64,000 nucleotides of DNA from Arcobacteraceae bacterium (GTDB taxonomy: Bacteria; Campylobacterota; Campylobacteria; Campylobacterales; Arcobacteraceae), in NCBI GenBank assembly GCA_028687375.1, contig JAQUAG010000007.1, positions 1 through 64,000 of the forward strand, written 5' to 3'. A program made the translations under genes and the position numbers. The first letter of the stretch is position 1; each line of letters opens with the position of its first letter. This document shows, one piece after another, positions 1 through 64,000 of the stretch. Below the pieces are notes generated by a model that was not told the DNA's origin, ran no database searches, and worked only from the letters and a program-made list of their open reading frames with translations.

Positions 1-1248
1 GATGCAAAAGTTGTAATGTCTAGAGTTTCAAACGGTTGGTATAGTCAATTTATCGAAAAATCTACACCAAATCAATCCTTGGAAGATTTTAAAAATAATG
101 TAAATACTATGATTAAATCAACAAGAGATAGATTTATGCAAGTTGATGAACTTTTAGAAACATATACAAAAAATGATTACACAAGAACTATGCAAATGGG
201 TGCAAATGATGAAAAAGGTGGATTATTTGAGCGATTAGTTCATGGTATTAATTCCCTTCAAGGTGCTGTTACTAAAATGCTAGTAGAAAATAAACAAAAC
301 GGATTAACACTAGATAATAGTTCAGATATTCTTTTACAAAACGTAGATACCTTAAATACAAACTCAAATGAAGCAGCAGCAGCACTAGAAGAGACAGCAG
401 CAGCATTAGAAGAGATTACTTCAAATATTTCAAATAACACAACAAATATAGTAAAAATGGCAACTTTAGCTAATAGTGTAACAACATCTTCAAATGAAGG
501 ACAAGCATTAGCTTCTCAAACAACACAAGCTATGGATGAAATTAATAAAGAAGTTAATGCAATTAGTGAAGCTATTACAATTATTGACCAAATAGCATTC
601 CAAACAAATATTCTTTCTTTAAATGCAGCAGTAGAAGCAGCAACCGCTGGTGAAGCTGGAAAAGGATTTGCCGTTGTTGCACAAGAGGTGCGAAACCTTG
701 CAACTCGTTCAGCAGATGCAGCAAATGAGATTAAGAAACTTGTATCTAACGCAACAACTAAAGCTAATAATGGTAAGAAAATAGCTGATAGTATGATAAG
801 TGGGTATACTAACTTAAATGATAATATAGAACAAACTATCAATTTAATTAAAGATGTTGAGATGGCTTCTAAAGAACAGCTACAAGGTATTAATCAAATT
901 AATGATGCTGTTAACTCTTTAGACCAACAAACACAAAGAAATGCAATGATAGCTAGTCAAACTCATGATGTAGCAGTTGATACTGATAGTATTGCTAAAT
1001 TAGTAGTATCAAGTGCAAATGAAAAAGAGTTTGTAGGGAAAAATGAAGTAAAAGCTAAAAATATGTCTAAACATAATAATGCTCCAACTCCAACTATTAA
1101 ACCTGTTGTAGCTTCTAAACCAAAAGTATCAACACCAGTTGCTTCTGCTTCATTATCTCCTAAACCTGTAGTAAAAGCTACACCAACTGGTTCAATTAAA
1201 CCAATTGTGGCATCGGCTAATGACGATGATGAATGGGCTAGTTTCTAA
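1..1248 (+). CDS. Methyl-accepting chemotaxis protein, C-terminal part (5' end outside window)
   Basis: The reading frame is open from base 1, and the ATG at 16 is internal-looking, so the true start lies upstream. What remains is the cytoplasmic half of a chemoreceptor. It has glutamate/alanine-rich methylation helices (about bases 360-420), the conserved hairpin tip with [12 protein letters not shown] and [15 protein letters not shown] (about 600-700), and a return helix. After the signalling domain comes a flexible Lys/Pro/Ala/Ser/Thr-rich tail of roughly 60 residues ending in DDDEWASF. By family knowledge it controls CheA through CheW and so flagellar rotation. The sensor domain, membrane segments and any HAMP domain are not in the window, so the ligand cannot be inferred. 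A strong terminator follows directly. Confidence 0.93.
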
Positions 1249-1261
1249 GAACATAAAACTT

Positions 1262-1285
1262 ATAAGTGGACTTTCGTCCACTTAT
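1262..1285 (+). terminator. Hairpin terminator of the chemoreceptor gene
   Basis: A perfect 10-bp stem (1262-1271 with 1276-1285) closes a TTTC loop 14 bases after the stop codon and is followed by a short pyrimidine stretch. It separates the receptor from the next gene. Confidence 0.75.
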
Positions 1286-1367
1286 TTCTAACTCAAGTAA
1301 ATTTTACTGAAGATTTAAATTTTTTCTCAAGTTAATTTTTTCTCATCAACTCAAAATGTAAATTCTC

Positions 1368-1376
1368 TGCTACAAT
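1368..1376 (+). promoter_or_regulatory. Probable extended -10 promoter for the 1433 gene
   Basis: TGCTACAAT matches the extended -10 pattern TGnTAnAAT. It lies about 57 bases before the start codon at 1433, and no convincing -35 is present. The same pattern recurs before the MetF-family and flagellin genes in this window. Confidence 0.5.
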
Positions 1377-1432
1377 GTTACCATTATGAAACTTTTTTTG
1401 GGAACTATTCCAAAAAATTAAAAGGAGACAAA

Positions 1433-1837
1433 ATGGCTTATTTTGATAATGCAAAAAAAGGTGATGTTGTATTTGGTCTTGTATTTGGAAAAGGTACGAT
1501 TAGAGATGTTTTTGAAGATAGTCACTATAAAATAGTTGTCGAATTTGAAAATGAACATGAGATTCCTTATACTGAAGATGGAGTTCCTGGATGGGGCAAA
1601 TTTCAGGTACAAACACTTTTTTACAAAACAGATATTGATGTAACAGAGTTAGATTTTTCACCTGTTTCAAAAGTTTTGACACCTAAAAAAATCATCAAAC
1701 TTATGGATAAGAAAAAATTAGAAGTAAGATTGCCATCTGGAATTTGGCATAAGTGTAATAAAGCTACAAAAAAATATACAAGAGAGATGTTAGAGAAAGA
1801 GAAATTTCATTTATTTAGAAAACAACCCTCAAATTAA
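1433..1837 (+). CDS. Conserved hypothetical protein, 134 aa
   Basis: The start is supported by the purine-rich AAAAGGAGAC just upstream. The protein is small, soluble and basic towards the C-terminus, with no signal peptide, membrane segment or cysteine cluster. The N-terminal 60 residues are strand-rich (GDVVFGLVFGKGTI, then KIVVEFEN), suggesting a small beta-barrel of the kind used in nucleic-acid or protein binding. The C-terminal part holds repeated lysines. I do not recognise a characterised family and assign no function. It is monocistronic, with its own promoter and an independent promoter for the next gene, so the neighbours say little about its role. Confidence 0.75.
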   Translation: MAYFDNAKKGDVVFGLVFGKGTIRDVFEDSHYKIVVEFENEHEIPYTEDGVPGWGKFQVQTLFYKTDIDVTELDFSPVSKVLTPKKIIKLMDKKKLEVRLPSGIWHKCNKATKKYTREMLEKEKFHLFRKQPSN

Positions 1838-1853
1838 AATAAAAACTAAGATG

Positions 1854-1862
1854 TGGTACAAT
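1854..1862 (+). promoter_or_regulatory. Probable extended -10 promoter for the MetF-family gene
   Basis: TGGTACAAT (extended -10 form) lies 30 bases upstream of the ATG at 1893. The 55-base gap between the two genes otherwise contains only a GCGAGGTG ribosome-binding site. Confidence 0.5.
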
Positions 1863-1892
1863 CGCATAAATTAAAGCGAGGTGTCACCATAA

Positions 1893-2804
1893 ATGTTTCA
1901 AAAACTTATCCATAAACTACAAAATGAAGAGTATCTTACACTAGAAACAACACCTTCACATGAACCAACATTTGATGCTATAATAGAAAAAATCAAAGAA
2001 TATGATTTAGCTTCAAAGGTAGATGGATTTACAACTACAGATAATCCTCTTTCAAAACTAAAATATAACTCTTTTTTCGCGAGTGTGAAATTACAACAAG
2101 CTTTTAATAAACCTGTAATTGCCACTTTATCGATGAGAGATAGAAATAAAATAGCACTTCAAAGTGATCTGCTTGGTGGAAATGATTTTGATGTGAGAGC
2201 TATTTTAGCGCTCACTGGTGATCCTATCCATATGAGTGATCAACCACATACAAAAGGGGTATTTGAAGGCAATTCAAATTTGCTTCTTGAGATAATAAAT
2301 TCATTTAACAATGGAATGGATTTTAGTGGTAAACCTTTTAAAACTGCTCCAAAACAAATCTATCCATTTGCTGTTGTAAATTCATTTGCTAAAAACTTTA
2401 AAACTTTAGAAAAAAAGATGAATAAAAAAATAGCTTCTAAAGCTGTTGGAATCATTACACAACCAATTTACGATATAGAAAATGGAAAAGTATTGCTTGA
2501 AACATTTAATAATGCAAAATTAGAATTTAAAGATGAGAGAAGTAAAGCGGAACTTATTTTAGGAATTTTCCCTATCACAAAACTACGAACTGCCCAGTTT
2601 TTAGCTTCACATGTTCCTGGAATTTATGTCCCTAATACTTGGATAGATGCACTTACAAAAGCTTCTAAAATAGGAGAAGAAGAGGAATATAAAGTAGGTA
2701 TGGAGCTAAGCTTCAATCTTTTAAATGAAACAAAAAAAATTCATCCAAAAATTCATCTTATGACCGCTAATCGGTTTGATATTGCAAATGAACTATTAAA
2801 ATAA
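1893..2804 (+). CDS. Methylenetetrahydrofolate reductase-family protein
   Basis: This 303-residue soluble protein resembles the flavin-dependent 5,10-methylenetetrahydrofolate reductase TIM barrel. It has an N-terminal TLETTPS strand where MetF carries its catalytic glutamate region, a central ILALTGDP motif corresponding to the folate/FAD-binding strand (ALRGD in E. coli MetF), a GIITQPIYD strand matching the AITQFFFD region, and LILGIFPIT matching the IIPGILPV region. Family members make 5-methyl-THF for methionine synthesis. No methionine-pathway gene is adjacent, so it could be the housekeeping enzyme or a diverged paralogue. I leave out the symbol for that reason. It has its own promoter and a terminator just after the stop. 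Confidence 0.78.
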   Translation: MFQKLIHKLQNEEYLTLETTPSHEPTFDAIIEKIKEYDLASKVDGFTTTDNPLSKLKYNSFFASVKLQQAFNKPVIATLSMRDRNKIALQSDLLGGNDFDVRAILALTGDPIHMSDQPHTKGVFEGNSNLLLEIINSFNNGMDFSGKPFKTAPKQIYPFAVVNSFAKNFKTLEKKMNKKIASKAVGIITQPIYDIENGKVLLETFNNAKLEFKDERSKAELILGIFPITKLRTAQFLASHVPGIYVPNTWIDALTKASKIGEEEEYKVGMELSFNLLNETKKIHPKIHLMTANRFDIANELLK

Positions 2805-2820
2805 GGGCTTTCTCCTTATT
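2800..2820 (+). terminator. Hairpin terminator after the MetF-family gene
   Basis: A 7-bp stem (2800-2806 with 2814-2820) overlaps the stop codon and runs into a T-rich stretch. The following 100 bases are AT-rich with no gene seen, up to the flagellin promoter. Confidence 0.65.
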
Positions 2821-2921
2821 TTCTTTCTTAACTATTTCCCTTATATTCTCATTTTTTTAAACTAAAAACAACTCAACACACTTTCTTATTATTTGCATAA
2901 AATTAATCTAAATATAAGAAA

Positions 2922-2930
2922 TGGTATAAT
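2922..2930 (+). promoter_or_regulatory. Flagellin copy 1 promoter, extended -10
   Basis: TGGTATAAT is a perfect extended -10 element of sigma-70 type. Transcription would begin near 2937-2941, which is where sequence identity with the second flagellin leader begins. I see no clear sigma-28 box (CGATAT-type -10). Confidence 0.55.
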
Positions 2931-2940
2931 ATAATTTCAA

Positions 2941-3076
2941 TATAACTGTATAGGTATCAATTGATACCGAAGGGTGAGAGACCCTATGCTTAAAGGGTGT
3001 TAATCTGATAAGAATGTAAATTGGTGCAAAGTGGAATTCTTTGCAAAAGTGTCATAAATATTTAAAAGGATAAATT
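2941..3076 (+). promoter_or_regulatory. Structured flagellin 5' leader, copy 1
   Basis: This 136-base untranslated leader is identical to 3994-4129 before the second flagellin. From 5' to 3' it holds a 16-base perfect palindrome GGTATCAATTGATACC (2953-2968), a 5-bp hairpin AGGGT/ACCCT (2971-2985), a second AGGGT (2994-2998) that can compete for the same ACCCT, and a 7-bp hairpin TGCAAAG/CTTTGCA (3025-3031 with 3039-3045). The last has a TGGAATT loop that displays GGA. The ribosome-binding site AAAAGGA (3063-3069) supplies a second GGA. A GGA in a hairpin loop plus one in the Shine-Dalgarno is the classic CsrA target layout, and CsrA/FliW control of flagellin translation is established in Campylobacter jejuni. 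Its operation here is inference. Confidence 0.6.
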
Positions 3077-3228
3077 ATGAGAATTAATACAAATGCTGCA
3101 TCATTAAATGCACAAGAATCTGCAACAAATACAAATAATAACTTAAGAAGTTCATTAGAAAAATTAAGTTCAGGTCTTAGAATTAATAAAGCTTCGGATG
3201 ATGCTTCTGGATTGGCGATTGCTGATAA
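2941..3228 (+). repeat. 5' direct repeat block shared with 3994-4281
   Basis: These 288 bases, covering the whole leader and the first 152 bases of the flagellin gene, are identical to 3994-4281 at a constant offset of 1053. The first mismatch is at 3229 (G versus A at 4282), and upstream of 2941 the two copies are unrelated. Confidence 0.95.
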
Positions 3229-3940
3229 GTTAAGAACACAGGCATCTTCAATAGGTCAATCAATATCAAATGGGAATAGTGCGACTGCTTTAACACAAAT
3301 TGCTGATAAAGCGATGGCTGAGCAATCAAATATTCTTGATATTGTAAAACAAAAATTAATCCAAGCTGCAACTGCTACTACTTCTCAAGAGGGTAGAACA
3401 GCGATTGCGAAAGATATTAGTAAACTGTTAACACAATTAGATAATATCGCAAGTCAAACGAACTATAATGGTATCTCATTATTACAAGCTAGTGCTGCTG
3501 GTAAAGGAACATCTTCTAAACTTGATTTCCAAATGGGTGAATCATCTGGAAACTTAATATCATTAGGTTCAGGAATTCAAGCTAATACTTCTGGATTAGA
3601 TGGGATGTTTACATTAGTTAGTAAAACAAGTGCAGCAGCAGCGAGTGGATTTGCAGCTGAGTCAGCAAGAGCTATTATGAAAAATGTTGATAGTGCATTA
3701 AATCAACTTAATGGTTGGAGATCAGATGTTGGTTCTACACAAAATCAACTTGAATCAGCTTTAAGAAATATGATGACTCAACAAACAAATATCAAAGCAG
3801 CAGAATCTGTAATTAGAGATGTTGATTATGCTTCTGAGAGTGCGAACTTTAATAAACAAAATATTATTGCGCAAGCTGGGACTTATGCTATGAGTCAAGC
3901 GAATGCAGTACAACAAAACGTTCTAAAACTACTTCAGTAG
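3077..3940 (+). CDS. flaA: Flagellin, tandem copy 1
   Basis: This 287-residue protein is a short flagellin made almost only of the D0/D1 polymerisation domains. The N-terminus MRINTNAASLNAQ, the SSGLRINKASDDASGLAIA segment and the C-terminal ESVIRDVDYASE ... ILAQAG-like (here IIAQAGTYAM) and NVLKLLQ stretches are diagnostic. The central part (about residues 150-195) is short, rich in Ser/Thr/Ala/Gly and the only region that clearly differs from copy 2. It is the likely surface-exposed, glycosylated segment. It is secreted by the flagellar type III system and needs FliS, encoded at 30936. A perfect 7-bp hairpin (3949-3965) follows the stop but lacks a T-run, so some transcripts may reach copy 2. 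The symbol follows the usual flaA/flaB naming. Confidence 0.95.
   Translation: MRINTNAASLNAQESATNTNNNLRSSLEKLSSGLRINKASDDASGLAIADKLRTQASSIGQSISNGNSATALTQIADKAMAEQSNILDIVKQKLIQAATATTSQEGRTAIAKDISKLLTQLDNIASQTNYNGISLLQASAAGKGTSSKLDFQMGESSGNLISLGSGIQANTSGLDGMFTLVSKTSAAAASGFAAESARAIMKNVDSALNQLNGWRSDVGSTQNQLESALRNMMTQQTNIKAAESVIRDVDYASESANFNKQNIIAQAGTYAMSQANAVQQNVLKLLQ
3676..3928 (+). repeat. 3' direct repeat block shared with 4723-4975
   Basis: These 253 bases, encoding the flagellin C-terminal D1/D0 helices, are identical to 4723-4975 (offset 1047). Identity stops within the last few codons, where synonymous differences appear. Together with the 5' block this brackets a diverged middle, the pattern left by gene conversion between tandem copies. 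Confidence 0.93.
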
Positions 3941-3993
3941 TCGATAAAGCAATATAAAATATTGCAAAGAATGTTTGTTAAAAATAATTTTAG

Positions 3994-4129
3994 TATAACT
4001 GTATAGGTATCAATTGATACCGAAGGGTGAGAGACCCTATGCTTAAAGGGTGTTAATCTGATAAGAATGTAAATTGGTGCAAAGTGGAATTCTTTGCAAA
4101 AGTGTCATAAATATTTAAAAGGATAAATT
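3994..4129 (+). promoter_or_regulatory. Structured flagellin 5' leader, copy 2
   Basis: Base-for-base identical to the leader at 2941-3076, with the same palindrome, competing AGGGT/ACCCT pairings, GGA-loop hairpin and GGA ribosome-binding site. The sequence before it (3941-3993) differs from copy 1 and shows no clean TATAAT, so the two genes share post-transcriptional control but may differ in promoter strength. Confidence 0.6.
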
Positions 4130-4987
4130 ATGAGAATTAATACAAATGCTGCATCATTAAATGCACAAGAATCTGCAACAAATACAAATAATAACTTAAG
4201 AAGTTCATTAGAAAAATTAAGTTCAGGTCTTAGAATTAATAAAGCTTCGGATGATGCTTCTGGATTGGCGATTGCTGATAAATTAAGAACACAGGCGTCT
4301 TCAATTGGTCAAGCGATATCAAATGGGAATAGTGCGACTGCTTTAACACAAATTGCTGATAAAGCGATGGCTGAGCAATCAAATATTCTTGATATTGTAA
4401 AACAAAAATTAATCCAAGCTGCAACTGCTACTACTTCAGAAGAGGGTAGAACAGCTATTGGAAAAGATATTAATAAATTGTTAACACAATTAGATAATAT
4501 TGCAACACAAACAAACTATAATGGTATTTCATTATTGCAAGCAAGTGCTGCTAGTACTGATTCATCTATAAAACTAGATTTTCAAATGGGAGAGTCATCT
4601 GGAAATCTTATATCATTAGGTTCAGGTATTACAGCTAATACTCATGGATTAGATGGTATGTCTGCATTAAAAGCTTCTGCACTTGGTGGTGCTAGTTTTT
4701 CAGCTGGCGTAGCAAGAGGATATATGAAAAATGTTGATAGTGCATTAAATCAACTTAATGGTTGGAGATCAGATGTTGGTTCTACACAAAATCAACTTGA
4801 ATCAGCTTTAAGAAATATGATGACTCAACAAACAAATATCAAAGCAGCAGAATCTGTAATTAGAGATGTTGATTATGCTTCTGAGAGTGCGAACTTTAAT
4901 AAACAAAATATTATTGCGCAAGCTGGGACTTATGCTATGAGTCAAGCGAATGCAGTACAACAAAACGTTCTAAAATTATTACAATAA
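4130..4987 (+). CDS. flaB: Flagellin, tandem copy 2
   Basis: This 285-residue flagellin has N- and C-terminal polymerisation domains nearly identical to copy 1. The middle third (about residues 150-195) differs by substitutions and a net two-residue deletion and again carries many Ser/Thr, the usual attachment sites for pseudaminic-type sugars. Start, ribosome-binding site and leader match copy 1. There is no strong terminator directly after the stop, only a 6-bp hairpin at 4991-5009. The next gene encodes the Maf glycosyltransferase that would act on this protein. Which copy is the major filament subunit cannot be read from the sequence. Confidence 0.95.
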   Translation: MRINTNAASLNAQESATNTNNNLRSSLEKLSSGLRINKASDDASGLAIADKLRTQASSIGQAISNGNSATALTQIADKAMAEQSNILDIVKQKLIQAATATTSEEGRTAIGKDINKLLTQLDNIATQTNYNGISLLQASAASTDSSIKLDFQMGESSGNLISLGSGITANTHGLDGMSALKASALGGASFSAGVARGYMKNVDSALNQLNGWRSDVGSTQNQLESALRNMMTQQTNIKAAESVIRDVDYASESANFNKQNIIAQAGTYAMSQANAVQQNVLKLLQ

Positions 4988-5102
4988 TAATCTAAGATAG
5001 TTCCTTAGAAATTAATTTTAAGCTATTTTTGTAGTTTAAGGTTGTTTCTTTGTAAGTTATTCTAGAATTATTTAAATAGTTTTTTGAATGTAGGTTAAAA
5101 AA

Positions 5103-5108
5103 TATAAT
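5103..5108 (+). promoter_or_regulatory. Candidate -10 box upstream of maf
   Basis: A TATAAT hexamer sits so that transcription would start at about 5115, at the foot of the hairpin at 5116-5137. No -35 was identified. Confidence 0.35.
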
Positions 5109-5115
5109 CTATAAA

Positions 5116-5143
5116 GCCCAAGGAGTAATTTCTTGGGTTTTTT
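5116..5143 (+). terminator. Terminator-like hairpin with T-run between flaB and maf
   Basis: The stem CCCAAG/CTTGGG (5117-5122 with 5132-5137), extended by wobble pairs, is followed by six T residues (5138-5143), the form of an intrinsic terminator. It ends only 22 bases before the maf start codon, so it either ends flagellin transcription or attenuates maf. Confidence 0.65.
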
Positions 5144-5165
5144 GTTTTCATAAAAAGGATTCCTT

Positions 5166-7130
5166 ATGGAAGAAGAGTTAATCGATTTAAGCAGTACATT
5201 GTTTGAAATTTACAGAAGAAATTTAGTATTTCTAGAAGAGTATTTTCCAAAAGTTTTTGATAAGGTAGATATTTTATCAAAAGAATTAGATGAAGAGAAA
5301 TATTTTCCTAAGTATACATTAGAGTATGTAGATAATTATTTTGATATTTTAAATGTTGAGACAAATTCTTGGTATTATGGTGAAAACACTTATGCAGATG
5401 GTGATTTTAGAGCAAAACATTCTAATTTTACAAAAGATGGTTCTTTGGATCTTTTACGAAAAGGTCTTGGTGGAAAGAAACTTGCAAAAAGTGAATCATT
5501 CAAAGATGTATTACCGATTATTGATTATATGAATGACATAATAGACTTTGATACTATAGAATTTCAAAAAGTGTATAAATTTATTTTTATTGGGACTGGA
5601 CTTGGTATCCATCTTCATGAAATCAATAAAAAGCTAGACCCTTTTACAACATTAATCATAGAACCAGAATTAGAAGTTTTTAGATTGTCATTATTTGTGA
5701 CAGATTATAGCGAGTTCCAAAAAAACAATAAAAAATTATTTTTGTATGTTGGAGATGATAAGTTTGAAAGGATAAATGCCATTCAGCAGTTCTATAATTA
5801 TCATAATTATATGAATTATAATATTAAGCATCATCTATTAATTCAAAATAATGAAACGATATTAGCTGAGATCAAAGATTTCTTTTCAACAAATACAACA
5901 ACATCCTTTCCTTATTCACTCACTTTAAAAAATATACATAGAACTATCAAATATATGAGAGATGAAGAGAGGTTCTTTGATACAACGCTTATTATGGAGC
6001 AAAAAGTTTTAAAAGATAAACCAACTTTGATAGTTGCAGCTGGACCTTCTTTAGATAACTATATTGATTGGATATGTGAACATCAAAATAAATTTATTAT
6101 TGTGTGTGTTGATGTAATTTTGCGAAAACTTGAAGAGCATCAAATTATTCCAGACATTGTAGTATCAATTGACCCGTCTCATTTATGTGGGAAATATTTA
6201 ACGACTGAAAATAAAGATTTTTTAAAAGATAGTGCTATTGTTTTTTTGTCACAGCAAGAGGAGAGTGTTGTTGAGATAGTAAAAGATACAAAAAAATATT
6301 TTTCTCAAAGTATCCCGCTACTTGTAGATATTGGATATATGGGAAGTGTATCTAATGTTGGAACTTTTGCCCTTTTAGTATCTATACATTTTGGAGCGAA
6401 TAAAGTCTATACGATAGGAAATGATGCAGCATTTAATCAAGAAACAGGGAATAGATATTCCAAAGGGAGTTCTAATAACTTAGTTGATGAATTAGACTCT
6501 AGTGCTAAGAGTGATAATATTATTTCTAATTATGATGTTATGGAAGTTGAAGGAAATCTAAGAGAGAAAGTAAGAACAAATAGAATATTGATGACTTTTA
6601 AAGAAGCTTTTGAATCTACAATGTATAGTTTGAAAGTTTTTTATAAAGATTTAGAAGTATATAATCTATCTGATGGTGTAAAATTAAATGGTTTTGAACC
6701 TATGTCATTTGAAATAATTAATAGTCTTGTTGAAGAGATGGAAGAGAAAGAAAAGAATATTCAAGAGTTAATGGATCAAATTTCTATTGTAGTGGAGATG
6801 CCTGATTATACAAAAGATATTAAGATATTAAATTCAATTGTCAATAAAGCTAAAAAATACAAAAAAAATCAACTTACGTCAAGAAATGGTTTTTTAGAAG
6901 AAAAATTGAGTTTGATGGTTTGGATTTTGGAGCAATCGAAAAAGACAAATGGTGCTATTATTGGTAATATGTTTTTACATTATACAGAACTTGTAGACAT
7001 CTATGTGAACTTTTTATTAAATTTAAGACAACAAAATCTCTATGACAAAAAACATCTAATTAAAATAAATCAGTTGTGGTTAGATGGTGTTATCAATGTT
7101 ATTACGGATATTAGAAAAGCAATTTCATAA
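5166..7130 (+). CDS. Motility accessory factor, Maf-family flagellin glycosyltransferase
   Basis: This 654-residue cytoplasmic protein carries the MAF_flag10 (DUF115) domain in its middle, about residues 250-440. That domain begins with the signature PTLIVAAGPSLDN (AAGPS near residue 291) and continues through CVDVILRKLEEHQIIPDIVVSIDP. Maf proteins resemble sialyltransferases and transfer CMP-pseudaminic or legionaminic acid to Ser/Thr of flagellin before export. The position directly behind two flagellins and opposite a pse operon supports this. The ribosome-binding site lies in AAGGATTCCTT (5155-5165), self-complementary and touching the ATG, which may limit initiation. The gene overlaps the end of the convergent 7125-8066 gene by 6 bases. 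Only one maf copy is visible in this window. Confidence 0.9.
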   Translation: MEEELIDLSSTLFEIYRRNLVFLEEYFPKVFDKVDILSKELDEEKYFPKYTLEYVDNYFDILNVETNSWYYGENTYADGDFRAKHSNFTKDGSLDLLRKGLGGKKLAKSESFKDVLPIIDYMNDIIDFDTIEFQKVYKFIFIGTGLGIHLHEINKKLDPFTTLIIEPELEVFRLSLFVTDYSEFQKNNKKLFLYVGDDKFERINAIQQFYNYHNYMNYNIKHHLLIQNNETILAEIKDFFSTNTTTSFPYSLTLKNIHRTIKYMRDEERFFDTTLIMEQKVLKDKPTLIVAAGPSLDNYIDWICEHQNKFIIVCVDVILRKLEEHQIIPDIVVSIDPSHLCGKYLTTENKDFLKDSAIVFLSQQEESVVEIVKDTKKYFSQSIPLLVDIGYMGSVSNVGTFALLVSIHFGANKVYTIGNDAAFNQETGNRYSKGSSNNLVDELDSSAKSDNIISNYDVMEVEGNLREKVRTNRILMTFKEAFESTMYSLKVFYKDLEVYNLSDGVKLNGFEPMSFEIINSLVEEMEEKEKNIQELMDQISIVVEMPDYTKDIKILNSIVNKAKKYKKNQLTSRNGFLEEKLSLMVWILEQSKKTNGAIIGNMFLHYTELVDIYVNFLLNLRQQNLYDKKHLIKINQLWLDGVINVITDIRKAIS

Positions 7131-8066
7131 GAAATATTTTTTTAGTATCACACTTAGATGCTTTTGAGAGTATATTTTGTGATTATTTGGGATATTTTCC
7201 ACTACAATTGTTTTATTTGAATTGATTTGGATACTAAAAGTTGGTTTTTGAAAGAGTGAACACTCTTTAAACAATGATGAACTGATTCCAAAAACAACTT
7301 TTGAGTAAAAAATTAAATCTTGGCTATTACAATTGTCTTGAATAATCTGAAGATGACTATACTTTCTAAGGAGAATATTAAATTTATTTTTAGATTCGTA
7401 TGGGTGTAGTTTCAAAAATATTGGAATTTTTAAATCTAAAGCATCAATAGTTTCTAAAATATTTTCTACCATCTCATATTCTGTAAAACCAAATTGAAGT
7501 CTATAAAGCTCATAAATATACTCTGTTAAAATAAGAAGATATTCCCCTTTATGATCTTTTATAAAATTATGTGATTGTTTTGGTGGAAATTTTTGAAAAA
7601 AAACTTTGAGATATGATTTGTAAAAATTTTCTTTGATGATGCTTCTTGATTCTATTTGTGGGATATCTGATTTGAACGATTTAATGGTATCAATCCATAT
7701 CTCATCAGCAAGATACTCTAAATCGATCAATTTTCCATCTAAGATAAATCGTTTTTCGAAGTTAGCTATATTATCAATCAGTGTGATTGTCTTTTGTACC
7801 CCAGCGATTTTTGCATTTTTAATCATAGACATTTCGTAACTTGAATATAAACCAGAAGTACCACTAATTACCGTATCAGTTTGACAAAATTTAAGAGATG
7901 AGAACTCTTTGATATAGCTAGAATAATCTCTTTTGAAAATCTCTTTAGCTGGTCCATCACAATAGATATCTATAGCCTCATACAATTTACCATAAAAAAA
8001 GATATATGCTATAGTTATATTTGCACTATTAGCATCATGAGCAAAAACGACTAATCTATTAAGCAT
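7125..8066 (-). CDS. Uncharacterised protein, possible GT-B-fold glycosyltransferase
   Basis: This 313-residue soluble protein is the last gene of the glycan operon. No family is recognised with confidence. The C-terminal half has the order of elements seen in CDP-glycerol- or polysialyl-type GT-B enzymes: a LKLHPYESK motif (about residue 240) and then SKVVFGISSSLFKECSLF (about 270-290), where such enzymes bind the nucleotide sugar. The N-terminus (VVFAHDANSANI) could be the first strand of a Rossmann-like domain. It overlaps the convergent maf gene by 6 bases and follows the aminotransferase gene by 24. A role in transferring or modifying a flagellar sugar is inferred from fold hints and context only. 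Confidence 0.5.
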   Translation of the reverse strand: MLNRLVVFAHDANSANITIAYIFFYGKLYEAIDIYCDGPAKEIFKRDYSSYIKEFSSLKFCQTDTVISGTSGLYSSYEMSMIKNAKIAGVQKTITLIDNIANFEKRFILDGKLIDLEYLADEIWIDTIKSFKSDIPQIESRSIIKENFYKSYLKVFFQKFPPKQSHNFIKDHKGEYLLILTEYIYELYRLQFGFTEYEMVENILETIDALDLKIPIFLKLHPYESKNKFNILLRKYSHLQIIQDNCNSQDLIFYSKVVFGISSSLFKECSLFQKPTFSIQINSNKTIVVENIPNNHKIYSQKHLSVILKKYFL

Positions 8067-8090
8067 ATATTTTATAGTTATTATTAAGTG

Positions 8091-9374
8091 TTACTTGAGT
8101 TCATCTAAATTATCAGCAACTTTACAATATGCAGCGATAACATCTTTGACATCCGATACAGTTAATGGACTTCTTGTAAAATCATGACTGAATAATCTTT
8201 TATGATGCAACTCTTCATAATGAGGGCATAGTCCTTTATTGTAATTAATAGTTTCTTTAAAACCAAAGCCTTGCTCTTTGTATGCCCATTTTTTTTGAAA
8301 AATTGGGTGGTAATAAAGTGGTTTTACCCCTCCAAACCCAATAGGAACTCCCTCTTTTTCTCGTCCTTCAACTGGCATAAGTTCAGCTTTTACAGCTTCT
8401 ATAAATCTTTCTCTACTAATACCCGCTTTCTCTTCGTAAAATCTAAATAATTGTACATAGTAACTATGTGTTCTATCATCATAGGTTGTAGTTTCTATAA
8501 AATCATATTTTGTTAATGTATCGTTATACATTTTTGCATATTGTTGTCTAATTTCAAGTTCCATATCAAGTTTATCAAGTTGTTCAACTCCTATAGCTGC
8601 TTGAATCTCTGTAAGTCTAAAATTAAATCCAAGCATATTTATTAAGTCTGTTTCCCCTTTTGCATCCACCACTGATTCTGCATGATTTCTAATGAGTTGC
8701 ATCTTATTTGCTAGGGTATCATTATTTGTTGTACACATACCACCTTCACCTGTGTGGATATGTTTATGGTAATTTAAACTAAAAATACCAATATCACCTA
8801 AGGTTCCAACTGGTTTTCCTTTATAAGTAGCTCCTGGTGCTTGAGCACAATCTTCTATCACATAGAGATTGTGTTTTTTTGCAATAGCCATTATCTCATC
8901 CATATTTGAAGGACAACCAGAGATATGGACAACAATAATAACTTTTGTATCCTTTGTAATCACTCTTTCTAACATCTCTAAATCATACGAATATGTGTTC
9001 ATATCAAGATCACAAAAAACAGGAGTAGCATTATAAAAAAGTGGTGCAGTTGCTGAGATAGACATAGAAAAAGGTGTAACTATAACTTCATCTCCAAGAC
9101 CAATTCCACAAGCACCTAAAGCTGTTATTATCCCTGATGTATTTGAATTGACACTAATTGAATGTTTTGCATTAAATTTTTTTGACCATTTTTCTTCAAA
9201 TTCTAATATTTTCTTTCCACCATAAAAGTCATTACACCAAGCACCTATAAATTGGGATAAAACACCCTCTTGCATCACTTTTGTAACGGCATCTATCTCG
9301 ATTTGGTCAATATTGTTATATCTAGGAAATAGAGTATTCCTAACTTTTGCTCCACCATTAATAGCTAATTTCAT
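8091..9374 (-). CDS. DegT/DnrJ/EryC1/StrS-family sugar aminotransferase
   Basis: This 427-residue PLP enzyme of the sugar aminotransferase family probably forms an internal aldimine through Lys204 in NYHKHIHTGEGG. Asp175 of IEDCAQAPG should contact the pyridine nitrogen. It is longer than PseC/LegC-type enzymes (about 370-390) and its MKLAINGGAKVR start resembles the AHBA synthase/NtdA branch. It overlaps the upstream Gfo/Idh/MocA oxidoreductase gene by 4 bases. Such pairs commonly make 3-amino sugars by oxidation to a keto sugar followed by transamination (kanosamine NtdC/NtdA, WlbA/WlbC). The actual substrate is unknown. It is distinct from the PseC aminotransferase encoded at 19463. Confidence 0.85.
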   Translation of the reverse strand: MKLAINGGAKVRNTLFPRYNNIDQIEIDAVTKVMQEGVLSQFIGAWCNDFYGGKKILEFEEKWSKKFNAKHSISVNSNTSGIITALGACGIGLGDEVIVTPFSMSISATAPLFYNATPVFCDLDMNTYSYDLEMLERVITKDTKVIIVVHISGCPSNMDEIMAIAKKHNLYVIEDCAQAPGATYKGKPVGTLGDIGIFSLNYHKHIHTGEGGMCTTNNDTLANKMQLIRNHAESVVDAKGETDLINMLGFNFRLTEIQAAIGVEQLDKLDMELEIRQQYAKMYNDTLTKYDFIETTTYDDRTHSYYVQLFRFYEEKAGISRERFIEAVKAELMPVEGREKEGVPIGFGGVKPLYYHPIFQKKWAYKEQGFGFKETINYNKGLCPHYEELHHKRLFSHDFTRSPLTVSDVKDVIAAYCKVADNLDELK

Positions 9375-10348
9375 TTGTTTGCTTCCTTTATGATTGTATT
9401 GTAAAATTCTTGATTTTGGAGTTCATCATCAAATGATGAGATATTTTTTTCATTATCTATCAACATAGTATATATTTTTGCATAAGCATTACTGAGGAAG
9501 AGAGTTCCGTCAATAGTTTCTGTTTTACAAGTAGGATTAAAAATTTTATATGTTGGAAACTCTGGATGATCGATTTTTTCATAATATTGAATTTCACTCT
9601 TTGCATTGTTTAATTTTATTAGATAATCATTACTAAAAATTTCAACTTCAATAAAATTATATTTTGTATGATTGTGTGCGATAAAATAAGTAGGAATAGT
9701 ATTTCCCTTATAATTAAGCTTTGCAAAAATATCATAATTGATATCTGTTTCGTTTAATCCATTTGATTTAGATAATATTTGTGATTCTTCTATAGATGGA
9801 TTTTCAAAAAGATAATTTATCAAATCTATCATATGGGAACCATTATTTTTCAACCCTTTGCAGTAGTGGATGATTATTTTTTCTGGTTGTATCTCTTTTG
9901 AAGTTATAAATTTTTTCATATTAGAAATTGTTTTACTAAATCTTCTTGAGTAATTTATGATAATTTTTTCTTTTAGTGTAGTATCTATTGAAGTGTAATT
10001 TTGAACAAGTTCAAATAGAGGTTTTTCGATAAAAAAATATTTGATATTTTCATTTTTAGAAAAAGCATTTAAAATTGTGTAATGTGTTTTTGTTGGTGTT
10101 GCAATAACTAAAAGATCAATATCATTTTGATTTACAATCTCTTCATAGTTGGTATAGGTTAAACAATTTGGAAAAAAGTCATTTAAAATTTCAAAATTCT
10201 TTCTATCAATATCTACGGCATATTTTAAGTTAAAATTTTTATTTGCGTATATTGCTTTTGTATGGGATAAACATTTTGCTAAATTTGTTTTGTCTGTATC
10301 AAAGAGTAAGCCAATATTACCAAGACCAACTAAAGCGACATTAACCAT
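9371..10348 (-). CDS. Gfo/Idh/MocA-family sugar oxidoreductase (second copy)
   Basis: The 325-residue protein begins with a Rossmann NAD(P)-binding segment, VNVALVGLGNIG, and has the conserved EKP of the family (FFIEKPL, about residue 125) that carries the catalytic lysine. The rest forms the substrate-binding alpha/beta domain. Family members oxidise or reduce sugar hydroxyls. The gene is chained by 4- to 8-base overlaps to the aminotransferase gene (downstream) and the GNAT gene (upstream), so it likely supplies the keto sugar for transamination. It is only distantly similar to the other Gfo/Idh/MocA gene at 11599. Confidence 0.82.
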   Translation of the reverse strand: MVNVALVGLGNIGLLFDTDKTNLAKCLSHTKAIYANKNFNLKYAVDIDRKNFEILNDFFPNCLTYTNYEEIVNQNDIDLLVIATPTKTHYTILNAFSKNENIKYFFIEKPLFELVQNYTSIDTTLKEKIIINYSRRFSKTISNMKKFITSKEIQPEKIIIHYCKGLKNNGSHMIDLINYLFENPSIEESQILSKSNGLNETDINYDIFAKLNYKGNTIPTYFIAHNHTKYNFIEVEIFSNDYLIKLNNAKSEIQYYEKIDHPEFPTYKIFNPTCKTETIDGTLFLSNAYAKIYTMLIDNEKNISSFDDELQNQEFYNTIIKEANK

Positions 10349-10883
10349 CTATAAATTCTCTTTTTAAAATACCAAAAGGGACAATATCAACAAATCTTCC
10401 ATCTCGTTGGAAATATTCTCGTAACAATCCCTCTTGTGTGAAATTGAGTTTTTTAAACACTTTTTGCATTGGGATATTATCCGAAGTTGTCCCAGAGTTA
10501 ATTTTATTTAAATTTAGTTTATTGAAGCAGTGACTAAGAGTAGCTCTAAAAACTTCTACAGCATAGCCTTTCCCCCAAAACTCTTTTTCACCCAAAAGAA
10601 TAGAGATGTCAGCATGAGAGTTTATATAATCTATTTTTGAAATAGCGGTATTCCCTATATGTTGGTTTGTTTTTTTATCTATAATTGCTAAAACTATTTG
10701 CGTTCTATTTTGACAATTTTGAATATATCCTAAAGTTGCCTCTTTTGTATTTGGAAAAATACCATGAGAGTTGTATTGTGTAATCTCAGAATTATTGAGC
10801 CAAAAGATATAATTATCACTTAAATGTTGCTCCTCGAGTGGTTCTAAATAAAGATTATTTGTTTCTAAAAATATATTTCTCAT
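10341..10883 (-). CDS. GNAT-family N-acetyltransferase, candidate PseH
   Basis: This 180-residue acetyltransferase has the RimJ/RimL-like GNAT fold. LYLEPLEEQHL is at the N-terminus, LGEKEFWGKGYAVEVFRATL (acetyl-CoA pyrophosphate loop, about residues 95-115) is in the middle, and NIPMQKVFKKLNFTQEGLLRE is near the end. The operon contains the other five pseudaminic-acid enzymes but no other acetyltransferase, so this is the best candidate for PseH, which acetylates the 4-amino group made by PseC. Alternatively it acylates the product of the neighbouring aminotransferase. It overlaps both neighbours (4 and 8 bases). The family is firm and the substrate is not. Confidence 0.82.
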   Translation of the reverse strand: MRNIFLETNNLYLEPLEEQHLSDNYIFWLNNSEITQYNSHGIFPNTKEATLGYIQNCQNRTQIVLAIIDKKTNQHIGNTAISKIDYINSHADISILLGEKEFWGKGYAVEVFRATLSHCFNKLNLNKINSGTTSDNIPMQKVFKKLNFTQEGLLREYFQRDGRFVDIVPFGILKREFIDG

Positions 10884-11602
10884 GATAAACCTTTCCTTTT
10901 GATATGAGTGTTGTTTGCTATTATTTGTGGGTTTTGTTTTGCAAAAGCGACAATCTCTTCTACTGTAAAAGTATTGTTTTTGAAGTGTTGATAGACTGAT
11001 TTAATAACCTTATAATCCTCTTTTGTATCCAATGTTACAGATAACTCTGGCATCTTTTCATTTTCATTTGGTTGAAATTGAAAAGTTTTATAAAGACCAC
11101 TTGTATAGAGATAAGGTGTTACATGTTCTATATCGGCTTGTGTAAGTTCTCTCTCTTTTGAGATACTTTGAAGTGTATCAAGGGAAAATATCTCTGTTGC
11201 CATACCAAGAGGATAATCGCAACTTGTGTGAACATATTGATATGCATTATTTAAAAAAATATCTAATCCCTTATCTATAACTCTATAATCTATCAAAGGG
11301 CAATCGCCTGATAGTTCAACAATAATATCAGTTTCAAAGAATTGATGAGCTTCTAAAACTCTTTTATAGACATTTTCTTCACTCCCTCTAAAATATTTGA
11401 TATTAAGACTCTCACAAAGTTCTACAATGGGATCATCTGTTGTATTGGAAGTTGTCGCAACAAAGAGATTATCAATTTTATTAGATTGAATAACTCTTTC
11501 TATCATAAGTTGCAATGCTGGTTTTCCACCAATTTCTTGCAAAACTTTCCCTGGAAATCTAGTTGAGGTCATCCTAGCTTCAATTGAGGCATTAATTTTC
11601 AT
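10880..11602 (-). CDS. SpsF-like nucleotidyltransferase
   Basis: This 240-residue protein of the cytidylyltransferase / SpsF group has an N-terminal signature INASIEARMTSTRFPGKVL, which is the pyrophosphorylase loop with the SxRxxGK-type pattern. It also has VELSGDCPLID (about residue 95-105), whose aspartates should bind the metal and nucleotide. Family members activate sugars, often sialic- or KDO-like acids, as CMP derivatives, though some use other nucleotides. It is separate from PseF at 18769, so the operon encodes two sugar-activating enzymes, consistent with two different activated sugars. It overlaps both neighbours by 4 bases. Confidence 0.8.
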   Translation of the reverse strand: MKINASIEARMTSTRFPGKVLQEIGGKPALQLMIERVIQSNKIDNLFVATTSNTTDDPIVELCESLNIKYFRGSEENVYKRVLEAHQFFETDIIVELSGDCPLIDYRVIDKGLDIFLNNAYQYVHTSCDYPLGMATEIFSLDTLQSISKERELTQADIEHVTPYLYTSGLYKTFQFQPNENEKMPELSVTLDTKEDYKVIKSVYQHFKNNTFTVEEIVAFAKQNPQIIANNTHIKRKGLS

Positions 11603-12699
11603 TTATTTGTAATCCACTCTTTTTTTTCATTTGAAATACTAGCATTATGAAGGAGTTTTAAACCATTTTTAGCATGATTAAATCCGTAAACATAGTCGCT
11701 TGTATAAGGTTTGTTTTGTTTATAGTTATCTAATCCATTTGCAATATCATTGTAAAGATTAGCAAATGCTTCTATAAATCCAGATGGATGTCCTGGTGTC
11801 ATTCTGTTATAAAGTTTATTAGAAATATCAAGTTCTCCACCTCTATCTAAAATAATCATTTTTCCATCACGATAAGATAGTTGTAATTTTTCAGGATTTT
11901 CCTGATGCCACACAGCACTTCCTTTATCTCCATAAATTTCAATATGAAGCCCATTTCTATTCCCTAAAGCAGTTTTGCTTAACCAAAAATTTCCTTTTAC
12001 TCCATCACTATATTCTAAAAGGATATTTACATCATCTATAACATCATAATTTGAATATTTATCATATGCTGCAAAAACTTTTGATGGTTCTTTTCCTAAT
12101 AAAAAGTAAGAGAGATGGTGTAAATGTACACCTAAATCTAAACTAATCATAGGGATAAAATCATCTTTTAATCGCCAAGGTTGAGGGTATTTGATACTTT
12201 TAGGAGGTCTTAAAAAACTCTCTTGAGGCATTTTTAATCTAATATGTAAAATTTTCCCAAGGTTGTTTTGTGCAATCTCTTCTTTGAGTTGTCTTACCAT
12301 TGGATAGCCACTATAGTTATTGGTTACAACTAAAAAATGGTTATTTTCATCATAAAATTTCTCTATTTTTTCAATCTCATCTATGGAGCTTACTAAAGGT
12401 TTTTCACAAATTACATTTATATTTTGTTCCAATAAATATTGAATCATTTCAAAGTGAACAGGAGTTGGAGCAAGTATCACAACTGCATCAAGATTTGATT
12501 TTTCATTTTCAATGAGTTCTTTGTAATTTTTATAAATATTTTTAATATTTAATCTTTTTGATGTATCGATATTTGTTTGTTCATTGCTACTAAATGTAGC
12601 TGCAATAACTTCAAATCTTCTATCCATTTGTGATGCTATAAAATGGGGATAACCTGCAATTGACCCATCCCCACCACCTATAAATGCTAATTTATACAT
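11599..12699 (-). CDS. Gfo/Idh/MocA-family sugar oxidoreductase (first copy)
   Basis: This 366-residue NAD(P)-dependent oxidoreductase has an N-terminal YKLAFIGGGDGSIAGYPH dinucleotide loop, NVICEKPLVSS (the family EKP motif, about residue 95-105), and DLGVHLHHLSYFLLG (about 190-205), the conserved metal/substrate helix of the C-terminal domain. Longer and more typical than the second copy. The substrate is unknown, and the place in the operon points to a nucleotide- or phosphosugar. It lies 13 bases after the radical SAM gene and overlaps the next gene by 4. Confidence 0.85.
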   Translation of the reverse strand: MYKLAFIGGGDGSIAGYPHFIASQMDRRFEVIAATFSSNEQTNIDTSKRLNIKNIYKNYKELIENEKSNLDAVVILAPTPVHFEMIQYLLEQNINVICEKPLVSSIDEIEKIEKFYDENNHFLVVTNNYSGYPMVRQLKEEIAQNNLGKILHIRLKMPQESFLRPPKSIKYPQPWRLKDDFIPMISLDLGVHLHHLSYFLLGKEPSKVFAAYDKYSNYDVIDDVNILLEYSDGVKGNFWLSKTALGNRNGLHIEIYGDKGSAVWHQENPEKLQLSYRDGKMIILDRGGELDISNKLYNRMTPGHPSGFIEAFANLYNDIANGLDNYKQNKPYTSDYVYGFNHAKNGLKLLHNASISNEKKEWITNK

Positions 12700-12712
12700 C
12701 TAAACACCTTTA

Positions 12713-14464
12713 TTAAAATCTAAAACCAGCATCAACTGATGGAGGATGAGGTTTTACAGTTTTTAGATATTCTTCATCTAGATAGTTATTCAAATGAGGC
12801 ATCTCACTACCATATCTATCCCATAAATTTCGTGCAATTTGACTACTTTTTATTTGTGCTACTGCTTCTTGTAAATCGGCTTGTGCTTCTTCATTTTTAT
12901 TGAGTTGTAGATACGCCATTGCTCTTTGGTAAAGTGCTGGTATATGAAATTTATATTTCCATAGTACCATATCTGTAAAATATTTAGCTGCTCTTTCATA
13001 TCTACCATTTAACATATTTCTATTACCAAAAAAGTTAGTATAGATATTTACATCATAGACTAATTCAGTTAATTCTTTAGCTGTAATCTCTTTTGTATCA
13101 AACTCTCTACTCCCATATCCACAATGATCCCAGTCAATATCATTTGGATCAATTTTTCCCATAGCAACAAACTCATCATAAGCTTCAGTTCCTGGAAGTG
13201 GTAAAAGGGCAAAGACTTGAATCCAATCAACATCAATAGTTTCTTGCATATATTGTTTTGTTTCATTTGGAAAGCCAAAAAGTATATTTGTTTCAACTTT
13301 TACACCAAGAGTTCTAGCATGTGCTATTAAATCTCTCGCTTTTGTAAGATTTACTCGTTTCTTTACAATATGTTCTTGTGCATACTGTGAACCTGATTCA
13401 ATCATAATTCTAATATAATCAAATCCTAAAGAGCAAACATATTCAAGTAGATTTTCATCCATTACTCTCACACTTAATCCACTTGGCATCGAAAAAACTA
13501 AACCTTTGTTAACCCCTTCATTATTGATTCTTTGAGCTAATTCCATAAATTTGTTTTTTCTTGCAGCAAGTAAATCATCCCAAAGTACGATATTTACAAA
13601 TCCACATTCATCTCTTAAATAGAGTAAATCATCAATGATTCTTTGATTTGATTTCGTTCTGATTTTACTACCATGAATTATCATAGAAGCACAATAAGTA
13701 CAGCTAAAAGGGCAACCTCTATCCATCATCATCCCAATAGAACCAGTTGTAAATGAATTTGAATGAGTTCTATAGGCTTCAATATCAAGTAGATCAAATG
13801 CAGGTAAACCAATCTCATCAAGGTCTACGAGTGTTTCACCAAATACCCCTTTTGTAATACCTCTTGATGCTTCTAATTTTACTTTTTCTTCATCGTACAC
13901 ACCAAGAATAGTACTGATATCTATATTTGGTTTATTACCTAATTTTACATCGTATACTTCTTGAATAAATTTAGCTAAACTAATTTCAGCTTCCCCAACA
14001 AATACATAATCTACAAACTTTGAATCTTTAAAAACTGTGTCATGATAAAATGTTACATGTCCACCACCAAAAATAAGTGTACAGTCTGGCCATTTATCTT
14101 TAATCAGTTGTGCCATTTTTAAAGAGGACATATAAGCAGAAGAGAAGAGGATTGAAATCCCAACTATATCTGGTGGATTTTTTATTTCGTTGAGGATATT
14201 TATTGCATACTGTTCAAAAGTAATTGGTGCTTCATTTTCTATGTTAAGATAATAAAAGTGCAACTTTTGAGCAATATCTAATAGAGTAAAATTGAGATAA
14301 TCATACTTATTTCTTGTATAAGAAGCTAACTCTATCAATCCAGTTGGAGTTTCAAATGTTGGTCGTAAATTTTTATTAAATTGAGATAATAATTGCTCTT
14401 GTTGGTAGAGTGGCATTGTGCTAGGACTTATAAAAAGTACATCTAGATTTTTGTTATTTTTCAT
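12713..14464 (-). CDS. B12-binding-type radical SAM enzyme
   Basis: This 583-residue protein has three parts. Residues 1-200 resemble the cobalamin-binding Rossmann domain (PDIVGISILFSSAY, LIFGGGHVTF, YVFVGEAE), but the DxHxxG loop that gives base-off binding is not obvious. Residues 240-480 are the radical SAM core with the 4Fe-4S motif C251-xxx-C255-xx-C258 (RGCPFSCTYCAS). The C-terminus (about 500-560) is helical and TPR-like. Family members do methylations, rearrangements and epimerisations on unactivated carbons. Such an enzyme is not part of the textbook pseudaminic or legionaminic routes, so its presence mid-operon suggests an unusual sugar modification. The reaction cannot be deduced from sequence. 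Confidence 0.85.
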   Translation of the reverse strand: MKNNKNLDVLFISPSTMPLYQQEQLLSQFNKNLRPTFETPTGLIELASYTRNKYDYLNFTLLDIAQKLHFYYLNIENEAPITFEQYAINILNEIKNPPDIVGISILFSSAYMSSLKMAQLIKDKWPDCTLIFGGGHVTFYHDTVFKDSKFVDYVFVGEAEISLAKFIQEVYDVKLGNKPNIDISTILGVYDEEKVKLEASRGITKGVFGETLVDLDEIGLPAFDLLDIEAYRTHSNSFTTGSIGMMMDRGCPFSCTYCASMIIHGSKIRTKSNQRIIDDLLYLRDECGFVNIVLWDDLLAARKNKFMELAQRINNEGVNKGLVFSMPSGLSVRVMDENLLEYVCSLGFDYIRIMIESGSQYAQEHIVKKRVNLTKARDLIAHARTLGVKVETNILFGFPNETKQYMQETIDVDWIQVFALLPLPGTEAYDEFVAMGKIDPNDIDWDHCGYGSREFDTKEITAKELTELVYDVNIYTNFFGNRNMLNGRYERAAKYFTDMVLWKYKFHIPALYQRAMAYLQLNKNEEAQADLQEAVAQIKSSQIARNLWDRYGSEMPHLNNYLDEEYLKTVKPHPPSVDAGFRF

Positions 14465-14511
14465 TATTTTCCTTTGTCTCTTTTATTGTAACTAAATAAG
14501 ATAAAACACCA

Positions 14512-15678
14512 TTATTTTTTTAAAGTAACTTGTATTAATTTATTTATATTCTTTATAATATTTTCAATCTCATCACTTTTGTCTAGCTTAATGAATATGA
14601 TAGCAAGTTGAGTATTTAAATAATTTGTTATGTGATATTCTGGTTCAATTAAACTAAAGTTTAAAAGAATCTTTTCTTCTAAACTACTATCTATCTTTAT
14701 ACTCTCATAGATTCCATTTTGAGTTGGCATAACACAGTGTCGTATTATAAAATTTTGTTTTTCATTTTTATACTTAAATTCATCATCAATTTGTCCAGTT
14801 GTATAAGCTTTTACTACAGCTTTTGAATATTCTACCCCATCACTATATTCTATCAAATAAGGATATAAATCACCTGGTATTCTTCTTGTGACATCTATGA
14901 TGTAAGGGATATTATTTTTTATGAGAACTTGAAGATGAAACATACCATCAACAAGTTTTAGTAGTTGTGCTAATTTTTCAATATCATTTTGAAGTTTTGT
15001 TAATGTCTCTTTCTCTATGGTAGTAGGATATGCTGAGGTTATGAGGTAAGGATTGAGATATGTTGCATCATCACCTAAAAAACCATATACTATTTTTTGC
15101 TCTTTTAAAAATATTGAATAAGCGATAAGTTTCCCATCTATAAACTCTTCAAGGAATATTTCATTTGATATATCAGAGGTATGTTGAAGAGCCTTATGTA
15201 ATTGATTTTCATTATACACAACCTCTACGCCTCGTCCACCTGATAAATTTGTAGGTTTCACAACTATTGGAAACTCTAGGTTTATTTTATCATTTGAATT
15301 TTCATTATAGAAAAATCCTTTTGGGGTAGATATCCCATTTTCTAAACAAAACTTTTTAAATTTCCATTTATTATGAACTAATTGCGCTGTTTCAAGAGTA
15401 TCAAAATTTCCAATATGAAGCTCGTGTGCTAACAAAACCGTATTAAGATAAGATTCTTCGCCACTTCCTGGGATAATATAATCAACTTCTTCCTCTTTGA
15501 TAAGCTCTTTTACTTTGTCTAAATCATTAAAATTGATTTTACAAGCTTTATTTGAATAGTTGTGCCCAAGATAATAATCTCTATCTCCCAATGTGATAAC
15601 ATAATATCCTAACTCTTGCGATGCTTTAATAAGGGGAATATCTCTATGACTTCCACCTAAAATAACTATTTTTTTCAT
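14512..15678 (-). CDS. ATP-grasp-domain ligase
   Basis: This 388-residue protein has an N-terminal pre-ATP-grasp Rossmann-like domain (KKIVILGGSHRDIPLI, residues 1-100) and then an ATP-grasp fold. INLEFPIVVKPTNLSGGRGVEVV supplies the ATP-binding lysine and glycine loop, EEFIDG the adenine hinge, and YIIDVTRRIPGDLYP the metal-binding Asp/Arg region (about residue 270-280). Related enzymes form amide bonds between a carboxylate and an amine. In a glycan operon, attachment of an amino acid or other acyl group to an amino sugar is plausible. Its start overlaps the end of pseG by 4 bases and 47 bases separate it from the radical SAM gene. Confidence 0.8.
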   Translation of the reverse strand: MKKIVILGGSHRDIPLIKASQELGYYVITLGDRDYYLGHNYSNKACKINFNDLDKVKELIKEEEVDYIIPGSGEESYLNTVLLAHELHIGNFDTLETAQLVHNKWKFKKFCLENGISTPKGFFYNENSNDKINLEFPIVVKPTNLSGGRGVEVVYNENQLHKALQHTSDISNEIFLEEFIDGKLIAYSIFLKEQKIVYGFLGDDATYLNPYLITSAYPTTIEKETLTKLQNDIEKLAQLLKLVDGMFHLQVLIKNNIPYIIDVTRRIPGDLYPYLIEYSDGVEYSKAVVKAYTTGQIDDEFKYKNEKQNFIIRHCVMPTQNGIYESIKIDSSLEEKILLNFSLIEPEYHITNYLNTQLAIIFIKLDKSDEIENIIKNINKLIQVTLKK

Positions 15679-16610
15679 TGTATTAGCCTTGAAATAGAGT
15701 CAAAAATTCTTTGTGTTCCTAAACCATCAATTTGGTTATTTACCTTGAAAGTATTTTGAGTTTGAACACATTTCATCACCTCTTGATGTAATTTATTTTT
15801 CCAATTTGTATCGTCAATAGAGATGTTGCTTTTTGCAATATTATGTTTGATTGATTGTTTAGCACCATTGGCTTGATTTTGATTTACTGATATTGTAATT
15901 GTTGGAATTTGTAGATAGGCTAACTCATAAAGGGTCATACTAGCTGTTGAGATAGCTATAGAACTCTTGGCCATATTTTCTACTAATTCATTGTCTTTTG
16001 GTTTGTAGAGTACTTTTAGATTTTCAAATTTTTCTAGTTCTTCTTTTGTTTTTGCACTATTTGTTACTATTGTTTTTGAGATATTTATATCTTGTATAAG
16101 CTCAATAATATCGAATGACAAACCTTCTGTATCAGTTCCTCCAAGGATTATAAAGATATTCTCTTTTTTCTCTTTAAAAGATACAATAAACTCTTTTCTA
16201 ATGGGTATATAATCTAAACCTAACAGATAACTATTCTCTTTTTGTTTAGATTGAAAAAACTCTTCATTTGCATCTGGTGCAAAGTTGATAATGACACCTC
16301 TTGGATAGTTAAGTCTGTTTTCATCATCTAAAAAAACAGTAACTTTTGAGTTGTTGGAAGCTTCTTGATAGATATCTAAAGTAGCTTCATAACTATCAAT
16401 AAAAATAACATCATACTTTTTTTGTAGCTGAAAATTATCCCAAGTAAATGATTTTAGGTCATTAAATTTATATGAAAAATCAATATCACTATCAAGAAAG
16501 AGATCTACTTCACAAAAGTTATCTTTAAATTTTTGAGCTATGGTATAACATCTTATGAGATGTCCCATCCCCCTTTTTAAACCAGCTTCTGTGAAAAATG
16601 CAACTTTCAT
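15675..16610 (-). CDS. pseG: PseG-type UDP-sugar hydrolase
   Basis: This 311-residue GT-B-like protein begins KVAFFTEAGLKRGMGHLIRC. His17 in this GxGH motif corresponds to the catalytic His17 of C. jejuni PseG. Later features are a FLDD strand (about residue 95), IFIILGGTD (about 175-185), where the UDP moiety binds, and ASMTLYELAYL (about 245). PseG removes UDP from UDP-2,4-diacetamido-2,4,6-trideoxy-L-altropyranose to give the free sugar used by PseI. The gene starts directly after pseI with no gap. A closely related SpsG-type role is the main alternative, but the operon partners favour PseG. Confidence 0.82.
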   Translation of the reverse strand: MKVAFFTEAGLKRGMGHLIRCYTIAQKFKDNFCEVDLFLDSDIDFSYKFNDLKSFTWDNFQLQKKYDVIFIDSYEATLDIYQEASNNSKVTVFLDDENRLNYPRGVIINFAPDANEEFFQSKQKENSYLLGLDYIPIRKEFIVSFKEKKENIFIILGGTDTEGLSFDIIELIQDINISKTIVTNSAKTKEELEKFENLKVLYKPKDNELVENMAKSSIAISTASMTLYELAYLQIPTITISVNQNQANGAKQSIKHNIAKSNISIDDTNWKNKLHQEVMKCVQTQNTFKVNNQIDGLGTQRIFDSISRLIQ

Positions 16611-17654
16611 TTATGAGAGTTCTCCTACCATTTCCCATTTAAGAAGGGTTCCTCTTTTAAGTGAATGGGAGGCTTTTCTTTCTAAAACACTATTGATATC
16701 TTTAGATGCAATCCCTCCACCTGGTCTTAAACTTTTGATATTTGAAGATGAAAATATCTCCCCTTTTTGAATATCTTTTATAACGATTAATGATCTTTGG
16801 TCTTTGTTTGGAGTTATTGGATAATTAACTTTTCCAATAGCTTTATAAACCATTTTAGCTCCATCAACTATCGCTTTGAGTTCATCTGGAGTTGCTGAGA
16901 AAAAACTATCAGCTGTTGTGTCCGTCCTATTTACAATAAAATGTTTCTCAATGATACTTGCACCAAGAGCAATAGCACCAATAGGTACAGCACTTCCTAA
17001 AGTATGGTCAGATAATCCAACTGGACATTTAAAAGCTCTTTTAAGATGTTTCATGGTTTTTAAATTTATATTTTCAACAGGTGCTGGATATTCACTTGTA
17101 CATTTTAAAATTGCTAAATCTTTTACATTTTCTTCAATCATAACTGCAATCGCATCGTTAATTTGCCCTAAAGTTGCATTACCAGTTGAAAGGATAATCG
17201 GTTTTTTCGTTTGAGCAATTCTTCGTATGAGTGGTAAATCTACAATTTCTGGTGAAGCAATTTTATAAGCTGGCATATCTAAAGTTTCTAAAAATTCTAC
17301 AGAACTAAAATCAAAAGGGCTAGAAAAAAGTGTGATTCCAACTTCATTAGCAACTTCAATGAGTTTTGGTGTCCATTCCCAAGGCATTGAAGCATCAAGG
17401 TATAAGTCATAAAGATATTGCCCACTCCAAGCACCTTTTGCTTCAAAAGGAGCTTCTTTACAATCTAAAGTCAATGTATCTGCTGTATATGTTTGAATTT
17501 TAATAGCATCTGCACCAGCTTTTTTAGCTTCTTTTATAATCTCTATTGCTTTATTAATATCATTTCCATGATTTGCAGACATCTCAGCTATGATATAAGG
17601 TTCGCAGTTTTGTCCTATTTCTCTACCATTAATTTTAAAACTTTTATTAAACAT
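16611..17654 (-). CDS. pseI: Pseudaminic acid synthase
   Basis: The 347-residue enzyme has a NeuB-type TIM barrel (about residues 1-275) followed by a C-terminal SAF/antifreeze-like domain (about 285-345, RSLIVIKDIQKGEIF). Signature segments are YIIAEMSANHGND, GADAIKIQTYTADTLTL and LKCTSEYP, with GLSDHTLG for metal and PEP binding. The YDLYLDASMPWEW segment follows the PseI pattern YELYESAKTPYEW rather than that of sialic acid synthase. It condenses phosphoenolpyruvate with the PseG product to form pseudaminic acid. LegI/NeuB are the alternatives, made less likely by the accompanying pseB, pseC and pseF. Confidence 0.87.
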   Translation of the reverse strand: MFNKSFKINGREIGQNCEPYIIAEMSANHGNDINKAIEIIKEAKKAGADAIKIQTYTADTLTLDCKEAPFEAKGAWSGQYLYDLYLDASMPWEWTPKLIEVANEVGITLFSSPFDFSSVEFLETLDMPAYKIASPEIVDLPLIRRIAQTKKPIILSTGNATLGQINDAIAVMIEENVKDLAILKCTSEYPAPVENINLKTMKHLKRAFKCPVGLSDHTLGSAVPIGAIALGASIIEKHFIVNRTDTTADSFFSATPDELKAIVDGAKMVYKAIGKVNYPITPNKDQRSLIVIKDIQKGEIFSSSNIKSLRPGGGIASKDINSVLERKASHSLKRGTLLKWEMVGELS

Positions 17655-18713
17655 TTAGATTCTCTCGTAAATTCTAAGTTGTGAATGAAATCCATCTTCA
17701 GTAACAAAACCAAACACTTCACTATCCCTTGCTATTAGTTTATAATTTGGTAGGAAATTATTATAATCATCCCCTAAAATTGGCTCTTTAACCCCAGCTT
17801 TAAAGTGATCACTTTGTTTTCTTTTCCCCTCAAGCATATTTCTAAGTAGTATGTATTGTGGTTCAAGTTTATCTATATAATTGCAATAATTTTTAACAAC
17901 TTCTGGTTCCATCTCTTGAAATGAAATAAAATTTACAAATAAATCTATTTTCCCTTGTAATTTTGGAACTTGCCACGAAGTGATATTTAACCCTTTATAC
18001 TTCTCTTTTAAAGTTTCAATATCTAAAATATCCAAATCTTTTAAATCATTATAATCAGCTATATTCTCTTTTCCAAAAACCTCTTGTAGATAATAAGATG
18101 AAACAAATCCAACAGGTGGAATATCTGCATTTATATAAAAAGCTTCATTTCTTTCATCTCCTAAGAAAATCTCACCAAGTGTTCCAAATCCACCACCTAT
18201 CTCCATCACTGTTTTAACATTCTTTGTATCAACATTTTGCTTTAAAAAATTAAGTCCTAAAAGATAATTTAAAAATGATCTAGAAAAATTTCTTCCATTA
18301 AATTCATTTTGTTCAATTGGATTTCCAACTTTACTTTCACTTACTCTATTTGTATATGGTATTTTATCAATATTACTAGCTTGTAAAATTCTGTAATCAT
18401 TAAAAGCACTTGTATATCCTGTAAATAATCTTTGCACTCTTGTAGTAAATCGTTTATCAGCTACTAACTTATCTAGTTCATCTATAAAAAAATCATATTT
18501 TGTAGGATTTTCAAAATATTCAACAGCACTATACCCTGGAACAAAAAAGTTTCTAGTTGTCGTTAATGCTCTAAAATCTTTTATATCGTATTGTTCTAGT
18601 TCATCAATAAGTAGTTTTGAGCCATATTCCCAAAATGCAGTTGGTCTATAAAGTTGATTTTGCTTTGCCATATCTTGCAACATTGTATTTAGAAGTGGAT
18701 ATTTTGTATTCAT
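17655..18713 (-). CDS. Putative sugar O-methyltransferase
   Basis: This 352-residue soluble protein has a class I SAM-dependent methyltransferase core. VKTVMEIGGGFGTLGEIFLGD (about residue 165-185) is the glycine-rich SAM-binding motif I, and INADIPP provides the acidic residue at the end of strand 2. The long N-terminal helical part with SKVGNPIEQ resembles the putative sugar O-methyltransferase family found in surface-polysaccharide and sialic/nonulosonic-acid gene sets. It abuts pseI with no gap and lies 55 bases after pseF, so it is embedded in the CMP-pseudaminic-acid genes. Methylated flagellar nonulosonates are known in Campylobacter. That this gene makes one is inference. Confidence 0.7.
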   Translation of the reverse strand: MNTKYPLLNTMLQDMAKQNQLYRPTAFWEYGSKLLIDELEQYDIKDFRALTTTRNFFVPGYSAVEYFENPTKYDFFIDELDKLVADKRFTTRVQRLFTGYTSAFNDYRILQASNIDKIPYTNRVSESKVGNPIEQNEFNGRNFSRSFLNYLLGLNFLKQNVDTKNVKTVMEIGGGFGTLGEIFLGDERNEAFYINADIPPVGFVSSYYLQEVFGKENIADYNDLKDLDILDIETLKEKYKGLNITSWQVPKLQGKIDLFVNFISFQEMEPEVVKNYCNYIDKLEPQYILLRNMLEGKRKQSDHFKAGVKEPILGDDYNNFLPNYKLIARDSEVFGFVTEDGFHSQLRIYERI

Positions 18714-18768
18714 AGTAAAGCCTTTGTATTATGGGGAGAATTTTACTAAACTTTTCTTAAAATTAGAT

Positions 18769-19470
18769 TTATTTAGTGTTTGTTTTTGCTATAGCTTCAT
18801 ACAGATATTCAGCTCTTTCCCAATCTTCTAGGGTGTCAATATCTTGTACTAAATACCTTGGAAGAACAATAGGAACACTATCTTTTCCAAAAGGAATATC
18901 TGTAAATTCTTTATTTAAGTTTTCAAAATAAAATTGTCCAGCATCTTGATAAGCCTCTTCTAAATCTTGACTTCTTGTCATAAAATGTTCAGGTGTAAAC
19001 ATTTTACATCTTCCATTTTCATCTATCTTAAAAGTTCTTTGAATTGGAAATGGCATAGATGTTACACTAAAAACCATTTTTGCATCGGTGGTTTTTATTT
19101 TTTCATACCCTTCAATGAGATACTTCTCTTGTAAAAGTGGAGCCGTTGCATAGATAGTGCAAGCATAGTCGTAGTGCTCACCATTTTCTTTTAAAAAATT
19201 GAGAGTATGTTTAATAACATCACCTGTTCCTGTAAAATCATCAGCTAGTTCTTTTGGTCGAATAAAAGGGACATTTGCCCCAAATTTTTTAGCTGTATGG
19301 GCTATCTCTTCATCATCAGTACTTACAATAACTTTCTCAAAAAGTCCACTTTTGAGAGCAGCTTCTATACTATATGCAATAAGAGGCTTACCGTGAAACT
19401 CTTTAATATTTTTTCGTGGAATTCTTTTACTCCCACCACGCGCAGGGATGATTGCTACACATTTAGGCAT
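18769..19470 (-). CDS. pseF: Pseudaminic acid cytidylyltransferase
   Basis: The 233-residue CMP-sugar synthetase begins with CVAIIPARGGSKRIPRKNI, the CTP-binding loop of NeuA/PseF enzymes. GKPLIAYSIEAAL and VIVSTDDEEIA follow, then YATAPLL, equivalent to the substrate-contact segment (QxTSPL in NeuA). PseF activates pseudaminic acid with CTP, giving CMP-Pse, the donor for Maf. The 8-base overlap with pseC and closeness to pseB favour pseudaminic over legionaminic acid. Length is as expected for PseF. Confidence 0.88.
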   Translation of the reverse strand: MPKCVAIIPARGGSKRIPRKNIKEFHGKPLIAYSIEAALKSGLFEKVIVSTDDEEIAHTAKKFGANVPFIRPKELADDFTGTGDVIKHTLNFLKENGEHYDYACTIYATAPLLQEKYLIEGYEKIKTTDAKMVFSVTSMPFPIQRTFKIDENGRCKMFTPEHFMTRSQDLEEAYQDAGQFYFENLNKEFTDIPFGKDSVPIVLPRYLVQDIDTLEDWERAEYLYEAIAKTNTK

Positions 19471-20590
19471 CTAAAATCTCCAAGAGTTTTTTTATTACAT
19501 AAGCTTGCTCATCATCCTTTAAAGCTGGAAACATAGGGAGTGAAAAACATTCATCATAGTAGCTATCCATCATAGGTGTTGATTCATTTCCATATCCTAA
19601 AGATTTATAATATGGTTGTTTATTGATAGGGATATAATGTAGTTGCAAGCCAATATTTGCTTCTTTCATTTTGATAAACAATTCCTCTTTAGAAATTGGA
19701 AGTTTTGTAAAATCAACTTTGATAACATATAAATGATATGAGGAGTTAGGAGTAAATGGATAGAGTGGTTTGATATCTGTATTTAAAAATGCTTTATCAT
19801 AAATTTTAGCAATATCATGTCTTCTTTTTATAAAATTATCAAGCTTACTAAATTGACTTATCCCTAAAGCACAAGCAAAATCGGTAATGCGATAATTAAA
19901 TCCTAATTCTCTCATCTCATATTCCCATGGCTTCATATCTGGTGTTTTTACCATCCCATGAGCTCGTAAAAGTAGGAGTTTTTCATAAACTTCTTTAGAG
20001 TTTGTAGTAATTGCTCCACCTTCACCTGTTGTAATATGCTTAACTGGATGAAAAGATAAAATTGAGCAGTCTGAATTTTTACAACTTCCAACTTTTACTC
20101 CATCAAATGAAGCTCCTAAACTATGGGCACAATCTTCTAGAATAATGATGTTATAAGTATTTCTTAAATATTTTAGCTTATTTTGATTAAGTGGATTTCC
20201 TGAAAAATGAACTCCATAAAGTGCCTTGATAGAGTTGTCATTTTTCAAATATTCTTCACAAATATCAAGGTCAATATTTCCATCTTCACAAATATCAATG
20301 AAAATTGGAATAGCACCTACATATAAAAGAGAGTTTGATGTAGCTAAAAAGCTATTGACTGTTGTAAGAACTTTATCATCTTTTCCCAAAAGAGCTAAAG
20401 AAGCTAGATGAAGTGCAGCAGTTCCATTTGCAACTGCAACACAATAAATAGCATCTGTATAGTTACAAATAATTTTTTCAAATTCTTGTACTTTTGGACC
20501 TGTGGTTAAAAAAGGAGATTTTAAAACTTCAATAACGCAATCTATATCATCATCATCAATTGTTTGTTTGCCATAAGGGATAAAATTCAT
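19463..20590 (-). CDS. pseC: UDP-4-amino-4,6-dideoxy-L-AltNAc transaminase
   Basis: This 375-residue PLP-dependent sugar aminotransferase starts MNFIPYGKQTIDDDDI, very close to known PseC proteins. It carries ILEDCAHSLGA (Asp153 contacting the PLP nitrogen) and SFHPVKHITTGEGGA, where Lys184 forms the Schiff base. It aminates C4 of the PseB product using glutamate. It is located immediately after pseB with no intergenic base and overlaps pseF by 8 bases, the usual pseBCF order. It is distinct from the longer DegT enzyme at 8091. Confidence 0.9.
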   Translation of the reverse strand: MNFIPYGKQTIDDDDIDCVIEVLKSPFLTTGPKVQEFEKIICNYTDAIYCVAVANGTAALHLASLALLGKDDKVLTTVNSFLATSNSLLYVGAIPIFIDICEDGNIDLDICEEYLKNDNSIKALYGVHFSGNPLNQNKLKYLRNTYNIIILEDCAHSLGASFDGVKVGSCKNSDCSILSFHPVKHITTGEGGAITTNSKEVYEKLLLLRAHGMVKTPDMKPWEYEMRELGFNYRITDFACALGISQFSKLDNFIKRRHDIAKIYDKAFLNTDIKPLYPFTPNSSYHLYVIKVDFTKLPISKEELFIKMKEANIGLQLHYIPINKQPYYKSLGYGNESTPMMDSYYDECFSLPMFPALKDDEQAYVIKKLLEILDA

Positions 20591-21583
<993 letters not shown>

Positions 21584-21603
21584 TTATCTCCTTGATAGTG
21601 ATA

Positions 21604-22707
21604 TTAGATATATTCATTTTTTGTTTCTATAAGTCGTGCAATTCTTTCATTTTGTTCTTTTTGTCTTGCTTCTCTCTCTTCTCTTAAAACTCTTAGTTTT
21701 TCTAGAGTTTCCATTTTTTCATGGTCAATATTTGATTCAATTTGGACAGCTTTACGATTATTTGAAAGACCAGCAATTGCAGCAAATTTCTCTTTTTTAT
21801 TGATGTATACTTTAGCACTTGAACTTGTTGCATTTTTATTGAAGACTATTACATCATCTTTTTTTAAATTGAGAAGTTCTAAAATTGACAGTTGAGTTTC
21901 AGCTAAAATTGCTTCAACATCCATTCTTGCACCTGAAATCAAAGTATTTAAATCTTTTCGTTTACTTGCTTTTTTACTTCCACCACTCCCAAGAAGTTTT
22001 GCAACAATTTTATTTAAAAGGGGTTCTATATAAGCAATAGGATAGCAAATAGAAACATTTCCAATCTCATCATCAATGGTAATTTCAATAACAACAAGGA
22101 GTACAACTTCATGGTTTGAAATAACTTGAATAGCATTTGCATTGGTATCTCGTGATTCTATTTTATAATTTATCGTTGCTATCTCATCCCAAGTAGCTTT
22201 CATATCAGCTATTAGTAAATTATAAAAGTGCCCTAAAATTTCCACTTCTAAGTCTGTTAACTCTTTATCTTGATTTGTTGGAGAATAACCTCTCCCATTT
22301 CCAAGAAGTTCTGCAATAATTTTATGACTAATTCCAGGATTACATTCAATAACAATACGACCTTCAAGGGGTTTGATTGAAAGGGTATTTAAACTTGTAA
22401 TTGGAGGAATTGAGAGGATAAATTCACCATAAGTCATCTGTTCAATAGAAGAAACTTTAACTTCAACAATTTTTCTCATCATAGAAGAGAGATTTGTAAC
22501 AACTAATCTTACTAGTTTCTCATGAAGTGCTTCAAAAGCTTTTTGTTGGTCAACTGTGATTGTATTTGGTTTTTTGAAATCATAAATTGTATAACTTTTT
22601 TCTTTTGCAACTGGTTTTGACTGTGCAACTTCATCAAGGTCAGCGTTACCATCTTCAGCAATCCCTAAAAGCGCATCAATTTCATCTTGACTTAAAAATT
22701 CTGCCAT
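21604..22707 (-). CDS. fliM: Flagellar motor switch protein FliM
   Basis: This 367-residue protein carries at its N-terminus the CheY-binding peptide LSQDEIDALL (residues 5-14). The middle domain includes the GGxG-type segment, here SIPPITSLNTL followed by NPGISHKIIAELLG, that contacts FliG. The C-terminal SpoA/FliN-like domain (about 270-340) forms the C-ring. It starts 1 base after the flgI stop region (22709) and is followed by pseB after 20 bases. A charged tail (EKLRVLREEREARQKEQ) extends beyond the SpoA domain. Confidence 0.95.
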   Translation of the reverse strand: MAEFLSQDEIDALLGIAEDGNADLDEVAQSKPVAKEKSYTIYDFKKPNTITVDQQKAFEALHEKLVRLVVTNLSSMMRKIVEVKVSSIEQMTYGEFILSIPPITSLNTLSIKPLEGRIVIECNPGISHKIIAELLGNGRGYSPTNQDKELTDLEVEILGHFYNLLIADMKATWDEIATINYKIESRDTNANAIQVISNHEVVLLVVIEITIDDEIGNVSICYPIAYIEPLLNKIVAKLLGSGGSKKASKRKDLNTLISGARMDVEAILAETQLSILELLNLKKDDVIVFNKNATSSSAKVYINKKEKFAAIAGLSNNRKAVQIESNIDHEKMETLEKLRVLREEREARQKEQNERIARLIETKNEYI

Positions 22708-22708
22708 G

Positions 22709-23779
22709 TTATTTTATCAACTCCAATTTCGCATCAATTGCATTGAGATCTTTGAGCATCTCTATAGTTTTTATGATTTGCGATATATCTATTTTCATAA
22801 TTTTCATAGAACGCATCAAATCTGAAACCGTAGGTTCAGCTAAAGAGTTCACAAGGGCATTATTAAGATTTATCTCTACAGGTTTATTTCCAATTGTTAC
22901 ATCATCACCAATATCAACACCTAGATTTTTTGTGGCATCTTTGAAATCTGTTTGATTAAGTGGCGTTTGTTTGATCTTGATCGTAAAATCTTTTTGGGTA
23001 ACTGTTATAGGTTTAATTTTAATATCACTTCCAGCAACAATAATCTCTCTAGCAACATCTATAATAATTTTTTTCTGAATATCTGATTCGAGTTCTATAT
23101 CTTGAACTTTTGCTATAAAGCTTACAATTGAGATGTCTTTTGGTTTATTGATTGTGATAGTTCTTGTATCTATAGCAAAAGCTATTTTATTGCCAAAAAT
23201 TTGATTTACTTTTTTTTCTATTGTTGATGCTGTTTTTGCATCATTTTGAAGAAGACTTAAAGTGATAGAATTTTCATTTTTTAAACTAAAATCAATCTCA
23301 TTTTCAATTGTAGCACCGTCATAAATATAGCCAGTTGTTGGACTATTTCCATTTGCTACGATATTTCCTTGAGCAAGTCCATAAACTTTCCCATCAACTG
23401 CTTTTAGTTGTGTGAGGAGTAATTCTCCACTGTTAATTGATTTTGCATCACCTATTGAAGAGACATTTATTTTTATTTTATCCCCTTGTCGTGCAAATGG
23501 AGGCAAAGTTGCTGTTACCATAACTGTTGCTATATTTTTTGAATTGATAGATGATGTTGGAATTTTAACATAAGAATTTCGAAGGAGATTTTGTAATGAT
23601 TGCATAGTAAATTTACTTTTATCACCAGTTCCAGGAAGTCCTACAACTAATCCATAACCAAGTAGTTGATTTTCTCTAATTCCAACTACGTTAGAAACAT
23701 CCTTGATAGTTTGAGCAAAAAGGGTATTTACTATAAAAAAGAGTGATAATATTATTTTAAAAAAGTTTTTCAATTTCAT
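22709..23779 (-). CDS. flgI: Flagellar P-ring protein FlgI
   Basis: I place the start at the ATG at 23779 (356 aa) rather than the TTG four codons upstream, because GAAGG lies correctly spaced before the ATG. The first 22 residues are a Sec signal peptide (hydrophobic IILSLFFIVNTLFAQ), expected for a periplasmic ring protein. Mature-region signatures are VGIRENQLLGYGLVVGLPGTGDK, TLPPFARQGDKI and DATL-like strands to the C-terminus. FlgI forms the P ring around the rod. It heads the minus-strand operon and is divergent from the flagellar genes starting at 23888. Confidence 0.94.
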   Translation of the reverse strand: MKLKNFFKIILSLFFIVNTLFAQTIKDVSNVVGIRENQLLGYGLVVGLPGTGDKSKFTMQSLQNLLRNSYVKIPTSSINSKNIATVMVTATLPPFARQGDKIKINVSSIGDAKSINSGELLLTQLKAVDGKVYGLAQGNIVANGNSPTTGYIYDGATIENEIDFSLKNENSITLSLLQNDAKTASTIEKKVNQIFGNKIAFAIDTRTITINKPKDISIVSFIAKVQDIELESDIQKKIIIDVAREIIVAGSDIKIKPITVTQKDFTIKIKQTPLNQTDFKDATKNLGVDIGDDVTIGNKPVEINLNNALVNSLAEPTVSDLMRSMKIMKIDISQIIKTIEMLKDLNAIDAKLELIK

Positions 23780-23887
23780 TCTAGCCTTCAACTGATTTTC
23801 CTTATTTTATCTGAAATTTTATAAATATTTGATATTATTTTTGGAACATTGATGTTTTTTATATGTATGTTGAAAAGGGATAGTAGT

Positions 23888-24442
23888 TTGAATATTTATA
23901 TTTATGGGTCTGAAAAATTTAAAAATAATATAAAATCGATTTTAAATAAAGCTAATTTAGGGATAAACATAGAAGTTTTGAATACCCTTTTTGCAATAAA
24001 AACAAAATTAGAGAATTCCCCAAAAGATATATTTATTATAGATGAAACAAAAATAATAACTACTAATTTTTTAACTAGGAAAATGAAATTCTTATTTCCA
24101 TCTGATGGGATAGAGAGGGAACAAATTGAAAAATTTGGTGTAGGAGATGTTTGTTTTAATTCTATCAATGGTATGATAGGCTATATAAATAGTCGTATAA
24201 AACTCCATGAGAAAGAGACTCAAAAAGAGGAATTAGAAAAAGCAATCGAATCGATAGATACTTTTGATACTTCTCAGTTTAAAAATGTTTATGAAGATGA
24301 TGATTATGAATACAAGCCAGAAGAGCCTTTAGAAGAGATGATTTTAGAGCCAGAGATAAGAGATCTATCAGAGATAAAAAGTATTGATGAAATAAGGGAA
24401 AATGAAGTAGAAAATGAGATGTTTATGCATCTTAAAAATTGA
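23888..24442 (+). CDS. Uncharacterised protein in flagellar operon, receiver-like N-terminus
   Basis: I choose the TTG at 23888 (184 aa) because AAAAGGGATAG precedes it at proper spacing. An ATG 13 codons upstream lacks a ribosome-binding site. The first 120 residues alternate strands and helices (NIYIYGSEKFKNNIKSIL, DIFIIDETK, DVCFNSINGMIGYINSRI), suggesting a degenerate response-regulator-like fold, but a clear phospho-acceptor pattern is not evident. The remaining 70 residues are strongly acidic and probably unstructured (YEDDDYEYKPEEPLEE). It is the first gene of the fliQ-fliS unit. No named family recognised. A regulatory or chaperone role in flagellar assembly is only suggested by position. 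Confidence 0.6.
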   Translation: MNIYIYGSEKFKNNIKSILNKANLGINIEVLNTLFAIKTKLENSPKDIFIIDETKIITTNFLTRKMKFLFPSDGIEREQIEKFGVGDVCFNSINGMIGYINSRIKLHEKETQKEELEKAIESIDTFDTSQFKNVYEDDDYEYKPEEPLEEMILEPEIRDLSEIKSIDEIRENEVENEMFMHLKN

Positions 24443-24457
24443 TTTTGGGAGGATATT

Positions 24458-24748
24458 GTGGAAATAGATGATATTTTAGAAGAAGATTTATTAAGTATTT
24501 TTAATGTTTTTGAAGTAAATAATAGTACAAATAAACAGACAGTTAAGAAAGCATCTGTAAAAGAGAGTTTAGGTGAGGTATTTATTGAAGAAAACTTTAA
24601 TGATAAAGTGGAGAATCAAGCTACACAAAAATCAGTAGGTAAAGTACTTGAAATAGATAGCCAAAATGTTGAAAGTTTTGCATTGTTGCTAAAAGAATTG
24701 CTAAATAATAAAACAATTGAAATTTCTATAAAAATTAAAGAAAATTAA
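24458..24748 (+). CDS. Small uncharacterised protein in flagellar operon
   Basis: Starts with GTG after a strong GGGAGG site. 96 residues, acidic N-terminus (MEIDDILEEDLLSIFNVFEV), a low-complexity centre rich in Asn/Lys/Thr/Gln, and a short C-terminal segment LLLKELLNNKTIEISIKI predicted helical then strand. No membrane segment, so it is not an obvious FliO. No catalytic motif. It sits 15 bases after the previous gene and 5 before fliQ, which makes translation coupling likely. I do not recognise it. Confidence 0.55.
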   Translation: MEIDDILEEDLLSIFNVFEVNNSTNKQTVKKASVKESLGEVFIEENFNDKVENQATQKSVGKVLEIDSQNVESFALLLKELLNNKTIEISIKIKEN

Positions 24749-24753
24749 AAAAG

Positions 24754-25032
24754 ATGGGTGACATGGACCTTTTAGGTATATCACAACAAACCGTTAAAAT
24801 AATCCTTCTACTTGGGCTTCCTTCCCTTATTGTAAGTATGGTTATTGGAGTTTTGATTAGTATTTTCCAAGCTGTAACACAAATCAGTGATGCTTCACTT
24901 GCCTTTGTACCCAAAATGATAATAGTCTCTATTTTTATTATTTTATCACTTCCTTGGATTGGTGATCAAATAACAACATATACGATGGAACTTTGGAATA
25001 TGATTTTAGTTTTTGGACAAACAGCAAAATGA
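24754..25032 (+). CDS. fliQ: Flagellar export gate protein FliQ
   Basis: This 92-residue protein has two hydrophobic membrane segments (about residues 18-42 and 52-75) separated by AVTQISDASLAFVPK, the conserved FliQ loop. It is part of the FliPQR gate of the flagellar type III secretion system. An in-frame ATG three codons downstream (24763) gives MDLLGISQQTV, a very typical FliQ start, and is preceded by GGGTG. Either start is possible. The stop codon overlaps the next ATG (ATGA). Confidence 0.93.
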   Translation: MGDMDLLGISQQTVKIILLLGLPSLIVSMVIGVLISIFQAVTQISDASLAFVPKMIIVSIFIILSLPWIGDQITTYTMELWNMILVFGQTAK

Positions 25033-25433
25033 TACAAAAACTTTTTCATTTTAAAACTGTTCAATTAGAGCAACAATTGGTGCAAAAGAGACAATTATTA
25101 TCTAAAGTTTTTGAAATTGATGAGCAGATAGGAAAAACAGAACATAGTTTATCAACTGCAACGGTTAAATTATTTGGATCAATTGGTGATTTTAAGGTTT
25201 TAGCTATCCATAAAAACTCAATGAAATTTGAAATAACGAAACTTGAAAGAGAGAAAAAATTTTTGCAAAGTAAAATAGCAACTCTTGATACGATAATAAT
25301 TGAATTTCAAAAAGAGCTTGAACAATATAGTTATATCTTGAAGCAAGAAGCGAAAAAAAGATTGAAAAAAGAGGAGAAAAATGAAGAGATGGTAGCTAGT
25401 GAATATATGCAAGCCAAATGGATGGCAAGTTAA
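25029..25433 (+). CDS. FliJ-like coiled-coil flagellar export protein
   Basis: Start chosen at the ATG overlapping the fliQ stop (ATGA), giving 134 residues. An upstream in-frame ATG lies inside fliQ and has no support. The protein is almost entirely charged heptad-repeat helix (FKTVQLEQQLVQKRQLLSK ... KFEITKLEREKKFLQSK), the shape of the FliJ general chaperone that links the FliI ATPase to the export gate. FliJ is poorly conserved and usually lies next to fliI. Here it follows fliQ, so the call rests on shape, size (FliJ is about 140 aa) and location. Other coiled-coil flagellar proteins are not excluded. Confidence 0.6.
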   Translation: MIQKLFHFKTVQLEQQLVQKRQLLSKVFEIDEQIGKTEHSLSTATVKLFGSIGDFKVLAIHKNSMKFEITKLEREKKFLQSKIATLDTIIIEFQKELEQYSYILKQEAKKRLKKEEKNEEMVASEYMQAKWMAS

Positions 25434-25933
25434 TGGGAAAAATACTATTTATTTTTTGTATGGTTTCATTCGTCTCTCTTCAAGCAGCTGTGATGCAAGA
25501 GGGTGAATTTACAAAAGAAAAAGCGGAATTAGCGAAACTTAAAAAAGATTTGGATGCTTTTTATAAAGATAAAGATAATGAGTATAAAAAACAAAAAGCA
25601 GAATTAGAAAATATAAATAAAGATATTCAAACGAAATTAGATAAGATTGAAGCAGCAAAAGTTGAAAATCAAAAAATATTAGATCAAATAGATGGAAAAA
25701 TAGCTGATAAATCTATGCAATTGTATGCAAAAATGAAAGAAAAATTAGTTTATCAAATACTTCAAGAAAAAATAAATAATGGAAATATTAATGATGTATT
25801 TGATATTATAGTTAGGTTAAAAGAGAAGAAAGTTATGGTTTTAATGAAGATGTTTGATGTAAAAACGGCGACAGAACTTATGAATAGAATGAAAGATTAT
25901 AAAAGTAAAAATAATATAGAGGGGAAAAAATAA
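25433..25933 (+). CDS. MotE/YlxF-like periplasmic coiled-coil protein
   Basis: Start chosen at the ATG at 25433, which overlaps the previous stop (TAATG), giving 166 residues. Residues 1-18 are a signal peptide (ILFIFCMVSFVSLQAA). Residues 25-95 form a charged coiled coil. The C-terminal 65 residues resemble the MgtE N-terminal-like repeat of MotE proteins (YAKMKEKLVYQILQEK, then DIIVRLKEKKVMVLMKMF). MotE-type proteins act in the periplasm on stator or motor components, and FliL, encoded next, is also a stator-associated protein. Identification by domain shape, not by strong identity. Confidence 0.65.
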   Translation: MGKILFIFCMVSFVSLQAAVMQEGEFTKEKAELAKLKKDLDAFYKDKDNEYKKQKAELENINKDIQTKLDKIEAAKVENQKILDQIDGKIADKSMQLYAKMKEKLVYQILQEKINNGNINDVFDIIVRLKEKKVMVLMKMFDVKTATELMNRMKDYKSKNNIEGKK

Positions 25934-26478
25934 TGGCTGAAGAGAAACAAGAAGAAGTTGCAGCAAAAAAGAGTGGAAATCCGATGATGATTATTTTGGT
26001 AGTGCTTATAGTGATACTTATGGCAGCTATCGGTGGAATAGGATATATTTTATATTCAAAAGGTTTCTTTGATGATCAAGCAGCAGGTGAAAAGAAAACA
26101 GAAGAAGCACCAGCAAAAGATGAAAAAAATCCTGAAAATGTATTTTTTAATTCAGAAATAAAAGATTTAGTTTTAAATGTAACAACCTCTAAAGGGAGAG
26201 AAAAACTGATGAAACTCTCTTTTTCTATGAAAAGTACAGAACCTACTATTGATGCTTTAGTTACAGCAAATAAACCAGAGATTGTAGATATTGTTATCCA
26301 TCAAGTAAGTTCAAGAAATAGTGAAGAGTTATTAACAGCAGCAGGAAAAGATCTACTTAAAGAGGAACTCGTAAGCGAGGTGAACTCTATACTCAATGAA
26401 GCAGTAGCAGAAAATCCAGATATTAAAGAAAAAAATATGATAAAAGATATATATTTTACAACTTTTGTAATAAAATAA
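25933..26478 (+). CDS. fliL: Flagellar basal-body-associated protein FliL
   Basis: This 181-residue protein has an N-terminal cytoplasmic tail, one transmembrane helix (about residues 18-40, MMIILVVLIVILMAAIGGIG), an Ala/Glu/Lys-rich linker and a periplasmic FliL domain (VFFNSEIKDLVLNV to the C-terminal FTTFVIK). FliL forms rings around stator units and supports torque. Its start codon overlaps the previous stop by 1 base. Slightly longer linker than in E. coli. Confidence 0.9.
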   Translation: MAEEKQEEVAAKKSGNPMMIILVVLIVILMAAIGGIGYILYSKGFFDDQAAGEKKTEEAPAKDEKNPENVFFNSEIKDLVLNVTTSKGREKLMKLSFSMKSTEPTIDALVTANKPEIVDIVIHQVSSRNSEELLTAAGKDLLKEELVSEVNSILNEAVAENPDIKEKNMIKDIYFTTFVIK

Positions 26479-26493
26479 AAAGTGATTTAAAAT

Positions 26494-26925
26494 ATGGTAC
26501 TTATAATAAAAGAAAAAAGTAAATACAAACCAATTATTAGAAAAATATTATCGTATGGTTCTTTAATATTGATGTTTACGGTTTACTATTTTTATATGAG
26601 TGACCAATTTTTAAAACAAAATACAAAGCTTTCAAAAGAGCTAGAATCAAATAAACAACTTTTAGCAAGTAAGATAGAGTTAACAAAAAAAGTGGAAAAA
26701 GTTATCTATAAAGAAGCTGAGAGTTGTGTAGATTTAATAGGACAAGAGAAAATTCAGTCTATTAAAATTGTAAAAGATAAATTGTATATTGTTTGTGATT
26801 GGGATACTGATATTGAGCCTCTTTTTATACGATATGGAATTATGGCTCTTGTAAAATCAACGCCTGAAAATATTAAAATTGCTATTGATTTACAGTTTAT
26901 AGTGGAGAGTAATTATGAAGCATAA
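26494..26925 (+). CDS. Uncharacterised single-pass membrane protein in flagellar operon
   Basis: This 143-residue protein has a basic N-terminus, one transmembrane helix (about residues 18-35, ILSYGSLILMFTVYYFY), a coiled-coil stretch (FLKQNTKLSKELESNKQLLASK) and a small extracytoplasmic domain containing two cysteines (ESCVDLIG and YIVCDWD) that could form a disulphide. Architecture recalls bitopic assembly factors such as PilO/FliL-like proteins but there is no sequence signature. The gene lies between fliL and flgH and overlaps flgH by 11 bases, so a role in basal-body or ring assembly is plausible. Confidence 0.6.
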   Translation: MVLIIKEKSKYKPIIRKILSYGSLILMFTVYYFYMSDQFLKQNTKLSKELESNKQLLASKIELTKKVEKVIYKEAESCVDLIGQEKIQSIKIVKDKLYIVCDWDTDIEPLFIRYGIMALVKSTPENIKIAIDLQFIVESNYEA

Positions 26926-27631
26926 CAAAATATCTCTTTTATTGATTGTTCCTTTATTTTTCATTGGCTGTTCTGCAAAGCAAAAGATAGATCTTGATTC
27001 AAAACCTGAAAATCAATTTCCAGTAAGTAACTCAAAAAAAGAGGAGCAAAGCTTCAAGGGGAGTTTATACTCACAAGCGGGAACTTCACTTTTTGCTGAT
27101 AAAAAAGATTTGCAAATTGGTGATATTTTACAAGTTAATATTAGTGAAACACTAACAAAGAATTCTAAATCAACAAAAGACTTAGCAAAAAATACGACTT
27201 CATCTTTAGGTGGTGGAGTATTTGCTGGAGCAACTGGAGTCACGAATAGTGCTGGAACAGCAGCTAGAATTGGTAGAGTTAATAATGCATTAGGAATTGG
27301 GTTTGATAGTACTTCAGCAAACTCTTTTAGTGGTTCATCTACTCTAAAAGATAATGAAGCATTTACAACTGTTGTTTCTGTGGTAATTACAAATATTTAC
27401 CAAAATGGAAATTATTTTATAAAAGGGACAAAAGAACTTCTTATAAACGATGAAAAACAACAAATCTCTATAAGTGGGATTATAAGACCTTATGATATAA
27501 GTCCTGAGAATACAGTTCTTTCGTCACAAGTAGCTAATTTAAAAATATTATATGATAAAGAAGGTGATGGTAGTGATACACTAGAAAAACCTTGGGGTAC
27601 AAAATTTATCGAAAAGATATGGCCATTTTAA
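26915..27631 (+). CDS. flgH: Flagellar L-ring lipoprotein FlgH
   Basis: This 238-residue lipoprotein has a signal sequence ending in the lipobox FFIGC, with Cys19 acylated. The mature protein has SLYSQAGTSLFADKKDLQIGDILQVNISETL, the N-terminal FlgH signature, and NGNYFIKGTKELLINDEKQ ... SGIIRPYDIS near the end, which are highly characteristic. It forms the outer-membrane L ring. It overlaps the preceding gene by 11 bases and leaves a 50-base gap before flgK that holds a candidate promoter. Confidence 0.94.
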   Translation: MKHNKISLLLIVPLFFIGCSAKQKIDLDSKPENQFPVSNSKKEEQSFKGSLYSQAGTSLFADKKDLQIGDILQVNISETLTKNSKSTKDLAKNTTSSLGGGVFAGATGVTNSAGTAARIGRVNNALGIGFDSTSANSFSGSSTLKDNEAFTTVVSVVITNIYQNGNYFIKGTKELLINDEKQQISISGIIRPYDISPENTVLSSQVANLKILYDKEGDGSDTLEKPWGTKFIEKIWPF

Positions 27632-27654
27632 ACTAATATTAAGAAATGTATTAG

Positions 27655-27660
27655 TACAAT
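27655..27660 (+). promoter_or_regulatory. Candidate -10 box before flgK
   Basis: TACAAT 22 bases upstream of the flgK start codon, in the only sizeable gap of this operon. It could drive flgK-fliD-fliS separately (late genes), but the spacing leaves a very short leader, and there is no -35. Confidence 0.3.
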
Positions 27661-27681
27661 TAGTTAATTAAGGGGAGTTAA

Positions 27682-29511
27682 ATGTTAAATTCATTAAATG
27701 TCGCACTATCAGGACTTTCTGCATCTAAAACTCAAGTTGAAAATGTTATGAATAATATAGCTAACGAAAATACAGTTGGTTATAAGAAAAGAGTTGTTGA
27801 TGTAAAAGAATCCGAACAAAGTGACAGTAGAATTACGGGTCGTGGTGCAACTGTTATAGGTGTTGATAGAATAACAAATACGTATATGTCTGACAATTTA
27901 GTGAAACAACAAAGTAAGAGTGCTGAATATGATGAACTTTCAACAATGTTGGCTGATATAGAGTCTATACTTTCAGAAACAGATACAAGTGGATTTTCAA
28001 ATAATTTGGATGCTTATTTTCAATCAATAGAAGATTTAAGGGCAAATCCTTATAATGAAATCTATAGAACAAACCTTATTAATCAAGGGAATATGCTTGT
28101 AGATGGACTCCAAAGTTTATATAGTGGGATAGAGGAGAGGGAAACAATATCTAAAAATGCTGCTTATGATAGTGTTGATGAGATTAATAGTATATTACAA
28201 GATATTGGAAAAGTAAATCAACAAATTCAAGATGCAGTTAATCCATCAAATGATTTACTTGATAAAAGAGATTTATTAGAATCAAGACTTGCTCAGTATG
28301 TAGAAATAAAAGTAAATCGAGCAGATGATACTTATTCTCTTGAAATAAGTGGAGTGACAGCTGTTAGATACAATACAAATATTCATGAGATTAGTATAGC
28401 TGATAATAGTATTGCACAAAAAGATGTATATGCTACAAATACAAATGTAAGTACATTGGTCGCTCCTACATGGGATACTAGTGGAGCAACTCCTGATACA
28501 TTAACATATTATTTTGACAAAGATAATTCAATAACTATAACTGTCGGTGAATCAATTACTGATGATTATGGGACTTTTACGGTTGATAAAGATAGCGTAG
28601 TAAGAGCTTTAACATATAAGATAAATAGTGATCCAACTATAAGCAATAGTATTTCTGCATATAATGGTCCATATTCGACTGATCAAAATGGAAATAAGAT
28701 ACCGCAATCTCCAACAACAACTGATCATTACTTAATAATTGAATCAAAAGTTGCTGGTACCGATGGTTCATTTGAAGGTCGTATCGTAGTAAATGATAAT
28801 GATATTACAGATACTAATGGATTTCAAGTATCTAATTTAGTTACGAAAAGTAGTATAAAAAGTGTAGATGCACAAAATGATATTCATCTGGAAATATTTG
28901 GTCAAGAGATTCCACCACAAAGTGGTAAGATAAAATCTATTTTAGATAATATTGATACAAGATCCGTTGATAATAAATTTGAAAAATATAAAACAATGTT
29001 GGATGATTTTGCTAAAGCACTCTCTGATGTAACTGAAGCCTATATTTATCAAGGTGGAACAAGTTATGTTTCTGGGGAAGAAGCATCACTATTGAATAAA
29101 GATAAAGCATCTATACAAACGATTGGATTATTTGATGGAACAAGTGTCAAAACTCTTGCATTTAATAGTTCCGTTGTTAGAAATTTAACGCAAGAAAATT
29201 TAGATTATCTTTCAACTATCCATTGGAATGAAAATTTAACAATAGGGGATAGTGATAAAACTTCATTTTCTAAGTTTTATCAAAATATAAAAATTACAGT
29301 TTCGGCTGATAAAGAAAATATTGATTATCTAAAAGAAACACAAGATTCTGTCACTGAATCTTTGCAAACAACTTATGACAAACTAGTCAAGGTAGATAAA
29401 GATGAAGAGATGGTAAATTTAATCAAATTTCAAGCAGCTTATGAAGCTAATGCAAAATTGATAACAATAGTCGATGAGATGTTACAAACAATTTTAGGGA
29501 TGAAACAATAA
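27682..29511 (+). CDS. flgK: Hook-filament junction protein FlgK (HAP1)
   Basis: This 609-residue protein has the N-terminal axial-protein motif NSLNVALSGLSASKTQVENVMNNIANENTVGYKK and the C-terminal DEEMVNLIKFQAAYEANAKLI ... MLQTILGMK, both forming the D0/D1 coiled coil shared with hook and flagellin proteins. The large middle carries variable beta-rich domains. It joins hook to filament. AAGGGGAG supplies the ribosome-binding site. Followed by fliD after 27 bases. Confidence 0.94.
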   Translation: MLNSLNVALSGLSASKTQVENVMNNIANENTVGYKKRVVDVKESEQSDSRITGRGATVIGVDRITNTYMSDNLVKQQSKSAEYDELSTMLADIESILSETDTSGFSNNLDAYFQSIEDLRANPYNEIYRTNLINQGNMLVDGLQSLYSGIEERETISKNAAYDSVDEINSILQDIGKVNQQIQDAVNPSNDLLDKRDLLESRLAQYVEIKVNRADDTYSLEISGVTAVRYNTNIHEISIADNSIAQKDVYATNTNVSTLVAPTWDTSGATPDTLTYYFDKDNSITITVGESITDDYGTFTVDKDSVVRALTYKINSDPTISNSISAYNGPYSTDQNGNKIPQSPTTTDHYLIIESKVAGTDGSFEGRIVVNDNDITDTNGFQVSNLVTKSSIKSVDAQNDIHLEIFGQEIPPQSGKIKSILDNIDTRSVDNKFEKYKTMLDDFAKALSDVTEAYIYQGGTSYVSGEEASLLNKDKASIQTIGLFDGTSVKTLAFNSSVVRNLTQENLDYLSTIHWNENLTIGDSDKTSFSKFYQNIKITVSADKENIDYLKETQDSVTESLQTTYDKLVKVDKDEEMVNLIKFQAAYEANAKLITIVDEMLQTILGMKQ

Positions 29512-29538
29512 CCCTTAAAAATAGTCAAGGAGGAAATT

Positions 29539-30885
29539 ATGGCTGATGGAATATTAGGATTAGGTTCAAGTGGTTCAACGGGACTTAGTCAAGAACTTAT
29601 TGATAAATTAAAAACTGCAGAAGCAAAATCAAAAGTAGACCCTTATACAACGAAATTAGAAACGTGGGATAAAGAGTTAGAAAAAATTACCGAAATAGAA
29701 ACTAAAACAAAAGAGCTTTTATCTGCTATTTCAAACTATGACCTCTATAAAAGTACACCAAATGCATTTGATCAAGTAACTGCTAGTACATCAGGTACTT
29801 CAGCTGTATTTAGTGCGACAGATGTTACTGGATTAACTGAAGGTTCGACAACTGTAAATGTAACTCAATTGGCACAAAGAGATGTATATCAGACAAATAC
29901 ATTTACTGATAAAGATATTCAAATTGATGGTGGAAATGATAGTGGAGATAAAGTTTCAATTGAAATTGGTGGGACAACGTATGATTTTTCAACAGAAGGT
30001 AAAACATATCAACAATTAGTTGATTCAATAAATTTAAATGATAAGTTTAAAGCTTCTATAGAGCAAGTTGGAGATAGTGATTATCGGTTGATTGTTAAAA
30101 GTAAAGATAGTGGAGAAGCAAATGCACTCACTATTACACAAACAGGTGTTGATTTAGGTCTTGAAGACTCTGCAAATAAGATGTTAACTGCAAAGAATAT
30201 GAAAGCAACTATTGATGGAGTTTCTTATGATGTATCTTCAAATACTATAACAATACAAGGGAATCTTACTATGACAGCTGTAGAACTTGGAACTTCTACA
30301 ATTTCGCTTCAAAAGGATACATCAGCAATAGCAAGTGGTTTAGAAGATTTTGTTTCCAAGTATAATGAACTACTAGATTTGGTAAATACAGAAGCTTTCT
30401 CAGAAGATTCTCCTATTAGCGATATTGGTAGTTTAAAAACAATTCTAAGTACAATTAAAAGTGCTCTTTTTGGAAATTATGGTCCAAATGATGACCAAAA
30501 TATTTTTAGCTATGGTTTTTCTATGGATACAACAGGACATATGTCAATTGATAGTAAAACTTTTGCTACAGCTTTAACAGATAATCTTGACAACTTAAAA
30601 GCATTGTTTGTAGGTGTTGCAGAGAAACCAGGAATTGGAACAACATTAAAAGAATATCTTGATAATTTAGATGGCTATGATGGTGCCTTAACATTGTATG
30701 GTGATACTATGGCTGATAATAAAACAAAATTAGAAGAGGAAAAAACAAAAGCACAAGAGGCTCTTGATACAAAATATTCTTTAATGTCTCAACAGTTTGC
30801 TGCATACACTGCAATGATTACACAAATGGAAAATGCATTTTCAGGAATGAAGCAAATGATTGCGGAGTCAACATCGTCAAGTTAG
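29539..30885 (+). CDS. fliD: Filament cap protein FliD (HAP2)
   Basis: The start follows a strong AAGGAGG. 448 residues, noticeably shorter than C. jejuni FliD (about 640), so one outer domain is probably missing. The N-terminal GLSQELIDKLKTAEAKSKVDPYTTKLETWDKEL, a central FliD domain (VNVTQLAQRDVYQT, then LEDFVSKYNELLDLV) and the C-terminal YSLMSQQFAAYTAMITQMENAFSGMKQMI helix define the family. It caps the filament and folds incoming flagellin. FliS follows. Confidence 0.93.
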   Translation: MADGILGLGSSGSTGLSQELIDKLKTAEAKSKVDPYTTKLETWDKELEKITEIETKTKELLSAISNYDLYKSTPNAFDQVTASTSGTSAVFSATDVTGLTEGSTTVNVTQLAQRDVYQTNTFTDKDIQIDGGNDSGDKVSIEIGGTTYDFSTEGKTYQQLVDSINLNDKFKASIEQVGDSDYRLIVKSKDSGEANALTITQTGVDLGLEDSANKMLTAKNMKATIDGVSYDVSSNTITIQGNLTMTAVELGTSTISLQKDTSAIASGLEDFVSKYNELLDLVNTEAFSEDSPISDIGSLKTILSTIKSALFGNYGPNDDQNIFSYGFSMDTTGHMSIDSKTFATALTDNLDNLKALFVGVAEKPGIGTTLKEYLDNLDGYDGALTLYGDTMADNKTKLEEEKTKAQEALDTKYSLMSQQFAAYTAMITQMENAFSGMKQMIAESTSSS

Positions 30886-30935
30886 TAGTTTAAGTTTAGT
30901 TATTATAGAATACTTTTTTAAAATTTGGAGAAACA

Positions 30936-31292
30936 ATGGGATTGGATGTATATAATCAACAAGCAGCGGTGACAGAAGACCCTTATATGCTTATATTAAA
31001 GCTTTATGAAGGGCTTTTAAAGTATTTATCATTCATAAAAGATGCAATTGAAAATGATAATATTGAAGAGAAATTTAAATATATAAATAAGTCAATTGCA
31101 ATTTTTGATGAACTTAGAAATATCCTTGATTTTGAGGGTGGTGATGTAGCTTACTATCTTGATGGGCTTTACCTTTATCAAATAGAAACACTATTTAGCG
31201 CTGGAATTAATAACAATCTATCTTCGGTAGAACAAGTTACAAAGGTTGTTAATAGCCTTATAGAAGCATGGAAAGACGAAACTGGTCTTTAG
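30936..31292 (+). CDS. fliS: Flagellin export chaperone FliS
   Basis: This 118-residue all-helical protein contains the family segment PYMLILKLYEGLLKYLSFIKDAI at residues 14-37 and LIEAWKDETGL at the end. FliS binds the C-terminal helices of flagellin, preventing early polymerisation. Here the two clients are encoded at 3077 and 4130. Its last 25 bases overlap the next small gene in another frame. Confidence 0.92.
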   Translation: MGLDVYNQQAAVTEDPYMLILKLYEGLLKYLSFIKDAIENDNIEEKFKYINKSIAIFDELRNILDFEGGDVAYYLDGLYLYQIETLFSAGINNNLSSVEQVTKVVNSLIEAWKDETGL

Positions 31293-31537
31293 AGGCTTTA
31301 GATAGCCTTTATTATATCGATTCCCTTGATGGAGGAGACGAAAGAGCTTTATCTTTAGAAAGATGGCTCGAAAAATACTTACAAGATGATTTTGAAAAAA
31401 GTTTTGATTTAGAGTTAGAGAAACTTATTCAACTTTCAGAGTTATTTTACAAAAATATCAACTTCTTAAAAAAACATAAAGAAAATATAAAACAAGAATT
31501 AGAAGATTATAATAATATTAAAAAGTTTTTGCATTAG
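31268..31537 (+). CDS. Small helical protein, possible FliT-type chaperone
   Basis: This 89-residue protein starts inside fliS (25-base overlap), which points to translational coupling. It is acidic in the first half and helical throughout, ending in the charged LKKHKENIKQELEDYNNIKKFL. In many bacteria the gene after fliS is fliT, the small helical chaperone of FliD, and size and position fit. FliT is too divergent to confirm by eye. A terminator hairpin follows 20 bases later. Confidence 0.55.
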   Translation: MERRNWSLEALDSLYYIDSLDGGDERALSLERWLEKYLQDDFEKSFDLELEKLIQLSELFYKNINFLKKHKENIKQELEDYNNIKKFLH

Positions 31538-31556
31538 CTAGAAAACTCTAAATAAA

Positions 31557-31588
31557 TTTTACTAAAGTAGGAGACTACTTTAGTAAAA
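31557..31588. terminator. Bidirectional terminator between fliS unit and DUF234 gene
   Basis: A perfect 14-bp stem (31557-31570 with 31575-31588) closes a GAGA loop. The right arm is also the last 14 bases, including the stop codon, of the minus-strand DUF234 gene. Its flanking A- and T-rich arms let it act on both strands. Confidence 0.8.
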
Positions 31589-32384
31589 GCTTTAAATGTT
31601 TAGCTGTAAAAAGTTTGAGATTTTCATTTTTTAAAGATTTTAGTTCACTTGAAAAACCATTTTTAGAAAAAAGAATTATAATATCAGGTGAAATTCCAAG
31701 AGTTTGACAATCTTGTGTAAGTTTAGACAGTTCACTTTTTTTGAGTTTATTGTTTGTAAATTTACAGTTAGCAACAATCAATTTATTAGATGTTGTTCTT
31801 GAAACAATATCTAATTCTATTTTTTCATCCCAATATTTACCAATATTTTTTATTTTATCATTAACCATATAGTTTTGTAAAAATATAAGAGATAACTCTT
31901 CAAAAATAAAATTACTAAACTCCCCAATATAGTTATCAAATCTTATATGAAATTCTTTAAAATCTCCATCTTTTATCCCTTTATAAATAGGGGAAACAAA
32001 TCCAAACCAAAATCTTATAAATGGAGTAGTAAAAAACAATTTTTTTGCAGTTTTACTTTCATTTCTTTTGTTGAGTAAAAAATATTGTGAAGATTCAATT
32101 TCAATTATCTCTTTTTCTACTAAATTTTCAACACATTTCATCCCCTCTTCAAAGCTCACATGGGCCCTTTTAAATGCTGTTGTTGTTTTTCTATCACCAA
32201 GTGCAATACCTGTTAAGACAGCATATTCAACACCATAGCCACCTATAAGATAGTTTATCTCTTTTCTATACTCATCATATTTTGGAAGTATATTTTTTTC
32301 AATTAATTCTTTAAGGGGAATATTGAAGTCTATTTTCTCTTTTAGTCCACCAAAAATAGTAAAGTATTGAATTGCTATCTCCAT
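31575..32384 (-). CDS. DUF234-domain protein, start uncertain (frame open to 32465)
   Basis: The first ATG gives 269 residues. DUF234 is a restriction-endonuclease-like domain usually fused behind a P-loop ATPase. No ATPase is encoded here. Family-like segments are AIQYFTIFGGL (N-terminus), LTGIALGDRKTTTAFKRAHVSFEEG (winged-helix linker), FFTTPFIRFWFGFVSP and the nuclease-like core EKIELDIVSRTTSNKLIVANCKF, where the usual glutamate before C-K is an asparagine. The same frame continues 23 codons upstream as ITIDKSTKELFSSFCKQNNIED with no ATG/GTG/TTG, and a good AAGGA site lies just before, so translation probably begins at ATA (32453) or ATT (32450). Function unknown, catalytic activity doubtful. 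Confidence 0.72.
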   Translation of the reverse strand: MEIAIQYFTIFGGLKEKIDFNIPLKELIEKNILPKYDEYRKEINYLIGGYGVEYAVLTGIALGDRKTTTAFKRAHVSFEEGMKCVENLVEKEIIEIESSQYFLLNKRNESKTAKKLFFTTPFIRFWFGFVSPIYKGIKDGDFKEFHIRFDNYIGEFSNFIFEELSLIFLQNYMVNDKIKNIGKYWDEKIELDIVSRTTSNKLIVANCKFTNNKLKKSELSKLTQDCQTLGISPDIIILFSKNGFSSELKSLKNENLKLFTAKHLKLLLK

Positions 32385-32475
32385 ATCTTCTATATTATTT
32401 TGTTTACAAAAAGAGCTAAAAAGTTCTTTTGTTGATTTGTCTATTGTAATTATTTGATATCCTTTTTATTTACTA

Positions 32476-34395
32476 TTAAAATTCTACATTTGTATTAAGA
32501 ACTGGTTGTTCTGTTAAATTTGGTGTAGTTTCATTGCTATCAGCTCCATCTTCTGTAGGGAGATTGTCAAAATATCTTTTTGTTTCAGGATGCACTTGAA
32601 TCCAATTCTTATAAAAATACCCAACAACAGGAGCTGCTCCACGTCCTCCTGTTTCACTTATTCTCATTGGTTTATTATCATCATTTCCAAACCAAACAAC
32701 TGTTTGAATAGTTGGAGAATATGCACAAAACCAAGCATCCATATTTCTATTTGTTGTTCCTGTTTTTCCGGCTAATTGAATCCCATCAACAGCACTTCCT
32801 GCACCCGTTCCATAACCAACAACATCTTTTAAAATAGAGGTCATTTTTGCAACTTGACTTGGAGATGTGATAACTTCAGAATTCGTTTGCGATTTTTCTA
32901 AAATTTTTGATTTATATTCAATTGAATCAACTAAATAAGGGGTTACTTTGACCCCTTGATTTGAAAAAATAGTATAAAGTTCACTTAATTTTAAAGGAGT
33001 TACACCAAAGCTTCCAAGCGTTATAGACATATCATATGGTATATCTTTAAACCCATATCTATGAAGATCTTTATACACTTTATCCAATCCAATTTCCATA
33101 ACCAGATTAATTGTAGCAAGATTTCTTGAATGGACAAGAGCATCTCTTAATGTTACAAGTCCTTTATAGTTATTTTCATAATTTTTAGGTTGCCATTTTT
33201 TTATCTCATTATTGTCAGATTTGTATTCAAATGTTCTAGCTATATCAGCTACTTCACTTTGAGTCGTGTAACCAAGGTCTAAAGCACTTTGATAGATAAA
33301 TGGTTTGACTGAACTTCCTGGTTGTCTTATAGCAGAGATTGCTCTATTATATGAAGATTTTGCAAAATCAACTCCACCAGAAAGTGCCATAATCCCACCA
33401 GTTGCACTATCAAGAACGATAATTGCTCCATTTAATGTTTGAGAGGTACTTTTATTTGTATCAAGTTTTTGATCTCTACTTCTTATCCCTTCATAACCGA
33501 ATTGTAAAGCATCATCGGCAATCTTTTGTGCATCCACATCAATAGTAAGTTTGATTCTATAACCACCTGTTCTTATATCTGGATATTTTGTTTGTAAATC
33601 TTTTAAAACAGCATCAACAACGTAAGGAGCTTTATTTTGCGTTGCAGTATCATTATAAACTGTAGGGACAAAATTCATAGCATCGTTGTATTGTTTCTCA
33701 TTAATCCACCCTAAAGTTTGTAATCTAGTAATTACCTGATTCCCACGACTTATTGAAAATTTAATATTTTTAGTTGGATCATAAAAACTTGGAGCTTTTG
33801 GAAGTCCTACAAGCATAGCAATCTCTTTGAGATTGAGTTGATTTAAGTCTTTGTGAAAATATCCTAAAGCAGCAGTTCTAATCCCATAATACCCATGCCC
33901 AAAATAAACTTGATTAAGGTATCTTTCAAGGATCTCCTCTTTTGTAAGAAGTGATTCTATTTGAAAAGACAGGACTACTTCTTTAAGTTTTCTTGTAAAT
34001 TTTTTATCTCTTGTAAGTAGCATAGTTTTTACAAGTTGTTGCGTAAGTGTACTAGCCCCTTCAACAAGACTCATATGTTGTACATCTTTTAAAATAGCTC
34101 TATTAATAGCCTCTAAATTAATTCCGCCATGTTCAAAAAAGTTTGTATCTTCAATAGCAACAATAGATTCGATAGCTTGATGAGGAATAGATCTAAAAGG
34201 TGCATAAAAACGATGTTCACCTTCGAAAACATTTGCTACTAATTTATCATTTCTATCATAAAATTGAGTTGTAAGTGGTGGATTGTAATCTACTACTTTG
34301 TTAATATCGATACGAATTTGATTGATGATAAATAATATCCACAAGAGGAAAATTCCCCCAATACTCATCATCGCAATTGTTAATTTTCTTTTCAT
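32476..34395 (-). CDS. Penicillin-binding protein 1A (class A)
   Basis: This 639-residue bifunctional peptidoglycan synthase has an N-terminal membrane anchor (about residues 8-25). A GT51 glycosyltransferase domain follows, with Glu82 in EDTNFFEHGGIN, GASTLTQQLVK and ERYLNQVYFGHGYYGI. The transpeptidase domain has Ser360-x-x-Lys363 in GSSVKP, S422-R-N424 and K543-T-G. All catalytic motifs are intact. The C-terminal tail is Asn/Thr-rich. It starts 1 base after the ABC ATPase stop and ends about 20 bases before the probable extended DUF234 start. Confidence 0.94.
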   Translation of the reverse strand: MKRKLTIAMMSIGGIFLLWILFIINQIRIDINKVVDYNPPLTTQFYDRNDKLVANVFEGEHRFYAPFRSIPHQAIESIVAIEDTNFFEHGGINLEAINRAILKDVQHMSLVEGASTLTQQLVKTMLLTRDKKFTRKLKEVVLSFQIESLLTKEEILERYLNQVYFGHGYYGIRTAALGYFHKDLNQLNLKEIAMLVGLPKAPSFYDPTKNIKFSISRGNQVITRLQTLGWINEKQYNDAMNFVPTVYNDTATQNKAPYVVDAVLKDLQTKYPDIRTGGYRIKLTIDVDAQKIADDALQFGYEGIRSRDQKLDTNKSTSQTLNGAIIVLDSATGGIMALSGGVDFAKSSYNRAISAIRQPGSSVKPFIYQSALDLGYTTQSEVADIARTFEYKSDNNEIKKWQPKNYENNYKGLVTLRDALVHSRNLATINLVMEIGLDKVYKDLHRYGFKDIPYDMSITLGSFGVTPLKLSELYTIFSNQGVKVTPYLVDSIEYKSKILEKSQTNSEVITSPSQVAKMTSILKDVVGYGTGAGSAVDGIQLAGKTGTTNRNMDAWFCAYSPTIQTVVWFGNDDNKPMRISETGGRGAAPVVGYFYKNWIQVHPETKRYFDNLPTEDGADSNETTPNLTEQPVLNTNVEF

Positions 34396-34396
34396 C

Positions 34397-35107
34397 TTAT
34401 TTTCTATACTCCCTATTAATAAAACTAGATTCTATAAGTTTTTTTGTATAACTATTTATTGGATTTGATAAAACATTAGTAATTTTGCCAGATTCACAAA
34501 TCATCCCATTTTTTAAAATTAAGATATCTTCACAAAGATCTTTCACTGAATTTATATCATGTGTAACAAATAACATTTTTAAATTTAGTTGATTTTGGAT
34601 CTCTTTTAAAAGCTTTAAAATCATCTGTTTATTATTTGTATCAAGTGCTGTTGTAGGTTCATCTAACAATAATAACTTAGGATTATTTTGTAAAGATAAG
34701 GCTATTACTATCCTTTGAAGTTGACCGCCACTTAGCTGCATTGGAAATCGTTCTAAACTCTCCTCTTCAATATTAACAATATGTAATAATCTTTTTTGTT
34801 CCTCTTTATCGCATGAAAATTGATTTTTTATACGAGTAAGTGGAGAAAGAGAGGTGAATGGATTTTGAGGAACATATCCTATATTATGTTTATCTAAATC
34901 AAAATTAGAATCATAATTTAACTCCATATCTAAATTTGAGGGTAACATATCAAGTAAAGCTTTGATTGTAATTGATTTACCACTTCCACTTTCACCAATA
35001 AGTGCAGTGGAACTATTTATATCAAAAGATATATTAACTAATTCCGAAGAAGTTGTCTCTTTTGTAGCTATTTTTAATTTATGAATCACTAATTTACTAT
35101 TTTGCAT
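34397..35107 (-). CDS. ABC transporter ATP-binding protein, peptide/nickel type
   Basis: This 236-residue nucleotide-binding subunit has Walker A GESGSGKS (about residues 37-44), signature LSGGQLQR, Walker B LLLLDEPTTALD and the H-loop LFVTHD, in DppD/OppD-like arrangement. It lacks the C-terminal extension (about 60-80 aa) usual for oligopeptide ATPases. No permease or binding protein is nearby. Its start overlaps the gpmI stop by 1 base and PBP1A follows, so it travels with cell-envelope genes. Substrate unknown. Confidence 0.85.
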   Translation of the reverse strand: MQNSKLVIHKLKIATKETTSSELVNISFDINSSTALIGESGSGKSITIKALLDMLPSNLDMELNYDSNFDLDKHNIGYVPQNPFTSLSPLTRIKNQFSCDKEEQKRLLHIVNIEEESLERFPMQLSGGQLQRIVIALSLQNNPKLLLLDEPTTALDTNNKQMILKLLKEIQNQLNLKMLFVTHDINSVKDLCEDILILKNGMICESGKITNVLSNPINSYTKKLIESSFINREYRK

Positions 35108-36582
35108 TATATAAGCGGTTCATCCATCTCTTTTGGAATTTCAAGTCCCATTAATTTTAAAACAGTTGGTGCAATATTATTTAATCCACCATCTTTTACT
35201 TGTGTAATATTGGGAGCAATAATAAAACAAAAAACATCCCCTACTGTATGGTTGGTAAGTGTATTTCCATTTTCATCTTGCATCATTTCACAATTTCCAT
35301 GGTCACTTGTGATAATTACATTATAATTTTTCTCTTTTGCTTTTTCTAAAATAAGTCCAACTTCTCTATCAACAGCTTCAACTGCTTTTATACCAGCTTC
35401 ATATACTCCTGTATGTCCAACCATATCTCCATTTGCAAAATTAACAACTATAAAATCAATATTCTCATTCATCCCCTTTTGAACAGCAATACTTACTTCT
35501 GGTGCAGACATTTGTGGTTGTAAATCATAGGTTGCTACTTTTGGACTAGGTATTAAAACTCTTTTCTCATTTTCAAATGGTTCTTCTTTCCCTCCATTAA
35601 AGAAAAATGTAACATGGGCATATTTTTCTGTTTCAGCTGTATGGAGTTGTGAAAGACCAGCTTTTGCAATCACTTCAGCTAGTGTATTTATCGGATTTTC
35701 TTTTGGAAACATTACAGGAAGTGGTAAGTTTTTATCGTATTGAGTCATTGTTGCAATGTTTAAATGAAGTAAATTCCTAGAAAATCCAATAAAATTTTTA
35801 TCAGCAAATGCGGTTGTAAGTTCTCTTGCTCTATCACTTCTAAAGTTTGCAAAAATTAATCCATCATTTTCTTTTATCCCTTCAAAATTCCCAAATCTAG
35901 CTGGTGTTATAAACTCATCAAAGATATTCTTTTCATATTGAGCATTAATATAATCAATTGGATTTAACTTTTCATTTTCAAGATTTTCACCTATCATCAC
36001 ATCGTAAGCTAATTTGATTCTATCCCAATTATTATCTCTATCCATCCCATAATATCTTCCACCAATAGTTGCAATCTTAATAGTATCATCACAAATATCT
36101 ACTATTTGTTGTATAAAACTATTTGCACTTATTGGAGAAACATCTCTACCATCGGTGATAAGATGGAGATATACTTTTTTCTTTTGTGAACAAATTTGAG
36201 CTAAAGCTATAATATGATTAATATGAGAATGAACCCCACCATCACTTAAAAGTCCAATAAGATGGATATTTTTAGATTTTTCAATAGTATTTCTTAATAC
36301 AGTATTATCTTTTAAAGTGTTATTTTTTATCTCAAGATTTACTTTTACTAAATCTTGATAAAGGATTCTTCCACTTCCAATACTCATATGACCAACTTCA
36401 CTATTTCCCATCTGACCATCTGGCAAACCTACAAACGCACCATAAGTTTTAATAAGAGAATTTGGAACATTACTAAATAAATAATCATAAGTTGGTTTCT
36501 TGGCATTATAAAATGCATTATAATTTGATGAACTATTGTATCCTATCCCATCAGTTATTACTAGTAGTGTTTTATGCGACAT
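35107..36582 (-). CDS. gpmI: Cofactor-independent phosphoglycerate mutase
   Basis: I choose the ATG at 36582 (491 aa, [16 protein letters not shown]), preceded by AAAGG, over an in-frame start 15 codons upstream without support. It is an alkaline-phosphatase-superfamily enzyme interconverting 3- and 2-phosphoglycerate. The first metal aspartate is Asp11, the phospho-serine is Ser61 in QMGNSEVGH, and [19 protein letters not shown] and ITSDHGNCE provide substrate and manganese ligands. It is divergent from mraY, as in Campylobacter. Confidence 0.95.
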
Positions 36583-36612
36583 TTTCTTAAACCTTTTTAA
36601 TAATATTTTGTA

Positions 36613-36618
36613 TATAAT
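36613..36618 (+). promoter_or_regulatory. Candidate -10 box for mraY-murD
   Basis: TATAAT in the divergent region between gpmI and mraY, 33 bases upstream of the mraY TTG start. The 69-base region also has to hold the gpmI promoter on the other strand. Confidence 0.4.
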
Positions 36619-36651
36619 AACACTCATTTTACAATAAAGAGGCTTTATAAA

Positions 36652-37713
36652 TTGTTTTATTGGTTTTATAAATTTTTAAATATTAATATACTTCAGTATA
36701 TTTCGGTTCGAGCGGGGTTAGGTTTTTTTATAGGTTTCTTATTTACAATCTATTTTATGCCTAAATTTATCAAGTGGGCAAGAAAAAGAAAAGCAAATCA
36801 GCCCATTTATGAATATGCACCTGAAACTCATAGGGTAAAAGTGGGAACTCCTACAATGGGTGGAATTGTTTTTGTAGTTGGTACCCTTTTTGCTACACTT
36901 ATAACGGCAAAGTTGAATAATCCCTATGTGATAGGTGCTATTTTAACAATAGGACTTTTTTGTGCTATTGGTGTTAAAGATGATTTATCTAAGATATTTG
37001 CAAACAAAAATGATTCAGGACTTACTCCAAGAGCTAAGATGATTTTGCAAGTTATCTCTTCTTTGGTAGTTGTTGGAGTTCTTTTTTATGCTAATCATAC
37101 TACAACTCTTTACATCCCTTTTTATAAATTACCAATATTTGATATGGGACTTTATGCTATTGCATTTTGGGTTTTAGTGATGGTCGCAACAACAAATGCA
37201 GTCAATCTAACGGATGGATTAGATGGGTTAGCAACGGTACCTTCTATAATAGGATTTTTTACTTTATCTGTCATAGTTTATATTACAGGACACTTTGTAT
37301 TTAGTGGATACTTATTGATGCCACATATTTCATTAGCTGGTGAACTTTCTGTTGTGGGAGCAAGCTTTATAGGAAGTTTGATTGCTTTTTTATGGTTTAA
37401 TTCACATCCAGCACAAGTTTTTATGGGTGATAGTGGAAGTTTAGCAATGGGTGGATTTATGGGCTACTTAGCAATTGTGGCTAAAAGTGAAGTGTTACTT
37501 ATCCTTATTGGATTAATCTTTGTGATAGAAGCAGTTTCTGTAATACTACAAGTTGGTAGTTATAAATATCGACAAAAAAGAGTTTTTTTAATGGCTCCTA
37601 TTCATCATCATTTTGAAAAAAAAGGTTGGCATGAAAATAAGATAATTATTCGATTTTGGATCATTGCTTTTATGGCAAATTTATTTGCGATACTTAGTTT
37701 AAAAATTAGATAA
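36652..37713 (+). CDS. mraY: Phospho-N-acetylmuramoyl-pentapeptide-transferase
   Basis: This 353-residue polytopic membrane enzyme uses a TTG start preceded by AAAGAGG, and no ATG fits the conserved N-terminus. Signatures are [14 protein letters not shown], the [13 protein letters not shown] aspartate motif that binds magnesium and undecaprenyl phosphate, [12 protein letters not shown], and the [12 protein letters not shown] histidine loop. It makes lipid I of peptidoglycan. It is followed by murD after 23 bases. Length and order match Campylobacterota homologues. Confidence 0.95.
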
Positions 37714-37736
37714 TAAAATAAAAGCTGGAGAATATA

Positions 37737-38897
37737 TTGAGAATATTAGGTAAAGGGAAAACAGCTCAAGCTATAAAAGAAGTTTATAGTGACGCTATCA
37801 TGTATGATGATTTAGATAAAGATATTTATGATATCAATAGTGATGAATTAACCGTTGTAAGTCCAGGAATTCCACCTTATAATTATTTGGTTGAAAACAC
37901 AAAAAATCTTATTAGTGAATATGACTTGATTTGTGAAGATGAACCTTATATGGTGTGGATAAGTGGAACAAATGGTAAAACAACTACAACAGCTATGATG
38001 GAACACATACTAAAGTATAAAAATGCAATAAGTGGTGGAAACATTGGATTACCACTAGCAAAGATGGATAAAACAAAGAATATATGGATTTTAGAAACAT
38101 CTTCATTTACGATACATTACACAAAAAATGTTAAGCCAAATATATATGTTTTACTTCCAATTACAGAAGACCATACAAGTTGGCATGGTAGCTTTAAAGA
38201 GTATGAAAATAGCAAACTAAAACCTCTTGATAAAATGTGTGAAGGTGAAATTGCAATAATTCCAAAAAAATATGAAGATTATCCCACAAACGGATTTAAG
38301 ATTTGTTATGAAAACTCTGATGATTTAGCATTATCTTTTGGGATAGATAAATCAAAAATAGATTTTAAAGAGCCTTTTTTAATGGATGCACTTCTTGCCA
38401 TGTGTGTTGATAAAATATTATTTGACAATATAAGTTATGAAACTATAAATAGTTTTATACAAGACCCACATAAAATGGAAGAGTTTAGAGATAAACAAAA
38501 TAGACTTTGGGTGGATGATAGTAAAGCTACAAATTTTGATGCTACTTTACAAGCATTGAATAGGTATACAGAAAAGAAAATTCATATTATATTAGGTGGA
38601 GATGATAAAGGTGTTGATTTAAATCCACTTTTTAAAGAATTGTATAAGTATAATTTAGAAATTTATGCAATAGGAACAAATTGTGAAAAACTTGATGATT
38701 TAGCAAATCAATATAATAATATTGTATGTCATAAATGTTATTTTTTAGAAAATGCAGTAAAACAAATTTCTGAAAATATGAAATATAGTAGTGATGATAG
38801 TGAAATTGCATTACTTTCTCCATCAGCAGCATCACTTGACCAGTTCACTTCATATAAAGAAAGAGGGGAAAAATTCAAACAATTTGCAAGATTGTAA
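37737..38897 (+). CDS. murD: UDP-N-acetylmuramoylalanine--D-glutamate ligase
   Basis: 386 residues, a compact MurD (E. coli 438). The TTG start is preceded by GGAG. ATP-binding GTNGKTTTT is at residues 77-85, ETSSFTI and the DHTSWHG segment provide the metal/substrate site, and the C-terminal domain has IILGGDDKGVD and LLSPSAASLDQF, both specific to MurD. The N-terminal domain is abbreviated, as in related Campylobacterota. Adds D-glutamate to UDP-MurNAc-L-Ala. Confidence 0.93.
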   Translation: MRILGKGKTAQAIKEVYSDAIMYDDLDKDIYDINSDELTVVSPGIPPYNYLVENTKNLISEYDLICEDEPYMVWISGTNGKTTTTAMMEHILKYKNAISGGNIGLPLAKMDKTKNIWILETSSFTIHYTKNVKPNIYVLLPITEDHTSWHGSFKEYENSKLKPLDKMCEGEIAIIPKKYEDYPTNGFKICYENSDDLALSFGIDKSKIDFKEPFLMDALLAMCVDKILFDNISYETINSFIQDPHKMEEFRDKQNRLWVDDSKATNFDATLQALNRYTEKKIHIILGGDDKGVDLNPLFKELYKYNLEIYAIGTNCEKLDDLANQYNNIVCHKCYFLENAVKQISENMKYSSDDSEIALLSPSAASLDQFTSYKERGEKFKQFARL

Positions 38898-38997
38898 GAA
38901 TTTAGAAATCTTTTTTAATATTAAGAGTAAATTAAGCTTCTTTGGTTATACTTCCACTCCATTTTAAGAAGTAATACTTAAAAGAAAAAATTCAGAT

Positions 38998-39073
38998 GGC
39001 TCGGTAGCTCAGTCGGTAGAGCAAAGGACTGAAAATCCTTGTGTCGGCGGTTCGATTCCGCCCCGCGCCACCA
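38998..39073 (+). tRNA. tRNA-Phe (GAA)
   Basis: A 76-base cloverleaf with anticodon GAA, T-loop TTCGATT and encoded CCA. The acceptor stem GGCUCGG/CCGCGCC has an internal U4-C69 mismatch. All other stems pair fully. First of a cluster of five tRNA genes upstream of tuf. Confidence 0.93.
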
Positions 39074-39085
39074 CTAAAAATTTAA

Positions 39086-39161
39086 GCTGGATTAGCTCAG
39101 TTGGTAGAGCAGCTGATTTGTAATCAGCAGGTCGTAGGTTCAAGTCCTATATCCAGCTCCA
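39086..39161 (+). tRNA. tRNA-Thr (TGT)
   Basis: Cloverleaf GCTGGAT...ATCCAGC with anticodon TGT, T-loop TTCAAGT and encoded CCA, 12 bases after tRNA-Phe. Confidence 0.95.
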
Positions 39162-39192
39162 TTTTATTGTTTCAAAAGCAAGAAAATCTCAT

Positions 39193-39277
39193 GGTGAGGT
39201 TGGAGAGCGGTCAAATCCTGCGGACTGTAAATCCGCCGCCTACGGCTTCGAAGGTTCAAATCCTTCTCTCACCACCA
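39193..39277 (+). tRNA. tRNA-Tyr (GTA)
   Basis: An 85-base class II tRNA with a long variable arm (CCGCCTACGGCTTCG region), anticodon GTA, acceptor GGTGAGG/TCTCACC with one G-U pair, and encoded CCA. Confidence 0.95.
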
Positions 39278-39285
39278 CTTTTTTT

Positions 39286-39362
39286 GCGGGAGTAGCTCAG
39301 TTGGCTAGAGCTTCTGCCTTCCAAGCAGATTGTCGCGAGTTCGAGTCTCGTCTCCCGCTCCA
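39286..39362 (+). tRNA. tRNA-Gly (TCC)
   Basis: Cloverleaf GCGGGAG...CTCCCGC with anticodon TCC, T-loop TTCGAGT and encoded CCA, 8 bases after tRNA-Tyr. Confidence 0.95.
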
Positions 39363-39460
39363 ATAAGAAAATCACTAAAAAATCAAAAAATAGAACATAT
39401 AATCGTTAAAGCTATATTTAAAGTTGATTATTGTACAATTCCCAACTTTTTTACAATTGA

Positions 39461-39535
<75 letters not shown>

Positions 39536-39547
39536 TAGGTACTAAAG

Positions 39548-39588
39548 CCCTTTGAATAGATAAGCCAATGACTTATCTACTCAAAGGG
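39548..39588 (+). other. Long hairpin between tRNA-Thr and tuf
   Basis: Seventeen-base arms (39548-39564 with 39572-39588) pair with a single mismatch around a 7-base loop. No T-run follows, so an RNase III processing site separating the tRNA from the tuf mRNA is more likely than a terminator. Confidence 0.6.
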
Positions 39589-39621
39589 TTGAAATTTAAA
39601 AATATTAAATAAGGAAAAAAA

Positions 39622-40830
39622 ATGGCAAAAGAAAAATTTAACAGAAATAAACCGCATGTAAACATCGGTACAATTGGACACGTTGACCACGGTAAAACTA
39701 CATTAACTGCTGCTATATCAGCAGTTCTTGCTACTAAATTTGGTGGAGAGATGAAAGATTATGATCAAATCGATAATGCTCCAGAAGAAAGAGAAAGAGG
39801 TATTACAATTGCTACTTCTCATATTGAATATGAAACTGAAGCAAGACATTATGCTCACGTTGACTGTCCAGGGCATGCTGACTACGTTAAAAACATGATT
39901 ACTGGTGCTGCTCAAATGGATGGTGCTATTCTTGTTATCGCTGCAACTGATGGACCAATGGCTCAAACAAGAGAACATATCCTTCTTTCTAAACAAGTTG
40001 GGGTTCCATACCTTGTAGTTTTCTTAAATAAAGAAGATCAACTTGATGATGATGATAAAGATGAGATGTTAGAGCTTGTAGATATGGAAGTTAGAGAACT
40101 TCTTTCTATGTATGATTTCCCAGGTGATGATACTCCAATTATTCCAGGTTCTGCATTTCAAGCATTAGAAGAAGCTAAAGCTGGTAATTATGGACCATGG
40201 TCTGAAAAAGTTATGGCACTTATGGATGCAGTTGATAGCTATATCCCAACTCCTACAAGAGATATCGACCAAGATTTCTTAATGCCTGTAGAAGATGTAT
40301 TCTCAATTTCTGGAAGAGGAACTGTTGTTACTGGAAGAATTGAAAAAGGTACAGTTAAAATCGGTGAAGTTATTGAAATCGTTGGACTAAGAGATACAAT
40401 CAAAACAACTGTTACAGGTGTTGAGATGTTTAGAAAAGAGATGGATCAAGGTCAAGCTGGTGATAACTGTGGAATCCTTTTAAGAGGGGTTAAAAAAGAA
40501 GATGTTGAAAGAGGGCAAGTTCTTATTAAACCAGGAACAATTACTCCACACACAAAATTTGAATGTGAAGTGTATATCCTTTCAAAAGAAGAGGGTGGAA
40601 GACATACTCCTTTCTTTACTAACTATAGACCACAATTCTATGTAAGAACAACAGATGTTACTGGTGCTGTTACATTAGCTGAAGGTGTTGAGATGGTTAT
40701 GCCAGGTGATAATACGAAATTAACAGTACAATTAGTTTCTCCAATTGCTCTAGAAGACGGAACTAAGTTCGCTATTAGAGAAGGTGGAAGAACTGTTGGT
40801 GCTGGTGTTGTTTCTAAAATCTTAGAATAG
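39622..40830 (+). CDS. tuf: Elongation factor Tu
   Basis: This 402-residue GTPase has G1 GHVDHGKT (residues 19-26), G2 RGITI, G3 DCPGH and G4 NKEDQ (usually NKCD, with the cysteine replaced by glutamate here). Barrel domains with [18 protein letters not shown] follow, ending [10 protein letters not shown]. Delivers aminoacyl-tRNA to the ribosome. Start preceded by AAATAAGGAA. The linkage tRNA-Thr/tuf/rpmG/tRNA-Trp/secE/nusG is the ancestral arrangement in many bacteria. Confidence 0.98.
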
Positions 40831-40843
40831 TCAGGTACTGATT

Positions 40844-41014
40844 ATGGCAAATGGAGTTAGAATAAAAATAGGTTTGAAATGTGTAGAAACTGGTGATATC
40901 AATTATACAACAATGAAAAACCCTAAAACACATACGGAAAAATTTGAAGTGAATAAATATTCACCAAGATTAAGAAAACATACAATTCATAAAGAAGTTA
41001 AGTTAAAATCTTAA
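40844..41014 (+). CDS. rpmG: 50S ribosomal protein L33
   Basis: A short 56-residue gene 13 bases after tuf, starting [13 protein letters not shown] and ending [14 protein letters not shown], the conserved L33 C-terminus. Only one of the zinc-ribbon cysteines (Cys13) remains where the zinc-binding form has CxxC pairs, so this is a C-minus L33 that probably does not bind zinc. A hairpin follows 15 bases later. Confidence 0.92.
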
Positions 41015-41029
41015 TCTTCTTTGAGGGAT

Positions 41030-41054
41030 TGAGTAGATGATTTTCATCTACTCA
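41030..41054 (+). terminator. Hairpin after rpmG
   Basis: A perfect 11-bp stem (41030-41040 with 41044-41054), TTT loop, then AT-rich sequence with only short T-runs. Acts as a terminator or as the processing boundary with tRNA-Trp, which starts 8 bases later. Confidence 0.6.
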
Positions 41055-41062
41055 TAATATAT

Positions 41063-41139
41063 AGGCTAATAGCTCCAATGGTTAGAGCACCGGATTCCAA
41101 ATCCGGGTGTTGTGGGTTCGACTCCCTCTTGGCCTGCCA
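41063..41139 (+). tRNA. tRNA-Trp (CCA)
   Basis: A 77-base cloverleaf, acceptor AGGCTAA/TTGGCCT with one U-G pair, anticodon CCA, T-loop TTCGACT, discriminator G and encoded CCA. Placed between rpmG and secE as in related genomes. Confidence 0.95.
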
Positions 41140-41223
41140 TCATAAAATTCACATAAGTGATAAATTAAAAGTAAAATACTAAATACTTTTGTTTTTATTT
41201 TTTCACTATAAAAAGGTTAAATT

Positions 41224-41406
41224 TTGAGTAAATTGAAAAATTATTATAAACAAGCAAAAGATGAACTAAACAAAGTTATATTTCCAATAAAAGAGCAAGT
41301 TAAAAGTGCTTATTTATCGGTTTTTGTTGTGGTAACAGTAATATCACTATTTTTAGCACTTATTGACACTATTATGTCTTTAAGTCTATCTTCTATAATG
41401 AACTAA
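41224..41406 (+). CDS. secE: Preprotein translocase subunit SecE
   Basis: This 60-residue single-span SecE uses a TTG start after AAAAGG. The amphipathic N-terminus LKNYYKQAKDELNKVIFPIKEQV is the conserved SecE surface helix, and residues 32-53 form the membrane span. Part of the SecYEG channel. nusG follows 10 bases later, the universal order. Confidence 0.93.
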   Translation: MSKLKNYYKQAKDELNKVIFPIKEQVKSAYLSVFVVVTVISLFLALIDTIMSLSLSSIMN

Positions 41407-41416
41407 GGAAATTCGA

Positions 41417-41944
41417 GTGGCACATAATTGGTATGCAATACAAACACATTCAGGTAGTGAATTAACTATAAAAAGAGCACTTGAAAGATTAAGCAGTGAA
41501 TTAAATGATGGAAGAATAGAACAAGTTCTTGTTCCAACTGAAGATTTAATTGAAATTAAAAAAGGCGCAAAGGTAATTATTGAAAAACCTCTTTATTCTG
41601 CATATGTATTTGCAAGAATTGATCTTGATACTGCACTTTGGCATGCAATACAATCTATGCCAAAAGTTGGTAGATTTATCGGGGAAGCAAAAAAACCTTC
41701 ACCACTAAGTGAAAAAGATATCAATCAAATCTTAGAAAAAGTAAATCATAGAGCAGCAGCTAAACCAAAAATTTCATTTGAAAAAGGTGAAATGGTAAGA
41801 ATTAAAGATGGTTCTTTCTCTAACTTTAACGGAAATGTTGAATCATTCGATATGTCTTCAGGATTATTAACATTAAATGTTTTAATTTTTGGAAGAAATA
41901 CACCTGTAGAGATATCTTATACGCAAGTAGAAAGAGTAGTTTAA
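41417..41944 (+). CDS. nusG: Transcription termination/antitermination factor NusG
   Basis: 175 residues from a GTG start preceded by AAGGA. The NGN domain begins HNWYAIQTHSGSE and the C-terminal KOW domain contains FEKGEMVRIKDGSFSNFNG. Binds RNA polymerase, and links it to Rho or the ribosome. Followed by an 18-bp hairpin before rplK. Confidence 0.96.
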   Translation: MAHNWYAIQTHSGSELTIKRALERLSSELNDGRIEQVLVPTEDLIEIKKGAKVIIEKPLYSAYVFARIDLDTALWHAIQSMPKVGRFIGEAKKPSPLSEKDINQILEKVNHRAAAKPKISFEKGEMVRIKDGSFSNFNGNVESFDMSSGLLTLNVLIFGRNTPVEISYTQVERVV

Positions 41945-41953
41945 ATAGTAATT

Positions 41954-42015
41954 AATAGGTATTAGGCAATAGATACTAGCTTCTAAATTTTTAGTAGTAT
42001 TGCCTAATACCTATT
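41954..42015 (+). other. Perfect 18-bp inverted repeat between nusG and rplK
   Basis: Arms 41954-41971 and 41998-42015 are exact reverse complements, with a 26-base loop. There is no T-run, so this is more likely an mRNA processing or L11/L1 regulatory structure than a terminator. rplK starts 22 bases later. Confidence 0.7.
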
Positions 42016-42037
42016 TCAAAACAAAAAAGGAATTAAA

Positions 42038-42463
42038 ATGGCAAAAAAAATACAAGGACTTATCAAGCTTCAAATACCAGCTGGAGCAGCTAATCCATCA
42101 CCACCAGTAGGACCTGCACTTGGTCAAAGAGGTGTTAATATTATGGAATTCTGTAAAGCTTTCAACGAAAGAACAAAAGCAAATGCAGGATTTAAAATAC
42201 CAGTTGTTATCACTGTTTATACTGATAAAAGTTTTACATTCATAACAAAACAACCTCCAATGAGTGAGTTAATTATGAAAGCTGCTGGAATTAAAAAAGG
42301 TAGTAATAATGCACTTAAAAATAAAGTTGCTAAGTTATCAAAAGAGAAAGTTTTAGAAATCGTAAAACAAAAAATTGCTGACTTAAATACAAAAGATGTT
42401 GATCAAGCTGTGAAAATAGTTGAAGGTCAATGTAGAAGTATTGGTGTAGAAGTAGAAAAATAA
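42038..42463 (+). CDS. rplK: 50S ribosomal protein L11
   Basis: 141 residues with the N-terminal [31 protein letters not shown] signature and the C-terminal rRNA-binding domain. Forms the GTPase-associated centre with L10/L12. Preceded by AAAAAAGGA. Length is typical. Confidence 0.97.
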
Positions 42464-42490
42464 TTTTTAAATTATTGATGTGCCGTAAAG

Positions 42491-42512
42491 ACCACAAGGC
42501 TTTAAATGTGGT
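42491..42512 (+). promoter_or_regulatory. Small hairpin in rplK-rplA gap, possible L1 site
   Basis: ACCACA/TGTGGT (42491-42496 with 42507-42512) closes a 10-base loop in the 82-base gap before rplA. Autoregulation of this operon by L1 is known in bacteria, but I cannot confirm the L1 consensus here. Confidence 0.3.
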
Positions 42513-42545
42513 AGCAAAATTAAAATATGCGAAGGAAATAATAAA

Positions 42546-43241
42546 ATGAGTAAAAGATTAAAAGCTCTACTTGCAAAAGTAGACACAACAAAAGTATATA
42601 GCTTAAGTGATGCAGTTACAAATGTAAAAGAATTAGTTTCTGCAAAATTTGATGAAACTGTAGAGTTAGCATTAAATTTAAATGTAGATCCAAGACATGC
42701 TGATCAAATGATTAGAGGTTCTGTTGTACTTCCTGCTGGAACTGGTAAAACTGTAAGAGTTGCAGTATTTGCAAAAGGACTTAAAATGGACGAAGCTAAA
42801 GCTGCTGGTGCTGATTTGGTTGGTAATGATGATTTAGTTGAGCAAATTCAAGCTGGAATCATCAACTTCGATGTTCTTATCGCAACTCCAGACACAATGG
42901 GACTTGTTGGTAAAATTGGTAGAATCCTTGGGCCAAAAGGTTTAATGCCAAATCCAAAAGTTGGAACTGTAACTATGGATGTAACAAAAGCTGTTAATGA
43001 TGCAAAAGGTGGTCAAATTACATATAGAGTTGACAAAAAAGGTATTATCCATGCTGGTATTGGAAAAGCATCTTTCTCTATTGAAGATTTAAAAGCTAAT
43101 GCAAGAACTTTAATGGCAGCAGTAAATAGACAAAAACCTGCAACTGCTAAAGGTAAATATGTAACAACTGCAACAATATCTTTAACAATGTCTCCAGGGA
43201 TTAAAATTGATCCAATGGAAATGATAGATATTAAAAACTAA
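42546..43241 (+). CDS. rplA: 50S ribosomal protein L1
   Basis: 231 residues with [25 protein letters not shown] and [18 protein letters not shown], the L1 signatures. Binds the L1 stalk of 23S rRNA and usually its own mRNA. Start follows GCGAAGGAAA. Typical length. Confidence 0.97.
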
Positions 43242-43244
43242 TTT

Positions 43245-43267
43245 GTCAAATAATTAATTTATTTGGC
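43245..43267 (+). terminator. Hairpin after rplA, possible attenuator
   Basis: A 9-bp stem with one G-U pair (43245-43253 with 43259-43267) directly after the rplA stop, followed by TTTATCTT. Partial termination between rplKA and rplJL is common. Confidence 0.45.
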
Positions 43268-43353
43268 TTTATCTTAAAACTAAAGACAGTGGGTTGGATA
43301 GAAATATTCAATAAATCCTACCGAAGTTTTTTTGTTTTGAAAGGAGGAAAATT
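43268..43353 (+). promoter_or_regulatory. Probable L10 leader before rplJ
   Basis: An 86-base untranslated region with a possible stem GGTTGGAT/ATCCTACC (43292-43299 with 43315-43322, bulged) and a strong AAAGGAGG at the end. L10(L12)4 binding upstream of rplJ is a widespread autoregulatory system. Assignment rests mainly on position. Confidence 0.4.
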
Positions 43354-43842
43354 ATGACTAGAAAAGAAAAAAATGTAATTGTTAATGCTCTTACTGAAGA
43401 ATTCAAGACTGCTGGTTCAATTGTTGTTGTAAACTACAAAGGTTCAAAACATAGAAAACTTGAAACATTAAGAGTTCTTGCAAAAGAAGCTGATGTTAAA
43501 GTTCAAGTTGCTAAGAACACTCTTGTAAATGTTGCACTTAAAAATGCAGATTTACCACAGATGGATCTAAAAGATGAGAGTATGTTCGTTTGGGCTAGTG
43601 ATCAAATTAGCGCTTGTAAAATTGCTGAAAAATTTGCATCTGAGAACAAAGATACATTCATTATTAAAGGTGGTATTATTGAAGGTCAAATTGCTGATAC
43701 TGCTAAAGTTATGGCGTTTGCTAAATTACCAGGAAGAGAAGAATTACTTGGAATGCTTGCTTCTGTTTGGATGGGACCTGTTAGAAACTTTACTATTGGT
43801 CTTGATGCTCTTAGAAGACAAAAAGAAGAAACTGCTGCTTAA
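43354..43842 (+). CDS. rplJ: 50S ribosomal protein L10
   Basis: 162 residues with TRKEKNVIVNALTEEF, VVVNYKGSKHRKLETLR and VQVAKNTLVNVAL in the rRNA-binding domain and a C-terminal helix that anchors L12 dimers. Strong AAAGGAGG ribosome-binding site. Downstream gap of 78 bases to rplL. Confidence 0.96.
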   Translation: MTRKEKNVIVNALTEEFKTAGSIVVVNYKGSKHRKLETLRVLAKEADVKVQVAKNTLVNVALKNADLPQMDLKDESMFVWASDQISACKIAEKFASENKDTFIIKGGIIEGQIADTAKVMAFAKLPGREELLGMLASVWMGPVRNFTIGLDALRRQKEETAA

Positions 43843-43920
43843 TTATAAAAATTATAAGCAACAGTATGTGTGTATAACAACAATATAAAAATTAAAATAA
43901 AAAAATAAAAAGGATTTGAA

Positions 43921-44292
43921 ATGGCAATTTCTAAAGAAGATGTATTAGAATTTATTTCTGGTTTAAGTGTATTAGAACTTTCAGAATTAGTAAAAGAGTT
44001 TGAAGAAAAATTTGGAGTATCTGCACAACCTGTTGCGGTTGCTGGTGGAGCTGTAGCTGCTGCTGAAGCTGTTGAAGAGCAAACTGAATTTACAGTTGTT
44101 TTAGTTGACGCTGGTGATAAAAAAATCAATGTTATTAAAGAAATCAGAGCATTAACTGGTCTTGGTTTAAAAGAAGCAAAAACTATGTCTGAAGAAGCAA
44201 ACTCTATAGTTAAAGAGTCTGTTCCTAAAGATGTAGCTGAAGCTGCTAAAGCACAATTAGAATCTGCTGGTGCAAAAGTTATAATTAAATAA
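43921..44292 (+). CDS. rplL: 50S ribosomal protein L7/L12
   Basis: 123 residues with an N-terminal dimerisation helix, an Ala/Val-rich hinge ([15 protein letters not shown]) and the C-terminal factor-binding domain [32 protein letters not shown]. Multiple copies recruit translation GTPases. AAAAAGGA precedes the start. Confidence 0.97.
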
Positions 44293-44315
44293 TTATATTT
44301 ATTTAAAAAACCTCA

Positions 44316-44342
44316 AATGCTTCGCTTTTTTTGCGAAGCATT
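44316..44342 (+). other. Hairpin 1 in rplL-rpoB gap
   Basis: A perfect 10-bp GC-containing stem (44316-44325 with 44333-44342) around a T7 loop, with an outer AAACC/GGTTT pair (44308-44312 with 44346-44350). Resembles the processing hairpin found between rplL and rpoB in other bacteria. Confidence 0.6.
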
Positions 44343-44360
44343 AGTGGTTTAAAAAGAGTT

Positions 44361-44407
44361 AGCATTCTATGATATATGTTATTCATATATCTTAGAGTGC
44401 TTTTTTA
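44361..44407 (+). terminator. Intrinsic terminator/attenuator upstream of rpoB
   Basis: An 18-base stem with one mismatch and one G-U pair (44361-44378 with 44384-44401) around a TTATT loop, immediately followed by TTTTTT. This is a textbook intrinsic terminator placed inside the ribosomal-protein/rpoBC operon, so rpoBC expression must depend on read-through or a local promoter. Confidence 0.75.
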
Positions 44408-44418
44408 AGCTTTATTAA

Positions 44419-53143
<8,725 letters not shown>

Positions 53144-53167
53144 TAAGTAGAGCTTCGGCTCTATTTA
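53144..53167 (+). terminator. UUCG-loop terminator after rpoC
   Basis: A C(TTCG)G tetraloop on a TAGAGC/GCTCTA stem (53148-53153 with 53158-53163), extended by weaker pairs, starts 1 base after the rpoC stop. It separates rpoC from the convergent HD-domain gene. Confidence 0.75.
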
Positions 53168-53179
53168 CAGCTTTTTCTC

Positions 53180-54817
53180 TCAAAAACACTCACTCAATAT
53201 TTTTCTAATATCCTCAATCATCTCTTTGTTTAAATTTGTTTTATTTGAATATAAATAAAATGGAACTGTATTTAAAATCGATTTTTTAAGCCTTTTTCTA
53301 ATTGTTGAAATGGCATCAATTTTAATAGGTTTTTCTCCATCAAAAAGTAAAAAGTTTGATTCAATTCCAATATTTAAAGAGACTATTTGAAATGTAAAAA
53401 AAGTATCTTCTTTTTCATACTTTTCACAAAATTTTTCAAGTTTTAGTTGTAATTTATTGTAAGTATTATTGGTTACATAGCCAAAGCTTTCCCTAAATTT
53501 ATACCTTTCTATTTCACCAAATTCCAAAATATTATAGAGTTCATTGAGGTTTTTCCAAGTTGCATCATAAAATCTTTTTCCAAATAATACCTCTTCAAAA
53601 GATTTAAGATATTTTATATCATTGAGATTCTTTGAGAGTTTATTTTTAATTTTAAAATACTCTTTTTTAAAAAGTGTGATTAGCCAATTTTCATCAAGTT
53701 GAGTAATAATATCAAGTCTTTTCTCCAAATCTTGTTCATCTAAAAACTTCCAAAGCATTGATATTGAGTCTGTAATCTGAGATATATTATCTTCTTGAAA
53801 ATAATTTTTTGCAAGATATAAAATAACATTTTCCAAGTGAGTATCAGTTGCTGTTATTTTATGATTGAAAATAATCTTTTTATAAAGATTAAATCGCATC
53901 TCAAGCATATGTTCTATATCGATAATCTCACTATCGAAAAATGAGAGGATAAATCTATCGTTGTGCTCAATTAAAACAGATTGTTTAGCAATGCGTATAA
54001 AATCAACGGCACCACCAATATAACCACTTGCAAGCATATCACGATTGATATAATCCAACCTATCAGCATCAATTGTTCCATCGATAAAAGAGTGTAAAAC
54101 TTTATAGTCAAAAAAGTCATCTTTTTTTTCATCTAAAATATTTTTGATAATCAAATAAAGAAGATTTAAATAGCCATTAGTTGCACAATTAAGCTCATAA
54201 GTAAAAAGTAACTTGATGAGTTTATAACCAATCGCTTCATGTAAAACTTCTGTGTTTTTATGGGTTGTTTGGTTGTAAAATGTTAAAAATTTTGTCTCCT
54301 CATCACTTAGTGTCTCTTTTCCATTTAACATTTGATAGATATTTTCCATCGCATATTCCACTTGATGTGAAAAAGGAAAATGTCCTAAATCATGTAAAAG
54401 TCCAGATAATCTAAGAGCTTGAAGAGTGATAAAATAGATAGATTTACTCACATCTGATTTCAATGGAATCATAAATTCAAAGAGTGCTTTGTCTTCATAG
54501 ATTTCAGTATCTTTTAGAGATAGATTGATTTTATTTTCACTTATAATATTTTCAATAGACAATTTTAGATTTTTCAAAAAGTTATTTTTTGTCTCTTCTT
54601 TTGCATTTAAAATACTATTTTTATACATATGAGCCGACATATGCATAGTTCCTAAACTATGGATATATCGTTTTGTATTGATAGATGGATAAGCAAAATA
54701 TGCCAACGCATTTTGTGTGATAAAGAGGAGACGATTTACTATTTTTGTTTGTAAAATTGTATCTTCTATAACACTGCATTCGATATGTTTATATATGGTG
54801 TCGTTTATAAGTTTCAT
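53180..54817 (-). CDS. HD-domain phosphohydrolase
   Basis: This 545-residue soluble protein of the HD superfamily has metal ligands expected from YIHSLGTMHM (about residue 53), His142-Asp143 in LLHDLGHFPFSHQVE, and the later DADRLDYINRDML. That is the same order as in dGTP triphosphohydrolase-like and SAMHD1-like proteins. The C-terminal half is helical and unassigned. Substrate cannot be deduced. Deoxynucleotide or (p)ppGpp-like nucleotide hydrolysis is typical. It overlaps the PhoH-family gene by 4 bases, so the two are co-translated. Confidence 0.78.
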   Translation of the reverse strand: MKLINDTIYKHIECSVIEDTILQTKIVNRLLFITQNALAYFAYPSINTKRYIHSLGTMHMSAHMYKNSILNAKEETKNNFLKNLKLSIENIISENKINLSLKDTEIYEDKALFEFMIPLKSDVSKSIYFITLQALRLSGLLHDLGHFPFSHQVEYAMENIYQMLNGKETLSDEETKFLTFYNQTTHKNTEVLHEAIGYKLIKLLFTYELNCATNGYLNLLYLIIKNILDEKKDDFFDYKVLHSFIDGTIDADRLDYINRDMLASGYIGGAVDFIRIAKQSVLIEHNDRFILSFFDSEIIDIEHMLEMRFNLYKKIIFNHKITATDTHLENVILYLAKNYFQEDNISQITDSISMLWKFLDEQDLEKRLDIITQLDENWLITLFKKEYFKIKNKLSKNLNDIKYLKSFEEVLFGKRFYDATWKNLNELYNILEFGEIERYKFRESFGYVTNNTYNKLQLKLEKFCEKYEKEDTFFTFQIVSLNIGIESNFLLFDGEKPIKIDAISTIRKRLKKSILNTVPFYLYSNKTNLNKEMIEDIRKILSECF

Positions 54818-56199
54818 CTATTTTTTTTGTTTTCAAAAATCCTTTCAGTAAATTCAGCAAATCTTCCCCTTACCGCTTTTGTAAGCTCAATCGCAAACAT
54901 TTTAAGTTCAGGATGTTCAAATCTTGTTTGTTTTAAGAGTGTCGTTAAACCATTATTAAATCTATTGAGGTAAAGGTTATCGATTTGTCTATTTGACCCA
55001 ATAACGATAGCCATACAACTCTCATCAAGTCTTGAAAGGATGAGTTGGGTTGTATTTTCACTACTATTTTGCCACTCATCAAGGATAACAATAGCACCGC
55101 TGAGTGTTCGTCCCCTTGCTTCTCCAGGCCATAATGTTTCGATATTGTATTTTTCCATCAGCTCTGCTGTTTTTGATTTTATCGATTCTTGTTGGTCAAT
55201 ATTTTGGGCATTTTTGAGTTTTTTCTTTGCGATAAATTCCAAAGTATCATAAAGAGCCATATTGTAAATTCTAAATTTTTCATCATTTCCAGATAAAAAT
55301 CCAACCTCTGCACCTTTATCTAAGGACTCAATAGAGTTTCTTACATAAACTATCTTTTCATAAGCACCTTTTTCAATCAATCTCATAGCTCCAGCGATAC
55401 TTAGAAGTGTTTTCCCACTCCCTGCTTTTGCATCGATAACAAGGAGATTGTACATATTTGATAACATCGCTGAAAGGAAAAACTTTTGTTTGAGATTTGC
55501 AGGTCGAAGGGCTAAAGGATTAAAGATGGCATCATCGATAATCTCTATTTTTTGATTGATGATGATTGCATAGACTGAGTTTCCATCATCACTTACAAAT
55601 TCATAAGAGAAATTTTCATTTTGATAATTTGGGTCAAAGTCATAGATAGATTTACCATCTAAGCCATTGAAGTAGATAGAGTTTAAAGAGAGTGTTTTGA
55701 CAAATTCAAAGTTAGGAATATCAGATCTATCCTCTTGTAAAGTTTCAGTTTTGATATTTTTAAAAAGGGCAAAAGTTCTTGCATAAATATCAATTGAGAT
55801 AAAAGTAACATCCATTTTTTCATAGTATTCCACCGCAACACTTGCAACTTCGATGATTCGTTTATCGTTGCTTTCTGCAATATTGTGAGTCAACATCTCA
55901 CTCTCATATCGCTCTTTTGAGATGATATGAATTCTGATATTTTCATAAGAAAGTTTCACTATTTTAAACTCTTTTTTAAGAACAATATCATCAACCGTAG
56001 CTTTTGCTAAAAGTCTTGCAAATTGTCTTGATTGGTATCCAAGTTCATCGTGCAACTTCTTTTTATCTTCAAGTTCCACCAAAACTGTTTCAGGAATCAC
56101 CACGATATTTGAGCCATCATCTGATAGATTAAAAACATTTTGAATATTTTGTAACACTACATTTGTATCTATAACATAAACTTTTTCTTTTGTATTCAT
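54814..56199 (-). CDS. PIN domain-PhoH ATPase fusion (PhoH2 type)
   Basis: This 461-residue protein has an N-terminal PIN nuclease domain (residues 1-140) with Asp11 in VIDTNVV, Glu37 in PETVLVEL, and acidic residues near 112 and 137. A linker follows, then a PhoH P-loop helicase-like domain with Walker A AKAGSGKT (257-264), VRNSIESLDKGAEVGFLSG, and Walker B ILDEWQN. PhoH2 proteins couple RNA unwinding to RNA cleavage. All visible catalytic residues are present. The downstream HD hydrolase overlaps by 4 bases. Confidence 0.88.
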   Translation of the reverse strand: MNTKEKVYVIDTNVVLQNIQNVFNLSDDGSNIVVIPETVLVELEDKKKLHDELGYQSRQFARLLAKATVDDIVLKKEFKIVKLSYENIRIHIISKERYESEMLTHNIAESNDKRIIEVASVAVEYYEKMDVTFISIDIYARTFALFKNIKTETLQEDRSDIPNFEFVKTLSLNSIYFNGLDGKSIYDFDPNYQNENFSYEFVSDDGNSVYAIIINQKIEIIDDAIFNPLALRPANLKQKFFLSAMLSNMYNLLVIDAKAGSGKTLLSIAGAMRLIEKGAYEKIVYVRNSIESLDKGAEVGFLSGNDEKFRIYNMALYDTLEFIAKKKLKNAQNIDQQESIKSKTAELMEKYNIETLWPGEARGRTLSGAIVILDEWQNSSENTTQLILSRLDESCMAIVIGSNRQIDNLYLNRFNNGLTTLLKQTRFEHPELKMFAIELTKAVRGRFAEFTERIFENKKNR

Positions 56200-56283
56200 A
56201 AGATTCCTTCCTTGTGTTTCAAATAGTTTAGAATATGATAATCTCTTTTTGATTACATTTTCAATAATTTAGTCTAGCTTCGA

Positions 56284-56289
56284 TATAAT
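56284..56289 (+). promoter_or_regulatory. Candidate -10 box for the U32 gene
   Basis: TATAAT 43 bases before the ATG at 56332, in the 132-base divergent gap. No -35 was recognised. Confidence 0.4.
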
Positions 56290-56331
56290 AGAAAAACTAA
56301 TCAAAATTAAAATTTATTATAAAAGAGTCAT

Positions 56332-57612
56332 ATGAAAAAAGTAGAATTATTATCTCCAGCTGGAAATTTAGAAAAATTAAAAATAGCCTTTGCTTATGGA
56401 GCAGATGCTGTTTATGGAGGAGTGAGTCACTTCTCTTTACGAATAAGAAGTGGAAAAGAGTTTACAACTGAAACTTTCAAAGAGGGGATAGACTATGCGC
56501 ATAGTTTAGGGAAAAAAGTCTATGTAACTATCAACGGTTTCCCTTTTAACTCACAAATTGAGCTTCTTAAAAATCATATCAAAACGATGGCTGAACTGAA
56601 CCCTGATGCTCTTATTGTAGCAACTCCTGGGGTTGTTGGTCTTTGTAGAGAAATTGCTCCAAATATCCCTATCCATCTTTCAACGCAAGCAAATGTTATG
56701 AATTATCTTGATGCAAAAGTGTATTATGATATGGGAGTTCGTCGAATTATTGCTGCACGAGAAATAAGTTTAAAGGATGTGGAAGAGATAAAAAAAAGAT
56801 TGCCAGACCTTGAGATAGAGATATTTGTCCATGGAAGTATGTGTTTTGCATATAGTGGAAGATGTCTTGTAAGTGCAGTGCAAATGGGAAGAGTTCCAAA
56901 TCGTGGAAGTTGTGCAAATGATTGTAGATTTGAATACACTTTGTATGCTGGAAATGAAAATCACGGGACACTTTTTAGACTGGAAGAACAACCAGAAATC
57001 GGTACATATATCTTCAATGCAAAAGATATGAATTTAGCAAGTCATATTGATGAGATTTTGGCAAGTGGGGCGGTTGATAGTGTGAAAATTGAAGGTCGTA
57101 CAAAATCTCCTTACTATGCCGCTATCACTGCTTACACTTATCGTATGGCGATTGATGATTTTTATGCTGGAAAATTTGAAGCACAAAAATATCAAGACGA
57201 ACTCAAAACGACTAAAAATCGTGGATTTACAGATGCTTATCTTGTCCATAAACCTTTTGAAAAACAAGGGACTGAAAACCACGATTACACGATGAGCAAA
57301 GGTGCTTTTGAGGTGAGTGGACTTGTTATGAAAGATGGAGAGCATTTCCTTTGTAAATACAAAACATACTTAAATGAGGAAGTTGAGATATTTCATCCAC
57401 TTGATACTACAATAGATGAAGTTGACAATGAAATAGGAACAATTTATAAAAAAGAGGATGGGAAATACTACATCAAATTTAAAAAAATTGTAACCGAATT
57501 AGGGAAAGAGTTAGAGTCGGTTCATAGTGGAAATATCAATCCAATCAAACTTCCTACAAAGTTGCCATATTTGACTATTTTTAGGATTGAAACAGAAGAT
57601 TTTGTAGAGTAA
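56332..57612 (+). CDS. U32-family protein, TrhP (YegQ)-like
   Basis: This 426-residue protein has the U32 signature EIFVHGSMCFAYSGRC (about residue 163-178) and the downstream VPNRGSCANDCRFEY cysteines that bind iron-sulphur in this family. The start KKVELLSPAGNLEKLKIAFAYGADAVYGG and SVKIEGRTKSPYYAA are also characteristic. Length and C-terminal extension fit TrhP, which is needed for prephenate-dependent 5-hydroxyuridine at tRNA position 34, rather than the shorter ubiquinone-linked or YhbU types. It lies 24 bases before the Aas fusion. Confidence 0.82.
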   Translation: MKKVELLSPAGNLEKLKIAFAYGADAVYGGVSHFSLRIRSGKEFTTETFKEGIDYAHSLGKKVYVTINGFPFNSQIELLKNHIKTMAELNPDALIVATPGVVGLCREIAPNIPIHLSTQANVMNYLDAKVYYDMGVRRIIAAREISLKDVEEIKKRLPDLEIEIFVHGSMCFAYSGRCLVSAVQMGRVPNRGSCANDCRFEYTLYAGNENHGTLFRLEEQPEIGTYIFNAKDMNLASHIDEILASGAVDSVKIEGRTKSPYYAAITAYTYRMAIDDFYAGKFEAQKYQDELKTTKNRGFTDAYLVHKPFEKQGTENHDYTMSKGAFEVSGLVMKDGEHFLCKYKTYLNEEVEIFHPLDTTIDEVDNEIGTIYKKEDGKYYIKFKKIVTELGKELESVHSGNINPIKLPTKLPYLTIFRIETEDFVE

Positions 57613-57636
57613 ATATAATAACACAAAGGAGATATA

Positions 57637-60600
57637 ATGTCAAAACTTCTTAAAATTACGGGATTTCTTCCTTATATCTTCGTAGTCTTTTTAAATGCTT
57701 TTACAGATTTGGGGCATAAAATAATTATCCAAAATACAATTTTCAAGGTGTATGATGGAAGTGAACAAATTATCCTTACTGCTATTGTAAATGGGCTTAT
57801 TTTGTTGCCGTTTATTTTACTTTTTTCCCCTGCTGGATTTATTAGTGATAAGTACAAAAAAGAGAAAGTGATGCAGATGTCAGCTATTTTTGCTGTTGTT
57901 GTTACTTTACTTATTACACTTTCATACTATTTGGGGCTTTTTTGGGTTTCATTTTTTCTTACATTTTTACTTGCTACTCAAAGTGCTATATATTCCCCTG
58001 CGAAGTATGGATATATCAAAGAACTCCTTGGAAGTAACAATATAGCATCTGGAAATGGAGCGGTGCAATCGGTTACTATTGTGGCAATTTTAGGTGGGAT
58101 GTTTTTGTATTCGATTGGATTTGAGAGTTTGCTTGTCAATCAAACGAGTGAAGCGACTATTTTACAAGATATTGCACCACTTGGAATTCTTCTGTTTTTA
58201 GGCTCACTTTTAGAACTTTTTTTGGCTTATAAATTACCAAATAAAACGATAGAACTAACTAGTCAAGAGTTTACATTTTCATCATATCTCAAAGGGAAGT
58301 ATCTTCAAAAAAATATTAAATTGATTAAAAGAAATGAGATAATTTTACTTTCAATTGTTGGATTGTCTATCTTTTGGGCGATATCGCAAGTTGTTTTAGC
58401 AGTATATCCAGCGTATATCAAAGAGCATTTATCTATTACAAATGTAGTGATTATCCAAGGTTTGATGGCAGTTTCTGCTATTGGAATTGTTATTGGTTCA
58501 CTTCTTGCTTCTAGATTATCAAAAAATTATATTGAAGTTGGGATGGTTCCTGTTGGTTCTGTTGGTGTTTTTATCACTATTTTATTGATACCTTATTTGA
58601 ATGATGTTGTTTCAAGTGGAGTGAATTTTTTCTTTTTTGGGATATTTGGTGGATTGTTGATAGTTCCTCTTAATTCCCTTATTCAGTATCATGCTTCTAC
58701 TAAAAGATTAGGGCTTGTACTTTCTGGGAATAATTTTATTCAAAATATTTTTATGTTCTCGTTTTTAGTTTTAACTGTTGGGTGTAGTTTTATAAATATT
58801 ACAGCAGTTGAGATTTTCTCTATGATTGCATTTATCACATTTTTAAGTACATTTTATACAATTTATAAACTTCCTCAATCACTTGTCAAACTTTTTGTGA
58901 GTTTATTTTTCTCTTTTAGATACAAACTTATAGTTGAAGGGATAGAAAATATTCCACAAAACAAAGGGGTATTACTCCTTGGAAATCATATAAGTTGGCT
59001 TGATTGGGCATTTGTTCAGATGGCATCTCCACGACCGATTCGATTTGTGATGGAGCGAAGTATTTATGAAAAAAAGATGATTAAACCATTTTTGGACTTT
59101 TTTAAAGTTATCCCTATTTCAACAAGTGGTGGGAGAAAATCACTTGATGAGGTTGCACGATGTTTAAACAATAGAGATGTTGTTTGTATTTTTCCAGAAG
59201 GGACGATTAGTAGAAGTGGACACTTGGGGGAGTTTAAAAGAGGTTTTGAGATAGCAACTGCTCAAGTGGAAGATGCTGTGATTATCCCTTTTTATATTAG
59301 TGGGCTTTGGGGAACAAAGTGGTCAAGATCAAATATCAATTTTAAAGAGATAAAAGATACAAAATACAAAAAAGATGTCATTGTTTCTTTTGGAAAACCA
59401 CAAGATATTCAAACAAAAGCGATGAAAGTGAAACAAAAAGTATTTGAACTTTCAGTTGATAGTTGGAATAAATATATAAATGGTTTTCAAAATTTAGACA
59501 GAATTTATATAGATACTGTAAAAAGAAATGGTTCAAAAGTAGCACTTGCAGATAGTAGTGGTGAGGAGTTTTCTTACTATAAAATGATGACAATGAGTGT
59601 ATTTTTTAAGAACTTAATAGAAAAACATAAGGAACAAAATATTGGACTGATTCTCCCTACTACATCTATTGGAGCGATTATAAATATATCTACAATACTA
59701 GCTGGGAAAACAGTAGTAAATCTAAATTATACAGCTTCAAAAGACTCTATAATTTATGGGATAAATGAAGCTGAAATCCAAAATATTTATACCTCAAGAA
59801 AGTTTTGTGAAAAATTAAAAGATAAAGGGATTGCGATTGATGAAATTTTAGAAAATGTGAATGTGATTTTTCTTGAAGATATTAAAAAGAATAGTTCAAA
59901 ATTTCAAATAGTTCCAATCATCTTACGATATGGATTTATCAAATTTGCTCCAGCTTTTTTGGTTCAAATGCTATATGGTTCAAAAAATAATCTAGATACG
60001 GTTGGAGCTATACTCTTTAGTAGTGGCAGTGAAGGTGCTCCAAAAGGGGTGATGTTAACACATAGAAATCTTTTGACAAATGTAAAACAAATAAGTGAGA
60101 TGTTAAATATCACACAAAATGAGGTATTTTTGGGAAGTTTACCTATCTTTCATGCTTTTGGACTGACTGTTACGACACTTTTACCACTTCTTGAGGGGAT
60201 AAAACTTGTATCTCATCCAGATCCAACTGATGGGTTAGGTATTGGAAAAGCTGTTGCAAAAAATAGAGTAACATTTATGTGTGCAACTTCAACTTTTATA
60301 AGACTTTATTTAAAAAATAAAAAACTAACTCCACTGATGTTTGAAAGTTTAAATATGGTTTTTGCAGGAGCTGAAAAACTCAGCCCTTTAGTAGCCAATG
60401 AGTTTAAACAAACCTTTGGAGTTGGTGTGTATGAGGGATATGGAGCAACTGAATGTTCTCCTGTAATTAGTGCAAATATCCCTGATAATCTTGATATAAA
60501 TTATTGGCAAACACAAATTGGGCATAAAAGAGGAACGATTGGTATGCCACTTCCTGGATGTGCTATTAAAATTATCAATCCAGATACTATGGAAGAGTTA

Positions 60601-61077
60601 CCAATCTTAGAAGATGGACTTATCATAGCAAGTGGTTCTAATGTGATGGTTGGATATCTGAATAATCTTGAAAAAACAAATGATGTACTGCTTCATCTTG
60701 ATGGAAAAATTTGGTACAAAACAGGCGATAAAGGGCATATTGATGAAGATGGATTTATTACGATTGTTGATAGATATTCAAGATTTGTGAAAGTTGCTGG
60801 AGAGATGATAAGTTTAACAGCAATTGAAAATAAAATTTATGAAGCTATAAATAGTAGTGAGGATATTAAACTTGTAGCTATCAATCTACCTGATGAGAAA
60901 AAAGGGGAGAAAATAGTTCTTTTAATCAATAAAGAGATAGAAAATTTAAAGCAAAAACTTATTGATTTTGGATTAGAGCCATTGTGGATACCAAGTGAAA
61001 TTAAAGTGATTGAAAATATTCCTCTTCTTGGGAGTGGAAAGATTGATTTTGCAGGGGCTAAGAAGTTAGCGTTTTAA
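57637..61077 (+). CDS. aas: LplT-Aas fusion: lysophospholipid transporter / acyltransferase / acyl-ACP synthetase
   Basis: This 1146-residue protein has three parts. Residues 1-420 are an MFS-type permease with about 12 hydrophobic spans (LplT-like, flipping lysophospholipids inward). Residues 430-620 are a PlsC-type acyltransferase with the HX4D motif His451-Asp456 in GNHISWLDW and FPEGTISRSG near 519. Residues 650-1146 are an AMP-binding acyl synthetase with FSSGSEGAPKGVMLTHRN at about 794, YEGYGATECSP, and the C-terminal GSGKIDF lysine. In E. coli LplT and Aas are separate proteins that recycle lyso-phosphatidylethanolamine. Here one inner-membrane polypeptide would flip and re-acylate it. 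AAAGGAG precedes the ATG. Confidence 0.9.
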   Translation: MSKLLKITGFLPYIFVVFLNAFTDLGHKIIIQNTIFKVYDGSEQIILTAIVNGLILLPFILLFSPAGFISDKYKKEKVMQMSAIFAVVVTLLITLSYYLGLFWVSFFLTFLLATQSAIYSPAKYGYIKELLGSNNIASGNGAVQSVTIVAILGGMFLYSIGFESLLVNQTSEATILQDIAPLGILLFLGSLLELFLAYKLPNKTIELTSQEFTFSSYLKGKYLQKNIKLIKRNEIILLSIVGLSIFWAISQVVLAVYPAYIKEHLSITNVVIIQGLMAVSAIGIVIGSLLASRLSKNYIEVGMVPVGSVGVFITILLIPYLNDVVSSGVNFFFFGIFGGLLIVPLNSLIQYHASTKRLGLVLSGNNFIQNIFMFSFLVLTVGCSFINITAVEIFSMIAFITFLSTFYTIYKLPQSLVKLFVSLFFSFRYKLIVEGIENIPQNKGVLLLGNHISWLDWAFVQMASPRPIRFVMERSIYEKKMIKPFLDFFKVIPISTSGGRKSLDEVARCLNNRDVVCIFPEGTISRSGHLGEFKRGFEIATAQVEDAVIIPFYISGLWGTKWSRSNINFKEIKDTKYKKDVIVSFGKPQDIQTKAMKVKQKVFELSVDSWNKYINGFQNLDRIYIDTVKRNGSKVALADSSGEEFSYYKMMTMSVFFKNLIEKHKEQNIGLILPTTSIGAIINISTILAGKTVVNLNYTASKDSIIYGINEAEIQNIYTSRKFCEKLKDKGIAIDEILENVNVIFLEDIKKNSSKFQIVPIILRYGFIKFAPAFLVQMLYGSKNNLDTVGAILFSSGSEGAPKGVMLTHRNLLTNVKQISEMLNITQNEVFLGSLPIFHAFGLTVTTLLPLLEGIKLVSHPDPTDGLGIGKAVAKNRVTFMCATSTFIRLYLKNKKLTPLMFESLNMVFAGAEKLSPLVANEFKQTFGVGVYEGYGATECSPVISANIPDNLDINYWQTQIGHKRGTIGMPLPGCAIKIINPDTMEELPILEDGLIIASGSNVMVGYLNNLEKTNDVLLHLDGKIWYKTGDKGHIDEDGFITIVDRYSRFVKVAGEMISLTAIENKIYEAINSSEDIKLVAINLPDEKKGEKIVLLINKEIENLKQKLIDFGLEPLWIPSEIKVIENIPLLGSGKIDFAGAKKLAF

Positions 61078-61128
61078 CCAAATATTTGGTACTATATCAG
61101 AATTTAAAATTAAAAAAAGAGGTTTAAA

Positions 61129-61623
61129 ATGAATTTTATTTCAATAATAATGGGAAGCAAAAGTGACTATGAGATAATGAAAAATTGTGCGGATACTTTA
61201 GAAGAATTTAGCGTTAAATATGAACTTATCATCAGTTCAGCTCATAGAAGTCCAGAGAGAACAAAAACATATATCAAAGAAGCAGAAGAAAAAGGTGCAA
61301 AAGTATTTATAGCAGCTGCTGGAATGGCAGCACATTTAGCTGGAGCTTTGGCAGCAGGGACAACCAAACCAGTAATTGGTGTACCTATGAAAGGTGGAGC
61401 GATGGATGGTATGGATGCTATGCTTAGTACAGTTCAAATGCCTGCTGGTATGCCTGTTGCTACAGTTGCACTAGGAAAAGCAGGGGCTGTAAATGCAGCT
61501 TATCTTGCTATGCAAATCTTAGCTATCACTGATAAAGAGTTAGCAGTTAAATTAAAAGAAGATAGAATCGTAAAAGAGAAAAAAGTTGTAAATGATTCAA
61601 GGGAGATAGAGATAATTTTATAA
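61129..61623 (+). CDS. purE: N5-carboxyaminoimidazole ribonucleotide mutase
   Basis: This 164-residue class I PurE has SIIMGSKSDYEIM, SSAHRSPERT with the catalytic histidine, AAAGMAAHLAG and PVIGVPMKGGAMDGMDAMLSTVQMPAGMPVATVALG. Catalyses N5-CAIR to CAIR in purine synthesis. No purK is adjacent. AAAAGAGG provides the ribosome-binding site. Confidence 0.95.
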   Translation: MNFISIIMGSKSDYEIMKNCADTLEEFSVKYELIISSAHRSPERTKTYIKEAEEKGAKVFIAAAGMAAHLAGALAAGTTKPVIGVPMKGGAMDGMDAMLSTVQMPAGMPVATVALGKAGAVNAAYLAMQILAITDKELAVKLKEDRIVKEKKVVNDSREIEIIL

Positions 61624-61697
61624 TTATTTTTTTACTCGAGAGAAAGAAGTTTTAGATTCGCAATGTATTGCAATAAATTTTTTTAAAGGATGTTCTA

Positions 61698-63140
61698 TTG
61701 GATTTAAAAATTATTTTCTTATTTGATACCAAAACAGAAGAGATTATTCACTATAACAGTGGATTTTCAAATTTATTCGGATTAAATTATGTTGAAAACG
61801 AAAGTATTCAAGAACTGATAAAAGATGGTATCCACTCTTTATTTACTACAAGTATGGGTAGGGCATTTTTTCTATACCAAGATAAGCAATATATCTTTGA
61901 TATTGATAAAATTGATAATGGCATTATCATTTTTAGTGGTAATCAAAAACAAGATGAAAACTCTAGTTTTAATGGAATTGTTGATGCTCATAAGCTTTTA
62001 AGGATGTTGGCTGATAATATTCCTGATATGCTTTGGGCAAAAGATGTCAATGGAAAATATATTTTTGCAAATAAAGCAATATGCAATAATCTTTTAATGG
62101 CAGATGATACAAGTGAACCTATTGGTAAAGGTGATGTTTTTTTTGCATTACGAGAAAGAGAAAAACATAAAGAGAACAAAGAATGGCATACTTTTGGAGA
62201 GATGTGTTTTAATTCAGATGAAGTTGTTTTAGAAAATATGAGCAATATGGTTTTTGAAGAGTATGGAAATGTAAAAGGAAAACCACTTTATCTTGAAGTG
62301 CATAAAGCACCTTTTTTTGATAATACTGGACGGTTACTAGGAACTGTTGGTAGTGGTAGAGATGTTACTAAAGAGGTTAAGGTACAAAGGGAATTACAAC
62401 TTAAAGAGGAGTTGATGTATCAACATTCAAAGATGGCTATGATGGGTGAGATGTTAGAAAATATTATCCATCAGTGGAAACAACCATTGAGCCTTATCTC
62501 TGTTATGTCATCAACAGCACAAATGCATAATGAAATTGGAATAGAAGTCAATAATGAAGAGTGTTTTGCAAATATTACGAAACATATATTACATTTGGCA
62601 GAAACTATTGATGATTTTAGAGATTTTTTTAAACACGATAAAGTGCAAACACTTTTTAATTTAAGTGATATTTATAAAAGAACTATTGATTTATTGTCAG
62701 CTAAAATCAAAAAAAATGATATTGTATTAATAGAAGATTGTGAACAATTTGAGATGTTGGGATATCCAAGGGAGATAATCCAAGTTTTAATGAATCTATA
62801 CGCTAATGCTTTTGATGAGTTTGAAACAATGAATCCTTTTGAAAAAAGATTGATTTTTACACAAATAACTCAAGATGATGAAAATGCTGTAATTTGTATT
62901 AAAGATAATGCTGGAGGAATTCCTCTTAATATTATTGATAAAGTTTTTGAATCTAAATTTACTACTAAAAGTGAAGATATTGGGACAGGAATAGGTCTTT
63001 ATATGAGTAAAGAGATTATAACTAAGCATATGAATGGCTCAATTGTAGTTGTAAATGAAGAGTATGAATATGAGGGAAAAAGTTATAAAGGAGCTTTATT
63101 TACTATTATTTTACCAATACAAAAAGGTGTAGCACACTAA
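61698..63140 (+). CDS. Soluble PAS-domain sensor histidine kinase
   Basis: 480 residues from a TTG start after AAAGGA. No membrane segment, so it is cytoplasmic. A first, degenerate PAS-like region (1-85) is followed by a clear PAS domain (about 100-225, MLADNIPDMLWAKDVNGKYIFANKAI). The dimerisation helix has His258 in NIIHQWKQPLSLIS, the HQWKQP form common in Campylobacterota. A GHKL ATPase has NLYANAFDEF, DNAGGIP and GTGIGLYMSKEI. No response-regulator gene is adjacent, so the partner is unknown. Confidence 0.9.
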   Translation: MDLKIIFLFDTKTEEIIHYNSGFSNLFGLNYVENESIQELIKDGIHSLFTTSMGRAFFLYQDKQYIFDIDKIDNGIIIFSGNQKQDENSSFNGIVDAHKLLRMLADNIPDMLWAKDVNGKYIFANKAICNNLLMADDTSEPIGKGDVFFALREREKHKENKEWHTFGEMCFNSDEVVLENMSNMVFEEYGNVKGKPLYLEVHKAPFFDNTGRLLGTVGSGRDVTKEVKVQRELQLKEELMYQHSKMAMMGEMLENIIHQWKQPLSLISVMSSTAQMHNEIGIEVNNEECFANITKHILHLAETIDDFRDFFKHDKVQTLFNLSDIYKRTIDLLSAKIKKNDIVLIEDCEQFEMLGYPREIIQVLMNLYANAFDEFETMNPFEKRLIFTQITQDDENAVICIKDNAGGIPLNIIDKVFESKFTTKSEDIGTGIGLYMSKEIITKHMNGSIVVVNEEYEYEGKSYKGALFTIILPIQKGVAH

Positions 63141-63165
63141 CACTTTTTTGTATTGAAGGGGCAAA

Positions 63166-63558
63166 TTAGTTATTTTTGATACTCTTAATCCACTCCTCTG
63201 TAACTTTATGAAGAGTTTCACTTGGAACTTCAAGGAGTGAAATATCAAAACTATCTTCAAATTCACATATTCCAATACTTCTAGGTCGAACTGCTAATAT
63301 TTGACTTACTGGAATCTCTTTTCCAAAACAAAAAATAAGATTTTTAGCATCAATAATTCCATCAGCTATCACATTATTAGCTAATGATTTTGTATGAGCC
63401 ATATGGTCAAAAATTGTAATATATATTGCAACTGGATGATTATCTATCTTTGATTTGAGGTATGTAAAGATTTCATCTATATTTTTATAAGTTGTTTCAC
63501 TTTTTAAGATATTTATTGTAAATACAGGGTATTTTTCTTTGAGTAAAATTTGTTTCAT
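63166..63558 (-). CDS. Conserved hypothetical protein, 130 aa
   Basis: This small soluble protein has a mixed alpha/beta pattern (KYPVFTINILKSETTYKNIDEIFTYLKSKI, then VAIYITIFDHMAHTKSL) and ILAVRPRSIGICEFED. A histidine (DHMAHT) and a lone cysteine (ICEF) are visible, but no catalytic motif. It resembles short proteins of unknown function widespread in Campylobacterota. It converges on the histidine kinase gene with 25 bases between stops and diverges from the DsrE-like gene, sharing a 235-base AT-rich region. Confidence 0.7.
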   Translation of the reverse strand: MKQILLKEKYPVFTINILKSETTYKNIDEIFTYLKSKIDNHPVAIYITIFDHMAHTKSLANNVIADGIIDAKNLIFCFGKEIPVSQILAVRPRSIGICEFEDSFDISLLEVPSETLHKVTEEWIKSIKNN

Positions 63559-63712
63559 TTTATTTCCTTATTTTTATTATTAATATAATTTATTATATAA
63601 AAGAAATACTTAGATGCTTCATTGTTAAGTTTTTCATTAATAGTTTCAATACGAATGAAAAGAGTATAAATTATTTTATTCCAGATATTTTGTATTATTA
63701 ATTTAAAATATT

Positions 63713-63744
63713 ATATTACAATTTATTATATCATATTACAATTT
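63713..63744 (+). repeat. Two 12-base direct repeats before the DsrE-like gene
   Basis: ATATTACAATTT occurs at 63713-63724 and again at 63733-63744, exactly 20 bases (two helical turns) apart, immediately upstream of a TATAAT. The rest of the 235-base gap (63559-63793) is AT-rich without other visible features. Confidence 0.6.
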
Positions 63745-63747
63745 TAA

Positions 63748-63753
63748 TATAAT
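63748..63753 (+). promoter_or_regulatory. Candidate -10 box of the DsrE-like gene
   Basis: TATAAT 41 bases upstream of the GTG start at 63794 and 3 bases after the second ATATTACAATTT repeat. Confidence 0.45.
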
Positions 63754-63793
63754 AGATTCTTATCTATTAAACTTTACAAATAAGGATTATTCA

Positions 63794-64000
63794 GTGGAAA
63801 AATTATCAAAAAAATGGCTTATATTCTTTGCATCAATTACTTTTGTAGTTAATAGTTATGCTCAAGATATGCATAAAGTAGTAATACAAATTAGTTCAGA
63901 TGATAAGCAACTTCAAGCATTAGCTTTAAACAATGCAGTTAATTTACAAAATTATTATGGAATCGATAATGTTGATATAGTAGTTGTCGCATACGGACCT
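63794..64000 (+). CDS. Periplasmic DsrE-like protein (3' end outside window)
   Basis: The frame is open from a GTG (AATAAGGATTA ribosome-binding site) to the window end, 69 codons. Residues 1-24 are a signal peptide with a SYAQD cleavage region. The mature part MHKVVIQISSDDKQLQALALNNAVNLQNYYG ... NVDIVVVAYGP follows the DsrE/DsrF-like pattern seen in periplasmic Campylobacterota proteins linked to sulphur or redox metabolism. Any catalytic cysteine would be downstream, so activity cannot be judged. Confidence 0.72.
   Translation, partial: MEKLSKKWLIFFASITFVVNSYAQDMHKVVIQISSDDKQLQALALNNAVNLQNYYGIDNVDIVVVAYGP

Follow-up and report, generated by a model that had tools for sequence, protein, structure and literature searches.

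Does the run of eight genes that lies between a flagellin glycosyltransferase gene and the pseudaminic acid genes of this Arcobacteraceae bacterium make a sugar of its own, or does it alter the pseudaminic acid itself, a sugar akin to sialic acid? The window analysed is a stretch of 64,000 nucleotides (contig JAQUAG010000007.1), and a sequence-only reading had treated the run (7125-15678) as one unassigned amino-sugar pathway continuing from pseBCF-I-G. All eight open reading frames were confirmed, on the minus strand (Table 1). Seven of the products fit the Pfam families named there (ATP-grasp, B12-binding plus Radical_SAM, GFO_IDH_MocA twice, CTP_transf_3, GNAT and DegT). The eighth, of 313 aa, matched no Pfam family, and its predicted model (AF2 pLDDT 81.6) has a GT-B fold, with structure matches to UDP-GlcNAc 2-epimerases (Z up to 17.6) and polysialyltransferase 5wc6 (Z 15.4).

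Table 1. Features of the flagellin glycosylation locus in the window
Feature	Coordinates	Strand	Basis
Flagellin genes (two)	3077..4987	+	ORFs
Maf-type flagellin glycosyltransferase, convergent neighbour	5166..7130	+	Read from sequence
GT-B-fold protein, 313 aa, second cassette	7125..8066	-	Predicted model; homologues in nine loci
DegT aminotransferase, second cassette	8091..9374	-	PF01041
Gfo/Idh/MocA oxidoreductase B (GfoB), second cassette	9371..10348	-	PF01408
GNAT acetyltransferase, second cassette	10341..10883	-	Pfam GNAT; PseH model 39.8 bits
SpsF-like cytidylyltransferase, second cassette	10880..11602	-	PF02348
Gfo/Idh/MocA oxidoreductase A (GfoA), tailoring cassette	11599..12699	-	PF01408/PF22725
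B12-binding radical SAM enzyme, TPR-like C-terminal region	12713..14464	-	PF02310, PF04055
ATP-grasp protein, candidate carboxylate-amine ligase in PseH position	14512..15678	-	PF13535; relatives after pseG
PseG-like UDP-sugar hydrolase, divergent class	15675..16610	-	TIGR03590, 101.5 bits
PseI pseudaminic acid synthase, divergent class	16611..17654	-	TIGR03586, 429.6 bits
NanM-type putative sugar O-methyltransferase	17655..18713	-	TIGR04371, 252.9 bits
PseF CMP-pseudaminic acid synthetase	18769..19470	-	TIGR03584, above cut-off
PseC aminotransferase	19463..20590	-	TIGR03588, above cut-off
PseB 4,6-dehydratase	20591..21583	-	TIGR03589, above cut-off

The continuity with the pse genes held for pseB, pseC, pseF and pseI, whose products all exceeded the NCBIfam equivalog cut-offs (557.5, 446.2, 339.6 and 429.6 bits, respectively), but PseG fell below its own (101.5 vs 153.55 bits), as did the PseG of locus L065 (102.4 bits). 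The chaining of genes by short overlaps was likewise borne out in part. The ATP-grasp gene overlaps pseG by 4 bases, and within the run overlaps were found at GfoA/SpsF, SpsF/GNAT and GfoB/DegT (4 bases each) and at GNAT/GfoB (8 bases); since gaps separate the ATP-grasp and radical SAM genes (47 bases), the radical SAM gene and GfoA (13 bases) and the DegT and GT-B genes (24 bases), four of the seven internal junctions overlap.

Comparison with other genomes indicated that the eight genes comprise three parts: an ATP-grasp gene that belongs to the pse core, a putative tailoring pair (GfoA and the B12-type radical SAM enzyme), and a separate cassette of SpsF, GNAT, GfoB, DegT and GT-B genes. 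In principle the run could serve a pathway of its own with no link to pseudaminic acid, ending in a kanosamine- or GlcNAc3N-like amino sugar activated with CMP or UDP: known pathways use Gfo/Idh and DegT enzymes for 3-amino sugars, SpsF is a cytidylyltransferase according to Pfam, and overlaps occur at four internal junctions. We regard this as highly improbable: the ATP-grasp gene accompanies the pse core alone in L104, ATP-grasp, FkbM and GfoA genes occur together in L065 and L033, and GfoB, DegT and GT-B genes are found in nine pse-maf loci (L046-L054) that lack both ATP-grasp and GfoA. The single eight-gene pathway of the sequence-only reading was rejected because its parts separate in this way.

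The ATP-grasp domain is present in the product of the first of these parts (PF13535, 38.4 bits vs a cut-off of 27), invariant residues are shared in an alignment of eight homologues, and the gene follows pseG in the place taken by pseH or a formyltransferase gene in other Campylobacterota operons. Relatives lie directly 3' of pseG in L104 (69% identity), L065 (63%) and L033 (57%), so that the class rests on four operons, of which those of L033 and L065 reach contig ends. The same slot is occupied by PseH in seven operons (L048-L054) and by a formyltransferase in L023, L046 and L047 (the last assigned from size and position only), and two types of acylation-slot gene were never found together after pseG in the operons compared. 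Some loci that carry members of the ATP-grasp family have no pse genes in view.

The genomes agree with the operons. A PseH above the cut-off of 93.1 bits was found genome-wide in none of G000, G405, G205 and G021, and G405 and G205 gave no match even at E 1, whereas the seven genomes with PseH operons scored 132-160 bits with the same model. The best genome-wide value for the window genome was 38.6-39.8 bits. An ATP-driven ligase thus seems to have taken the place of the acetyl-adding enzyme PseH, and the product of this gene is best explained as a putative N-acyl ligase.

The weak match just mentioned is the GNAT protein of the run, which could itself act as PseH in the window genome. The backbone would then be plain Pse5Ac7Ac, and the ATP-grasp enzyme would act at another site, such as the second-cassette sugar, adding a further acyl or amino-acid group there through an O- or N-linkage. 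This reading draws on the GNAT protein being the top PseH-model match of its genome (38.6 bits) and on the activity of the ATP-grasp family also in loci without visible pse genes. We consider it unlikely. GNAT orthologues stand beside a true PseH in L048, L050, L051, L052 and L054, which is why we place the gene in the second cassette and why it is probably not a PseH orthologue; the PseH-less genomes G405 and G205 have no GNAT gene in view in the operon; and the divergence of PseI and PseG would be left unexplained.

This divergence was pronounced. PseI proteins share 65-84% identity within the ATP-grasp class and 43-47% with those of other operons, and for PseG the figures are 48-58% and 18-24%. 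Each forms a monophyletic group with support of 1.0, apart from the PseH and formyltransferase operons, while PseB and PseF showed no separation by operon class. The window PseI is 70-77% identical to those of the other ATP-grasp operons; among 249 sampled genomes of the phylum its best match was G205 (72%), with the next at 51% or below. The window PseG retains a His aligned to His17 of Campylobacter jejuni PseG (3hbm). These patterns suggest that PseI and PseG co-diverged with the ATP-grasp class.

Taken as a whole, the locus is best explained, and with fair probability, as an operon for a flagellin glycan whose pseudaminic acid is N-acyl-modified by means of the ATP-grasp enzyme in the PseH slot. 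PseB and PseC would supply UDP-4-amino-4,6-dideoxy-L-AltNAc; the ligase would couple a carboxylic acid to the amine at its position 4 (C7 once the nonulosonate is complete), replacing the acetyl group; PseG and PseI forms adapted to this changed substrate would process the acylated sugar; and PseF would activate the resulting nonulosonate for Maf. The order of N-acylation, UDP hydrolysis and condensation is established (PMC13317340). The same pattern would be expected if acylation came late, on CMP-Pse, and PseG and PseI used the free amine. The ligase position and the co-divergence support the earlier suggestion of a nonulosonate that is tailored and bears an amide-linked group.

GfoA and the radical SAM enzyme may prepare or tailor the ligated acid, by oxidation and then, most likely, C-methylation, which would stand in for the FkbM O-methylation of sister operons: an FkbM methyltransferase gene fills the radical SAM slot in L065 and L033, where GfoA relatives were found with 65% and 45% identity, respectively. 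GfoA and ATP-grasp genes occur together in L024-L033 and L065, in most cases with FkbM and/or radical SAM genes beside them. In L104 none of GfoA, FkbM and radical SAM adjoins the ATP-grasp gene, and the coupling of tailoring pair and ligase is therefore not universal. Linkage to maf and flagellin genes was supported, but GfoA/ATP-grasp/FkbM/radical SAM cassettes also occur in loci with neither in view.

The radical SAM protein combines PF02310 (41 bits vs a cut-off of 32.1) and PF04055 with a weak TPR match, and its CxxxCxxC motif reads CPFSCTYC (residues 251-258); the AF2 model, from four sequences, reached a pLDDT of 43. At 1e-40 across 397 genomes of the phylum, and at 1e-60 across 104 of the family, no relative was detected outside its own genome. 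Single scans of viral and of genome contigs gave only relatives at about 22-24%, the latter being a weak negative because exact peptide patterns from one sequence were used. Plasmid matches did not exceed about 27%, with neither of two inspected neighbourhoods matching, and the sole phage match was one Streptomyces phage. The gene could accordingly be a passenger, perhaps with GfoA, in a horizontally acquired mosaic and have no role in the flagellar glycan; its absence from other sampled phylum genomes, the short gaps (not overlaps) that flank it, and a different maf-linked cluster at the same place in the congener G049 all fit this. Such an origin is nevertheless very doubtful, as the reading frame is intact (583 aa), the motif is kept, the G+C content (0.311) is near average, and radical SAM genes of other types adjoin GfoA in L022, L028, L029, L031 and L032.

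Architecturally the protein resembles the B12-type families Sden_1168 (a P-methyltransferase), ApyD, HpnR and AprD4. Its best NCBIfam match was Sden_1168 (124 bits) and its best PDB sequence match AprD4 (6fd2), but it lies far below every equivalog cut-off (575 for Sden_1168) and carries the TPR-like tail; assignment as an AprD4 diol-dehydratase was not supported (NF033070, 67.4 vs 500 bits). We tentatively put forward, as possible rather than likely, that it alters a Gfo-made acid at a carbon centre, by C-methylation or deoxygenation, and that the ATP-grasp enzyme would ligate this acid to the nucleotide sugar. The product would be a radical-tailored acyl pseudaminic acid independent of PseH, and the first cobalamin-radical case in nonulosonate biosynthesis in the literature searched. 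Given an apparent ligase in the place of PseH and, beside flagellin, tailoring genes that count a B12-type radical enzyme among them, the flagella probably carry an acyl-decorated sugar made by a route without earlier description.

The second cassette would build and attach an N-acetylated amino-sugar residue, or further modify the glycan. At 1e-90 the DegT protein was found in ten of 298 phylum genomes, and in all nine other loci the core of GT-B, GfoB and DegT genes lies in a pse operon beside maf. SpsF-like relatives (50%) occur in L046 and L047. WlbA/WlbC, GnnA/GnnB and NtdC/NtdA are Gfo and DegT amino-sugar pairs, to which the set of GfoB, DegT and GNAT is similar. The window DegT, which keeps its catalytic Lys (HKHIHTGEGG), is nevertheless nearer to perosamine synthase and scyllo-inosose aminotransferases (1e-45 to 1e-53) than to WbpE (3nu7, 8e-32) or NtdA, so that WbpE/WlbC are not its closest solved relatives.

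Among known systems, the Pse5Ac7Ac pathway of Campylobacter and Helicobacter (PseB-C-H-G-I-F) shares with the window PseB, PseC, PseI and PseF above cut-offs and the adjacent maf and flagellin genes, but differs in its PseH, its acylation slot, and the PseG score and PseI clade. The N-formyl variants (L023, L046) also have another enzyme type after pseG; unlike in the ATP-grasp class, their PseI and PseG group with those of the PseH operons (59-77% for PseI). The flagellin of Shewanella oneidensis bears a nonulosonate of 274 Da with a single N-acetyl group, to which a methylated substituent of 236-264 Da that contains no nitrogen is attached; SfmE, an ATP-grasp_4 protein, is needed for full modification (PMC3765264). 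A nonulosonate pathway with an ATP-grasp protein is common to both, the likeness to SfmE being that of the domain as given in that paper, but the species lacks clear PseG, PseH, PseI and PseF orthologues, and sfmABCDE includes a TPP enzyme and a SAM methyltransferase with no radical SAM or Gfo/Idh genes.

Bulky N-acyl nonulosonates are thus known chemically, in Shewanella and as Pse5Am7Gra in Tannerella forsythia, where the modifying enzyme was not reliably identifiable according to the authors (PMC6388019); BFO_1060 is not named in the literature searched. A mass of 450.2 Da is cited for Treponema denticola flagellin in PMC9481697. The PseH-less class, with its ligase and co-diverged PseG and PseI, offers a testable route to such groups, makes these three proteins worth studying jointly, and suggests that the acylation slot is modular, accepting acetyl, formyl or a ligated acid.

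Relatives of the window flagellins in L046 and L047 share 71-76% identity, and Maf relatives (24-55%) adjoin flagellin genes in related loci. The pse operon also contains the NanM-type O-methyltransferase gene, which the earlier reading had not listed.

The eight genes pointed out by the sequence-only reading, and their families, were confirmed, whereas its interpretation, a second activated sugar or a heavily tailored nonulosonate, was only partly supported. A narrower reading is better supported than the one first stated: the pse operon belongs to a class that lacks PseH (the N-acetyltransferase of the Pse5Ac7Ac pathway), fills the acylation slot with a ligase, and has co-diverged PseG and PseI. 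In the source genome (2.54 Mb, 51 contigs), placed in Campylobacterota by its gene content, the operon order is pseB, pseC, pseF, a NanM-type O-methyltransferase gene, pseI, pseG, ATP-grasp, B12-type radical SAM (rSAM), Gfo/Idh-A (GfoA), SpsF-like, GNAT, Gfo/Idh-B, DegT and a 313-aa protein. Overlaps of 4-8 bases occur at four of the seven junctions within the eight-gene set, and pseG overlaps the ATP-grasp gene by 4 bases. On the plus strand lie maf, which meets the 313-aa gene, and two flagellin genes. The NanM-type gene is missing from the matching stretch of the other ATP-grasp operons (L065, L033 and L104).

Coordinates of the operons, islands and single genes discussed
Feature	Location	Coordinates	Strand
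pse operon	window	21583 to 7125	minus
NanM-type O-methyltransferase	window, within pse operon	17655-18713	
pse operon with formyltransferase	L023	6828-13104	
maf-linked island without pse operon	L100 (G049)	5699-18111	
second PseG-like protein	L104 (G021)	17072-18055	

The ATP-grasp gene is part of the pse core. Its relatives stand immediately 3' of pseG in G021 (69%, L104), G405 (63%, L065) and G205 (57%, L033). Seven further phylum operons (L048-L054) have, in the same slot, a PseH scoring above the curated cut-off, and L023, L046 and, by position, L047 have a formyltransferase; thus every one of the 14 operons examined carries one, and only one, of these acylating enzyme types behind pseG. 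No PseH above the cut-off was found genome-wide in the source genome, G021, G405 or G205, and relaxing the search to E 1 still left the last two without any hit. As L104 shows, the ligase also occurs in the absence of the GfoA-rSAM pair. That locus also encodes a second PseG-like protein (24%) immediately ahead of pseB.

PseI and PseG track the acylating enzyme. Identity inside the ATP-grasp class is 65-84% for PseI and 48-58% for PseG, compared with 43-47% and 18-24% against the PseH and formyl operons, which are mutually close (PseI 59-77% between the two groups). For both PseI and PseG, the ATP-grasp class forms a clade with support of 1.0, with 19 class-fixed differences in PseI and 17 in PseG, and PseB and PseF from the same operons show no separation by class. 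In a phylum sample of 249 genomes, G205 has the best match to the PseI of the window (72%), and no other exceeds 51%. PseG retains the His that corresponds in the alignment to His17 of the C. jejuni enzyme (3hbm), and the N-terminal loop ahead of it changes from RxDxS...IGxGH to FxTEAG.KRGMGH. This pattern would be expected were PseG and PseI to act on a substrate with a different N-acyl group. The established order is N-acylation, UDP hydrolysis, then condensation (PMC13317340); the split fits either a ligase acting ahead of PseG or a free amine accepted by PseG and PseI.

The Shewanella oneidensis operon encodes an ATP-grasp_4 protein; the flagellin of this species is decorated with a 274-Da nonulosonate that contains two nitrogens and a single N-acetyl and in turn bears a methylated, nitrogen-free group of 236-264 Da (PMC3765264). 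This paper was the sole match for "nonulosonic acid" with "ATP-grasp", and no study of Arcobacter flagellin glycosylation with pseudaminic acid was retrieved, in searches whose coverage excludes most subscription journals. Tannerella forsythia Pse5Am7Gra has an N-glyceroyl group whose enzyme lacks reliable identification (PMC6388019). For the Treponema denticola flagellin glycan a mass of 450.2 Da is cited (PMC9481697), which equals 274 + 176.

The rSAM step is the most novel and the least supported part of the interpretation. At 1e-40, no other carrier of this rSAM was found among 397 phylum genomes. In a sample of 298 genomes, 13 besides the source genome have GfoA relatives (43-61%), and L065 has one at 65%. 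GfoA shares a stretch of up to 20 kb with a member of the same ATP-grasp family in L024-L033 and L065. FkbM methyltransferases occur in L023-L026, L029, L031-L033 and L065; other types of radical SAM gene, SPASM or GT2 fusions, are found in L022, L028, L029, L031 and L032. In L065 and L033, FkbM lies between ATP-grasp and GfoA, exactly where the window has rSAM; by position, rSAM would substitute another modification for an O-methylation. The commonest B12-radical chemistry is C-methylation, and deoxygenation is also possible, because the best PDB sequence match is AprD4, a sugar diol-dehydratase. Recurrent GfoA-FkbM-radical SAM (SPASM)-ATP-grasp cassettes in L029, L031 and L032, near which neither maf nor flagellin is visible, may represent a general module for acyl-sugar tailoring in surface glycans. 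Besides its formyltransferase, the L023 operon has genes for an AMP-binding ligase, FkbM, GfoA, an aminoglycoside N-acetyltransferase-like protein and a DUF4910 protein; ATP-grasp seems to be replaced there by an AMP-forming ligase.

The proposed survey of co-occurrence with maf divided the module. Many GfoA/ATP-grasp loci have no visible pse, maf or flagellin genes, so the GfoA-rSAM pair is not flagellum-specific, whereas DegT relatives at 1e-90 (nine other genomes of 298) all lie within a pse operon adjoining maf, with Gfo/Idh-B and the 313-aa homologue. GNAT is present at seven of these nine loci and SpsF at two; GNAT is probably not PseH, since a true PseH accompanies it at five. The predicted model of the 313-aa protein (GT-B fold, pLDDT 81.6) most resembles UDP-GlcNAc 2-epimerases (Z 17.6); polysialyltransferase 5wc6 scores Z 15.4, and the fold is compatible with a transferase, hydrolase or epimerase. 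This second cassette most likely serves to build an N-acetylated amino sugar and attach it, or else to aminate the glycan.

Other maf-linked loci differ further. In G049, of the same genus, the place of the pse operon after flagellin (87%) and maf (55%) is taken by an entirely different cluster that encodes a SIS isomerase, a GT-like protein, NAD epimerase/dehydratases, three radical SAM proteins (two of them with SPASM), a split transketolase and a methyltransferase; the island appears to have been exchanged wholesale within one genus. In size and position, an extra 378-aa gene in the pse operons of L048, L050 and L051 resembles pseA. In L050 it precedes HisH- and HisF-like genes, and genes of equal size occur in L048 and L051, an arrangement beside maf reminiscent of an amidination set.
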